DNA from: Crambe crambe
Lineage: Eukaryota > Porifera > Demospongiae > Poecilosclerida > Crambeidae
NCBI GenBank assembly: GCA_963924555.1
Contig: OZ004595.1
Span: 992,001-1,056,000 of the forward strand
Reading direction: 5' to 3'
DNA: 64,000 nt
The stretch's first letter is position 1; every line of letters begins with the position of its first letter. Positions 1-64,000 of this stretch are shown here, one piece after another. The position numbers were made by a program, and so were the translations under genes. Under the pieces are notes generated by a model that had not been told where the DNA came from, did not search any database, and saw only the letters and a program-made list of their open reading frames with translations.

Positions 1-94
1 CAGGAATACCTCCTTACCCCCGGACATGTTAAAGGTGGGTGTGTCAGAGCATAGTATATGTACGTAATCTAGGTCACGTCAGAGGTGCCACACC

Positions 95-104
95 GCGCAT
101 GCGC
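95..104. promoter_or_regulatory. NRF-1-like palindrome upstream of the SAM gene
   Basis: GCGCATGCGC lies 79 bases upstream of the ATG at 183. The same palindrome is found upstream of IL-17-like gene A (8033-8042) and of LNX (48578-48587). The motif matches the known NRF-1 consensus; its function here is inferred. Confidence 0.45.
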
Positions 105-182
105 ATACCATCCTAATTACATGCATATGTATGTACATACCAGGCAAACTCCACCTTCTGCGATCTATGTTTTGATCTAGCC

Positions 183-3100
183 ATGGCCAGCTCTAAGATC
201 ACCCCTGATATGACCACAGAGGACCTGTGTTCCCTTCTCAAGAAGAGCGGAGTACCAGCTTCTGACCTAACAAAGATCAAGGGTATAGACTTTGTCTTAG
301 CAAGTTGGCTTGTTTGTGATGTGTTAATACTAACACCATTGCAGAAGGGGGCTACAATGGACAGAAGATTCTAGACCTTGATAGTAATGGAAAGTCAGAG
401 CTTAAGTTATCAAAAGCTGGTGAAACATCCTTAATTAAAGTAAGTCTATCTACATGTACCTGCTGGCAAAAAATGAAAACTGGGCATATGTGCAGTAGCC
501 CAAGTCCATTCCAATTTATGCAGTGCTAGTTTTTCTCTTTATGACCAAGTGCCACACCCACTGATTCATGTGTACATAACTCACCAGTGCTTATTAATCA
601 TGCATAAGTCTGGGGGTATATGTAATAATATGCTATATATGTGGATTCCAACAATCTGATTGGTACATGGTCTTGAATAATCCATGGTATTCAATGGCCT
701 TATTCATGCCAGTAACGACATTTCTGAAGATGATACAGTCAAAGTGCATTGGCTTATCTTAGTAGTCTGGTGTAGCGGCGACCCTTACCAACCCAAGTGA
801 AGGGGAAGGGTCTGGGGACATTAGCATCAACAACTTTGTCACTTTGGAATGTTAATTTTCATCCAGATTATCACGTGCGCAGTATAATCATAATTTTGCA
901 CGTATATAAACAGCTGCCTGGCTGGAATCAACTGTAGAATCCAGTTATATATAATAAAATGCTATAATGATTCCAGACCAGTCGTGAGTTGTGGTGAGCC
1001 AAAGTTTTAAGAATGGCCAAAAATGACTTGGTAAGACTGTGTAGCTCATCCATGCACATGATTCATACTTGGCTTGTGCATTGTACCAGACACGTTGGAA
1101 GAAGCCTTACCATGTTAATATGTTCTTGACCTTGTATTCCTGATTCCTCTTTCTGCCAGGAAGGGACTGTTAATGACCTTAATTACAGGTACTAGGTGGA
1201 GAATACTATTTCCTTCAATGCTATAGAAGAGTTTAGTGTATGCACGAAATCGATGAAAAAATTTACCCCACGAAAAAAAATTCTCACTCTGTACCTTTTC
1301 ATTTAATTATCAAACTCCGCCCCCTAATTGACTTGCATTCTGTTATTGTAGATGAGCAAAAAAGCGTCTGATGGTGAACCAAACACCGATGCTGGGATCT
1401 TTGCCAAGTTCAGACTCGGTTTCGGTGTTGATGGATCCAATCCCTCCCCCTTCCGAGATGCACATGAAAAGATTCTCTCCATTCCCGAAGACCTCTTGAA
1501 TATTGAATGCATCACCAACAGGAGAGAGGAACCAAGTTATGAAGAACCAATTATCAGCATCAAGGACTACGATAGGCTCGTTAAATCTTCAGTTGACAGT
1601 GAGGAAGGAGAGACTTTGGTACTTCCTGTTGAGGCAGAGTATGCCAGGGAGAGATCCAGGAACATGACTGCTCAAGGTATGTTGGAGAGAAAATGGAGGA
1701 GGAGGAGGGAGAAATTGATCACACACACACATTTTCCAACCCCATCATAGTGGCAGTTCTTTAGAAAGATCAGAATCTTTTAAAATACCCTACAGGTAGG
1801 AGAATAACTACTCGTGTCGTATCTTTCAAACCTTCTGCCGCCTCAAATGGGAACAATTTTGAAGAGGAATTCTGCAAGCACCTGAGCAAAAATTTTCCAG
1901 AGATTAACAGCCAACCTGGAGGTACCATTGCAGAAAAGGTGGAACAGTATATTCAAGATGAGGAGAAATTCAAGACTGCCTCGGAGTTTACCGCTTGCTC
2001 GTTCATTCGATCCAAACAAATCACCCACTATATCAGCGCCATTGAACTGGGAGCTATAGATTATTCCATGCATTTCATGGCTATTAATAGGGAGGACATG
2101 GCTGCTAATAAAGAGGACATGGCTCCTAATAAAGAGGACATGGCTGCTAATGAAGAGGACATGGCTACTAATGAAGAGGACATGGCTGCTAATAAAGAGG
2201 ACATGGCTGCTAATAAAGAGGACATGGCTGCTAATAAAGAGGACATGGCTGCTAATAAAGAGGACATGGCTGCTAATAAAGAGGACATGGCTGCTAATAA
2301 AGAGGACATGGCTGCTAATAAAGAGGACATGGCTGCTAATAAAGAGGACATGGCTGCTAATAAAGAGGACATGGCTCCTAATAAAGAGGACATGGCTACT
2401 AATAAAGAGGACATGGCTACTAATAAAGAGGACATGGCTACTAATAGAATGGACAAGAGAGTTGTTGATGAAACTGATGGAAGTGAAGTCAAACTGTATA
2501 TTGCCACCAAGAAATGTCCAGGGATTGGGAACGTGGAGAAAGTGTGTCCTGGATGTGGAGAGGCAGTGATCAAGTATAAGATGGCACCTCTTTCTAACTT
2601 AATTAGTCAAAAGGAGACAAAGAAAATGTTCAGAGAAGCTATTCAGCTTTACCTTGACAAGAGTTGTAAGTACCTTAATAAATCTTTATGCTCCTATAAC
2701 CTCACAGGGTAGAGGCAAGGGGAGCAATTTATCCCCCTGAAAATGACTTTGCCCCCCTCAAATTTCTCCGAATAAAATCCCTTCCATAATCTCGAGTGTA
2801 TAAGAATTGTGATGTGCACCCCTTTCATAAGTGCAAAGGTCACTAACTACCATTTCTTTCATAAGTGCAAAGGTCACTAAGTACCATTTCTTTGATAGTG
2901 CTGTCATTGACTTCATTTTGTAGTAATAATAAAATATAATATCACTACAGGTGGACCGTTTCTTATCAAGTGCTGCTCTGATGATCATACCATGTATTTG
3001 AGGGTCATTCACTTTGATAACAAGTATGTCGTTGTGAGCACTGACAAAGAAATTAAAGCTAGTCAGTTCTTTGTGGAGAAATCTGTGTGCCCGGGAGAAT

Positions 3101-3579
3101 TCAACATTGCCTATTATGGAAAGTTGAAATCCTCTCACACTCGCTCCACCAAATATGGAAAATACCTCAGAACGAATTCGAGGGAGACAGGGAAGGACGA
3201 TAATCCTCCAGAGATGAGCAGTGAAGAATTACCTCAAAATTTCATCCTTAAAGACAGGCTTAAAAATGTTACTCATCACCTGATTCCACTGTGGGAAGAT
3301 AACCCTTACTACATCATGTTGGGGCCCCGAGGAGTGGAGAGCTATCTAGTGAATAACAAAGAACTGAAGCAACCTTGCTGTGTGCCTAAGATTGAAAACA
3401 AGGAGAACAGTGTGTGGCAGTTGCAGCGGGTGCAACCCAGTGTCATCCCACAGAGTGCAAAGGGGGCACCACCATCTCCAGATGATGACGATGACTACCT
3501 AGCCACTGACATCCCTGAGTATCATGTGGACCAAAAAGACTTTGATTATCAATTCAATTTAGCTACAAAGCAGAATTAA
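183..3579 (+). CDS. SAM-domain protein with coding minisatellite and possible beta-trefoil C-terminus
   Basis: Five exons fit splice sites and phase: 183-282, 345-439, 1352-1676, 1796-2665, 2951-3579, giving about 672 residues. I do not recognise a named orthologue. Residues ~10-70 (exons 1-2 and the start of exon 3) look like a SAM domain: an acidic TTEDLCSLLKK helix, then YNGQKILDLD and a final basic helix. Residues ~265-385 are a 7-residue repeat (A-N-K-E-D-M-A) encoded by a 21-base minisatellite. After it comes a short Cys-rich stretch (KKCPG...VCPGCG). Exon 5 has spaced hydrophobic beta-strand repeats (SQFFVEKS, FILKD, VWQLQRV) that recall a beta-trefoil (fascin/IL-1/FGF type fold); this is inference. 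There is no signal peptide, so a cytosolic adaptor role is plausible. A decayed partial copy lies at 9475-9965. The exon 1 donor (GTATAG) is weak. Confidence 0.6.
2092..2448 (+). repeat. 21-base coding minisatellite, about 17 units
   Basis: The unit GAGGACATGGCTGCTAATAA(A) is repeated in frame within exon 4 of the SAM gene. Most units are identical; a few have GCT to CCT or ACT changes, or AAT AAA to AAT GAA. A degenerate half unit precedes it at ~2071-2091. Because 21 is a multiple of 3, unit gain or loss keeps the frame. The array is also open in a second plus frame and in a minus frame. Confidence 0.95.
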
Positions 3580-3902
3580 TTCATTGTTTTGTGTTCAAGT
3601 TTAGGTTCTGTGCATGCGCAACTAGAACTGGCGTTAATTAAGAGTCGGTGCAGTGAGTGCTGCCAAGTGTATGTACTAATACAGGGGTAGCAGGTTGCAA
3701 AAGAGTGCCCGGGCCTGAGGCTAATGAATGACTGTGTAGGGGGATGATTAATTTACAGCACATTGGAATGTAATTACCAGCGAATAGACTTATTCTTTTG
3801 TGGTATGATCAGGCTTGTAGCCAGAGTTTTTGACAGCACGCAGAAAATTGCCTGGCCACACCCACTTTTGCATAATCATACACATTTTGGATAAACTGTG
3901 CC

Positions 3903-4031
3903 CACAAGTTGGTGTTGGGACCTGGTCCCAAGTTGGTGTTGGGACCTGCAGGTATTGGTCCCAAGTTGATGTTGGGACCTGCAGGTATTGGTCCCAAGTT
4001 TCATGTTAGGATTTGGCTGGTCCCAAGTTGA
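3903..4031. repeat. Tandem array of GGTCCCAAGTTG...GTTGGGACCTG units
   Basis: Four imperfect units of about 26-35 bases. Each combines GGTCCCAAGTTG with TGTTGGGACCTG, so each unit is itself an imperfect palindrome able to form a hairpin. Confidence 0.8.
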
Positions 4032-4599
4032 TGATGGATACACACTTGTCACAAAGTTTTTTACTCACACACACAGTCCTTCACTCACACACTCATCGCA
4101 TAGTTCTTCCTTGCATACTTCCACTTGCTTCGTCTGGCATCATGGTGACCCTAGAGTTGCCATGATGCCAGACACCATTATGCACCATTCACCACAGCCA
4201 CTCACATGATCAGTGTGGACCGATGCTCTCTAATATCAATGCTAGCTGTTGGCTAGTTCCCAACCTATCTACTCTATAACCGATACTTAGCTATATATTT
4301 GCACTGAACAATACACACATTTCATGAGTCTTGTATGAAGAAGAAACTAACAATTCTAGCTACCTAACCATAGGCTCATACTAGCTATCTAGCTAAACAT
4401 AAACTAACATAATCTAACTAACTAATATGCTCAATCTATCATAAAATTAATGCTAAATAATATATTCACTCACATCAATGATGTAGCATTAATATCATAC
4501 TTAATTAATACATTATATTCCCAGCGTATTGTGTTTGATGCTTGTATTGTGATGTCATTATCATGTGTGCCTGTGTGACGATTATGTAGTTAACTTAGC

Positions 4600-4970
4600 T
4601 TAGCTACTTAACTTAGGTACCTAGTGAGAAGAAGAAGAATATTACTTACTTACTCACTTACTTTAGCTCAACTTAGCTACTTAACTTTAGGTACCTCAAA
4701 GAAGAAGAGAAGGAGAAGGATTTTATACTTACTTAGTCTTAGGTTTAGTTAGCTTAGCTAGGCCTTAGCTAGCTACTTAACTTTCCTTGTGAGAAGAAGA
4801 AGAGATGAAGAAGGATATTACTTAGTCTCGCTCGCGATTGGTAAAGGGTCGGCGTGCGAGACTATTATACTTAATTAGTTACTTACAAGTTAGTTATCTA
4901 CTTACTTACTTACTTAGCTTAGCTGAGCTAGTTTACGTTAAGTCTACCTCATAAGAAGAGAGGGAGAAAG
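4600..4970. repeat. Diverged ~100-base tandem repeats
   Basis: Four degenerate copies. Each contains ACTTAGCTACTTAACTT, a GGTACCTC-like box, a GAAGAAGAAGAG purine tract and ATTACTTACTTA. No coding potential. Confidence 0.65.
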
Positions 4971-5073
4971 ATAAACGAGAAGCTGTAGATGGACTTAAGA
5001 AGTTTCAGCACGAAGTTGAAGGTTTGAATTTCCCGCAGAAAAAAGGCGCGGGCACAGTGCGCATGTACACATT

Positions 5074-6187
5074 CATAGATATACTAGACTGTACACAGGA
5101 TTGGAAACAGGTCACGTGCGCCCATAACGACAATACTGACAATACGTGCTAAACTGCATGCCCAAACAAACAGGGGAGGAGAAGTAGTGTGCCAAATTTC
5201 TGCTAAACTATAGCCAATTGGTAAGTTCAAAGAATGCAAAGAGTGGGCTAGTATAGTGCTAAACAAGCATAGTTCTTAAAAAGGCTGGTTTCTCAAGTGT
5301 TAGAGGGTATAATTGCGAGTAACAATGGTAGTTCGACTTTGTGGACCTCTGGAGCTTGGATATTAAAAGTATAGTCTCTTTTTTTCCACTAATCTGTTAG
5401 TGTTAGGTAGTGATCATTCATATGTACATATGTACTTTTTAAAGGTGCCTGTAAAAAAATTATGTCAATGTTACTGTTTCTTCAGATTACCCATGGCTGG
5501 CTGTCAAGAAAAGCTATAATAAAGAAGGATACTATAATGTAGCAACTAATACTGTCACTTTACACATATTTCCTTTCATGTTATAATAAAAAAAATGATA
5601 ATAACAAGTACTGATAGTGCACTGCTGAACATCCAATTCATCGAGCGATTTGTTGTGATATACTTGTTTTGGGGGATCAAGATGAAGAGTAAAGCTGCCC
5701 CAGTGTATCCTTTCCTGCCCCTGATACAAGAAGGTATCTCATCTCCTCACATAAGAACAACAACATAGTGAAATGGCTTCTTACACCATCAATGGCAAAT
5801 GGCATGCCATCTTCAGCCCTGCACAAATTAAAACTACTTGAGTACATATGGTCAACTAGTATATTTCATTTTATACCAAAAGTAAGGCAGCTAGACTTCT
5901 ATTTTAGTAGTAGGAGTGCCACAAAACTTTTCAGTCACGTTTTCTTCCATAGCAACAGTAAAATAGACTAAACTGACATGATAAACTACTACAGCTATAG
6001 GTCATTGAGCCTTTTCACTTATAATCATAACTATTGCTGCGCTAAATACCTTGCCTTTCACCCTCTTTCTTATTTTGTGTAAGATTTCTCTGTTCGCCAG
6101 GTACCTACACGGTATACGGATGGTCTATAAATTCTACGCGCGCATGCCCTGTTTCCAATCCTGTGTACGTAGTCTAGTATATCTATG
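5074..6187. mobile_element. Element bounded by ~40-base inverted repeats
   Basis: Bases 5074-5112 (CATAGATATACTAGACTG... followed by TACACAGGATTGGAAACAGG) reappear as the reverse complement at 6148-6187, with a 2-base indel. The ~1.1 kb between has no transposase-like ORF, so this would be a non-autonomous DNA element. The outer flanks (GAAGTTGAAGG at ~5015 and GAAACTGAAGG at ~6189) resemble each other, but no clean target-site duplication is visible. Confidence 0.5.
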
Positions 6188-7146
6188 TCGAAACTGAAGG
6201 TGAATTCTGTATAGTTAGTTCTAGCAGAGATAATAAAGAAGTCAGGAAGTATTAAAAGGAAGTGAAGTCCAGTCCGGGTAAGTTGGAAAAAACTAGTCTA
6301 TTACTTCTGAATCTCTGTGTTGTTCATTCCATCACAGTAGCTATAGCTACCAATCTCTGGAGGAAAAGTGAATAAATTGAAAATTACTCCCTACATGTAG
6401 TTCATTCATCTGATAAGCTATATATAGACTACAGTATACCACTAGATCTGGAGGGAATACTGCCTTATTATAGCTAAATGGCCCAGGATATGATGCAATT
6501 GATTTGGAGTATTAGATGCTCTAGCTATATAATATATATATATACATAACATGATTTTTCTCAATAATGGCTAGATAGCTATAGCTACCTGGTAGCCAAC
6601 TAGTTTATAACTAGCTAGCTCAATATAGTTAGCTATAGCTCTCTTCCCTCTGATTATGGCTACTTTAATCATGAATGAGATTATGGTATTGCTGTTATAC
6701 ACTAATGAAGGGGAAGGTCGTTATGAAAAGGTCGTTATAACACACATCCATGAGGTATGGGGAAATGGAAGCAAAATCTGACATCTGGAACTATCAGGGG
6801 GAAACGTCCTATAAATACATTAGCTACATATTATATCTTAAGTGTTGTTTATCGTACTGTTGCTTCAAATTATTGTGAGTAATGTATGTACTGTACCATA
6901 TTGAATGTTTGTAAATCTTGCATCATTTAAAAAAGCAAACATATGAATCATAAAAATAACAGTCCATAGTACTTAATCATAATATGTCATTGAGGAAATA
7001 ATGAATAAATAAAGGAATAGATGAAAATGATAGAAATAGATATGGATAATGTCAGCTAATAGTAAAGTGATACCTATTGCCAGAATAATAATAACCTATA
7101 ACATTTTTAGATTGGATTATACCTATTATCATTGCTATAATTACAG

Positions 7147-7878
7147 TTAGCTGTGATTATGTGGTGTATATCCTACTGTTATGTCTATTGGATAAATGGA
7201 CCAGTTCCAAGTTCTGCAAGGATCTCCCTTGCATGCTTCTCGTTTGAAGGCCATAACTCTCATCCTTTCTTCATTACAGTAACCTCTATCAAAGAGGGAG
7301 GGGTTTACAAGCTTAGCCTCAACTCTGAAACTTGGGAAGTAGTTGGGATCCCGTACACATGTGTAATACCACAAGCAATCACCAGAGCTGATATTTTTTG
7401 GCTTGTAGTATTCATTAATAAATCTATTACAAGCAGTTCTTCCAAGGTCTCTGGTCCGTTCATTTTGACCCAAATCACTCAGTTTGGAGTTCTTCAGCAA
7501 TCCAGAAAGGTACAAATCTACGAGAAGAAATGCATTGTAGGATGCCTCTATGGGGATACCAAAACTGGCATCGATGTACTGCTCTATAGCTTCTTGCAAA
7601 GTTTTGCACTGGCTTGTTCTAGTTTTATCCCCACACATATCACTCCCCTGGACATCTGGAGGCATTGGGACTTGTAAAGTTGTAGCCACTGTGCTTTCAG
7701 ATGTCTCTCTGCTGAATCGCTCTAGATACTTCTTTTTTAAAGGCTCTTTCTGCTCATCTTTAAATTTGTCACTAATATAGTTCTTCCCAGGATAGGGTAA
7801 ACCAAAGACTTTTGGTTGAAAGAAGATCAGCACTGCAGCCAATACTGCAATACTCAAATTTTGAATTCTTGGCTTCAT
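7147..7878 (-). CDS. IL-17-like secreted cytokine, type A
   Basis: Single-exon gene, 243 residues. Residues 1-26 form a signal peptide (basic start, hydrophobic core AVLAAVLIFF, end VFG). A basic pro-region ends in a possible furin site R-F-S-R (54-57). The C-terminal half carries the IL-17 pattern: C168-L-W170-Y-Y172-T-C174, D177-P, then Y180-F-P-S and VEAK, followed by paired Cys (201, 216, 221) and W224-N-W. The last strand ends ITVGYT, where family members have GCxC, so the canonical knot cysteines are missing. Known IL-17s are secreted dimers that signal through SEFIR receptors; that this one does so is inference. Near-identical to A' (11051-11815). A trunk/Spatzle-type cystine knot is the alternative. 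Confidence 0.68.
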   Translation of the reverse strand: MKPRIQNLSIAVLAAVLIFFQPKVFGLPYPGKNYISDKFKDEQKEPLKKKYLERFSRETSESTVATTLQVPMPPDVQGSDMCGDKTRTSQCKTLQEAIEQYIDASFGIPIEASYNAFLLVDLYLSGLLKNSKLSDLGQNERTRDLGRTACNRFINEYYKPKNISSGDCLWYYTCVRDPNYFPSFRVEAKLVNPSLFDRGYCNEERMRVMAFKREACKGDPCRTWNWSIYPIDITVGYTPHNHS

Positions 7879-8032
7879 TAGTGGTGGTGATGGATTTGTT
7901 TCGTTGGTGAGAGGTATGATTCTCTAGTGGTTTAAATAAGAGGGGCAGGGCTGATGGGAAAAATTTGGGACGGCGAAACTGAAATAACGTCATGCCGTTC
8001 ACGTCATGTCAGCATTCATATTATTTAAGCAT

Positions 8033-8042
8033 GCGCATGCGC
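8033..8042. promoter_or_regulatory. NRF-1-like palindrome upstream of gene A
   Basis: GCGCATGCGC, within ATGCGCATGCGCAT, lies 155 bases upstream of the gene A start. A further ACATGCGCAC lies at ~8074. Two ACGTCATG boxes lie at ~7987-8008, and the first is also present upstream of A' (~11965). Confidence 0.4.
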
Positions 8043-8300
8043 ATAATTATGCGCTGGATACTGCACATGCGCACTATACTACACTGCGGGGCCGGGGACC
8101 AGTTGCAACTAAAATTATAATGCCAGTTCACAATCAGTGCCTTAATTTGTAAGTAGCTATTGATTCATAAACAAATATTCCATTCTATTATTATCAAATA
8201 TCTATAATTATTCTACTGTACTGTTATGAAGTGGAGGAATTTTTTCTTTAAATAATCATAATTTATCCATGAGGGAGAGAATGCTATATTGCTGATTTCA

Positions 8301-8972
8301 TCAGTCATCAGACCTAAATTTGTACCCTACCACCGTGCTTCCACACATACAAGAACACCAGTGTGGCAGTGTGTTATCACTCTCACAACGCTTTCTCATG
8401 AATCTTGGATTTTCTATTACGACTTCTTCACAGTACCGTGGCTTATGTTCATAAACAGCTTCAACTTTATAACTTGGGAAGAATGTCTTATTCTGACTGC
8501 ATTGATATTGCCAAGAGCAGTCACCATCTTTTGTCATTAGGTTATATCTTGATATAACATTGTCACATCGAATTTGTGCATTCCGCTTTTCTGATGTTGA
8601 GCTTGTACTCAGATTGAGGTGTGTTTCCTCTAAATCTCCAGAACCATCGATGAGTCCTGAAAAGAAGAGGTCTTGTAAGGAGAAGAAATGGAAAGTATAT
8701 TCACTGCTGGGATCTCTATCTGTTAAATAGTTGCGTATAGCGTCTCCCAGAGACATACATGAATCGATGCTATCGGAGCAGTCACAGGAGCAGTCATCAT
8801 CATGAGTGCTTCTTCTTGTATATGCAGAGTTGGAATTCGAGTTCAATGGCTGGTCTTCAGAATTGGATGAGGTCGTTGGTGCTGGTGTTGGCATTAGGAG
8901 CGAACTCTTGACTAGGAGGAGTGAAACCAATAGTATGATTTGGCTGAGTCTTACGATTGCACTGGACACCAT
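8301..8972 (-). CDS. IL-17-like secreted cytokine, type B
   Basis: Single exon, 223 residues. I chose the ATG at 8972 because the paralogue B' starts with the same MVSS and because a signal peptide (VRLSQIILLVSLLLVKSSLL) follows at once; the frame is open further upstream. A Ser/Thr/Pro-rich pro-region leads to T-R-R and an acidic Cys cluster (DDDCSCDCS). It shares with type A a SLGDAIRNYL helix and LQDLFFSGLI. The cytokine core reads GDCSWQYQC, then FFPSYKVEAVY, RYC, KRC, and ends HWCSCMCGSTVVGYKF. The order C-x-W-x-Y-x-C, then FPS and VEA, matches the IL-17 signature. The final GCxC is replaced by GYKF, and Cys are instead clustered just before the last strand. The gene lies 422 bases upstream of A on the same strand. 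Confidence 0.65.
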   Translation of the reverse strand: MVSSAIVRLSQIILLVSLLLVKSSLLMPTPAPTTSSNSEDQPLNSNSNSAYTRRSTHDDDCSCDCSDSIDSCMSLGDAIRNYLTDRDPSSEYTFHFFSLQDLFFSGLIDGSGDLEETHLNLSTSSTSEKRNAQIRCDNVISRYNLMTKDGDCSWQYQCSQNKTFFPSYKVEAVYEHKPRYCEEVVIENPRFMRKRCESDNTLPHWCSCMCGSTVVGYKFRSDD

Positions 8973-9045
8973 GATTATTGATATTGATTGATAGATTGCA
9001 GATGTGGTGAGTAGTTTAATTCTTACTTCCAAACAGGCACCCATT

Positions 9046-9055
9046 TTATAGACGA
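9046..9055 (-). promoter_or_regulatory. TATA-like box upstream of gene B
   Basis: CTATAAAATG on the minus strand, about 75-85 bases upstream of the chosen ATG. A related TATAAAG lies ~95-105 bases upstream of B' (about 13746-13753). Confidence 0.35.
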
Positions 9056-9299
9056 GAGGATGAGTGACTAAAGGCAATAATGATAACATAGCTGCTAGGA
9101 GCTAACCCCATAAAAGTGAAAGATACACAGTACCTCATGACCTGACCATGCAGCATTACCCTCATCCCCAGGCTCTCCGAGGCATGTGCCAACAGGAGAT
9201 ATCATGATTTCCTTTTTGTAACATTTATAGGAAATTAGTTAGGGGGGCCTAGGCCCAGCCAGTTATTATAACGGGGACTCGTAACAGGAAGCGCCATTA

Positions 9300-9474
9300 T
9301 AAGTTTATTAAGCTGATAATTCAGACATGTTACCTAATAGTCATTATTTATGATGTCAATATTGATCTGCTGGAATGAATGTGTGTCTTGTTGGTGTTGG
9401 AATAATAGCTAGTTAAATAGTGTTTAAAAAAAAAAGAAGCTGGATATTGCTCCCCCTTGCTGACAGCTGCATCC
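9300..9474 (-). pseudogene. Remnant of a type C IL-17-like gene (3' end only)
   Basis: Bases 9300-9400 match the region 3' of gene C (~14156-14290, with TTTATGATGTCAATATTGAT shared). Bases ~9435-9474 match the last codons of C. Read on the minus strand they give PGCSCQQGGAISS, against AGCSCLPRRLMSS in C. Homology stops at ~9475, where SAM-gene sequence begins. All the rest of this C copy is gone. Confidence 0.75.
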
Positions 9475-9660
9475 TGGTGAATAACAGAGAACTGAAGCAA
9501 CTTTACTGTGTTTTTTTTTTGTGTGGCAGTTGCAGCGCATGCAACCCAGTGTCATCCCACAGGGTGCAAAGGGAACACCACCATGCACCTCTGGATGATG
9601 ACAATGTGATGTAACCACTGAGTATCATGGGACTTTGATTATCAATTCAACTACAAAAGA
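9475..9660 (+). pseudogene. Decayed copy of the SAM gene last exon
   Basis: Starts GTGAATAACAGAGAACTGAA and matches 3357-3565 (codons for VNNKELKQ..., VWQLQRVQPS, DYQFN). It has a large deletion plus a T-run in place of the KIENKENS segment, and several frame changes around the acidic DDD stretch, so it cannot encode the domain. Confidence 0.85.
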
Positions 9661-9871
9661 TTGATTGACAGGTCCACCATAGCTATATTATTAATGCTAG
9701 AGTTCTCAATGCATTTCAAATGATCAATGTAAAGTATAATATGAGAACAGATATGCATATCTGAGGGAAGATATGGAGTTTTGGTATGGATTTTGATTAA
9801 TCCATCATAAAGCCTACATAGATAGCTACATGGCACATGAGGTCACACAAAACAAATTTAGACTTGACAGA

Positions 9872-9965
9872 GGCATGGCCAGCTCCAAGATCACCCTGGG
9901 TATATGGCCACTGAAGATATGTGTATCCTCCTCAAGATGCTTTGACCATCTTCTGATAACTTGAG
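9872..9965 (+). pseudogene. Decayed copy of SAM gene exon 1
   Basis: GGCATGGCCAGCTCCAAGAT matches the SAM gene start at 180-200. It continues with homology to the TTEDLCSLLK region but with small indels that break the frame after about ten codons. It lies ~210 bases after the last-exon remnant and in the same orientation. Confidence 0.8.
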
Positions 9966-11050
9966 TTTCGACATGCCATCACTATAGCTAAGGTTTCTAT
10001 AGCTAGCTATACCATTTTTCCAGCTACTGAAACTATGCACTTTCTGGAAAAGGTTATTATTGAAATGAACCTGCATGTGAAAAATTTCCTTAACATAATA
10101 TTGTAGTGGAAATGAGTCTGAAGTCAGGAAGTAAGGAAGATGGTTTTGAATAGGGGGGCCACCTAAGTAATAGTCAAGACCACGCCTATTTTACTGGGGG
10201 GGGGGGAGGGGGGGAGGGGGCACTAATGACTAGTTTTTAGAAAAAAATCAAACTTATCTACTTCCTGAAACATGCCTTTGTAGATTTCACTTTTATTACA
10301 GCTGTGAAGTATTATGCAGTGTAGTATAGTAGCTATAGCAATTATGCAATCAATAATAAGGGGGGCCCTGCCCCCTGTCTGAAAATAATAGGGGCCTGTT
10401 CCTATGGCAATGCTTTACTCCCTGTATAGCACATTCAAAGCTATAGGCTAAGGATACAATGCAACAGATTTTGAGCTATTCAAAAAAAATAATTAATAAT
10501 AATAATATTAATAATAACTGCTTAAAAGCATGACCTCTAACTCTATCCAGAGCTATAGCTAGCTAGATCGTATATAGCTACCAGCTCTGATTTCTCTCTT
10601 CCCTCTCCAGGTCATTATAACATGTACCCATAGAAATGGAAGCAAATTTGACATCCTGGAACTCTCAAGGGGGAAACATCCAATGAAAACATTACGTATT
10701 ATATCTTAAGTGTTGTTTATCGTACTGTTGCTTCAAATTATTGTGAGTAATGTATGTACTGTACCATATTGAATGTTTGTAAATCTTGCATCATTTAAAA
10801 AAGCAAACACATGAGTCATAAAAATAACATAGTTCATTGTCCACTAGTACTTCAATCACATGTCATCATCATTGAGGAAATAATGAAGGAATAAAGAAAT
10901 GAATGAGATAGATAGCTAGCTGAAAATGATATAGATGAAGTAGCTAATTAACATCAGCTATAATAAGTGATACCTGTTGCCAGAATAATAATAAATAAAT
11001 AATCTATAGCTATAGAACATTTTTAGATTGGTGAACTGTGATACACCTAG

Positions 11051-11815
11051 TTATCTGTGAGTATATCCTACTGTTATGTCTATTGGATAAATGGACCAGT
11101 TCCAAGTTCTGCAAGGATCTCCCTTGCATGCTTCTCGTTTGAGAGCCTTAACTCTCATCCTTTCTTCATTGCAGACACCTCTATCAAAGAGGGAGGGGTT
11201 TACAAGCTTAGCCTCAACTCTGAAACTTGGGAAGTAGTTGGGATCCCGTACACATGTGTAATACCACAAGCAATCACCAGAGCTGATATTTTTTGGCTTG
11301 TAGTATTCATTAATAAATCTATTACAAGCAGTTCTTCCAAGGTCTCTGGTCCGTTCATTTTGACCCAAATCACTCAGTTTGGAGTTCTTCAGCAATCCAG
11401 AAAGGTACAAATCTACGAGAAGAAATGCATTGTAGGATGCCTCTATGGGGATACCAAAACTGGCATCGATGTACTGCTCTATAGCTTCTTGCAAAGTTTT
11501 GCACTGGCTTGTTCTAGTTTTATCCCCACACATATCACTCCCCTGGACATCTGCAGTTGCATCTTCCTCATCTGGAGGTGTTGGGACTTGTAAAGTCGTT
11601 GTTGTAGCAGCCACTGTACTTTCAGATGTCTCTCTGCTGAATCGCTCTGGATACAACTTCTTTTTTAAAGGCTCTTTCTGCTCATCTTTAAATTTTTCAC
11701 TGATATAGTTCTTCCCAGGATAGGGTAAACCAAAGACTTTTGGTTCAAAGAATATCAGCACTGCAGCCAATACTGCAATACTCATATTTAGAATTCTCCT
11801 TGACTTCATTTGCAT
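11051..11815 (-). CDS. IL-17-like secreted cytokine, type A' (paralogue of A)
   Basis: Single exon, 254 residues. The start MQMKSRR is followed by the same signal peptide as A (SIAVLAAVLIFFEPKVFG). The pro-region ends P-E-R-F-S-R, again a possible furin site. It has about ten more residues than A before the first Cys (EEDATA insert and extra Thr). The mature part is almost identical to A, including CLWYYTC, DPNYFPS, REACKGDPC and the terminal ITVGYT lacking GCxC. The core coding sequence matches A over several hundred bases with few or no differences, whereas the flanks have many indels. This suggests recent gene conversion or strong constraint. Confidence 0.68.
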   Translation of the reverse strand: MQMKSRRILNMSIAVLAAVLIFFEPKVFGLPYPGKNYISEKFKDEQKEPLKKKLYPERFSRETSESTVAATTTTLQVPTPPDEEDATADVQGSDMCGDKTRTSQCKTLQEAIEQYIDASFGIPIEASYNAFLLVDLYLSGLLKNSKLSDLGQNERTRDLGRTACNRFINEYYKPKNISSGDCLWYYTCVRDPNYFPSFRVEAKLVNPSLFDRGVCNEERMRVKALKREACKGDPCRTWNWSIYPIDITVGYTHR

Positions 11816-11965
11816 TAGTGATGGTGATGGATTATTGTTAATTTTTTTTCTTTTTCCGTTGGTGAGAGGAATGGTTCTCGTTTATATCTGGTCTATAAAA
11901 GTTACATAAGAGGGGCAGGGTTGATGGGAAAAATAGGGACGGCGTATTATTGGAACAGAAAATAA

Positions 11966-12966
11966 CGTCATGCTGTACTGTAAGCAATGTCGATGTCAGC
12001 ATTAATTATTTCCAGCATGCGCGCGCATACTTCACTGTAAGCGAGAGCGAGCGTTAATCCATGTAGTAACCTGGACCTTAATGAAGGAGAGGAGAGATGC
12101 GATGTTTTCGTTGTGGCAGGCCTAGGGATTGAGAGAGATGTTGGGTGGTGCACTGCAGGGCAGGGATCGTGGACAGGATTATCACCGAGCTATGTATCCA
12201 GCCCACACTGGTAGCTGCTGCCCCAAATGCGACATTGATGGCTTGTCAGAGAGGGAGTCAGTCTGCTGTCCTATGTGATTGGCACCCACACCACAGCGTT
12301 ACGTTTACTAAAGTGCTGAGGAACTGTTGTCATCTTTACTGAATTCATCATCTGCAGAATTCATTATGCCATGCTGTGCAGATTGTTTTTATGCCTTCTG
12401 TGCACTATCAGTACAACAGGCCCTAGAGAGCAATGTGTATGCCTAGATTATAGCTACAATTGCAGTAAGTTAGACAGAACACAGACATTAGTTCACTGAA
12501 TGCCCTCTAGGCGACTCTATCAGTGTATTTTAACATTAAAATAACAACAACAAAGAAGCTCCATTAAGTCAACAAAAAAGGAGAGAGTAATTCATTAAAC
12601 TATGATTTATATACGTACAATAATAACTTATAATCTTATGTTCTGTTCATGTTGCATGCTCGTGTATATCTACTACTTAGTTATACTTTTAGTTTCTTTT
12701 CCTGTTCTTTTCTCAATCATTATCATAATAGTCCAACCCACTAGAGAGCCTATAATTATATTCCATGCCAATCACAATAATTAGAATGCATAATTTGAAA
12801 ATATAATATATAATTCCATGATTGAGAACATGTACATAGAGATTGGTAGTTTTAAAAAGAGAATTGAATATATATATATCTATAAACATAAGTGATGTAT
12901 GGTGCAGTGTTCATAGCAAGCCAGCTTGCTGTAAATTGCTTATAATCTCCTAATTTCATGTAAAAA
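11966..12966. other. Spacer between A' and B', partly unique insertion
   Basis: At 1151 bases the A'-B' gap is much longer than the 422-base A-B gap. Bases ~12050-12530 have no counterpart in the first block and look like inserted DNA without a clear gene. The rest is AT-rich. Confidence 0.5.
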
Positions 12967-13650
12967 TCATCGGCCTTCAGACCTAAATTTGTACCCTACC
13001 ACCGTGCTTCCACACATACAAGAACACCAATGTGGCAGTGTGTTGTCACTCTCACAACGCTTTCTTATGAATCTTGGATTTTCTATTACGACTTCTTCAC
13101 AATACAGTGGCTTATGTTCATAAACAGCTTCAACTTTATAACTTGGGAAGAATGTCTTATTCTGATGGCATTGATATTGCCAAGAGCAGTCACCGTCTTT
13201 CGTAGTTAGGTTATATCTTGATATAACATCATTGCATCTTCCTCGTGCATTCTGCTTTTCGGATGTTGAGCTTGTACTCAGATTGAGGTGTGTTTCTTCT
13301 AGATCTCCAGAACCATTGATGAGTCCTGAAAAGAAGAGGTCTTGTAAGGAGAAGAAATGGAAAGTACGTTCACTGCTGGGCTCTCTATCTGTTAAATAGT
13401 TGCGTATAGCGTCTCCCAGAGACATACATGAATCGATGCTATTGGAGCAGTTACAGGAGCAGTCATCATCATGGGTGGTTCTTCTTGTACGAGCAAGTGT
13501 GCCATTCATTGCAGAGTTGGAACTCGAGTTCAATGGCTGGTCTTCAGAATTGGATGAGGTCGTTGGTGCTGGTGTCGGCATTAGGAGTGAACTCTTGACT
13601 AGGAGGAGTGCACCTAATAGAAAGATTTGGAAGATTGTACTGGATACCAT
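12967..13650 (-). CDS. IL-17-like secreted cytokine, type B' (paralogue of B)
   Basis: Single exon, 227 residues. The signal peptide (FQIFLLGALLLVKSS) is followed by a Ser/Asn-rich pro-region ending in R54-T-R-R57, a canonical furin-type R-x-R-R that gene B has partly lost. The mature part follows B closely: CSCNCSNSIDSC, the SLGDAIRNYL helix, GDCSWQYQC, FFPSYKVEAVY and the terminal HWCSCMCGSTVVGYKF. Differences from B are scattered substitutions plus a short NGTLAR insert. N-glycosylation sequons are present (for example NGS and NLS in the middle region). The role is inferred from the C-x-W-x-Y-x-C / FPS / VEA pattern. Confidence 0.66.
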   Translation of the reverse strand: MVSSTIFQIFLLGALLLVKSSLLMPTPAPTTSSNSEDQPLNSSSNSAMNGTLARTRRTTHDDDCSCNCSNSIDSCMSLGDAIRNYLTDREPSSERTFHFFSLQDLFFSGLINGSGDLEETHLNLSTSSTSEKQNARGRCNDVISRYNLTTKDGDCSWQYQCHQNKTFFPSYKVEAVYEHKPLYCEEVVIENPRFIRKRCESDNTLPHWCSCMCGSTVVGYKFRSEGR

Positions 13651-14421
13651 GATTATTGCTACTGATAGATTGTAGATGGGTAGGCTATTAGAGTAGTTTT
13701 AATTCTCACTTGATTTGTCTGATGATCCCAACAGGCACTCATCTTGACTTTATACTCAAAGCTAGGGGGGATGGATGGTGATTCTAGACAACATTGCGTA
13801 AATGATAGTTGCTCCAACATAGCCACAGCCGGTTTGAATCTAGGAGCTAACCACAGGCCTTCCCGTTGTTGTACAAGTCGAAGTTTTAGTTATACGAGTT
13901 CCCCTGCGGATAATCAATTAATTTCTGACCCCAAAAGTGAAAGAAAGTTTGAATACACACACACGCAGTAATGACCTGATCGGCATATGCCAACAGGAGA
14001 TTCAGTTCAACATCGTAATTTCCTTTAGCTATTAATATCCTCTTTCTTTTTTTTTTTTCTTTTTTTTGTAGCGTTAGCAGAAAATCTATCTAGCTAGCTA
14101 GCTAGCTAGGCCTATAATTATGGGGGACTTGTAACACAAAAGTACTGCTATCTGTAAGTTTATAAATATTAAGCTGATAATAGCCCTCCCATTCAGACAT
14201 GTTACCTAATACTAGTAATACATTATTCATTACATCATTATTTATGATGTCAATATTGATCTGCTGGAATATTGCTATGTAGACTGTCTTGTTGGTGTTT
14301 GAATATAATTATGCTATTGCAAAAATCAGTATCAAAATAGTGCCATGACTAATTCATCATTAATATAATATCCAAAGGTAAAAAAATGATAGAATAATAG
14401 CTAGTAAACTAAGTAGTGTAT
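13651..14421. other. Spacer between B' and C
   Basis: No gene seen. It contains a T-rich run (~14045-14068), AGCTAGCTAG repeats, and a segment (~14156-14290) that is homologous to ~9300-9400 and therefore belongs to the duplicated block. Confidence 0.6.
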
Positions 14422-15135
14422 TCAGCTGGACATTAATCTCCTAGGTAGACAGCTGCATCCTGCTATGACTGTTCCTTCTTTATCAGGTACCCATTTTTCT
14501 TTTCCATTTTCACACCCTATCCTCTTTAATAATTGATAATTGATAGAGTGTTCCCTTGGACGACATGTGGTATTTGTGCAAGCATCATCATTATCATTGA
14601 AATTATCATATCCACATCCAGTACACTTAACCCCAAGCACTAACCGAGGGAAGTAATTTGGACCTAGGTAATCTAATCTGGGTACCGTATTGCAGTGTTT
14701 CGGCGAGCACTCTGAATGAATTTGTATCCCAGGTTCTACACAATTGGAGTTGGTAATATTGAGGACTGAGAGGTTTTCAACAGTATCCCCCACTGGCACT
14801 GTTAATCTCGTTAGTGTGATGCAATTGCTGTAGATGAGGTCTCGGTCATTTAAGTACTGCATCTCTAGTTCTTCGATAGATAGGGGCTTACAACAACCAG
14901 AATCAATTTCAGTCCTACGTATATTCTGGACAAGATTTCTGATCAGTTCAGCAGTGAAATTCGTGGTGTGATTATAGTTGATAAGAGATTGATTAACGGC
15001 GCGTCTAACTTCCAGTTCAAGCCTCTCAGACTCATTTTCTCTTGAAGATCGGAAATTGGAAGGAATTGGTGTTGGATGCAGCTCTGATAGAGTCCACATC
15101 ATCAGAAAAATTTGGAGAATACTCAGTGATTTCAT
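14422..15135 (-). CDS. IL-17-like secreted cytokine, type C (canonical cysteines kept)
   Basis: Single exon, 237 residues. Signal peptide MKSLSILQIFLMMWTLSEL, then a pro-region with Asn-linked sequons (NQS, NHT, NFT) and a GCC motif. The C-terminal ~85 residues give the best IL-17 match in the cluster: LGPNYFPRLVLGVKC, TGCG, a variable loop, then IGC, KWVPDKEG and TVIAGCSC. This reproduces the family order P-x-x-x-x-x-A-x-C-x-x-G-C ... C ... V-x-x-G-C-x-C, with both Cys of the last strand. It is the most diverged of the five in the N-terminal half. A cystine-knot family other than IL-17 (Spatzle/trunk) remains possible. Confidence 0.7.
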   Translation of the reverse strand: MKSLSILQIFLMMWTLSELHPTPIPSNFRSSRENESERLELEVRRAVNQSLINYNHTTNFTAELIRNLVQNIRRTEIDSGCCKPLSIEELEMQYLNDRDLIYSNCITLTRLTVPVGDTVENLSVLNITNSNCVEPGIQIHSECSPKHCNTVPRLDYLGPNYFPRLVLGVKCTGCGYDNFNDNDDACTNTTCRPREHSINYQLLKRIGCENGKEKWVPDKEGTVIAGCSCLPRRLMSS

Positions 15136-16289
15136 CTTTCAAGAGTGATCTAGAATAATTATTATAATTTGTAAATTAATAAACTGTCCCCAAAAGATTA
15201 TTCTTATGCTATAGGTAGCTATTATTCTCCTACAATCACTTGAGATTCCCATGCAATACTTATAATAAAGCATCTGTACAATTGTAATTAATTGAGGTTT
15301 GTTTTCTAATCACAGCATCTGTTATGGGAATTATCTAGCATAGCTAGAGAGAAAAAATTCTCTCTACTGCAGCAGATGATGGTTGAATAAGCACGCAACA
15401 CTGATTTACAACATGCTGGGAAAGTTGAGCATTGTACATGAAACCATTCTTGGATTCTTTGGCTAGCATACCTGTCGGAGTTGAGATTGCAGTAGTGGTA
15501 GTAGTAGAGTGATATTGGCTGTTTTTTTGTTTTTTTTTGGTTGCTAAATCTTGACACTCACTTCAGATAGAAAGTAACTTTTATAGCTAGACTTAGCATA
15601 GAAGACTGCAGACTAGGGCATCTCAAGTGTCAGCTGAGTATGGATTCTTTTAAATTCCCATTGCATACTTTCTAATGCAGATACGTATCATAGCTAGCCA
15701 AAGAACCCCTCTAATCAAAATCGCTTGTTAGGCCACTCATGTAGCTGGCTGGCTAGTGTATTGAAGACACTGTATAGCTATCTACTGTCTGAGTAACTAG
15801 CAGGCCAGCTATCAAGTTATCATGATCATATGATTATGATCTCCCATTAATGCAGGAATTGGAGGCAGTAGAGGTTAATAGAAGCAATGGGGCTCCTTAT
15901 TGTGGGCCATAATTGTTAGTCTGGTTATTAATTCTACAACATGAAGGAACTTCAGTGTTCCAGAAAGTTCCTGTTAGAAAGCATAATTTTAGATATAATA
16001 TTCAAAACATCCTATACTTAGCAATGCAAGCAAAGATAGCTAATAAGGGTGTCTAAAGAACTTTTTCTTTTTTTTTAATAATTAAAAAAATACGGGGGAA
16101 GAAATAACACGTGGGTAAGCGCAACTGTAGCTAGCGGCGCCAACTTATGCTAACTAGAGGTAGTATACTGGGCTGTCGCTGAACTCCTGTAGATTTGCTA
16201 TCATCATTTAGTATGCTTGGACATAGTGTGTGTGTGTAACGTTTCTCTGAAGCTACTATTGAAACTTCTGGTGTTTAATTAGCTAAATC
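15136..16289. other. Intergenic region between the cytokine cluster and ZCCHC7
   Basis: No supported gene. AT-rich, with a (GT)n run near 16228. The last ~200 bases are the likely 5' UTR and promoter of the ZCCHC7-like gene, which starts at 16290. Confidence 0.6.
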
Positions 16290-19147
16290 ATGGCGTCTAC
16301 GAAACAGAATCCATCACAGCCATCACACGGACCCGAGAGTAGCCAGTCGGAGCCGTACTCGTTGGATTTTAGCTTTCAAACATCTGAGTATGACAGGTGA
16401 TCTACTTTAAACACTTAAAACGCCCTAGCTGAACATTGCAAACAGGTGGGCTTTAATTAAAATACATGCCAACACACTGTTTTCAAGGGGTGCACATGTA
16501 AAACACTCTATACTGATAACACAATGAGGCTACCACAATCCAAGATGCACCACTATCGATAAAATATTTAATTAATAGGAGTCCAGACAATGAGTTGGAC
16601 CCAGATATCAAGGATGCCATCTATGCTAGGATGTACTTCACCAGTAGCACACCTGACAAGTCTAAAGACAATTCATCCCATCCTACCCAGCAGTCAGGTT
16701 AGTTCGAGTATTCTGGTTAGTGTTATACGTAATTTTATGACCCTTGGATTGAAATTAGGGCTACTGCATGTGGGCAGTACTGACTAGTTGCAGTGAAAAT
16801 TCCATCTTAGTAACGTAGGTGGGGACTTCTCACCAATCAGTTGAATAGCACACTCGGCCCATTACGAAGGGAAAACTCCCTAGAACTTAACTGCTTACTT
16901 CACTAGCAGAAGTTTAAAATGGGATACAATAAATTGAATTCCTCTACTATGTGAAGTTTTTGAGTATCAAAAACCTATTTGTATGGATTCATCAAATTCA
17001 CCCCTACTTCATTTTTTTTTTTGTTGATGCAAATCCATCGGTGAAGCCATTTTTGTAGGCTCGGAAATAGGAAGACTTAGGAGTATAATCCTTAGCATAT
17101 AGAAATACTACAAGTTGTTGTCATTGTTACTGCTAAGTAAACAAATGTAATAATCACGGTTACTATTATTATCAACTTTTGTTCTTATTTCTGAGACGTC
17201 ACTGGCTTGTGCTCGGCAAGTGATAACATTTTCTCATGCTTTGTTTATTTTCATCTTCTATTGTGTGTGACTTCTTACCAACTTTCTTGTAATCTTTTAT
17301 TTGTATTGAAAGTGGGGGTTTTTCCCCTTCTCAGAAGTTGGTTTTTCATTTGGGTAGCTTCTGTAGTGCTATTGTTATACTCTTCTTTTTTCAGAGCAAG
17401 GCTTAAAATAATAACAATACTACTGTGGCCGTTTCATTTCAAGAAATGGTCCAACCTATTTTCAGTGTTTAAAGTCACTTTCTGTATTTCTAAAAGTACT
17501 GCTTATGCAAACAAGTTGGACAAATTGGTCTTTCTAGGAAGAGTACGTAGATCTTTCTAGGACAAGTACGTAGGTCTTTCTAGGACTTTCCAGGACAAGT
17601 ACATAAGTCTTTCTAGGACAAGTATGTACGTAGGTCTTTCTAGGACTTTCCAGGGCAAGTACATAGGTCTTTCTAGGAAAGTACGTAGGTCTTTCTAGGA
17701 CTTCCAGGACATGTATGTAGGCATTTGGGCAAGTAGGACAGATAGATCTATACCCCAATATGTCCTGATTTGGGGAGAGCTCAACTAGGAAAAAGAAAAC
17801 AGACCTTTGCACCTCAGTGGGGAAAAAGCGTTTCCACATCATTAGTTAGTGATGTATGATTTTTTTTTCAAAGACGATGGTTTTCCAATTGCTTCATACT
17901 GCATGAGGAATGTACTGCAGTTTCCTGCGACATTCCCAGTACATATTAATCCTTCATGGCCACATCCTCACCAAAGAATGTGATTTCAAGCGTTCTTGCT
18001 TCACGTGTGAGCCACATCCTCAGCAAGCTTCCAGAGGAAATATAATTTCACCATGTAATGCTTAAAAAAACACAAGCGTTCTTGTGGTTGGAATGGGACA
18101 GCCACTTCCTTCCGAAGGCATTTTGTCGCATATATATATATACCTAGGTTGTTTCTTCAAGAATGTTTGGTGAATATTCCCACATCCATATGGTACATCC
18201 TAATGTTTGTCAGGGTACATCCTAATGTTTTGTTGGTCCACTTCCTTCCCAGTATCTTCTTCTTTCTTTGCACAGCCAGTGTCCTTTAGTGCTTCCTTCG
18301 TGGTGCATGGGGGAGTTTGTGGAGAGACATTTTTCGGCCCAACCTCATCAATATGATGGAGAGTTCTTTGTACATGTGGGGGAGTTTGAAAGCATGCTGG
18401 CAGGCAAGGCAAATATCAAAGTATTAGAGGTCGCATCCTTCTGGTGAGGACACTTGTGATACAGTATTCTGTGTTGTCCCCAGCTGTCATGGAAACTTAG
18501 CATCATGTGATCATGGTTCCCAATGGAAGCTTGCCTAAACTTAGACCTATCTCCGTGTGTCTTTTGTCTATTTGTCCCAAGGCGTCCTGGAATTTGCCTA
18601 AACTTAGACCTGCTGGTCCCAATGTGTCCTGAAAACTTTATCCCAATGTGTCCTGAAAACTTTGTCCCAAATGTGTCCTGGTATTTGTCCCAATGTGTCC
18701 TGAAAACTTGGACTTGCTGGTCCCAATGTGTTGCCTAAACTACATGCAATTCCCATATTATCAATATAGATTGAGCTTCTATTTTTATCTCTTTAGGAAG
18801 TTATTATGAATTTTTGTTTTCAGTGCTAAGTGAAGAGAGAAACAGGAATACATCAGAGAGTCAGTGGAACATCTCTCTCAGCCTCAAACCAGTTTCCTCT
18901 CCTTCCAGTAGAACTTCCAAGGAGACAAAAGTGGACGTGTGAGTGTTATTTTGTTTGTGTTATTTGTTTATTGATTGTTTTTGTTTTTGTTTTTTTGCGT
19001 CATTTCTTACTATGCTGCTGCAATAGTGTGCTTAAGACTTGGGGGTGGGGAAGGAGAGGGTGTGTCCCTTCTTTAATGCAATATTAGTGCACTAAAACAA
19101 GTTGGGAAGAAGAAGGGGAGAGGCCTGTCCCTAATAATGTGGTTTGG

Positions 19148-19217
<70 letters not shown>

Positions 19218-19924
19218 CTTCCTTCAATGATCCTGTAATAGTGAAGAGTTGACACAGAATTTTTGCATCTTTGAAAATTGATTTCACCCTGTAATACTAG
19301 AGTATATACAAGTCTTATAGAAATGAAGGGAATTAGAACCTGGACTCTCTCTCTCAAAACAGAATCATTTGTTATTATATGGATAAATTGGAGGGGGAAT
19401 TGAGATACGTAGAGGGTGTGACATCCTACTTCCTCACTGTAAACTTTGCTTGTGTGGTATTTTCCTAGCCCAACAGAAACCAAGAAGAATGCATTTTCCC
19501 TGGTACTGGCATATTCGCATAAATTGCCACTTGCACTATTGAGTCGGGATTCTTTGTTTATGTAAACAAATGTGGCCAGACTATATTTGCATATCTAATT
19601 AAGATACTCTTAATAAGCACATGGAGATGTGTGGTACCGGGTCGCATACAGCACCTCTGGCTGGAAATGCCGTATCCCCCACTATTCATGTATAATTGGT
19701 ATTAATGTATGCTCTTTCCAAGAATAGTCCTAAGGTCACAAGGAAAAGGTACGTCAAATTTGGTGTCACCTTGTGTGGTATCTGGGTATTTTCCAGGTGA
19801 TCTACCCCCTTCCCTTCCGTCAGCCACTCACAAGCCCCTGCAATTAGAAAGTCAATTAAAATTTCCCAATTCATCATCTCTATGACATAAATGTTTTAAG
19901 ACCCTCACAACAAGATAAAGATAG

Positions 19925-19988
<64 letters not shown>

Positions 19989-22900
19989 CTGAAATATCGT
20001 AACCATGGTATCCTTGATTGAATGCACTCAAACTTCATTGTTGTATCAACTCTATAGGAAAGGGGCAGAGTCAGAGAGCAGCAGTAGATCGACCTCATCT
20101 CTTAAACGGAAGAGAAAAGGTGCCAGGACTAAAAACCAAGGCCGTCTAGCTAAAAGGATTCATCTTGTTGACAGTGATATTAATTCTAACACTTTCAATG
20201 CTGATCTTAATGCCTCTGACACTGATACTGGATCAGTGATATGTATTGATTCAAATACTGACTCAGAGAGCACTCATGCCAGACAATCAGTTACTCTCAA
20301 GAGATTGGACAAACCAGGAACAAGAAGATCAAAGAAAGGTACTAGATTGGAGAGAAAGGGGAGTGGAAGTATGGGAGTGGCAGTTTGGCTCTAGTGCAGT
20401 GATAAAGATAGTATTTGAGGGAGGGAGCAAGAAGCACTGAAATTTTGGTCAGGTTGAGATGGGCTACACAATGTAGTATTGACAGAAGGGGCTTCCCCCC
20501 AGGGTCCTGCATACATGATGCTGCACTTTCATAAAGCAGTTGATAAACTAGTAGTCTGTACAGTGTGTTTTCACAAAGCTTTTCCCCTGCTATGACTCAA
20601 TAACCCTATAATCTGATGGAGCCATGATGACTCTGCCCTTTTCTGTTGACTCTATCAACCATCTTTGTATACGCTCTGAAAGTGTGGCTGTTTTTAATAT
20701 CAAAATTATGATCACGTTATCTGATCTATTGCCAGATCATGTGAGCCATCAATTGAACATAGCCATATTAGCAGGCCAGGTCATGTGATTGCCAAGTTAT
20801 GTAATTTGACCGAATGATGTAATCCATCATGCATCATGTGAGGTCACATGATCCTGTAGCTAGCAGCTATTGACTGAAAGTAAGTCATTTCTTTCCAGCC
20901 TTTAATGTGTTTTTTATGATTGTTTTCAGGCTCGTCCTCTCCGGAAGAGGACATAAAGCTTCTGTTTGTGGAAGGTGAGAAAGCTGTTAGACAGAGAAGG
21001 GGGAGAAGCAATTCTCGTAGCTCTTCAAACAGCAATGCCAATGGTGAGCTAGTAGCCACTACCTACACACTTGAGGTCTTTTGTGGGGGAAAAAAAAATG
21101 TCCAGTGAGCAGCAGACTGTGTTGTGTGACAGAGAGAAATTCTGTTGTTATTCCTCAAACATGCTTTGATGCCAGCTAGCTGACAACATGTGTTACTTAT
21201 GAATAAAATATCCTGTTCCAAGCCATCCCAAACTTCTGTCATGGTTGCCTTGGACCATCTCCACACCAACTCATTCCAGCCCCAAATCTTACTAGTTATG
21301 CATGGAGAGCTAAAGTATGCCAAAGTTGATATTCTACCAGGTTGGGACAGGTGTGTTTAGAAGTGTGCTTGTATTGTGGTGGGTATGGATAATGTGCAGT
21401 GCTGGGAGGGAGGAAGGAAGAAGTAGCATGGAAATGAACTAGTTCTCAGCGAGTTTCACTGCTAATTGTTGCATGTATGTGACTTCATAATTATAATCGG
21501 AGGATGTTTAGCAAATGTTTTACTCTTTAGACTTTTTTTTTGTTTTTAGTCTTTCCCCTTAAGGTAACTAATCTTATTGTACATGAGTGAATGGGTCATA
21601 TAGAAGATGCCAATGAAGCCAGCATGGCATGTTATGTGAGATCGATTACTTTATCAAGGGTGTCTTCATGGGACATTCTGACATGTATAGGAATTCCAGG
21701 CAAAAAACTGCACTTTGGCAAGCCATTTTCCTGTCGATCTGAAGTATATCATAGCAACAGTACAAATTCAGTGCTATACCATCCCGTCAAATGTCTAAAT
21801 ATGATGTATAGTGTTTCTCCCAAAGGTTGGTGCTGACTTCTGAGAAGTAGTCACTGTGTACTCAGATGAACCTACGTACAGTGTGAACTATATATAGTGT
21901 TGGCCAGGAAATGAAAGGGGTGGGGGGTGAGCACCCCAGTACCCCTCTTTGATTCAATCAGAGGCTATATGATGTACCTTTAAGAGGTTATGTCATCATT
22001 ACATAATAATCGTGGACAGATTACCCTCATTATGGCTTTATCTCAGGTCATGGACAGGTTATGCCATCATTACATTCATTATCAATACCCTCATTACTTG
22101 CTCACTCGTGGACAGGTTATGCCATCATTACATTCGTTATCAATACCCTCATTACTGCTCACTCGTGGACAGGTTATTGTTATCAATACCCTCATTACTG
22201 CTCACTCATGGACAGGTTATGCCATCATTACATTCGTTATCAATACCCTCATTATTGCTCACTCATGGACAGGTTATGCCACTCATTACTGCTTTATCTC
22301 GATCACTATGCTCATGTTGTGCCAATACCCTCGGTCATGGACAGGTTATGCCATCATTAAAGTTCATGTCCTCCTCAATGGCTTGATCTTTTTAAAATGA
22401 TTTAATGTTTTGCATAAAGGAAGACTCGATAATCACGCCCTTAACACCTTGTAGTATGAGGGAATCCTAAATCAAAGCATTAGTGGGGGGATATAAGGTG
22501 ATAGTCTTAAGTATTCACACTTCCTATCCTGTAAAAGAGACTGTAACATTTTCACTTCTAATAATTATGAAGAATATCCTGCAGTGGGTTGAGTATCCTG
22601 TAATGGAGGAATTAGAATTGTACCGGAGAAGGCCTAAAGATGTAGTATCACGGAATATAGTCTCTGTTTGTTATAAAACACTACATCATTCTATTTATCC
22701 AACCAAACTCTTTATCAAGTTGATTTATTTATTTTAATTTTATAACTCTGTTCTCCAAACGAAGGTCAAATAGAGCCATGGTAAAGAGTTATGCCATATA
22801 TGTACTTGCTATGGCTAGGAGTGTGATGTGCGTTTAATTAGTTGGGGAATTCCCTCGCATTTACCCCAATGAGAGTGGTACACACATGCTGCTGACCACT

Positions 22901-24202
22901 GGATCAACACACTGGCATGATTGGCATCCCTAGAAGTGGAAGTTAGCAAGTAGGAAATAGTAGGAAATGGGTCATTAAACTTCTCAGGTTTCATATAAAT
23001 AGTCTGTTGCTATGGGAACTCTGGTATTGGTCTGTCCCCTCTGTGCCCAATATGGTAATATTAAATGCATACTCTTTAAATGGAACTACTTTTGGTTCTT
23101 TATTGAATTAATATATCTTATGTATGCAATTGAAGAGATTAGAGAGGTTCTCCTCATTTCAGGAGTGTTATGTTGCAATGGCCAGGACTTAATTGGAGGG
23201 ATATCCTCATTTCAGTGGGGCAAGTGTCCTGATTAATTGGAGGGACATCCTCATTTCAGTGGGGCAAGTGTCCTGATTAATTGGAGGGACATCCTCATTT
23301 CAGTGGGGCAAGTGTCCTGATTAATTGGAGGGATATCCTCATTTCAGTGGGGCAAGTGTCCTGATTAATTGGAGGGATATCCTCATTTCAGTGGGGCAAG
23401 TGTCCTGATTAATTGGAGGGACATCCTCATTTCAGTGGGGCAAGTGTCCTGATTAATTGCCTCATTTCAATGGGGAAAGTATCAGAAATTTCATGAAAGG
23501 ATATTCTAGGCTTTACAGTAGAACCCTCAACATAGTGAACACTTGGGGGACCAGCAACCCTCAACATAGTGAACACTTGGGGGACCAGCAATTTTTTGTC
23601 CTTATTGAGCTATAAGCTATTTTTTATCCATATTATATGTACAGTATGTTTGTCATGCTTAGTAGTGCCCCCTGGGTATGCATAATACAGTATATAGTGG
23701 ACACTGGGACCAGTTATTTTCCTTAATGGAGAGGGTTTCACTCTTCAGAGGTTTAATTTGTATTAGCAGTATATATGGTAGGGTAGGGAGGTTTTTTGCA
23801 CTGTGTCCTGAGTTCACTAAGAGAGGTTTCACTGTACAACTGCTCCAGTTGTAGGTGCTAGACTTATCCAAGCCCTTGATTGTGTCCTTAATCTAGAGAG
23901 TTCACTAAGAGAGCTTCCCACTGTACATTAATATAGAGAGTTTACTAAGCTGTGTTTACTGTGTTCTGAATGGTGTCCGGCCAGCTATTATTTTGATTGG
24001 TTGATTTGTATAGTGATAGTGATTGGAGACACTGATGAGTCAATCCCGTCTTCTGGTGAGGAAGGGGTTATCCGGATACTCTCGGATGAGGAGAGCAGTT
24101 TAGAGTCAGGAGAACTGCAAGGCAGTGGGAAGATAAGCCGAACTAACTCGTCTGACATGGAGATCAGTAGTTTGGCAGGAGGTAAGGAGAGAGAGGGAGG
24201 GA

Positions 24203-24281
<79 letters not shown>

Positions 24282-24335
24282 CCTTCCCAGTGTGAGTGCC
24301 GACACATGGCAACATGTGACAGATAGGGGAGTAAC

Positions 24336-24395
<60 letters not shown>

Positions 24396-27300
24396 CCTTC
24401 CCAGTGTGAGTGCCGACACATGGCAACATGTGACAGATAGGGGAGTAACCATTCAGCTGACATAGTAGAGCTCCTGACATTTGACATCATTACCTGTCTC
24501 ATGAGATGCTGACATGTGCTGTCTGGTCAATTATTTCCACCTGCAAGCCATATAAGTATTGAGGAGGAAGCTGCTTTGCGGCAGTATATGCTCTGGAAGT
24601 GAAGGTATTCTCTTGCTCTGTCTTGTTCCTAATTCTCTAGAAATAAGGAAATAACCTCATGTAATGCCAAGGCCCACAGTAGCACCATATGTTATATTAA
24701 TTAAGTCCCTTAATATCTCGTACCTCAAGCTTGTGAAATCATTTTTGTCCTATTTACTTCAAAAGAAGGAAATGATGATGATGACTCTCCATTAGTCACA
24801 CATCCTCTGTCTCCATTTTAGCATGGAGGAAAACCCCAGCTACATAAATCCCTTCACCTCTTCCTAGCACACCTCAAAGATATTTTATACTTTCAAGCAT
24901 AACGAGTGTAGGAAACGGATTGACCATGACATCATGGGGGGCATGCAAAGCCATACACTCTAATGCTGGAAATTGTCCTGACAATAATTAGACATCTCCA
25001 TAGAAGTAAATAAGTTAGCCTGAAAGTGTCTCTGTTGGACTGAGGTCCTCCCACAATATCATCTGTTGTGACTTAATGAGTTTTAATGAAGTGCTTCCCC
25101 CTGGTCTTGTGCAGACTCTAAACTTGGAAGGTCTCTCTCTCTCCTTCTTTTTTATCAAGGTCAGGGATTTCCTGAACCATGTACAGTCACAACATTACAA
25201 TGTGCAAAGTGAAAGGGACTGTGGGTAGCCTTGTTCCCAGGCTCTCAGTGAAACGGGAAATGTGGGGGCGGAAAGGAGAGCCTGGTTTCTACTGCAGACC
25301 GGATCCCTCATATTCCGGGGGATTTGGATTCCCTCCGTACTTTCCCACTTTTGATTTCATCATAATTATTATTTTGTCTAATCAGCGTTTTTTTTGTGCA
25401 AGATGGCGAGTTCGTTTCTGAGAGTGTTTCTTCTAGCGTTTCTTCAAGCGATTCAAGTTCCCACTATCCGCAAGCGCTTTCTCATGCCCTGTCAATGCTT
25501 GGTTTACCCGAACTGTTGCTGAAGGAAGAGCAGAAGCTGGCTATCCGAGCTGTATTTGATGGCAAGGATAAGCTAATATTCGTGCCCCTGCTCTCAAGGG
25601 ATCTCCGCAAAGAAGATCTGGCCAGCTCTTTGAAGCTAGTAACGTTTGCAGTTGCCTTCTCCAAGGAAACTATTCTCCTCTTGCAAGCTTAACAGATGTG
25701 TGATGGGAAGGGGTCATCTGGAGCTAGCTCAGGGACATCCAGGAGTTTGTTGATCCTAAAAGCCCACTTCTATGATAATCCAGAACTGCTGAACAAGGCA
25801 ATAGCTGCACTCTGCTCACACAAACGACATGCAATTTGTACTAATTGTGACGTTTACTTAATAATTACATCATCAATCGTGTTATGAATATAATTATGTG
25901 GTCAAAATTTACACGCCATGTGCGTGCAGTAGAAACCAGGCTCTCCTTTCCGCCCCCACATTTCCCCGTTTCACTGAGAGCCTGGGAACGAGGCTAGACT
26001 GTGGGTTACCCCAGGCCTTAAAGCTAACCTTTGACCCTTTATGAAGGACCTGTCTTGTTGCCTGTATCATTTTTATGTATTAAAGAAAGGGACGTTATGT
26101 GTGAGTAGTTCCTGGTGTATGTTTGACCTTCCGACCTTTTATGAAGGACCTGGTCTGAATTCTTATTGCCTCATAACACAATTATCTGTTTATTTTATCG
26201 ATTTATGCATAAATTTGTTCACTTAGATGAAGACGATGTGTGGAAAATCAACACTAAAGATATAATGGTATTCATAATAATAATAATGATAATAATGACA
26301 CTTTTCAAATCACGATTGTGTGGTAGCTTCAGTGTATGCTTAATTGATACAGTGAATCAGACCACCCTATAATGAGACCACCTCTCTATTAAGGCCACCC
26401 TCGACCTCCCTATAATGAGACCACCTCTCTATTAAGGCCACCCTCAACCTCCCTATAATGAGACCACCTCTCTATTAAGGCCACCCTCAACCTCCCTATA
26501 AAGAGACCACCTCCCTATTAAGGCCACCCTCCACCATGTCCCAACAGAACCTATTCAACCTCAAAAAGACCACCTCCCTATTGGTCCTGACCCAGAGGTA
26601 GTCACGGTAACAAGCATTATAGAGGTTGCCCCATCACATCCTGGAAATAATCTGATTTTCTTTATTCTAGAATTTGATAATTCGGGTTTGGTCCTTCCCT
26701 GAAATGATTTTTTTAAAACAGTGACCAATAGATAATCAATGTTTATTTTTGGATCTGTTTCTTTTTTGATGATGGTTGCGCAACTTCAGATGCCGATGAT
26801 TCCACCCAATCAAATGCATCCATACAGTGCCTCTAACCACGATGCAAATACTTCCATCCATCCTTAACAGCAATTGTACAGCCCTCCAAGTATAGGCACA
26901 TCAAGTGTTAGGTTTCCTGTATACCTTTGTGTGCATAGGAGTGAAACAAAAGGGGAGAAACATGGTACCCTCCCTCTCTGCCCTCTGTCTTTAATTGGTA
27001 ACCCTGCATTTTTGCCACTTCAGAATTGTTATCCTCACATACCCCCTCCCCTCCCAATATGTGCTCTAGCTGTAATCGATCCCAGTGAGTCCGGATCTTG
27101 AAAGTGGTCATTAAGATGGGGGAATTTAGGGGGGATTTCGTTTTTTTGTTTATCTGTTTGTTATTATTATTATTTGGTAAGTTCATTGTTGGGGGGAGGG
27201 ACGACTGTTTCATTGCACAATAATTATCTTGCCAATGAAACAGACAGACAATTTGTGCTGTGCTGTAGAGGGTTTTCTGAATTATGCTGGCATAATTTTG

Positions 27301-28618
27301 AGCATAATAGGTGCTAATAGCATACGAGCATAATGCTGGCATGATAAGACATTTGGGCTAGCATAATAAGAAAAAATTGATGTCTCAAAAAAAAAAAACA
27401 ACTAGTCTCTATTGTTACATTGTGACATTTATATGGTCTTCCAATGCAATAATTTAGCTTTTGAACTATGCTAGACAATCATAAACCAGTTTTTCTTGAA
27501 TTTATCTAAGATAGGGGTCACAAACTTCGATCCTACAATATCAAGAGCATGACTAAAGCAGGTGATATTCATCACTTTGGGGTACATGATTGCAATAGTA
27601 CGCATGCATGTGGTGACATGTCACTCATGTGACATGAGTCATGTCACATGTGCCTCATGGTGTGTGTTGTGGGTTTGTGGTTGTTTCTATGGAAACCGAG
27701 CATAATTTTGAGCATGATACTTACATTACAGTGGCATAATAAAAGAAAAAAGTACCATTGCTGGAATAGCATAATAAGAAAAAAAAATGAGCATAATTCG
27801 GAAGACCCTAGTGCTGTATAATGATGTCAGATGGTCACTAGCATTGTGGGTGGGTGGAGGGAGGGATTCAGAATGAGAAATCTTACTCTCATGGAATGGG
27901 AATGTGTTTGTATGGCCTTAGTGTGGTATGGTGCATTTCGAGCATATGAGAGGAATTTGCTGAGCATATGAGAGGAATTTGCTGCCGGCTAGCAGATGTG
28001 GCAGAAAGCACGTTCATATGAATAGTTTCATATGATGGTGAGGGGGGGGGGGGGGGGGGCATGTTCCTCATCCGAACCATAATATGTTTTGAGGAATCAG
28101 TAGCAAATAATGATGGAAGAAAACACGGACATTATATCATAGTGGTGGTGAGGGTATATTTTGGACTGAGCGTCTTACATCAGAGTTTCGTGTGTGTGGG
28201 CATGTTTACATTGTGGAGCTGGGAAGTCTGTGGGAGGGCGGTCTTTCATTAAGGAACTTACATTGGCGAGTATTGCTTCAGGGGGACGAGTTGTGAGGCA
28301 CAGTGTGTGGGTGGAAGTTAGTTCCAATAAAACATTCATGGGATATCTGAAGTATATTATGCTTTTGAGGATGTCATGTCAGAAGCTTGTGGCTTCTCCA
28401 TCTTCCTGGTACGTGATAATTCTTCTTGGTATGCGAGGGACTTGGTCAAGTGTCTGTCAGATGCTGAGTGTGTGAGCATTGTACAGCCTTCTTCCTCTAT
28501 TAATAATATAAACATCTTCACCTAACATCCAGTTCTGATGTCACTGTCATAGAGCATCTCCTCTATTTTTTTGCTCAATTTACAAAATTAATGTCTTCTG
28601 ATATCACTGAAATTTGAG

Positions 28619-28653
<35 letters not shown>

Positions 28654-31600
28654 ATGGAACAATGACTTCATGGGTCCTTCAAAGTGACAGTTTGACATTT
28701 GAAGACATGTCTCTTTTGTTTTGTTGCCCTGCCCTGCCCTGCCCCCTCCCTCTCCTCTCCCCTCCCCCTGATTGCTTGCTATTTGTGAGGTGCATATTTG
28801 AGGGGGGAGAGGAGAGGAGAGGGAAATGATTCCCCTTGACCTTTGTCCTTTGACCTTTGTTCCTTGACCTTAGCATGGATATCTTTGACACCTACTATGA
28901 ATGCACTGATTTCATAATGAATTAAATGACTTAAATGTTTTATTTCCGTAGTAGTGCTTATGATAGTAGATTAGGGTGATTTTACATGTACATAATGACT
29001 TGTACATGCATGTGACGTAATGTTCTGTTTCCTTAGGGACGGGACGCTTATGAAAGGCTGCATGAGTCAGAGAGTTCAGGTCGTTACTATGGGAAACGCA
29101 ACACCAAGTGCAGCAATTGCAAACAGAGAGGACATGGGGGAAAAGTCTGTCCATGGCCAAAGGTCAGTCAGTCAGTCAGTATACTACTGCAGATTGATAG
29201 TATACTAACAAGTATACTCATGTAGTATACTAATAATTAATGCAGTATACTAATAAGTATAACATTTAACATTGATAGTATACTAACAAGTATACCAACA
29301 AGTATACTAATACAGTATCAGTATACTAACAATAACTACATTATCATGCCAAGACAGACTGATGCAGTATACTAATAAGTATACTATGTGGTTATACTAA
29401 CATTGACTAATACAATATACTAACATTACAAGTCACAAATACACTGCCAATGTTTTCCCAATAATAAAACAGTATTAGTTTAACCTCTTCATTAAGTTTC
29501 CCAATGGAGAAGGATCTTGTGACCTCTGTCTAGTTCCCAATGAATGGACACTAACCCTCCCTCCCTTCCCTCTATGCTCAGAGACATTCCCAAACTGCTT
29601 GGTGTAAGTCCCTCTCCCTCAGATCCACTGTATATTAGCAACACATCCAATATAGTCATAGTTTCCCAAAAATGGTCCTTTTCCTGATCTGAAGCCATTT
29701 CAAGATAAAACGAGACGGTGATTAACACCATAATCGAATTGCTGGCGTGTGTGAATTCCAATGTTGGGTAGATCCTAAAACTGCATCTCTTGCTTATTTG
29801 GAAGTCGGAACAATAGAACTCTAAAATTTCATTGTTTTTGGAGTAACAGTTTCTCTCAAAATATATCTTTTGGACTGTTTGCAACAGCTGAAATCTGACC
29901 AATTCTCACTTTTGACTGTGCAGGAGTGAGCAGAATTTTCATGTAAATTGGCGTATCGATTATCGCTAATGTTGATCATCTGCTGCAGGCCTAAATGTAC
30001 CCTTGGACAACTATGGGTCATTGCAGCCCTCAGTCCTCCAATTACTGAGCACCTTATTTAGAAGACACTGCATTCCTATAACCTTTATACACACTAGTCT
30101 TACACTCCTCAATCCTCTAATTAAGAAGACACTGATTAAGCACCCTATATTGAAGACACTGTATCCCTGCTAACCTACATGCTTGTAACCTCTAACTTTA
30201 TAACATTCTAATCTTGAACACCTTTTTTTCTTCTTCTTTCTTTAGCGTCACACTGTGTGCTACCTTTGTGCTGGGCTCAATCATGTCAGTTCCAGCTGTC
30301 CCGTTAACATTTGCACTTACTGCTATCAGAAGAAGCATAGAGGTAGTTCCTGTCGAGTGCCGTGGGCCAGTCTCAGCACCATGTGCAACAGGTGTTACAT
30401 GAAAGGACACCACGCCTCTGTAAGTCAGTCATGTGATTTGTGGATGTGATCATGTGACCAAAATTGTTGCTAATTCCTCTTTTTGTTTCAGATTTGTCCA
30501 GATTTGTGGCGACAATACCACCATACGACTGTGAGTTTCCAATTTCTGTGCCTCCGATAGCCCCTTTTACCTCTCTCCCCTTCCCTCTCTCCCTCCTTCC
30601 TTCCTTCCTTCCTTCCCTCCTTCCCTCCCTCCTTCCCCTCTCCCTTCCCTCTCCCCTCCCTTCCCTCTTTCCCTCTCCCCCTCCCTCCTTCTCCCCCTCC
30701 CTCCTTCCCCCCTCCCCCTCCCCTCTCCCCCTCCCTCCTTCCCCTCTCCCTTCCCTCTCCCCTCCCTTCCCTCCTTCCCTCTCCCCCTCCCCCTCCCCTC
30801 TCCCCCTCCCCTCTCCCCTCCCTCCTTCCCTCTCCCCCTCCTCCTTCCCTCTTCCCCTCCCTCCTCCCCTCTCCCCCCTCCCTCCTTCCCTCTCCCCCTC
30901 CCTCTCCCCCCCCTCCCCTCTCCCCCTCCCTCCTTCCTTCCCTCTCTTCATAGTATGAAAGCAGCCGTCTACAAACAATCCCTGGCTCTCAACAAAGAAG
31001 AACTGACAAGGTTTACTGTTGTAACTGCTCTCAGAAAGGACATTTTGGTTTTGTAAGTTCAACACACCACACGACTCACTGAACATATTCAAAGAAAGGG
31101 ATCAAGTATGTAGTTTAATTAAAGTGGGTATTGGATGCCAAACCAGCATTTCCTCATGACCAAACTGGAGTTATCTCTGAAAAAAAAAACAGACTATATG
31201 TTAATTAGCTATCACTTGACCTATTTGAATCTCACTCATCTTTCCCCTTTGATGGAGTGAGCTTCTACTCTGTCCCTAATCCACTATTACATGTGAATGA
31301 GAAATCCTAGACACACCCTTCCCCTTGTTCTATTTTCAGTAACAAAAACATCAACAACAAAATAACAGGGTTGTTATGAATGGTTGGTTAGATAAAGATA
31401 TATTGTGATGTATGTATCTGCAATGTTTTCCGTATGCACACACACACACACACACACAATTCTTGCTCATCGAAACAAGAGTTACAATTTCATTCTCTAG
31501 AATCAAACCTTTACTGCATTTAAAAGTGGCTTTGCTTAAGTGAGAGAGATGTAATGCTTTTAGTGAGAAGCTTTACGTCTTGGAATCTTTGTCCTTTGTT

Positions 31601-32802
31601 AGGAGGATTATTTTTTTGTTGTAGACAGAATAGAGGGTACTTTCAATCATGGTTTCTCTTCTAAAGATGCTTGACTTTCTGTTTATTGGATTCATGCATG
31701 ACATCATTAATTTTTGTCTAACGAAAATGGTCTTGCAACATACACACGTAGGAAGCTTTTCTTTTTCTTTCTTTTTGGTAAAGCTTCTCACATCAAGAAG
31801 AATGGGAAGTTTAGAAAGAATCCAGTTCCTTTGAGTTTTGAATCGGTTTTTGCATTACTTGAACACAAAAGTTCAAACTCTTTCAGCTTGTAGGGAATCA
31901 GTCAGAAGCAGATCATTAGATCATAGGGGGAATAGTCTGTTATTTGTGTATGACAAACACTTACTAAGTACCACTTATGGCTAAATTGAGGGCTTTAAAG
32001 TGGGTGCTCCTGGTATGTAATGGAGAGGATATAGGGTTTCATTGGAGGGAGAAGGCCAATCATCATCTTGCTTTGATCATTAATTAATAATAAGGAAAGT
32101 ATTCCTTGCATAATCTCAATTCTTATAAATTGGAATTGACAATCCTCCAATTAGAACAATTTTTCTAATTGATGAGCACCAATGTACACTTATTAACGCC
32201 CACTTCCACAAAACCACCTGCAAACTTGCTGTTGGTGTAAATCAATTACGTATACATTATACTCTCTCTGATTGGAGCGTTATGTAAACACGTCTGGTCC
32301 GGTCACTTTCAGTGTCGGCGGGAAATGTTGCCTAGTCGGAAATGAAAGTAAATGATAGTTTATTTGCCACATTCCAAACTCATAGACTCACTTATTCCTG
32401 TACCGTTGTTGTTGTTTTTAAATGTTTATTTGGAGTTTGCATCAAAGAGCCTTGCAAGAGAGGGGATTTCCCCTCCTTCCCTTGCAGCTGTTTGATGTTT
32501 GATTGCAATGTGGAAATTTTTTTAATTTTTTTTTTTATTGAGCTAAAATTAGCATTAGTTATGAAATGGTAGCTCAATGATGAGTGGAATCCCTTTCACC
32601 ATAACCTTTTGGGGACCAATAATATCTGCTATACCTCCTTCCCCCTTTTGATGTATGTATCAATGAACTATTCAACTTTTACTTCCTTTATCAATTGGAG
32701 TCATTATCCCCTCCATAGCAGTAAGGAAATGACACAGTTCCTTTGACCTTGTAGTCTTAAACTTATGATAGCGCTAAGGATAGCTTAAGATATTTTAAGC
32801 AT

Positions 32803-32865
<63 letters not shown>

Positions 32866-34587
32866 AACATAAGTCATTAATGTTTTGGGGATTTGAGTGT
32901 CCACTGACTTCAGATATGTAGGCCCTGATAGACAATACCCTTATGTTCCAATCACATGCACTCATCCAGCTACAGTGAAGCCTACAGACCCTTAGCCTAA
33001 CATGTCCCAACAGCCAGTGATTTCAGCTATTCTAAAGAGACCATCGTTCCTGGCCCAGAGGTGGTCACAGTATAAGCAGGTCCAACACGGTACTGGTACC
33101 TAACAAGATAGCCCATCTGAGAACTAAACCTTTTGAAATGCCCAATGTGGCATCTCTTAAACTCCATGAAGTGGTCACTGGAGTGCTGACTTCTCTTGGA
33201 ATATGCATTTTTGGGGGTTAATTGGATTTATTGATGTCCTATAATTATTGCATGGCCTGTGATGAGAGACTAAATAAATCCAAAGGTTATTCACTTGATT
33301 CCTTGATCAGTCTCCATTATCTGCTCTAATTTTCTCGGTTCTTGACCGAATTTCACATTTTAAAGCACCAGCAGAGAGCTGATCACCCCCTCCTTCTATG
33401 AGCAGAAATTAAGAAGTATCAGTTAATGAAAGATCAAAGGAATCAATTTGAACAGACTTCAGTCTCACTAGTGTTATTTGTATAGGATGTGTCCTTGGAA
33501 GTAGTTCTGTTCTTATCACGTTATTGCTACTTCTTTGCAGGAATGCACGCGCTCTTGCCCGAGAGGCAACCCTTCATTCCATCTTCCTCTCATCGCCCGC
33601 TATGACCACAACATCTGGCCACCAAGAGATCATCAGAGCCTCAGGATCATTCGCGACACCCTTGCTAGTCGAGTCTGCCAGATGGAGAAGTCCAGTGACG
33701 TTCATGAACACGGGGCCGGGGGGATCAAGAGAACTTTGTCCAATCTTGAAGAAGAGGAGGAGGAAGGGGAATGTTGTGTAGTGGATGAGACTGAAATGAT
33801 CCCTCCCAAACGGAAAAAGAAGAGAAAGCGATCTAAAAAGGGGCAGGGAGAAAGTTCTTATCCACCGAATGATGTTTTGAGTGATTCAGACACTCTTGAT
33901 CATGGCAGTGGTAAAGGAGGCAAGAGGAAGTCCTTGGTGATTACTGTGGATAACCATGGTTCGAGACGTCCCAATGCACTCTTTGATAACGTGCCCCAAT
34001 CTTCCACAAACACCCCTCATCATGGAATGTCTAGAATACCTCTTCTTCCCAACCCTTCCCCATCTTCCGACAGAGACTTCCCACGGACTCCTCATGACCA
34101 TTCCTACCATCCAGATAAGCGCCATTGGTCAGATGACCCACATTCATCCACCAGATACAATCACTACCACCAGAGGAGGGAATCAGATCCATCCAGTTCA
34201 TCTAGACAAGTCTCGTACGGTCACACAGAGCCAGAACCGTGGCACGTTAACAGCAGTATCCTTCCTCGTCCTCCTCAATTCAGGGACCAGAGATATTTAG
34301 GAACCCCTTTGTCTTCCAGATATGGTCCGAAAAATCATCGCAGATTCTCTGAGCATTTAGAACGCTATGAGCCCCAGACCCAGTACCACCATCATCGCCA
34401 CCATGAAGGCTCACTTTCTCAAGGAGCAACACCCATGTCCCATCCACGAACACCACTAATACATCATGACAGAGGTTTCCAATCCTCTGAAATGTCAGGC
34501 CCACACATGGAACGGACTAGTCACCACCACTCTGATGACCGCAGAACTTACAATTTTAACAGGAGTTATAGCCATGGAAATTACTGA
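16290..34587 (+). CDS. ZCCHC7: ZCCHC7/Air1-type five-zinc-knuckle protein (TRAMP-like RNA surveillance)
   Basis: Twelve exons keep phase: 16290-16396, 16579-16697, 18824-18938, 20058-20338, 20930-21043, 24014-24181, 26227-26267, 29037-29162, 30246-30419, 30492-30530, 30954-31052, 33541-34587; 809 residues. Five CX2CX4HX4C knuckles follow a WKINTKDI motif: CSNCKQRGHGGKVC, CYLCAGLNHVSSSC, CTYCYQKKHRGSSC, CNRCYMKGHHASIC and CCNCSQKGHFGFEC. ICPDLWRQYHHTT (a 13-codon exon) after knuckle 4 is a hallmark of ZCCHC7. The N-terminal half is acidic and Ser-rich, with SDEE motifs. The last exon is a long basic then His/Ser/Pro-rich tail. In yeast and human the family bridges the poly(A) polymerase and Mtr4 helicase for nuclear exosome targeting. 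Introns interrupt knuckles 4 and 5 at the same relative place. The long introns hold most repeats of this window. Confidence 0.9.
17525..17735. repeat. Tandem repeats of AGGTCTTTCTAGGA
   Basis: About eight units built on (A)GGTCTTTCTAGGA(C) with AAGTACGTA spacers, in intron 2 of the ZCCHC7-like gene. Confidence 0.85.
18530..18735. repeat. Tandem repeats of TCCCAATGTGTCCTGAAAACTT
   Basis: Imperfect units of 20-30 bases with TCCCAATGTGTCCTG and CCTAAACTTAGACCT modules in intron 2 of the ZCCHC7-like gene, ~90 bases before exon 3. Confidence 0.8.
19153..19215. repeat. (GA)n microsatellite
   Basis: About 31 uninterrupted GA dinucleotides in intron 3 of the ZCCHC7-like gene. Confidence 0.98.
19926..19986. 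repeat. (GA)n microsatellite
   Basis: About 30 GA dinucleotides, ~70 bases upstream of exon 4 of the ZCCHC7-like gene. Confidence 0.98.
21985..22350. repeat. ~57-base tandem repeat (GTGGACAGGTTATGCCATCATTAC)
   Basis: Six or so units with internal deletions: GGACAGGTTATGCCATCATT, then ATTCGTTATCAATACCCTCA and TTACTGCTCACTCRT. Located in intron 5 of the ZCCHC7-like gene. Confidence 0.9.
23160..23465. repeat. 44-base tandem repeat, about 6 units
   Basis: Unit: ATTAATTGGAGGGAYATCCT, then CATTTCAGTGGGGCAAGTGT and CCTG. Copies are nearly identical, so the array is young. Each unit contains TTTCAG, a possible cryptic 3' splice site. Confidence 0.95.
24206..24455. repeat. Two (GA)n arrays with a duplicated 63-base spacer
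   Basis: (GA)~36 at 24207-24279 and (GA)~26 at 24341-24393. Each is followed by the same ~63 bases, beginning TTCCTTCCCAGTGTGAGTGC and ending AGTAACCATTCAG. This is a recent tandem duplication anchored on the GA arrays, starting ~25 bases after exon 6 of the ZCCHC7-like gene. Confidence 0.95.
25227..25997. mobile_element. Inverted-repeat DNA element with 9-base target duplication
   Basis: Terminal inverted repeats of ~70 bases: the left one starts AGCCTTGTTCCCAGGCTCTC, and the right one (reverse complement) CTAGCCTCGTTCCCAGGCTC. Flanked by ACTGTGGGT at 25218-25226 and 25998-26006, a 9-base target duplication as in Mutator-like elements (family assignment inferred). It lies in intron 6 of the ZCCHC7-like gene. 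The interior holds a RecQ-like coding fragment rather than a transposase. Confidence 0.8.
25396..25692 (+). pseudogene. RecQ-helicase-like N-terminal fragment inside the transposon
   Basis: A 98-codon open frame. After a Ser-rich start, LGLPELLLKEEQKLAIRAVF and DGKDKLIFVPLL resemble the region around motif 0 of RecQ helicases (K-x-E-Q-x-x-A-I-x-x-x-x-x-G-K-D). The P-loop expected next (PTGxGKS) is absent and the frame ends soon after, so no helicase activity is possible. Its place between the inverted repeats suggests capture by, or decay of, a larger element. Confidence 0.45.
26345..26590. repeat. ~43-base tandem repeat
   Basis: Four to five units of CCTATAATGAGACCACCTCT, then CTATTAAGGCCACCCTCAAC. 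The 3' end (CATGTCCCAACAG ... CCCAGAGGTAGTCAC) recurs at ~33000-33075, so this is part of a dispersed repeat family. Confidence 0.9.
27268..27810. mobile_element. hAT-like MITE, 543 bases
   Basis: Flanked by GTGCTGTA at 27260-27267 and 27811-27818, an exact 8-base target duplication. The ends are inverted repeats: left AGGGTTTTCTGAATTATGCT, right AGCATAATTCGGAAGACCCT. The interior has scattered GCATAAT/AGCATAATAAG motifs and no ORF. The 8-base duplication and A/T-AGGG end fit the hAT superfamily. It lies in intron 7 of the ZCCHC7-like gene. Confidence 0.8.
28621..28652. repeat. Poly-G run of 32
   Basis: 32 consecutive G in intron 7 of the ZCCHC7-like gene. A second run of ~19 G lies at ~28041-28060. 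Both could form G-quadruplexes in DNA or in the transcript, and length may be unreliable in an assembly. Confidence 0.9.
29165..29425. repeat. Repeats of TAGTATACTAATAAGTATAC
   Basis: Irregular tandem array of the near-palindromic AGTATACTAAYAAGTATACT in intron 8, starting only a few bases after the exon 8 donor. Confidence 0.85.
30575..30950. repeat. ~375-base polypyrimidine (CCCTCT/CCTTCC) tract
   Basis: Uninterrupted C/T sequence on the plus strand from shortly after exon 10 to the 3' splice site of exon 11 (30954). It forms almost the entire intron of ~420 bases. Mirror-repeat potential could allow triplex DNA. On the minus strand it is a purine tract. Confidence 0.95.
31437..31459. repeat. 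(CA)n microsatellite
   Basis: About 11 CA dinucleotides in intron 11 of the ZCCHC7-like gene. Confidence 0.9.
32808..32863. repeat. (GA)n microsatellite
   Basis: About 27 GA dinucleotides in intron 11 of the ZCCHC7-like gene. Confidence 0.97.
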
Positions 34588-34941
34588 TGGCAGCAGGTAC
34601 ACAAGTCACATGACCACGCTAATTTCACATGATTATTTATACTTGACTCAGTGTGGTCATTAGCTATAGGTTTTATCAAGCAAATAAGTGTGCTCATATT
34701 ATAATGTATTATTTTATGTCACATGATCTTTATGAATGTCACATGACCTTATTAATGCATATTATATATAATATTATTACACTATGAAAAGTTGACCCTT
34801 TACCAATTTTATTGAGTGCAAGAACTGGTACACGTTGTTATCCTATAGGCCTAGTAACTGTAGTGTGGGTCAGTTTTACATGATTATTCCTACAGTACAC
34901 AATCCATGACAATACATAATTATGTAAGTGTATAATAATGT
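34588..34941. other. Convergent 3' region between ZCCHC7 and DNAAF1
   Basis: 354 AT-rich bases between two stop codons facing each other. Both 3' UTRs must lie here and may overlap. No gene seen. Confidence 0.7.
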
Positions 34942-38131
<3,190 letters not shown>

Positions 38132-38322
38132 GCCTTCGAGTACAAAAACACTTGTAGTCTTGGAGAAATAGTGCGCTTTATATGCCACCAGCTGTTATTT
38201 CAATGTTACCAAGCAACTATTCTACCCTAATTAATTTTTCCCTTCGGTTAATTTATTTGACGATCCCTTACCATATCCTATTGTGGCTTGACAAAGGGAA
38301 AAGGGGGTCTAAGGAAGATAAA
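38132..38322. promoter_or_regulatory. Bidirectional promoter region, DNAAF1 (-) and TMEM167 (+)
   Basis: Only 191 bases separate the two divergent start codons. The interval holds the X-box at 38205-38217 and must serve both genes. Confidence 0.6.
38205..38217. promoter_or_regulatory. RFX X-box in the DNAAF1/TMEM167 promoter
   Basis: GTTACC-A-AGCAAC fits the RFX consensus RYYNYY-N(1-3)-RRNRAC with both half sites intact. It lies 74 bases upstream of the DNAAF1 ATG. Ciliary genes in animals are commonly driven by RFX through X-boxes in this position. Confidence 0.65.
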
Positions 38323-38816
38323 ATGGTAAGTAAATGGTGCTATTTCGTAGCACGAAGCAACACGAACTATGTATGTTTTACAGTCAGCCATATTCAACTT
38401 TCAAAGCCTGCTGGTGGTGATTCTCCTGCTCATCTGCACCTGCACTTACTTCAGGTCACTCTTTCCAAGGATTATCGACACTCATAAAACAGGGTACGAT
38501 GAATATATACGTACTAACTACCTACTACCTAGTGTAGATGTAGATGCCACCTTTAAGAGTGCGAGATAGTGTGAAATGATCTGCTAGTTCACAGTCCCTC
38601 CCTAAGCAAAGAATGTCGGGTGTTTTGATAAGTGACATGATTTCATAATACAGCCCCCTACTGCTTTACTTTCTTTCTTTCTTCCCTCCCTCCCTCCCTC
38701 CTTCCAGGCTGAGAGGTATTTTCTGGAAGTGTGCTAGAATAGGAGAAAGACTGAGTCCATATGTGTCACTTTGCTGCTTCACAATGGCACTGTACCTGGT
38801 CTTCTGGACCAGCTAA
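38323..38816 (+). CDS. TMEM167: TMEM167/kish secretory-pathway membrane protein
   Basis: Three exons: 38323-38325 (only the ATG codon), 38384-38493, 38708-38816; 73 residues, the normal family size. The protein starts [21 protein letters not shown] and continues [26 protein letters not shown], then a second membrane helix ([14 protein letters not shown]). Two transmembrane segments with a short loop and the FNFQSLL start are diagnostic. Drosophila kish is needed for constitutive secretion at the Golgi; that role is carried over by homology. A first coding exon that ends right after the ATG is unusual, but the donor (ATG|GTAAGT) is perfect. TMEM167A and B cannot be told apart here. Confidence 0.95.
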
Positions 38817-39285
38817 CCCACTAACAAAGACTAGAGATACAATGGACGTGACTTTTTTCTTCTTCCCTCTCTTTTTCTTCCTTCTTTTTTATGGACCCAG
38901 AGCAATGATTACATGCAATATTATGTTACCCAATGCCACAACCTAAAACATTTCGAATTCACAATGTCGTGGTAACAAGGTTTACTCCCATAATGTACAA
39001 CGCTGCTGTATCTCCAGGCCTTTTTGCAATTACGTATCAGTGTGATTGGAAATTATTATACTTGTGGCCGAATGAATATAAAAAAGTGAATGTTTCGGAA
39101 ATGAAAATATTTTTAAAAACTACAAGCAATTGCCATGAATTAAAAAGGTTTTGCACTACTGAATGAAATGATGAAACTATGCATACTTAAGGATGCATTA
39201 AGTTTAGGAGTTTTAAAACTTGCAGATGAATAATTATTGTTTGAGCTTTGAGGAGACAGAAGGACAAAGTTAACAGTTACTGGTG
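38817..39285. other. Convergent 3' region between TMEM167 and LNX
   Basis: 469 bases, AT-rich with a T/C-rich run near 38850-38890. No gene seen; it should contain both 3' UTRs. Confidence 0.65.
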
Positions 39286-42200
39286 TCACAACATTTCGTC
39301 CCTGGGATTGATTGTAAGTGTGATAGTCCCTGCGTTCTTCTTGATAACCTGCACCACATCATTCTGCGACATATTGGCCAGCAAGAGTCCATTGATTTTC
39401 GTAATCTCGTCCCCTGGCTGAAGTCTGCCGTCATCAGCTGCTATTCCACCCGGGGCTATGCTCCTGATGTAAATGGGGCTGTCCCCCCTGGAGGAGTTGA
39501 CTCCACCCACCAAGCTGAACCCAAGGCTTTCTGTGCCATTTCGCATTAATATGATGTCCATTTCAATGGGACTGCAGAGAGAGAGGGGAGGGTTAATCAT
39601 AGATCTTGAGAGAAGGGGGGGAGAGAGATATGGAAGGGGAGGGCGGCTAATATATAATTAAGAGCTACAGACTCTCAGTGACCATAAAATAAACCCACCT
39701 CTGGTGGCCTGAGTGTGATTCATACTTTTTCATCCACTTGACCCAGTCGGGAGATAATCCTCCATTCTCTTCAGTCTCATCTCCTTGGACCAGCTCCAGT
39801 TTGATGGTGGAGGAAGCCATAAGACTCCTAATGGTCTGAACGGCCTCAGAGTGAGCTTTCCCCAAGAGGGAGGTGTTGTTCACGCTCAAGAGAATGTCTC
39901 CTTTCTATATAGAGAATGAAAGGGGCAGAGTCATGCATGATTTAATTGGAATGGATAGCTATATATTTCAGTATTGGATAAGTGCAGCTATTAGCATATC
40001 ACTCTACCTGTATTTGGCCACATCTCCCTGCAACTGAATCAGGCCTGAGGGCAGATATGAAGATGGGGAGATCCCCTGGATCACTCCCCTTCCCACCTGC
40101 CACATTCATCCCAAAAGACTCGTCAGGTTCCTGAGAGAAAGAAAGTAGATTCTTATTAATTTTGTAAGTTTTACAGATAAAGTGTAATTTGGTCGTTCTT
40201 TTTTGCACTTTGAACTTACTTTTCTCAGGAGGATGCATTTTTGTTCTCCTATTCTGTAGCCGGTGGGAGCTAGGATTTCGGCGTAGATGGGGGTGGAGTG
40301 ACGCTGGAGAGAGGAGGAGACACGAGAAGAGTGACAGGAACTGGAGGTATCGGAACTCCTCCCTGACATACGATACGGGTGGCACACCAGGAGTTTAAGA
40401 TTACCACTGATTTGCTGCAGAGAGAAATCATACAACAAGAGATGAATGGCTATAATGACTGACTATAATACGCATGCGCATGTATTTGATATCCAATTAT
40501 TCGAAATTATAATATTACTACCTTTGTTGAGAGGTTTGTCCTCTTTCTGAGTGAGGTTTCAGTAAATAGAAACTTACTGCTATGATGGATGCTGCATCAT
40601 CCACTGTGGCATCTTTAAGATCGTGACCATTTGCCTCCAGAATGCGATCTCCCAAATGTAACGTGCTGCATTGCTCCGCCTGTGATCCGGGGGCAAGGTG
40701 GTGGATGAAGATACCAGGTCTGTGTCGCGACGAACGGATCTGAATCCCCAGAATCATGTGATCGTCACATGGAATCTCTATCAGTTCAGGATCTGGTGAA
40801 TCTATAGAAGAAATCATGTTCAAAGAATCAATTTAAAAACAACAATTAAAAAATAACAACCAAAACCCAAAATCTGGACAATATTCTTTGCCTGTATCCA
40901 CTAGCTGTGCTGGTTTGTTTGTATCCACTTACTTTCATCCAAGATTTCTCTGAAGATATTGAGTTTTATGAGTGGTACGACAGCGCTGAGTGCAAGGGTG
41001 GCCTCGGCAAGCGTCCTATTGGTGAAGTCCTCGTCATTGATCTCCAGGATCCGATCCCCTATGCAGAGTCTCCCATCTCTGTATGCGTTCCCCTCGGAGA
41101 ATATGTCGTCAATGATGAGAACACCCTGGAGGTATCAGTAGAAGGGAAAGTGAATATACTGGAACTTCTCAATAACGGACATGTTGGGATCAAGCATTTA
41201 GTCCATGGTAGAGAAAAATGCATTATTGGTGTTCTTTATTTAGAGATAATCCTTTATTCAAAGTGTAGAGAGAGAGAGAAACCTTTATTCTGAGTTCTAA
41301 GGTTCGACTGTACATGGTTGAGGTGTTACTGACTGGTGTTTATATCTTGTCTGTGCAAACTCGTTGGATATGTGTACTAACACGAGGCGTTTCTGAATCA
41401 GCATGTGAATTAGCCCCAAGGGCATGCATGTGGTGTTTACCCAGTGCAAACACAGATGTTAGTCTCGCATGTCCAATTGTTTGCACATAGAGCAGGCGTG
41501 TGATAGAGAAAAATAAGCCATCCCCCTCTTAGACTAAATAACTCTTTTCACACAATTTTCACTTAACGTGTTTCCAATAGTATGAATTAGTCTCAGCCAC
41601 TCTTAGTTACAGTCACATGATAATTACACGCCCATTTAGCTTCGTCTGCTTAGCCGTGCAGTTTCTGATCCATTTTTACCTTTACTTGCTTAGCTGTGCA
41701 GTGTTATGTTTACTGACAGCTCAGACTTGGAGTCAATGAACCGAGAAATATCTTGCAAACACCTGATCGGCTTAATTTATTTGCACTAAAAGATGCTGAA
41801 CTTGGGCTTAGCTAACTGATTTTTACCCCAACCCATAGTTTCAGCAATCGTTATAAAGACAGGCTGTCATTCGATACCTCAGGGAATACTTTTAAACTCG
41901 TTAGTGGCTCCTAATTAGTTTATGGGGGTGAAGTGAGCTAGCTAAAACAATCAAGTGCGCACTTGCCCTACATAAGGCTTCAGTGAGAGAAAGAAACCAT
42001 TGTTAACACCAACTATCAATTTCAACCCAGACAGATTAAATGGATGGCCACTTTACACACATAAAATTGATAGTGCTAATTTTCGTGGGTAGAAATATTT
42101 CATGGTCTACACAAATAGCCTAGGGTAACTTTCTCTGGTGGAAACCTTATGAATCAAGGAGCTCTTACCTCATCATCACACCATGAGATGCTAAGGCCAA

Positions 42201-45200
42201 GACTGCTTGTTCCCTTGGGGATCTCGATCACTGTGGTCTGTCCCTCGATGATAGGATGTCGTATGCCAGCTGCACGAGAGAATGGAAAGGAAGGAAATTA
42301 GTCATGTGACCAGATTAAATCGAGAGATGGGTGGGTATAGGATTGTATAAATCATTCCTCCCCTCCCCCCACACCCCCACATACCTATACACAGTAGAAA
42401 TGTGCTTGTGTATTTAAAGGTAGAAATGTGTATGTGGGGGTGATACTAAAAATGTTTCTCAAAATCTCCCCACAATAGTTAAGCATATAAAGTATAACAC
42501 AGACATTGGGTGTTGAGTTCAATGAAAAGAATGCGATTCCCACACAGATCTAATTGGAAAGAGTATGGCATCAAGTCCTTATAACTGCATAAGTGTGCCT
42601 TCTAATGGCGGGCGCATTGCTGATTAATTGAAATGTCTCCAACACACTCACAAACCAGCAGCTGGTATGTCTTTGCCTACCTCATTCCTGCCATTAATCC
42701 GTGAGAACACATCACACACACACCCACTCAATCCTACAGATGATTCCAGCAAATCATCAGTACTCACAAACCCCTTTATCGCCAGTCCCTCTCCATTAGA
42801 TCCTAATTAACGACGTGCCAAACCAAAGGCCTATTTCCCATACATACACACACACATACATCTTGGCTAGTTACTCATGCCTTGAGGCATCCATTAGGCA
42901 GCTGCTCTTTGCGGTGCAGGTATCCATGGAGTAATTAAGAGTCCATTACGCACTCTAGTTACTCACCCATGTTGTTATCCACTCAACTCATTAGGTCATT
43001 GCTAGACCTTTATCCTTCGAGAGAGGATGTTAGGAGTTAAGGCCTTATGCACTCACAGGAAAGAGACAATTACTGGAAATAGGATTACATCTTCCCACAA
43101 GAATTTTTAATGTCAGGAAGATAGCTCAGCCATGCGAGTGTTCAAGGGACAATTTTGATGCTGGAAAGTACGTTGTCAGGCAGCTCAGCCTGGTACAATA
43201 AGATGAAGTTGTGCATTGCAGGGGACTATTTTGATGCAGCCTGGTTTCTTAAAAGGACACTTAGGATGTGGCCAGCAAATACATACAGCTGGCTCAGCAA
43301 GACTTTCAGAATGTTCTTTAGAAGTTAGTCCACCAAACAAGGAAGTGTCTCTAATGTACATACAGGATGACCTAAGTCCCTTGTGTTCTCCCCTGAACGC
43401 AGTGTTGTCCCTATTCCTCACTTGCACAAGTCAGGAAATTTCCACCAAAAAGTGACTATGAAGTTACTTGTTTGCAGCCAAAATTCAATGTATCCCACAT
43501 CATGATCTTATGATACCCTCGATATATACGATGGCATTTGTAAATGGAATTCGGGGGCCCAGGGTGGTGGACAGATTTCACTTTAGCACAATAGAGATAA
43601 CACTTAGTTTCTGGAACTCGATCTCTGCCTGCTGTTTGGGCATTTCGTTGATGGTATGAAGGTATGTAGAAGAGGTGTCCCTTGCTGTTGGCACCATTAG
43701 ACAATTGGATGTACCACCAATCACTTCTTGGAACGTTTCAGAGTGTGAACACTCTCCTGGTGTACGCAAGTGAGATCACTTCTTGGAACATTTGGAGTGT
43801 GAACATGTGAGGGGAGAAGGCGAGTCATCCAAACTCAAGCCTTACTTGCTACAAGCTTGACTGATTGCTCTTGCTCACAAGAAGAAAACATGGAAAATGA
43901 TTCACCATCTTCGTACTTGTTTGGTGGATTAAATTTAGACCTGGGTCAAAGTGCAGCATAGCTTTGAGCTTATAAAATGTCAGGTCTTTTTTTCCTCTGG
44001 TAATTGTCTTATATTTTGAGGGTCAAAGTGCAGTATAGGTTACTTTGAGCTCATAAAATTAATGTCGGGTATAAGAAATGTTTTTTTCCCTCTGGTAACA
44101 TAATCAGGTGCAAGGAGTTCAAGTAATTAAAGGCGTCCAATAGTGCAAAGTTCAATCACAGCTAGCCTGAGGGTGGTATTAAACTGAGGCATGCTGTTTA
44201 GCAGTTTCTATTTAACTTCCATTTTCCCTTTCCAGGGGGAAGTCTTACTTGCGTATTTGCCATAATTATACATAGCTTAATTTATTCTGTGCAGGTTGAC
44301 CTCGTGGGTGATAAGGAATGTTGACTGCTTTCAGCCATCACTCGGAGCTTGGTAGTGTCAGCATATTGCAGGGTTTCTATTGGTCACCCACCGAGCTTCC
44401 AATCTTATGGTCAATTCAAGAGAACAATGGTAAACAGGTGATCATATGATGCATCGCGATATACATAGTTCAGAGCATGGCAGTACCAACTTCTAGGCAA
44501 TCATGCGTGCATGGCAACAAAGAGATCATCAAAACCAGCCAGCTATATATATATTATTATGAATCTGAAACTTCAAAGGAACAGCATGGGAAGATTAAGT
44601 GAGCTAAGGTGATTGTGTCTACAAGGAGATGTCCATTTACAACTTTCGTAACGAGAGCTGTCCATTTCTTAATTATCATATTTACGTTCCAAAATTAGCA
44701 AGTTGTTACATCACTTCCTTGAACGGACTGGACTCATTAGTAAGTTCCTATAGCAATGGCATTTCCTCTTAGGTCAGAAGTTGAAGGTAGCAGCTGGTTC
44801 TCTTCTGGATGGATCTAATTGACTTAAGGTATCACAGAGCGCTCCAGTGCTTTTTATTCTCCATCTGACCTTATGTATCTTACATCTTCAACTCAGGAAG
44901 TTAATACTAATAAACTTTGAAGCACCGAGGCAACAGCCAGGTAAGCAGAATCATGAATAACAATACATAGACCAGCTGTCTGTCTGCCTCCAAACCTATG
45001 ACCCAGAGTCCTTGAAAGCAACCAGGTGCTGAATTGCTTCTTGTACAATAATGCATACACAGCCTCGTACCATGCAGGCCTATTTAGGATAAGGCTACAC
45101 TGTAATCCTAATGGCTATGATAGGAAGAGTTGTACTTTAAAGGAGGAGGTGCTGTCACATGATAATTACGACCAATCGAATTATCATATTTCTTTTTTCC

Positions 45201-48200
45201 TGCAGACTCTTAAAAAGGATGGTCAATAATTAGAAGGAGCTTGGCAGGTGGTTGGATCCCAATGCAGAAAGCATGTCCTTATGTTGCCAGGACGTTAATG
45301 TCATTAAGACCTTCCTATTCACAGCTTGTTCACAAACACCAAAAAGATGCTTTCTCAATATCAAGTGTTTTCACATCACAAGATTTACCAACTCTAAAAG
45401 AAGATTGCCAAATAAGCTATTAACATAGAGGAATGAATTCAAAATAAGTAGCATCTGTTGGCAGGTGAGATCAGGACGAACGGCTGTCTGGAGTCTGGGG
45501 AGGTAATCAAAACCGAAAACACCAGCTTTTTGGAGTCGATAACAAAACTGCAAGGGGTTTCTGAAGCAGATTCTTGGCATAGCTAAGGTGTGAAGGGATT
45601 AACCATTTGATCGATAGTCCATGCAACAAACACTTGAATTCTCACTACACAATTCCCTCCAATCAGAGAGTGTGACTATCGCTCGTCCCTCTGTACTGGA
45701 CAGAACTGGTTCTGGAAACCTGGAATTATACTTTTTTTAGCACTGAGCTGCATAATCAATGCACAAATATCAAAATCTAGCAGAGAAGACTCATAGTATA
45801 CTCTGCCTTTCTTCCCACTTGTACTTACAATCACAACCTTATCTACACACCCTCTAACAGTACATATCCTACCCTACACACCCCCTATACATATACACCC
45901 CTACCCTACACACCCCCTATACATATACACCCCTACCCTACACACCTCCTATACATATACACCCCTACCCTACACACCCCCTATACATATACACCCCTAC
46001 CCTACACACCCCCTATACATATACACCCCTACCCTACACACCCCCTATACATATACACCCCTACCCTACACACCCCCTATACATACACACCCCCCTATAC
46101 ATACACCCCCCTACAATACACACCTCCTCTAGATGTTCATACACAAAAGGGAAAGAGAAGGGGGAAAAACAAGGAAAGAAGCACCTTAATCCTGCACAAC
46201 TCCTGTCATTGAAGCATCCCTGGCAAAGTACTAGTCTGACTTCTGGTGCTCATGACGTGGGGAAGTTTTGGTGGTGATCTATTATTACAAATTCGTCCTT
46301 TCCTCCCACTCAAGTTGGAAATACCCACAAACTATGGAATGGGAAAATGTTGGAGTTAGATATCCACATTGCCACACAAAGAAGAGGGAAAGAAAGAAGA
46401 GAAAAGAATTTCAAAAGAAAGAATTATCCATATGCTCAGTGATAATTGCAGTCATTACGAAGACTCAGCGATGGCTAGATTAAAAAAAGTACTCTCTTCG
46501 ATGAGTGATAAAGCATACCATAATCATTAACATGACAGATTACCACATGCTTTTCTTCTTTATATTCTCTTTGAGGAGCTGATTCTCCCAATTCCCTAAT
46601 ATCCAGCCAGATGAAGGGGTGGTTCTGAAAGGTATCTCATGCATGTTGGGATGTAAGCTGTTCAGGATATTTGATCATGGACAAGTTCCTCCTCGAATAT
46701 ATCACATTTCAAATAACGAACAAAGAATCTGTCGAACAGCAAAACACAAGCAAGAAGAATGGCAAGTATTCTGCTACTCTACACCCTTCAGGCTAAGAAA
46801 CTGAGTAACCCCCTCTTGTTTTTTTGTTTTTTTTTTTCCAGGAACTGAGGCTACTGATCCTTGTAGTATGGAATGAATTATTAGTCACAGGGCATAACTC
46901 CACAGCCAAAAGTATAGAAACAACCAATTTACACCATCTCTTTCTTACCACTGCTATTGTTCTATAGTGCTAATCCTACCACCACCTTGTGGCTTAATCT
47001 ACACCTACTCTTCAGACAGAAAGTTCACATTTAATGTTTTGATACAAAAATTCTTTCCTCCAAAGGCTTGAGCTCCAAGGGTCAAATGCCTATAATTGCA
47101 TCACTGCTTTGTAAATTTGCACCTTCCTTTCACAATCCCTTTTCTCAAAGTTTATTGCACTCTTTTCCTTTCCTATTCGACTTCAAAGCCTGTCTTCCTT
47201 CAGAGGCTAAACAGATTCTTCCTCACTAATCTAACCTTTCAACCAAGCAGGACTAATCAGATCATTAAGCTTTGGGGGTGCTAAACTTCATGATCTTGAA
47301 AAAAAGCATTCCACTCTCACTTAAATTTCTAATTTTGAATATTGAGCTAAAATTAGCATGGAATGGCCTGAGGGAACTTGGGAGCAAAGGGGTGGGGCTG
47401 GAGGGGAGCTTAGCTGTGGGAATACAATTCCCACACATCTGCTATGACTAAAGATAGTAAGGAGTGAAATTCCATAAGCGTTATATGCCTCTCCTGGTAT
47501 GTTAACTATGTACAACTGACTACACTCCTCTCATTCAACTTCTGAGTGAGGGAGAAGAGGTGGAGGAGGGGGGGCTATTATCATGACAGTGTAAGTATAA
47601 TTATTATGCCCAGTGTGAAGAAGATGGGAACAAGGACATGATAGACACATCGTAACTTTCCGTGCAGCCATAATTGTGTCCATCATAGCTGTCAGGGAGG
47701 CAGATATTTATGTGAATTGACAGTAAGATAGCAGTGACTACAATTTGAGGAAATTGTAAATATGCACTTTTTTTCTTTGTTGAAAGTACACAATGCAAGA
47801 GATACACTAACTATTACATAGCTAAGAGTTAAAATATACTCATACTCACTTCTCTTGTCCATGTCGTTTCCATAGTTGCAGTTCCACAAATGATCCTCCA
47901 GCTGACAACGAGGGCCAATGAAGTCGCAGCCTGACCTGGTGTCCTCTCTGGGACAGGACACATAGCTACCAGGACAGTGATACTTGAGGTGCACCTCCAG
48001 GCTGCATCGAGGCATGGTCTGGTCACAATAAGCATTATTAGGACACACCACAGTCAGCTTATCCAGGATTTTCCGGACAAGCAAACTGCTAGGTTTGATG
48101 TCCTTCTCTTTGATGTGCTGCTGATCAGCTGGGCAAGTCTTCTGCATCTTCAAATGTCCCTTCAGGCAGGTATAACAGTAAGTATGACCGCAGGGGGTAT

Positions 48201-48402
48201 CCACTGGATCAACTAGCGGCTGCAAGCATATTCCGCACAGCAGTTCATAGTCAATATTGTCTGGGTAATCGTAAAGATGATTCTTCCCGAGCTGGTGGCC
48301 TTGTCCACAGCAATCACACACAATAATGTTCCCCATTCGCTTCAGCTTGAAGCTGTTGGATTTTTTCAGGCTGCAATTTCTTCTCGGTCTTGATCGTTCC
48401 AT
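39286..48402 (-). CDS. LNX: LNX-type RING + PDZ E3 ubiquitin ligase
   Basis: Eight exons in phase on the minus strand: 48402-47850, 42269-42169, 41125-40933, 40801-40578, 40414-40220, 40130-40008, 39904-39699, 39571-39286; 626 residues. Exon 1 encodes HLYDYPDNIDYE, a C3HC4 RING (CGICLQPLVDPVDTPCGHTY...) and TRAF-type zinc fingers (CPNNAYC..., CPREDTRSGC). Four PDZ domains follow: GLSISW with RILEIND (1), LGIQIRSS with RILEANG (2), FGMNVAGGKGS with ILLSVNN (3) and LGFSLVGG with EITKING (4), plus the LNX-specific LSPDWVKWMKK between PDZ3 and PDZ4. In vertebrates LNX ubiquitinates Numb and other PDZ ligands. The linker between zinc fingers and PDZ1 is only ~15 residues and has no NPxY/NPxF Numb-binding motif. 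Intron 1 is ~5.6 kb. Confidence 0.93.
41300..42160. other. LNX intron 2, no other gene seen
   Basis: Intron between the two exons that share PDZ1. No strong repeats and no convincing ORF. Confidence 0.6.
42270..47849. other. LNX intron 1 (5.6 kb), no gene seen
   Basis: The largest gene-free stretch of the right half. It has one clear tandem array (45868-46085), a GAAAGAAAGAAG-rich stretch (~46375-46430) and otherwise unique DNA. No supported ORF on either strand. Confidence 0.6.
45868..46085. repeat. 32-base tandem repeat, about 6.5 units
   Basis: Unit: TACACACCCCCTATACATAT, then ACACCCCTACCC. Units are nearly identical. Located in LNX intron 1. Confidence 0.95.
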
Positions 48403-48577
48403 TTGTAATATTTCAACTAGCTAAGAGATAGTTAAAAGATGCTATACTGGCTCTAAATACTTTAAAGCAGCATATTTTGTACCCAGTGATAATTATTTTC
48501 ACGATACATTAATTTACCACAAAAATGATAGTAATAAATTGCACCGATATCAATATCCGGTTTTACTTCCATGCAAT

Positions 48578-48587
48578 GCGCATGCGC
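48578..48587. promoter_or_regulatory. NRF-1-like palindrome upstream of LNX
   Basis: GCGCATGCGC lies 176 bases upstream of the LNX ATG and 8 bases beyond the stop codon of the upstream transporter gene. The LNX promoter is therefore likely squeezed into the 192-base gap. Confidence 0.5.
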
Positions 48588-48594
48588 AAAAATC

Positions 48595-50774
48595 TTATTG
48601 TTTGGCCTTCTGATTGTTGATGGAGGTAGGGAGACATGTAGCCAGGAGGACATCTATGAAGTAAACCAGGGAGAATAGAAAGAAAACAAGGTGATAGTCC
48701 ACAGGAAACCCAAATGAAAGGGTTGCTTCAGACAAGCTCACAGAAAACAGAGAGTCGATAACAAAAGGGCTGAATACTCTACACAAAAAATAACATCATA
48801 TTCATTTATAGCCAATCAGCCTTTGTCAATAGTACATCTATAAACCTGACAAGAAGAGGCACCTGTGGTGTTTAGACTGTATGGCTAACCTGCCAATAGA
48901 GACAAGAAGAGTAGCAATTCCATTGACTGCTCCCAATCTTGCAAATGGCACTGAATTGTTGATGAAAGCAACAGATGCAGAGAACATCGTGTTTAGGAAA
49001 CAAAGGTTGATGGTGCTCATAGAAATTAGTAGTATCCATAGTAACCAAGGAATACTGTATGATGATAATAATGACAACAACAAACAAAAAACAAATAACA
49101 ACAATTTTACTTTTTAGCCAATAGCATGTAGTGAAGGTTGGGGATGAGCATGATACAGAAGATGAGTATGCATCCAGCAATGAAAAATGTCCTAATGAGC
49201 TTGAAATATCTTTCCATCTGCACAAAATTATAGCCATGCTTAAGGTAGTTAGGTTCCACTATTCTGTATGCTGCTGACTCACTATTGGAAAGACAGTGAT
49301 CAAGAGAGGCAACACTAGAATGCCACTGATAGTAAGGACCAAACTGATTTCTCTCACATCAAATCCGAGACCACCTTTACATAGGAAATACCACAAGATA
49401 ATGATAATGAGTTAGTCATTATGCCACAGGAACTCACCCAAGTAGGAAGGAGTTGTGACCCAAAGGGAAAGGGCTTCACTGTACCCAATATCTGCCAGAC
49501 CATAGATGACGTAGATCAATAGAGCGAGTAAAGCAACACGATCACTGGAAGAGGAGAACTATCTTTGAATAATAACTATTGAATTAGTTACCTAGTAGCT
49601 ACCATAAAATAAGTTTCAAGTCAACAAGTGAACGTTTCAATGATCTTCCAAGTTTATGGATTTTTCTAGAGAGCCATGAAGTCGTTCTCTGTTCTTTCTC
49701 TTTAGTTTGAATCTCAGCTGTGCTGCTGTCCTGTTCAAAAGTTCTCTGTTCACCTTGGTCTCTCTCTTCAGTTCTAATTTCAGCTGGGCTGCTGTCCTGT
49801 CTTTCACTACTGCCATTTGCACTATCACCTTCTTCACCTGCCAAGTCTCTACTTGATTCACCATTACCCAAGTTCTGAGAAAAACGACGAAATCTCTATA
49901 GCTGTCTCAATATCATGACACTTGTTAACCTCAAGTGAACCCTTTTTGCTGCTTTGAACAGAATCAACATCTCCAGTGGTCAACATTAGTGCTGAATTAC
50001 TACTAGCAGCAGCTTGTCTCTTACTGATTTCATCTTCTTTCTTCTTTCTAAGAATAATGCTAACATTAGAATCTGGTGATAATTCAGTGTTTCACCTTGT
50101 TTTGTTCAATGTCTCTGGTAGGAGTAGGAAGGTTATCAGGGCAATGATAATGCCAACAAGACAGTCAATAATTCCAGGTAGAGAATAAGGAAATCTTGTC
50201 AAGGAGTCATGAAGGAAGTTATCTAGGAAATAAATCAGGATACTATACTATGGTTATTGCCAGTCAGTGGTCATTCCAACAATCTTATTTTATTTTATGA
50301 TTTTATGTTTATTTTCTGCTACCAGTTCTTAACTTACTGGTGATGTTGAGGTTATACTGGCCTATTAGGTCCACAGTTGCTCCAGATACAGCTGGTCCCA
50401 AAACATAGCTGAATCCCCAACCTGCCGTTACAATTCCAATGGCAAATCCTTGGTTCTTGTCATTGGACGCCTCTGAAGCCACTGCTTTTGACACCAATGT
50501 ATTGCCTGAAGACATCACATTATAAGAAGCATGCAATATCAGCCCATCAAGATTTCAATACTGGCTCTGAGCTAATCATGCAGTAATTATCTGTACCAGC
50601 AAATAAACCTCCGATGAAGCGAAGAAGAACTGCCATAGTGAAACTGGTACTGAAACCAAATATCAAAGTAGACAGGCTAGCAAGTACACTGGATATGATG
50701 AGGGTTTGCTTTCTACCTCTGCGGTCTGAAAATGCCCCCCAGAAATAGCTTGATAGAGGAGAGGAGAGGAGAGG

Positions 50775-50835
<61 letters not shown>

Positions 50836-51381
50836 GAATACATAAGTAATGTTTTCGTTGTTGAGTAATACAGTAATTGAATGGTTTCAAGACTGCATTC
50901 CTGCATGTGATCTGTCTACTTCTTGAGCTCTCTTTAATACAAGAGAGTCATACTGCTAGGACGATTGCCAATTGCTATAATAATAATAATACCTTGCACA
51001 AACTCGACCAGCAAAAAAGGCAGAACTTATGATCCCAACATATTTACCTGTATAAATGAATTTTATTTTTATTATTATGGTTGAATGAAATAGCTATAGG
51101 CTTAAGCAGTGACTTTTGGTCACATGTACCTCTAGCTGCCACATTCTCTCTCACAGCAGGCACCAGAAAGTCAGTCATAAAAGGTAAAATTGGCCACATC
51201 AGTGTTATAGGAAATGTTCCACGAAACTATTGTGCAAAAATCCATTGATAGACACAGCTAGGTATTGTTATTTCAATTAGATAGCTAAATTTGATTGTAC
51301 CATATTAAAGAATACGCAGATGTACACTTTGGACATGGCCTTTGAAGGCAGTTTAGTCTTGAGTTTTAGCACCAGGTCCAT
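48595..51381 (-). CDS. MFS transporter, ZIF-like (copy 1)
   Basis: Thirteen exons in phase: 51381-51301, 51226-51130, 51047-50993, 50748-50597, 50505-50338, 50222-50096, 50047-49930, 49874-49603, 49544-49438, 49374-49283, 49217-49111, 49054-48890, 48778-48595; 574 residues. About 12 membrane segments. MFS motif A is clear after TM2 (FSDRRGRK). The order WGFSYVLGPAVSG, then FPYSLPG and FLLLPETL, resembles plant ZIF1-like and bacterial tetracycline-type MFS proteins; the substrate is unknown. A long charged loop (exons 7-8) splits the two halves. Every exon around the loop has the same length and phase as copy 2. The gene lies 124 bases downstream of the copy 2 stop. Confidence 0.85.
50751..50832. 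repeat. GAGGA/(GA)n microsatellite
   Basis: Purine array in the intron between exons 3 and 4 of transporter copy 1. In the sense of the gene it is a polypyrimidine tract ending 3-4 bases before the 3' splice region of exon 4. Confidence 0.95.
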
Positions 51382-51430
51382 TTTTTACCTTCCTGGCAGC
51401 CACACCCATTCTTTCTGCAGTTAATTAAGA

Positions 51431-51438
51431 TGACGTCA
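51431..51438. promoter_or_regulatory. CRE palindrome between the two transporter genes
   Basis: TGACGTCA lies 50 bases upstream of the copy 1 ATG, in the 124-base gap. It is next to GCGCACGCGC, a NRF-1-like GC box. This argues that copy 1 has its own promoter. Confidence 0.55.
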
Positions 51439-51505
51439 GTCGCGCAAAGCGCACGCGCGGAAGCTAGATACCGTAATTGTCATTAAAATAAAAATAATAA
51501 ATAGA

Positions 51506-54500
51506 TCAATCCATGTCTTCTATGATCTTCTGGTGGTTTATCGAGGGAGGGAGACAAGCCACCATAAAGACAGTGGTGACATAAATGACTGAATATATGA
51601 CAAAGACAAGATGGTAGTCTGCAGGAAAGCCAAAGGAGAGAGTCGTCTCTGACAAACTCAGGGAGAAGAGCGAACCAGACACAATAGGAGAGATAGCTCT
51701 AAACAAGGAAAGAAAACGAAAAAATAATATCAATATATCCTATCCTATCCTTTCAACAGTAAATGTATCATGTATGTAGAGGTTCTTAAATGTATAATCA
51801 GGACATTTATGCAGAGGCAGTTAAATGTCATAATTCGTGTTTTGCTTTAATAGAGAGCAAACTTACCTTGCTATTGATGCTAGCATCATGGAGACACCAT
51901 TGATCGACCCCAGCTTGTCAAAGGGTACAGAGTTATTGGTGAAGAGGAAAATAGCAGAGAATCCAACAGAGTGGAACCCACCAATCAAGAAAGCAATGGA
52001 AATAAGCAGAGCCCACAGGAGCCAAACACTGTAATTTAGATGTCCAATGTAAAGGGTTAAACAGCATGAGACAATAACTTACTTATGCACAAGTAGAAGG
52101 TAATGTACACTTGGTAACAGTGGCATTAAAAAGATCAGACCAGTTGCAATTATGTAGTAACTCTTTATGGACTTGAATCTCTTCTCCATCTAGAGTTCAA
52201 GAATACATAAAACATTCTCCTGGCACCTTGATGATTCACTATAACTTTTAAATTTCAAAAACCAGCAGAGAGAGTGGATAAACAGTTCTCTGTTGAATTG
52301 AGAAAGTTATAGCTTATAGCGAATGATCAAGGTGCCAGGTGACTGCAAATAGTAAACTTACCAGTGTAAAGGCTGCGACAGACACAGGCAACATGAATAC
52401 GCCGATAACAGAGAGAGAGATGCCTATCTCATGGAGACTGAACCCTAACCCCCCTGTAGGGATAAAGTCAAGTTAAATGCATACTATACTAGTCAAGTGG
52501 ATGAGCATCTTACCGAAGTAAGGTGGTGTGAAGGCCCATAAAGAGTAGAGCTCATTGTAGCCTATCACACCATAAGAGAATGCGCTGTATAGAATTATGC
52601 AGGTGAGGGTATTCCTATCACTGAAGGAAAAAAGTAAAGAATTGATTGCTAGTGGAATTCTTATGTATATGAGCAGCTTCTGGCTCATGCTTTCATATAA
52701 TAATTTCAGTGCTAAGCCCTATGCTTCCATACTAATTAAGTGTTCAATTCCACTGCTCATTACTTACCACATAAATAACTTCATGTCCTTACAGAAAATT
52801 ATCAGTGAACTACGTAAGGCCGATAAATACTTGGAGCAACTTCGTTTCTTTACTACAGTATGCAACATTTGAGTATCATCAGCTGTCCTTTCTTCATCAA
52901 TCTCCTCTTCCTCCTCCTCCTCCTCCACTCCTTCTCTCTCGCTCTTCCCACTCGACTCATCAGTTCTTCCTTTAACTTCAGTCTCATCAGGAGATCCTGG
53001 CACATGGTTACTATTAACAGCAATACTGGTAGCAGGATTTGAGATGTAGATATCTCCATTTCTTAGTTCAGTATCACCAGTAATAACAGATTCATCTCCC
53101 AAGAAGCTTGTCTCTTCTTCTTCATTGTTATCATTATAGATAATAGATGGGGTTGTACCCTCAGTAATACCACCATTAGCCATTTGATTGCTGTCATGTG
53201 ACAGGGTACGCAGAGAGGCAAGTCTAAGAGCATCTTGTCTTATTTCACTTCTCTTTCGATTTCTACATGAAGCAATAATTAAAAGTGATTAAAGCACATG
53301 CAGGAGAAGATCTCCAGAGTACTTTTTCTTGCCAAGTGTCTCCGGCAGAAAGATGGCAGCGACTAGAACGCCAATCAGGATGAGGAAGAAGTTGACAATG
53401 CATGGAAGAGAGTAGGGAAACCGTGTCAGAAAATCCCGCAGAAAGGGGTCTAAAATGTATTGGGGGAGGAGATAGGGTGGAAATAGTGTAGTAGCCACAC
53501 TGGTGGTACTGGGTATGACACACTTACTGGTGATGTTGAGGTTATACTGGCCAATAGGGTCAGATATGGCCCCAGATATTGCAGGTCCTATGATGTAGCC
53601 CAGTCCGAAAGATGAACCCACAATTGAGATACCAAAGGCCTGATTGCTATCGTCTGAAACCTCCGAAATCACAGCTTTGCAAGTAGCCACAACTCCTGGA
53701 ATCAAGTAATAATGAGTGCTATTATTATGCCACACATAGACCATAGCAATGATATGCCTCGGTAACCATGCCATTTATTGCAACCACCTTCAGGATAAGG
53801 AATGAGAAAATACAGCAGATTGCAGTGATCTTGCAATACAAATCCAGAACAGCAAAACCAAAATTTACATACTGTAGATTTCAGGATGGTTGTCCATAAG
53901 GAATGAGAAATAGGTAGTGGCTTAGAAACTTGATCCTTTCATGTCCTACACAATCCATGAAGTTGTGTAAACCATAGGACAAAATGTATCCACCTATTCC
54001 CCAAACTTTCCTGACAACCAACCTGCAATGGACAGTAGCCTCCTTTCAAGTAGCCCAACCCCAAAGCCATTTGAAAGGAGACTATGTAAACTTTGGTTTT
54101 GCTGTTCTGGATTTCATGTTGCAAGATCACTGCAATTTGCTGTAAGTAGTGGCTTACAAGGACCTGAGAAACCTGATCCTTTCATGTCCCATGCAGTTGT
54201 GTAAATCAACCTGCAATGGGCCAGGAACAAGTGGTAGGTGATCTCTAGCCACAATCAATGCTTTGCAAGTTGTTCATGTCCTAGAAGTATATAAACTTTC
54301 TATTGTGCACTACTGCAAACACAATAGAGAGTTTACATACAACTGCAGCTAAGACATGAATCTGCTAACCAACTTGCAAAGCACTGTAGGCCTAGAGGCC
54401 TACCATTATTATCAGATATGCTGGTTGGCCATTTCTTCAATCCAATTACTTTTTTTTATATTGTTCTATTTTCTCACCATTGAAGAATCCAACCAGCAAA

Positions 54501-55061
54501 CGAGCGACGATGGCCATTCCAAAGTTGACACTGAAGCCAAACATTAGCGTTGCCAAAGCAATGAGAACTCCACTGATGACAATGATCGGCTTGCGTCCCT
54601 TGCGGTCTGCAAGAGCGCCCCAGATATAACTTTGGAGGGAGAAAAGAGAAGAATGAGAGTTTGAATAAAAATTTTTTAAAAATCTTCATCAAAAGTGCTA
54701 TATTACCTTCCAAGAATGCGACCAATGAACAGAGCAGCTGCAATAATCCCGAGGTACTTGCCTGTCATACAAGTACAGAATCACTCCACATGCTTACATG
54801 ATATACTAATATACTTACCCACTTCGTCCTTATTATCTTCCAGCCTAGGGATGAGGAATTCCACCATGAAAGGCAGGAAAGGAAACAACATTGTGATGGC
54901 ATAAGCATTTGTGAACTAAAAGAGAATGGAAACGCAAGTATAATCATGTGCATTCAAGCTACTGTCTCACTCACCAGATTAATGAAGACTATAATGTAGA
55001 TCTTCGCCATATATCTTGATGGAAGCTTTGACTTCAATCTTTTCCAAACTTTTGTGGCCAT
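51506..55061 (-). CDS. MFS transporter, ZIF-like (copy 2)
   Basis: Twelve exons in phase: 55061-54975, 54915-54819, 54761-54707, 54629-54478, 53695-53528, 53449-53323, 53262-52768, 52620-52514, 52453-52362, 52189-52083, 52028-51867, 51698-51506; 613 residues. Motif A reads LADRKGRK. The sequence SSFGLGYIIGPAISG, FPYSLPC and FLPETLGKKK is closer to plant ZIF-like proteins than copy 1 is. The central loop is one 165-codon exon, acidic with a Glu run, where copy 1 has two exons. I chose the ATG at 55061 because MATKVWKRLKSKLPSRYMAK aligns with the copy 1 start. Substrate unknown; ZIF proteins export zinc chelators or potassium, so metal or drug efflux is a guess. Confidence 0.87.
53700..54470. 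other. Intron 4 of transporter copy 2 with an internal duplication
   Basis: 770 bases, non-coding. Segments near 53880-53945, 53950-54020 and 54150-54230 share TTGATCCTTTCATGTCC and CAACCTGCAATGG modules, some inverted (AACCAAAATTTACATA and TATGTAAACTTTGGTTTTGC). They form a degenerate inverted/direct repeat. Confidence 0.55.
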
Positions 55062-55292
55062 ATTTCTTATTATCACCACAAAAATCAAACAAGTCACAAT
55101 CTTCAGAAAAGTTTCCTTTAAAATCTCGCTTAGGTAATGCTTTGGACCAACTACTTTCCATTCCAATAACACCTCTTAAGTTTCTCGATAAGATTCTGCT
55201 ATACTGCAGGTGCTGATGCAAGAGGAAGACTTCTCTAAATAATGCACATCTGACGTTGACCTTTTCACAGAAAGGTCGAAGCAGGCAGAGCA
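55062..55292. promoter_or_regulatory. Bidirectional promoter region, MFS copy 2 (-) and SF3A2 (+)
   Basis: 231 bases between divergent start codons. No TATA box is obvious, and no single known element stands out. Confidence 0.5.
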
Positions 55293-56423
55293 ATGGATTT
55301 TCAGCATCGTGCCGGAGCAAAAACTGGGGGAGGAGGTGTAGCAAGCGGCTCAGAGAGCAGTAGAGACCGTAAGGAGAGGCTCCGGAAGCTTGCGTTGGAG
55401 ACAATAGATCTTGCAAAAGTGGGTTGAAAATTGGTGTGCACCATATAGAATAACTCCATACCTCTAATATTCCTTCATAGGATCCTTATTTCATGAAAAA
55501 TCACTTAGGAACTTACGAATGTAAACTGTGTCTCACTCTTCATAATACTGAGGTAAGAGATGGACAACTGGCTATTTAAAATGACGATATTTCACTCTGG
55601 GGATGCTTAGCTGCAATACACACTTGTATACAGACCCAGTCCTTTGTGTTTATCATGAAACATTTAAGCTAATCCATGAAGGGGTGGAAGTTTGCTAGAA
55701 TAATGACTTTTTTTTCACAATTATACAGGGGAGCTACTTGGCACATACCCAGGGAAAGAAACACCAGTCTAACTTGTGAGTATAGAACAGAACCACTAAT
55801 GCAAGTTCTTCCTACTTTGAATCTCATTCTCTTCATAGAGCAAAGAGGGCGGCCAAAGATGCTAAAGATGCTCAAGCTCTTCCGGCCCCTGTAAGCTGTC
55901 ACTTAATTCTCTCTTATCTATATTCTACCATACACTTATCATTCAGGAAAAGCCACGGATTGATATCCGTAAATTTGTCAAGATAGGCAGACCAGGTTAC
56001 AAAGGTTAGAACTATTGTATGTCTTTATTTAAAATTGACTACACTCTTTTTGTGTTTGTTCTTTCCAGTCACCAAGCAGAGAGATCCAGATAGCCACCAG
56101 CACAGTCTGTTCTTTCAAGTTGATTACCCCGAGATAGCAGAAGGGATACGTCCAAAGCATCGCTTCATGTCTGCCTATGAGCAGAGGGTAGAGCCTCCTG
56201 ATCGCCAGTGGCAGTACCTTCTCTTTGCTGCTGAACCGTATGAAACAATCTCCTTCAAGGTAATGATAATTCTGTATATCTAATGGGTTGAGCCCCCCTC
56301 AATTAATAGATTCCAAGCCGGGAAGTAGAAAAAGCAGAAGATAAGTTTTGGACAGAGTGGAACCCCGACACAAAACAGTTCTTCCTTCAATTCCATTTCA
56401 AACATGAGCAGAAAAGCAATTGA
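55293..56423 (+). CDS. SF3A2: Splicing factor 3A subunit 2 (SAP62)
   Basis: Seven exons in phase: 55293-55418, 55481-55552, 55729-55775, 55839-55890, 55947-56004, 56069-56259, 56310-56423; 219 residues. It opens MDFQHRAGAKTGGGGVASGS and RKERLRKLALETIDLAKDPY. A matrin-type C2H2 finger follows (YECKLCLTLH ... HTQGKKHQSNL), then KFVKIGRPGYKVTKQRD, DYPEIAEGIRPKHRFMSAYE and RQWQYLLFAAEPYETISFKI, ending FFLQFHFKHEQKSN. All are diagnostic of SF3A2, a U2 snRNP component that helps recognise the branch site. The protein stops right after the conserved core. The Pro-rich repeat tail of vertebrate SF3A2 is absent, as in yeast Prp11. Confidence 0.97.
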
Positions 56424-56546
56424 TGATCATGTATGTATGTATAAACAAAAGAAATTAACACCAGTGGTCGATCAATTGTCTATTGTCTTAGGTAATAGTC
56501 TTTGTGGGTTTAGGTGAGCAAGTGACTGCCTGTGATAACTTGTGCT

Positions 56547-57747
56547 TTATTTTCTTGAGTACTCCTTCCACAATGGACTGGTCTCCTTCAGCACAAAACT
56601 CAAACTTCTCTTGGCATAATACAGAGGGTCGATTGTTGCTATGTTGTCAATGACGTCGTCCAGGAGATGAGCTTCTCCTACACTTGATTTTGGTGCGTTG
56701 AAGGAGACATGAGTGAAGTGGATGTGGAGGTGGTAGTAGGAAGGTTGGTAGTGAAAGTAAGCACGCAAATGCTCCTCAGGAACTCCGTACTTGATACTGA
56801 TTTGTTTCTGTGGGGGTAAAGAGAGTAATTAATACATTGAAATGTCAATTCTGGGACTGATCTTAAAATAGTCTACACTTTATTTACAACACACCTTCCC
56901 TTCCTTCTGTATATTTCTAAGCAGTGAGAGGTGTTCTGATCTCAGTTCCCTTAGTGACAAGATCCCCCTCTTCATAGCAATGGCCAGAATATACAAGTTG
57001 TCTAATTCTTTCTGATCCCACTTCAAGTCTGGGACGAGTATGAATCCAACCTCTGGGTCACAATCCTGGTACAGCACGCTGTCCTTTTCCGCTTTTCCAT
57101 CCAAAATGTTGTAAACCCACTAAAAATCAAAGTATACATAAAGATAGCTGCCACAATTCTTTATCACTCACATCCAAAGAGAGTGACTGTTTTTCGGCAA
57201 AAGGCTTGGTGATTTTTTGGTAGTTCTCTGGAGTTTCCATGACCAGCTGAAACTTTTGAGAGCTGTACTTCTTCACATGCTTTTCAGTGGCCGGATACAC
57301 TGTCGTGACTCTCACTTCCCCTACACCCCCTTTTTCTCTGCAGTCTAAAACGTACTGAGAATAAATATCATTCTGAAATTTCTTCTTGACTTGAACTGTG
57401 GAAGAGAAAAGATGAGGGATAGAAGATTCAGTGAGGGGTTGCTTCTCTGCAATTATCACCCCCAAGTCAGGGGAATCGTTGAAATTTCCTAGAACACATA
57501 TTGTCTTGCTGCGAGGGTCTGTGAAAAGGACACGGTCCACTGAAAATTGGTGAAAGGGTAGGATTGAACAATTATTGTTGATATCGATGGCAACTGTAGT
57601 TTGGTGTTCTTTCGCATTTCCGTTTACTTTTAAAGTTTTGTCATCAGAACTCTCGGGAACAGCACTATCATGTGATGGTAGTTCTTGACCGGCCTCTAGC
57701 TTAGGTCTTTTGCAAGCTGGAGGAGAAGTAGCATCAAAAGCAGACAT
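56547..57747 (-). CDS. DCPS: Scavenger mRNA-decapping enzyme DcpS
   Basis: Three exons in phase: 57747-57172, 57119-56895, 56807-56547; 353 residues. The N-terminal part holds the dimer-swapped domain with NDIYSQYVL and TTVYPATEKHVKKY. The second exon gives WVYNILDGKAEKD, GFILVPDLKWDQKELDNLY and RGILSLREL. The third carries the HIT motif YHLHIHF (H293-x-H295-x-H297; the middle His is the expected nucleophile), followed by HLLDDVIDNI. DcpS hydrolyses m7GpppN cap remnants left by the exosome, in nucleus and cytoplasm. The first 60 residues are divergent, with KRPK as a possible nuclear signal. The 3' end faces SF3A2 with 123 bases between stop codons. Confidence 0.95.
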
Positions 57748-58037
57748 CTACGTATACACGTGTTTTCTAATTTAAAGTCACATGATATCACATGCAAATA
57801 ATTTCAAATTAAAAATGCCTGGCCGACCAAATCAGGAAGAAGTACCACCTATTTGTAGCTAGCTCACTAACGCTTCGTTTGCTTGACTTCAATCAGCAGG
57901 ATAGTATACAACTGCTGTATTCTGAAACCCGTTAACAAGGGAAGAGCTAAAGTGACAGAATTTGGGCCTTGAAGGACTGCTGTCGCTGTGAACTATTTTA
58001 GTCTACCCATAGCTACTCTCTGCCTTCTTCACTGAAA
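57748..58037. promoter_or_regulatory. Bidirectional promoter region, DCPS (-) and CNOT4 (+)
   Basis: 290 bases between divergent start codons of two RNA-decay genes. No clear known motif. Confidence 0.5.
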
Positions 58038-61000
58038 ATGGATGTAGCAAACAACGGTGATATACCAGAGGTAAGCTGACTTTCTAAATGTTGGCTAGTA
58101 AGACTGTAGCACTGAGTGGAGTGTTTTGAGTTGGGAGTAAAATGTTAGGAAGGCAGTATGTTAAGCTGGGATGATTTGAGGCACTTTTAAGAGACTAGTG
58201 CTTTAGTTAGGAATGGTTCATGCAGAGGATGTAGAGTTCTTGCTTCATGGATTTTTCTCGAATTCTATTTAGTGCCCACTCTGTCTGGAACCTCTGGGAT
58301 TAGACGACATAAACTTCTATCCTTGTGCCTGCAGATATCAGGTAAGGAGTCATGTCTTTTATTAAATATAGAATGATAATGATTCGTGTTTCATATATCA
58401 ATCCATAGATTTGTCGTTTTTGCTGGCACAGAATACGAACAGATGAAAATAGTTTATGTCCACACTGTAGGGAGGTAAGGATATTCATTACGAAATAATG
58501 CTTACAAATGGTATGAAATCACTGATGATGTCATGATGAACACTGTTCCCTCCAGGTATATCCTGAGAATCCTGCAGAATACACACCGCCCACTGCAGAA
58601 CAGCTGGCTAAAATCAAGTCTGAAAAAAAACAAAAGGAACAGTTTAAGAGGCAGAAAGTGGTGGAGAGTAGAGAAAAGTTAGCTTCTGTGCGGTAAGTGA
58701 TAGATCTACATTTTTGGGCTTCCTCCCCAAGGAAGCATGTCTAGTCCTAGTCTTTCCTTGAGGTGATTCTGGGCTTGTTAAAACACATTATAACTTTGGA
58801 TGCTAAGATAACAATGGTGCTCTCAGAGAGACCTTGTTTCTGTGTGAATTACCTCTAAGGGAAGGAATGAGGGGTGTGTCATCTTGTAAGGGATTGTCAA
58901 GTCATTGCAACTTGGCACTTGATATGGTAAAAGAAATATGAAAGAGTGGCATATTGGGCTATGTATGTATATTTAAAGGAAAATGTCATCGTGTTTGAGC
59001 TCCCATTCAAAGACCAATTTGAACATTTCAACTATTGTGTGTTTTTATTCATTCTTGTAGAGTGGTGCAAAAAAACCTTGTATTTGTGATTGGACTGTCT
59101 CCTCGGTTAGCCGACCCAGAGGTGCTCAAGAGGAACGAGTATTTTGGAAAATTTGGAAAGATTTATAAGGTGGTCATCAACAACCACACCATCTACAATG
59201 GAGCTCAGGTGAGCGTCATGTGACAGGTTATAAGATTTTATAATCTGTTTACCAAGGATTACTTTCAGTTATTGTTTAGTGGTACTTAGAGCAAGACAAA
59301 GTGATAACTGTTGGCAAATGGCGATAAGCATTTAGAGCAATGAAGCACTCTTTTTCAATATCAATAACATATGGTGATTCTTAAATCATCAAAACCAGGA
59401 TTTCGTTAATCACCAAAGGACAATACAGATGAAGAATTACGGTAGTCTTTCATTCAGTACGGTATGATTATTTTAGCGCATGTGCAACAATATCCACGGA
59501 CTTCACAGCTGCTGAATCTCCATTTTCACTTGGCTTGCATACTTGCCTATTTTTGGCCTTCATTTCTTTAGGTATAGCCCTCTTAGCAATCATGGCGACT
59601 TTTTTAATTGATAGAATGAAAGTTATTAGCCGACTGGATAAAGTGCACTGAATAATGTATGAACGAAAAGAACAACTCTACATGTGGCTAAACGGTGGCT
59701 TTATTTAGAAAAAAATTGATAAAAAATTTTTTTCGACAGATAGATTGATTACTGAAATTTTATCCCCACTGAAATTATCCCGCTGTACGGTATCTCTAAT
59801 AATGACTTTTATGTAATTGATATCAATCTGACACTTCAGATGGTGATATTAATTGGACGTGTGTATTTATGAAATGAATTTTGATGTTTGTAGGGACCAA
59901 GTGTTAGTGCTTATGTCACTTACTGTCGAAATGAAGACGCATCCAAAGCCATAGCAGCAGTCAACAATGCTTTCATCGATGGACGCTCCTTAAAGTGAGT
60001 CAGAGCTAGCTAGAAATGAAGAGATGATATCAATCCTGTGTTGGCTATCGAATATTCACTTTTTTCTACTTCTACTTCTATCAATCAAGTGATTTTTTAA
60101 CCTCAGGGCATCGTTTGGCACCACTAAGTATTGCACCAGCTTCCTCAAGGGAACATTGTGTACTAAGCCAGTAAGTTGCCATCACCTCGCCCACTCAATC
60201 TTGGAAAAGTCTTTCCACTAGATACAAGCAGCCAAGTGTTGATTAGATTAATAATATTTACAATATTGCTTTACAAAAGGCCCCTTGTCAATTCAATAGA
60301 GAGTGTAGATGCTTTGTTTATTATTTCTTTATATAGGATTGCATGTATCTGCATGAACTGGGTGAAGATGAAGCTAGTTTTACCAAGGAGGACATGCAGC
60401 TTGGGTGAGTCTTCATCCCCATATCCTAATTTAGCACAATGTAGTACTTAGCTCTGAGAGTCTCCTGGTCAGTTGAAGAGTGGCATAGAATTTGCTTCAA
60501 GCTATGCATGTTCCAATAATCCAAACTTCAAATTGTGAACCCCAAAAAAGCTAGTACTGATACTTTGGTTTCTTCTAAGGGCCCCCTCCTTACAATGTCA
60601 ATTCCTTTTTTCACAGTAAGCACCAGGTCTTTGAAACTGCCACACTGGCTTCCATGCTACCTCCAGCCACCAATAAAGATCATGTGCCATCTACGATGGC
60701 CGAAGGAGGTGTTAAGATCAAACACACAGTCATACCGCGCAACAAGGACCCCGTGGCCCCTGATACTGCAGAGTCAGCACTTCCTGCGACTGCTCACTGG
60801 TAGGTAGATCTCACTTGAAGTTAGCTAGCTAGTTGACTCATGGCACATGGCAAGAAAAAACCAGCTCAGATAATAAAACCACAGGATTTTATCACAATGG
60901 TGACACAAGTCATACCTCTTTGTGGTTAAAGGGATCAAGTAGTGATGTGCTATTGTTGTTCTACAGGGCTTCAAATCAAAAAGCTCAGGGTGGTGGTGGC

Positions 61001-63959
61001 GGCAATGATGATTCATCTGAACAGTCCAATTTCAGTACCACAAATAAACCATCAAAGAATCTCAGTACCAGTAAGATCCATGGAACTGGAACTGAAGATT
61101 TGAGCATGTCTCATTCCAGTTCCAAACAGAGTGGGTCTACGTCTGTAAAGAAAGTGATGAAAGAGAATGCTCAGAAACAAGATAATCTAGAACAGAAATC
61201 TGGTTCCAGATCCGGATCAGTGAGTCCCAACACTCAAAAGAACAGTCAATCCAGAACTTCATCATCGGATTCAATCAGCAGTAAAAGACAGACAGGCAGA
61301 GAGAAAATTGAACGAGACGGTGTTAGAACTAACCATAGTAGAGGCAGTTCCCTCACAAAGTCTTTCACTCCTAACCTCTCTCCTAAGAGCACCCTATCTA
61401 CAAGCTCTAGCTCTGGTTCTCTCAAGCAAGAAGGTGAGGATACTTCAGATGTAGTTGTGGGAGTATCCAGTGGGGCGGAGCTTCCCAGAAGAGTGGAAAG
61501 GAGTGGTGAAGGAGATGTGGACTCGATGAGATCATGTGACAGGGTGGTGATATCGGAGGACCATGAAAGAACTGCCAAAGTATCCGGCATTGAGGATATG
61601 CAGGTTAATTCAGTCACTAGTCAGAGTGGAGGCACATCTCTCAACAGAAAACTGGAAGCTGGATCACACACTTCCAATTCCAAAGCTATCAAAGGTCCCA
61701 GAGAAGCTGCGGCATTTTCCAGTGTTACTCCAATTTCTAATCTCCCCCCTGTGACTGTGTTGAAGGACAAGGGTGGAGTCATGGGGACCAGTCCCCCTAT
61801 CTCTAGCCCCCCTGGTTTGAGTAAGACGAAACAGGGGCGTGACCAGCCCCTCCCCCTCAGTACCCAGTCAGCACTAGTGTGCAGACAATTAGATCTAAGT
61901 GTCTCTAAACCCTCGCCACAACTCTCCCTAGAGGTTGCAGCTGTCAATCATAAAATGCATGGCCAAAATCCGCCAACAGGCACTTCAGATGAACAAGAAC
62001 TGCATAGAATTGAGCACAAAGCAAGCCACAGCCACACTCCTGCAGTCCAGACCGAGTCACTCGCTAACAATGGTAGGTACTCTAATTCACTCTAAGAAGA
62101 GGGAAGGGAGGAAGCATAGTTGCACTTGCAAGAAAGAGGTAGGTTCAAACAAACTCTAATCCCTTTTTTGTGTATACAGTTATCAATTCCTTTACTTCGG
62201 CTGGAACCAGTCATTTTGGTTCTCTTGGAGTCAATTGGAATATTCCTACCACAACAACGACAAATTCAGCCTCTCCCCTTCTCCCCCCTCCTCCCCCTAC
62301 TGCTCCCCACGGCAGCACCCTCCCACAGTCCAAGTATCACTACCAACCTCCCACTAATAATCCTTCCAACATCCCAGTCACTTCTTCGCAATATCATACC
62401 CCTAACCCCACCCTTCCTGGCTCTTTCACCACCTCGTCCTCGTCACAACCTCAATCCCGCAAACCCAACCTTCCATTTCCTCCTAGTGGCCTCTTCCAAT
62501 CAAAACCCTCAGATGATGCAGATGAACTTGGTAAGTAGACACTGAAGAAAGACAGATTTCTAGTTTATATTGTCTTATGACCTTTGACCTGTCATCCCAA
62601 GTTCTGACACTGGTAAAAATCACACCTTGATTTTAAAGTAATAATCAGAGCTTGAAAAGAATTTTCAAGATGTTTTATATTTTTCTCCAGGATTTGATCC
62701 CTGGGATGTGTCCCATCAGGGGCTTGCCGACCTTCTCGAGACTGAGGCTGAACAAAAGCAGCAGAAGCCACACACCCTAGGAACCACCCTGGGTCACCCC
62801 AGCACAGCTAGCAGGAAAGGAACACCAAATGGATTCACCACTCCATTCATGGGACAGGAAAACTATAAGAGTAATTGGCAGGGGCTCACTCCTCCTGTCA
62901 CTACCACAGCTGCTGTAGGGAGTGGGAACTTTGACAGTAGTGAGGAAACATTGCAGGATGAATTCAGAGCTCTCTTCCCAAATGTCAATGTCAGTTTCGG
63001 AGGTAAGGAAGACCACCTTTGAAGTACCATAGAGAGAGAAATTTTCGTAGGATAAAATTTTTAGATATTAGTAATACTTATGTAAGTGGCTTAGCAAGTT
63101 TCATCATCATCTAGGTACGAGTTCAAAGTCCAAAGGGGAGAAGCCGTCTCCTTTGGTGCAAGCACTGAATGCCACTTCCTCGTCTTCATCATACCCCACC
63201 CACCTTGCCACCGCCCTCAATTACTCCTATCACGCCCCACGCCCACCTTCCTCTCAAGGACATGCCCATCTTGCAGTGGGAGGAAAAAAACAGGGGCTGT
63301 ACTCGTCCGACATTTCCACAGCACCACTGGGTGGCGTTAATCTGTTCTTGGGTCATTCTCAGCCAGGCTTTCCTTCATCCTGTTTCAAAGTCAAGGCTCA
63401 TAGCGATGAATTAAGAAGTAATGCCCCCACAACAAACTCTGCCACTAGTAGCAGTGCTACATGTACGACCTCAGAAGGGACAACTAGTTATACCAGTTGT
63501 CTTGGGCCCGATTGGCCGGATTTGGGCATAACACTGGGTCAGGGAGCCAAGGCACAGAGTCGTGTGGGTGGAGAAAGAGGTGTGTCTAAGAAGAATGATG
63601 GAGGAGAATTGAACGATGTCAGTACATTGTGGAAAGTACCAGGTGGTGCTAGCAGTACAGGAGAGAGCAGTGCTGTTGTCTCAGGTATGTCAATATGAAA
63701 AAAAGATTGGTATCGCTACATTAATCTATGAATCTTTATGCAGTTACTAGCACTATTACTACTGCTTCATCTGCCCTCCCGTCCCCTCCCCCTGGATTTT
63801 CCAAGAGTGTCACTCCCCTCTCTGGCCCTGCCCACTCAGAGGGGGTCACCTCTTCTGCTGGACCGACTGCCACGGGTGCAGGAACTGGATTTGGGAATCA
63901 GACCACAACAACAACCACCGCCAATCCTGTGCCTCCCTTGTTAATTGCAAACAGCAAAG
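58038..63959 (+). CDS. CNOT4: CCR4-NOT subunit 4, RING E3 ligase (3' end outside window)
   Basis: Fourteen exons seen: 58038-58070, 58273-58341, 58409-58474, 58556-58692, 59061-59208, 59894-59994, 60107-60170, 60337-60404, 60617-60799, 60967-62072, 62180-62530, 62691-63002, 63115-63684, 63744-63959, ending on a donor, so the gene continues. A C4C4 RING (CPLCLEPLGLDDINFYPCAC ... ICRFCWHRI ... CPHCRE) is followed by a coiled linker. Next come an RRM (NLVFVIGLSPRLADPEVLKR, FGKFGKIYKVV) and a CCCH finger (KYCTSFLKGTLC, DCMYLHE). Exons 10-14 are a long Ser/Thr/Pro-rich tail, with GFDPWDVSHQGLADLLE matching a conserved C-terminal patch of metazoan CNOT4. Not4 ubiquitinates ribosomal and CCR4-NOT-linked proteins in the cytoplasm. 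Confidence 0.93.
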
Positions 63960-64000
63960 GTATGTAAAAATATAGTTTGAATTAAACATTTTTCTTTCTT

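Follow-up and report, generated by a model that had tools for sequence, protein, structure and literature searches.

Does a tandem cluster of small cysteine-rich genes in a sponge genome belong to the IL-17 family, and, if so, how old is the ligand side of IL-17 signaling? The origin of IL-17 was put in Nematoda by a 2015 paper and in Cnidaria by a 2021 paper (PMC8353272), both of which report no IL-17 in sponges, and a June 2026 review describes the family as not present in Porifera. Precedent for a sponge system is partial and consists of an Amphimedon sequence labelled as IL-17 in Pfam (A0A1X7VXB1; PMC8353272) and of SEFIR domains already published from sponges (PMC12909245). In the available portion of PMC8353272, the authors report being unable to locate A0A1X7VXB1 in the genome and describe no cluster; our comparison with this sequence is by description only. 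Here we analyzed a stretch of 64,000 nucleotides (the window), in which a first-pass annotation had read five minus-strand, single-exon genes in tandem as IL-17-like cytokines.

All five genes are present as ATG-to-stop open reading frames (Table 1); "intronless" is used here for an uninterrupted frame read from genomic DNA alone. Translation of B1 likely starts at 8972 and not at 9089 because of the homology to B2. Since the repeat found 3' of A1 recurs 3' of A2, the A+B block appears to have been duplicated. The signal peptides initially ascribed to these proteins agree with a hydrophobic N-terminal stretch in five of five by Kyte-Doolittle analysis only, weakest in C (1.76). Each protein contains 8-13 cysteines. 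B2 has a furin-type site, RTRR, as does the single C8 copy examined for it; only dibasic pairs occur in the other four proteins, A1, A2, B1 and C.

Table 1. Cluster genes and neighboring repeats, with positions in the window.
Feature	Position	Strand	Remarks
A1, IL-17-like, predicted secreted	7147..7878	-	single ATG-to-stop ORF, 243 aa
B1, IL-17-like, predicted secreted	8301..8972	-	223 aa from B2-homologous start; longest ORF from 9089
A2, IL-17-like, predicted secreted, duplicate of A1	11051..11815	-	single ORF, 254 aa
B2, IL-17-like, predicted secreted	12967..13650	-	227 aa; RTRR at residues 54-57
C, cysteine-rich, predicted secreted, ends AGCSC	14422..15135	-	237 aa; family assignment weak
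Repeat downstream of A1	6825..7033		repeat families D4 and D8
Second copy, repeat downstream of A2	10693..10915		repeat families D4 and D8

The A1/A2, B1/B2 and B/C8 pairs are under purifying selection, with dN/dS of 0.41, 0.43 and 0.30-0.33, respectively, and this range of 0.30-0.43 indicates that the A and B frames are not chance ORFs. A near-identical pair on C8 gave 0.84, a value resting on four differences. C8 also carries decayed copies. The 143 Mb genome contains a silicatein gene, a demosponge marker, and is therefore taken as that of a demosponge, as the earlier guess of a sponge had anticipated. Contamination was considered but seems unlikely, since the window sits about 1 Mb into a contig of 6.57 Mb and a second large contig carries paralogues. 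No relatives of the cluster proteins were confirmed in viral contigs or in bacterial and archaeal genomes.

The Pfam IL17 model (PF06083) matched none of the five cluster proteins up to E 10, and PDB searches with A1, with C and with an A+B profile returned no IL-17. Thus, the Pfam search proposed with the first-pass annotation came out negative. Further profile comparisons link A and B to IL-17 via three other genes of the same genome, L062-L064, tandem single-ORF genes on contig C13. With a PF06083 cut-off of 24 bits, this trio scored 25.7, 25.2 and 22.5 bits in one search and 28.1, 23.0 and 21.8 bits in another, placing L062 above the cut-off twice, L063 above it once and below it once, and L064 below it both times. 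Nothing was found when PF06083 was searched against the genome at the default limit; the C13 genes surfaced at a looser limit, together with a fourth match, on C20 (E 0.77, one stop), which we take as chance. Comparison of C13 with a human IL-17 profile gave P 1.2e-6, with 0 of 200 shuffles reaching the score. The C13 genes resemble the A and B genes in their tandem arrangement, single ORFs, C-x-W-x-Y-x-C and the P and A positions, and differ from them in being recognised by PF06083 and in keeping the cysteine at +22.

When the C13 profile was run over the 728 ORFs of the window, the top four ranks were taken by A1 (E 9.3e-5), A2 (E 6.7e-4), B2 (E 0.0042) and B1 (E 0.034). Against a joint C13 and human profile, A gave P 1.3e-6 and B gave P 6.5e-4, neither equalled in 150 shuffles; directly against human IL-17, A was equalled by 0 of 300 shuffles and B by 45 of 300. 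A profile of six human IL-17 sequences ranked A1 first (E 0.69) and A2 second (E 0.70) among the same ORFs; unrelated ORFs started at E 1, and B1, B2 and C ranked lower. Single-sequence searches of the genome did not join the window and C13 groups at E ≤ 1 (A2, B2, C13a or C13b as query), and single C13 proteins recovered only the C13 trio. In a PDB search with a nine-member sponge profile, IL-17F/A accounted for the best 24 of 26 matches, with E from 0.0025. An AlphaFold model of B2, of low confidence (pLDDT 53, pTM 0.42), has seven strands; 45 of the 50 PDB matches listed for it were IL-17 entries and two were neurotrophins, the best E being 0.40 and none significant. These profile comparisons support a distant homology of A1, A2, B1 and B2 to IL-17, bridged by C13 and without a direct match. 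Because PF06083 does not match them, we name these proteins IL-17-like relatives and not canonical IL-17. The original reading of all five genes as IL-17-like is therefore supported for A1, A2, B1 and B2, at profile level via C13; for C, support is weak and differs between tests.

The motif pattern first described as common to the cluster, C-x-W-x-Y-x-C with V-E-A, is found in A1, A2, B1 and B2 but is absent from C, and its P-side motif is variable (DPNYFP in A1/A2, NKTFFP in B1/B2 and GPNYFP in C). The terminal GCxC noted for one gene is found in C only, as AGCSC. Among the 728 window ORFs (at least 40 aa), the pattern W-x-[YL]-x9-P-x5-A, drawn post hoc from a human/sponge alignment, matches exactly A1, A2, B1 and B2, compared with 0.185 hits in shuffles. 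An ungapped register of W at +2, P at +14 and A at +20 is common to six human, three C13 and one C8 sequence and to A1, A2, B1 and B2. For published IL-17 motif 1, A1 scores 9, equalled by 4 of 20000 shuffles; this motif was not outstanding in B2 or C in the shuffle test, nor were published motifs 2 and 3 in A1, B2 and C, the three proteins shuffled.

Human IL-17A-F/IL-25 (PF06083) are, like the predicted A and B products, secreted proteins with a C-terminal W-x-Y...P...A of equal spacing, and the middle cysteine of A/B aligns with the fifth conserved human IL-17 cysteine. In contrast to the human family, A/B lie below the reach of Pfam, have an extra cysteine after W-x-Y and lack, at aligned positions, the four vertebrate knot cysteines, which we take to be Cys72, 77, 122 and 124 of human IL-17F. 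Position +22 is leucine or tyrosine in A/B, with VGY replacing VGC; one alignment sets CSC of B on GCTC, which makes the loss of knot cysteines in B less firm. There are also new cysteines, e.g. CSCMC in B. In a joint alignment, A/B keep a cysteine pair at sites that are serine in vertebrates, namely offset 0 and the serine of human MNS. Cysteines at two vertebrate-serine sites and tandem arrays are also described for mussel and sea urchin IL-17s, with one to three exons in the sea urchin genes, in the available parts of the sources (PMC5457136, PMC10055819, PMC4517768); the assignment of these two sites to the window proteins rests on our alignment. By this placement, A/B carry the cysteine pair of the invertebrate third disulfide, the bond itself being predicted. 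In the mussel and sea urchin genes described, the other knot cysteines are at least partly retained, whereas A/B lack all four at the aligned positions.

Gene C stands apart. Its hhalign comparison with human IL-17 covers 73 columns, to the C-terminus, with a score equalled by 1 of 300 column shuffles, and it carries PNYFP, KCTGC and the terminal GCSC in IL-17 order, on the same strand and in the same cluster as A/B. C is a possible, more distant member of the IL-17 family. We give somewhat less than even odds to a tentative alternative, in which C is unrelated to A/B and to IL-17 and is an independent secreted cysteine-rich protein located beside the cluster by chance. Consistent with this alternative, C has no paralogue or other match in the genome at E ≤ 1, the C13 profile, run over the 728 window ORFs, does not list it at E ≤ 5, and its score against C13 was reached by 50 of 150 shuffles. 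Shuffles also reached its scores against C13 plus human (23 of 150), larger families (8 of 300 and 11 of 200) and a neurotrophin profile (64 of 200). In Pfam, C matches TGF_beta weakly, at E 0.037 and 15.2 bits against a cut-off of 27, over residues 57-102, upstream of the motif region.

Overall, we consider A1, B1, A2 and B2 to be probably a fast-evolving, tandem-duplicated IL-17 branch in a demosponge, with C as a possible distant member (probability about 0.78). Spatzle and neurotrophins have a pro-region with a basic site, and those of B2 recall them; A/B could therefore be other cystine-knot ligands, Spatzle-like, neurotrophin-like or a pre-IL-17 sister, whose likeness to IL-17 reflects a shared fold. 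The missing direct Pfam match and the two neurotrophin entries among the 50 structural matches of B2 would fit such an origin. However, no Spatzle, noggin or other cystine-knot Pfam family, the competitors named at the outset, was detected for A/B up to E 10 (Spatzle was checked via Pfam only). In addition, the sponge family scored 39.9 with IL-17 (0 of 200 shuffles) versus 15.1 with the neurotrophin control (11 of 200), and the PDB profile search placed IL-17 on top with no neurotrophin in the list, making this origin improbable.

It is also unlikely, though less so, that A/B derive from IL-17 and no longer signal, with the cysteine core rewired and the proteins serving as decoys, antagonists or effectors instead. 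New cysteines in place of the four vertebrate ones, such as CSCMC, could be explained this way, and the decayed C8 copies suggest birth-and-death gene turnover. Yet A/B are constrained (dN/dS 0.30-0.43), receptor-like genes have multiplied too, and mussel and sea urchin IL-17s are likewise variable in knot cysteines in the descriptions available.

The suggested search for SEFIR receptors did recover transmembrane SEFIR genes. The same genome contains nine receptor-like frames with SEFIR, along with three SEFIR-Death loci. L003 gave fn3 at 28.0 bits (cut-off 25) and SEFIR at 22.6 bits (cut-off 23), or 26.1 in the genome search, and L002 gave SEFIR at 25.6 bits. Among the C16 proteins, fn3 was found in three of six and SEFIR in three of six; the transmembrane stretch of the C16 and C14 receptor-like genes was judged by eye. 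A C16 receptor profile found no IL-17 receptor match in the PDB.

If A1, B1, A2 and B2 are an IL-17 branch, their products would be secreted, with B2 trimmed at RTRR, and would fold as cystine-knot-like beta domains and then dimerise. They may bind receptors that combine a fibronectin-III-like ectodomain with a single transmembrane stretch and a SEFIR tail, and these receptors would recruit SEFIR-Death adaptors for a TRAF/NF-kB-type output. Since ligand and receptor gene groups are both expanded in tandem, a role against microbes is suggested, by analogy with the antimicrobial role in sea urchin and mussel. We are evenly divided on a broader proposal, that the ancestor which sponges share with other animals already possessed a full system of IL-17 ligands and SEFIR receptors, and that this demosponge kept it and tandem-multiplied both sides; its divergent ligands would rely on the third disulfide lost by vertebrates and would no longer have the two retained there. 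A sponge that has IL-17 genes recognised by Pfam, a divergent IL-17-like cluster, transmembrane SEFIR genes and SEFIR-Death loci would date the pathway's ligand side back as far as the sponge split and provide definite genes for testing whether sponges use it against microbes, and the position of the window proteins below Pfam's reach is one reason why scans can miss sponge IL-17. In the available part of a placozoan study (PMC6321704), SEFIR transmembrane and SEFIR-Death proteins show domain combinations like those of the sponge receptor-like and adaptor-like genes; the placozoan transmembrane SEFIR protein is without a detected fibronectin domain, whereas half of the C16 proteins have one.

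The first-pass annotation had claimed five minus-strand single-exon genes at window positions 7147-15135, and each is present as one uninterrupted frame (see table). A1 and A2 (together A) are 95-97% identical, and the mature parts of B1 and B2 (together B) are 90% identical; repeats sit downstream of both A1 and A2, consistent with duplication of an A+B block. A and B are also mutual relatives, with E values of 6.4e-8 to 1.6e-10 inside the window. No further cluster copies were found in the window (tblastn, E 0.01), and C, the fifth gene, has no relative anywhere in the genome at E<=1. Contig C8 carries two further intact, nearly identical B-type genes and several related pieces, most with stops, reflecting recent birth and death of genes. 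The dN/dS ratio is 0.41 for A1/A2, 0.43 for B1/B2, 0.30-0.33 for B against the C8 copies, and 0.84 for the C8 pair, the last from four changes only (dS 0.007). Putative TATA-like elements (TATTTAAA, CTATAAAATG, GTATAAAG) were seen by eye at most 120 bases before the starts of A1, B1 (8972) and B2.

Cluster genes and related loci in the Crambe crambe genome (positions without a contig name are window positions)
Feature	Location	Strand	Description
A1	7147-7878	minus	single frame
B1	8301-9089	minus	single frame; start homologous to B2 at 8972
A2	11051-11815	minus	single frame
B2	12967-13650	minus	single frame
C	14422-15135	minus	single frame
L062-L064	C13:1356138-1360419	minus	three tandem single-ORF genes, PF06083 match
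L015-L020, L023, L024	C8:1837970-1871451		B-type genes and pieces
L003, L068-L071, L073	C16, about 3.36-3.41 Mb		six or more uninterrupted frames, 558-660 aa
L002, L067, L072	C14		three transmembrane SEFIR frames in tandem
L004	C19:5599437-5602793		caspase-type frame, then SEFIR, then Death-domain frame

The five genes had been taken for IL-17-like cytokines. A Pfam check of the proteins gave no IL17 domain match, and PDB searches with A1, with C and with an A+B profile found no IL-17. A human IL-17 profile, built from the IL-17A sequence and presumed sequences of the other members, placed A1 and A2 on top of 728 window ORFs, but at E 0.69 and 0.70. The hhalign score against the human profile was reached by none of 300 column shuffles for A, one for C, three for A+B and 45 for B. 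Motif 1, as given in part of a 2015 IL-17 survey (PMC4517768), scores 9 in A, equal to human IL-17F and reached by 4 of 20000 shuffles; in B2 and C it scores no higher than in their own shuffles.

A bridge to IL-17 is provided by three genes on contig C13. PF06083, the Pfam IL17 model, gave no genome match at the default limit; up to E 10 it matched these genes at 25.7, 25.2 and 22.5 bits (cut-off 24). A C20 match in the same search was chance-like. As whole proteins the three score 28.1, 23.0 and 21.8 bits against Pfam IL17, with no better-scoring family, and a profile of them matches human IL-17 (probability 90.7, P 1.2e-6, 0/200 shuffles), where profile P values are per single comparison and column shuffling destroys neighbour correlation. 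Run over the 728 window ORFs with every filter off, the C13 profile ranked A1 (E 9.3e-5), A2 (6.7e-4), B2 (0.0042) and B1 (0.034) first to fourth, the next ORF having E 0.7; C was absent among ORFs listed up to E 5. Against C13 and human sequences combined, hhalign gave P 1.3e-6 for A and 6.5e-4 for B, neither score being reached in 150 shuffles, and for C 23 of 150 shuffles reached the score. Speaking against the link, genome searches with single A2, B2, C13a or C13b proteins left the window and C13 groups unlinked at E<=1.

A nine-member sponge profile (three C13 proteins, A1, A2, B1, B2 and two C8 copies) found 26 sequences in the PDB at E 10 or lower, of which the top 24 are IL-17F or IL-17A (E 0.0025-0.16) and the last two OspC and IL-25. 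This family scored 39.9 against human IL-17 (0/200 shuffles), compared with 15.1 against neurotrophins (11/200). These comparisons show homology to IL-17 at the profile level. Judged by sequence, the C13 genes are IL-17 proper, L062 the surest, and A1, B1, A2 and B2 are IL-17-like relatives outside the canonical Pfam model. The proposed identity is supported for these four as distant relatives, through the C13 and nine-member profiles, and not by a direct Pfam or PDB match; for C the evidence is weak and uneven.

Numbered from the serine of human S-P-W, tryptophan at +2, proline at +14 and alanine at +20 align ungapped in six human proteins, three C13 proteins, A1, A2, B1, B2 and one C8 copy, and the same sponge proteins have cysteine at offset 0. 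At +22 the human and C13 proteins have cysteine, whereas A has leucine and B tyrosine. Gene C shares the PN of +10/+11, the proline of +14 and the cysteine of +22, but has neither the W nor the A. By eye in a joint alignment, the A/B cysteine of GYC, GVC or YC aligns with the serine of human MNS, where C13a has no cysteine. Among PMC5457136, PMC4517768 and PMC10055819, two papers report that two vertebrate IL-17 serines are cysteines in invertebrates, one of them that this pair forms a third disulfide, and the third paper that mussel and vertebrate disulfides differ at these sites. Because of the register, the MNS alignment and these reports, A and B appear to retain, like invertebrate IL-17s, the cysteine pair lost by vertebrates, and to lack, at the aligned places, the four cysteines kept by vertebrates. 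B also carries a CSCMC close to its end that falls on vertebrate GCTC in one alignment, so the cysteines of B may pair otherwise.

An AlphaFold model of B2, for which five relatives but neither C13 nor human proteins were supplied, has mean pLDDT 53 and pTM 0.42, with seven strands, all beyond residue 91. With a limit of E 10, Foldseek returned 218 matches in the PDB; none has an E value under 0.001, and IL-17AF ranks first (E 0.40). Among the 50 matches listed, 45 are IL-17 entries, two neurotrophin and three other (by entry, not by chain), with TM-scores of 0.04-0.35. The predicted model lends mild support to the IL-17 relationship.

The suggested search for SEFIR receptors was productive: a SEFIR profile found five genome loci, and a receptor-protein query found eight places, one being the query itself. 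Six C16 frames read as receptor-like: the N-terminus is hydrophobic, the ectodomain is rich in cysteine, and a transmembrane stretch is followed by a SEFIR-like tail. At E<=1, three of the six match fn3 and three match SEFIR; L003 exceeds the fn3 cut-off and scores 22.6 for SEFIR as a protein (cut-off 23) and 26.1 in the genome search. In the PDB a C16 profile matched fibronectin proteins, a SEFIR protein of bacterial type and other entries, all at E>=0.21, and no IL-17 receptor, so the label "receptor" rests on architecture. An adaptor-like layout is seen on C12, C19 and C20, where a Death-domain frame comes after a SEFIR frame (putative genes, splicing assumed); the three frames of L004 are perhaps one gene.

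The likeliest working of the cluster proteins would be that of IL-17. A secreted and cleaved, probably dimeric, cystine-knot-like ligand would bind SEFIR receptors and bring them together, and their tails would recruit SEFIR-Death adaptors for signal output; we infer these steps.

The surmise that the organism may be a sponge agrees with a cathepsin-family gene on C15, in which QGDCGSSYAFS carries a serine where the catalytic cysteine would stand. With exons joined by eye, its best PDB match is silicatein alpha (6zq3, E 1.8e-85), followed by a cathepsin L (E 4.2e-74). Silicateins are a marker of demosponges above all. The window is C18:992001-1056000 of an assembly of 143 Mb in 119 contigs. 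Amphimedon has no IL-17 according to two surveys (PMC8353272, PMC4517768), the former naming one Amphimedon entry in Pfam IL17 that its authors were unable to locate in the genome, and a June 2026 review (PMC13337447) gives the family as absent from Porifera. Two sponge papers (PMC8242945, PMC7882143) name IL-17 only as a KEGG pathway, and PMC12909245 counts SEFIR domains in sponges. Among the papers listed by searches of an open-licence library, preprints excluded, none was seen to describe IL-17 ligand genes of a sponge.

Elsewhere in the window, 33 kb off the cluster, a RING finger precedes a weak TRAF-type zinc finger (47695-48420, minus). Plus-strand frames at 1352-3579 contain M-A-x-N-K-E-D as a repeat and match MACPF weakly, at E 0.0018 and with 18.9 bits where the cut-off is 21.5. 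A short direct repeat with unit GTACGTAGGTCTTTCTAGGA occupies 17533-17678, a long purine/pyrimidine low-complexity stretch lies at 30373-31101, and GC skew is strong over 30001-32000.
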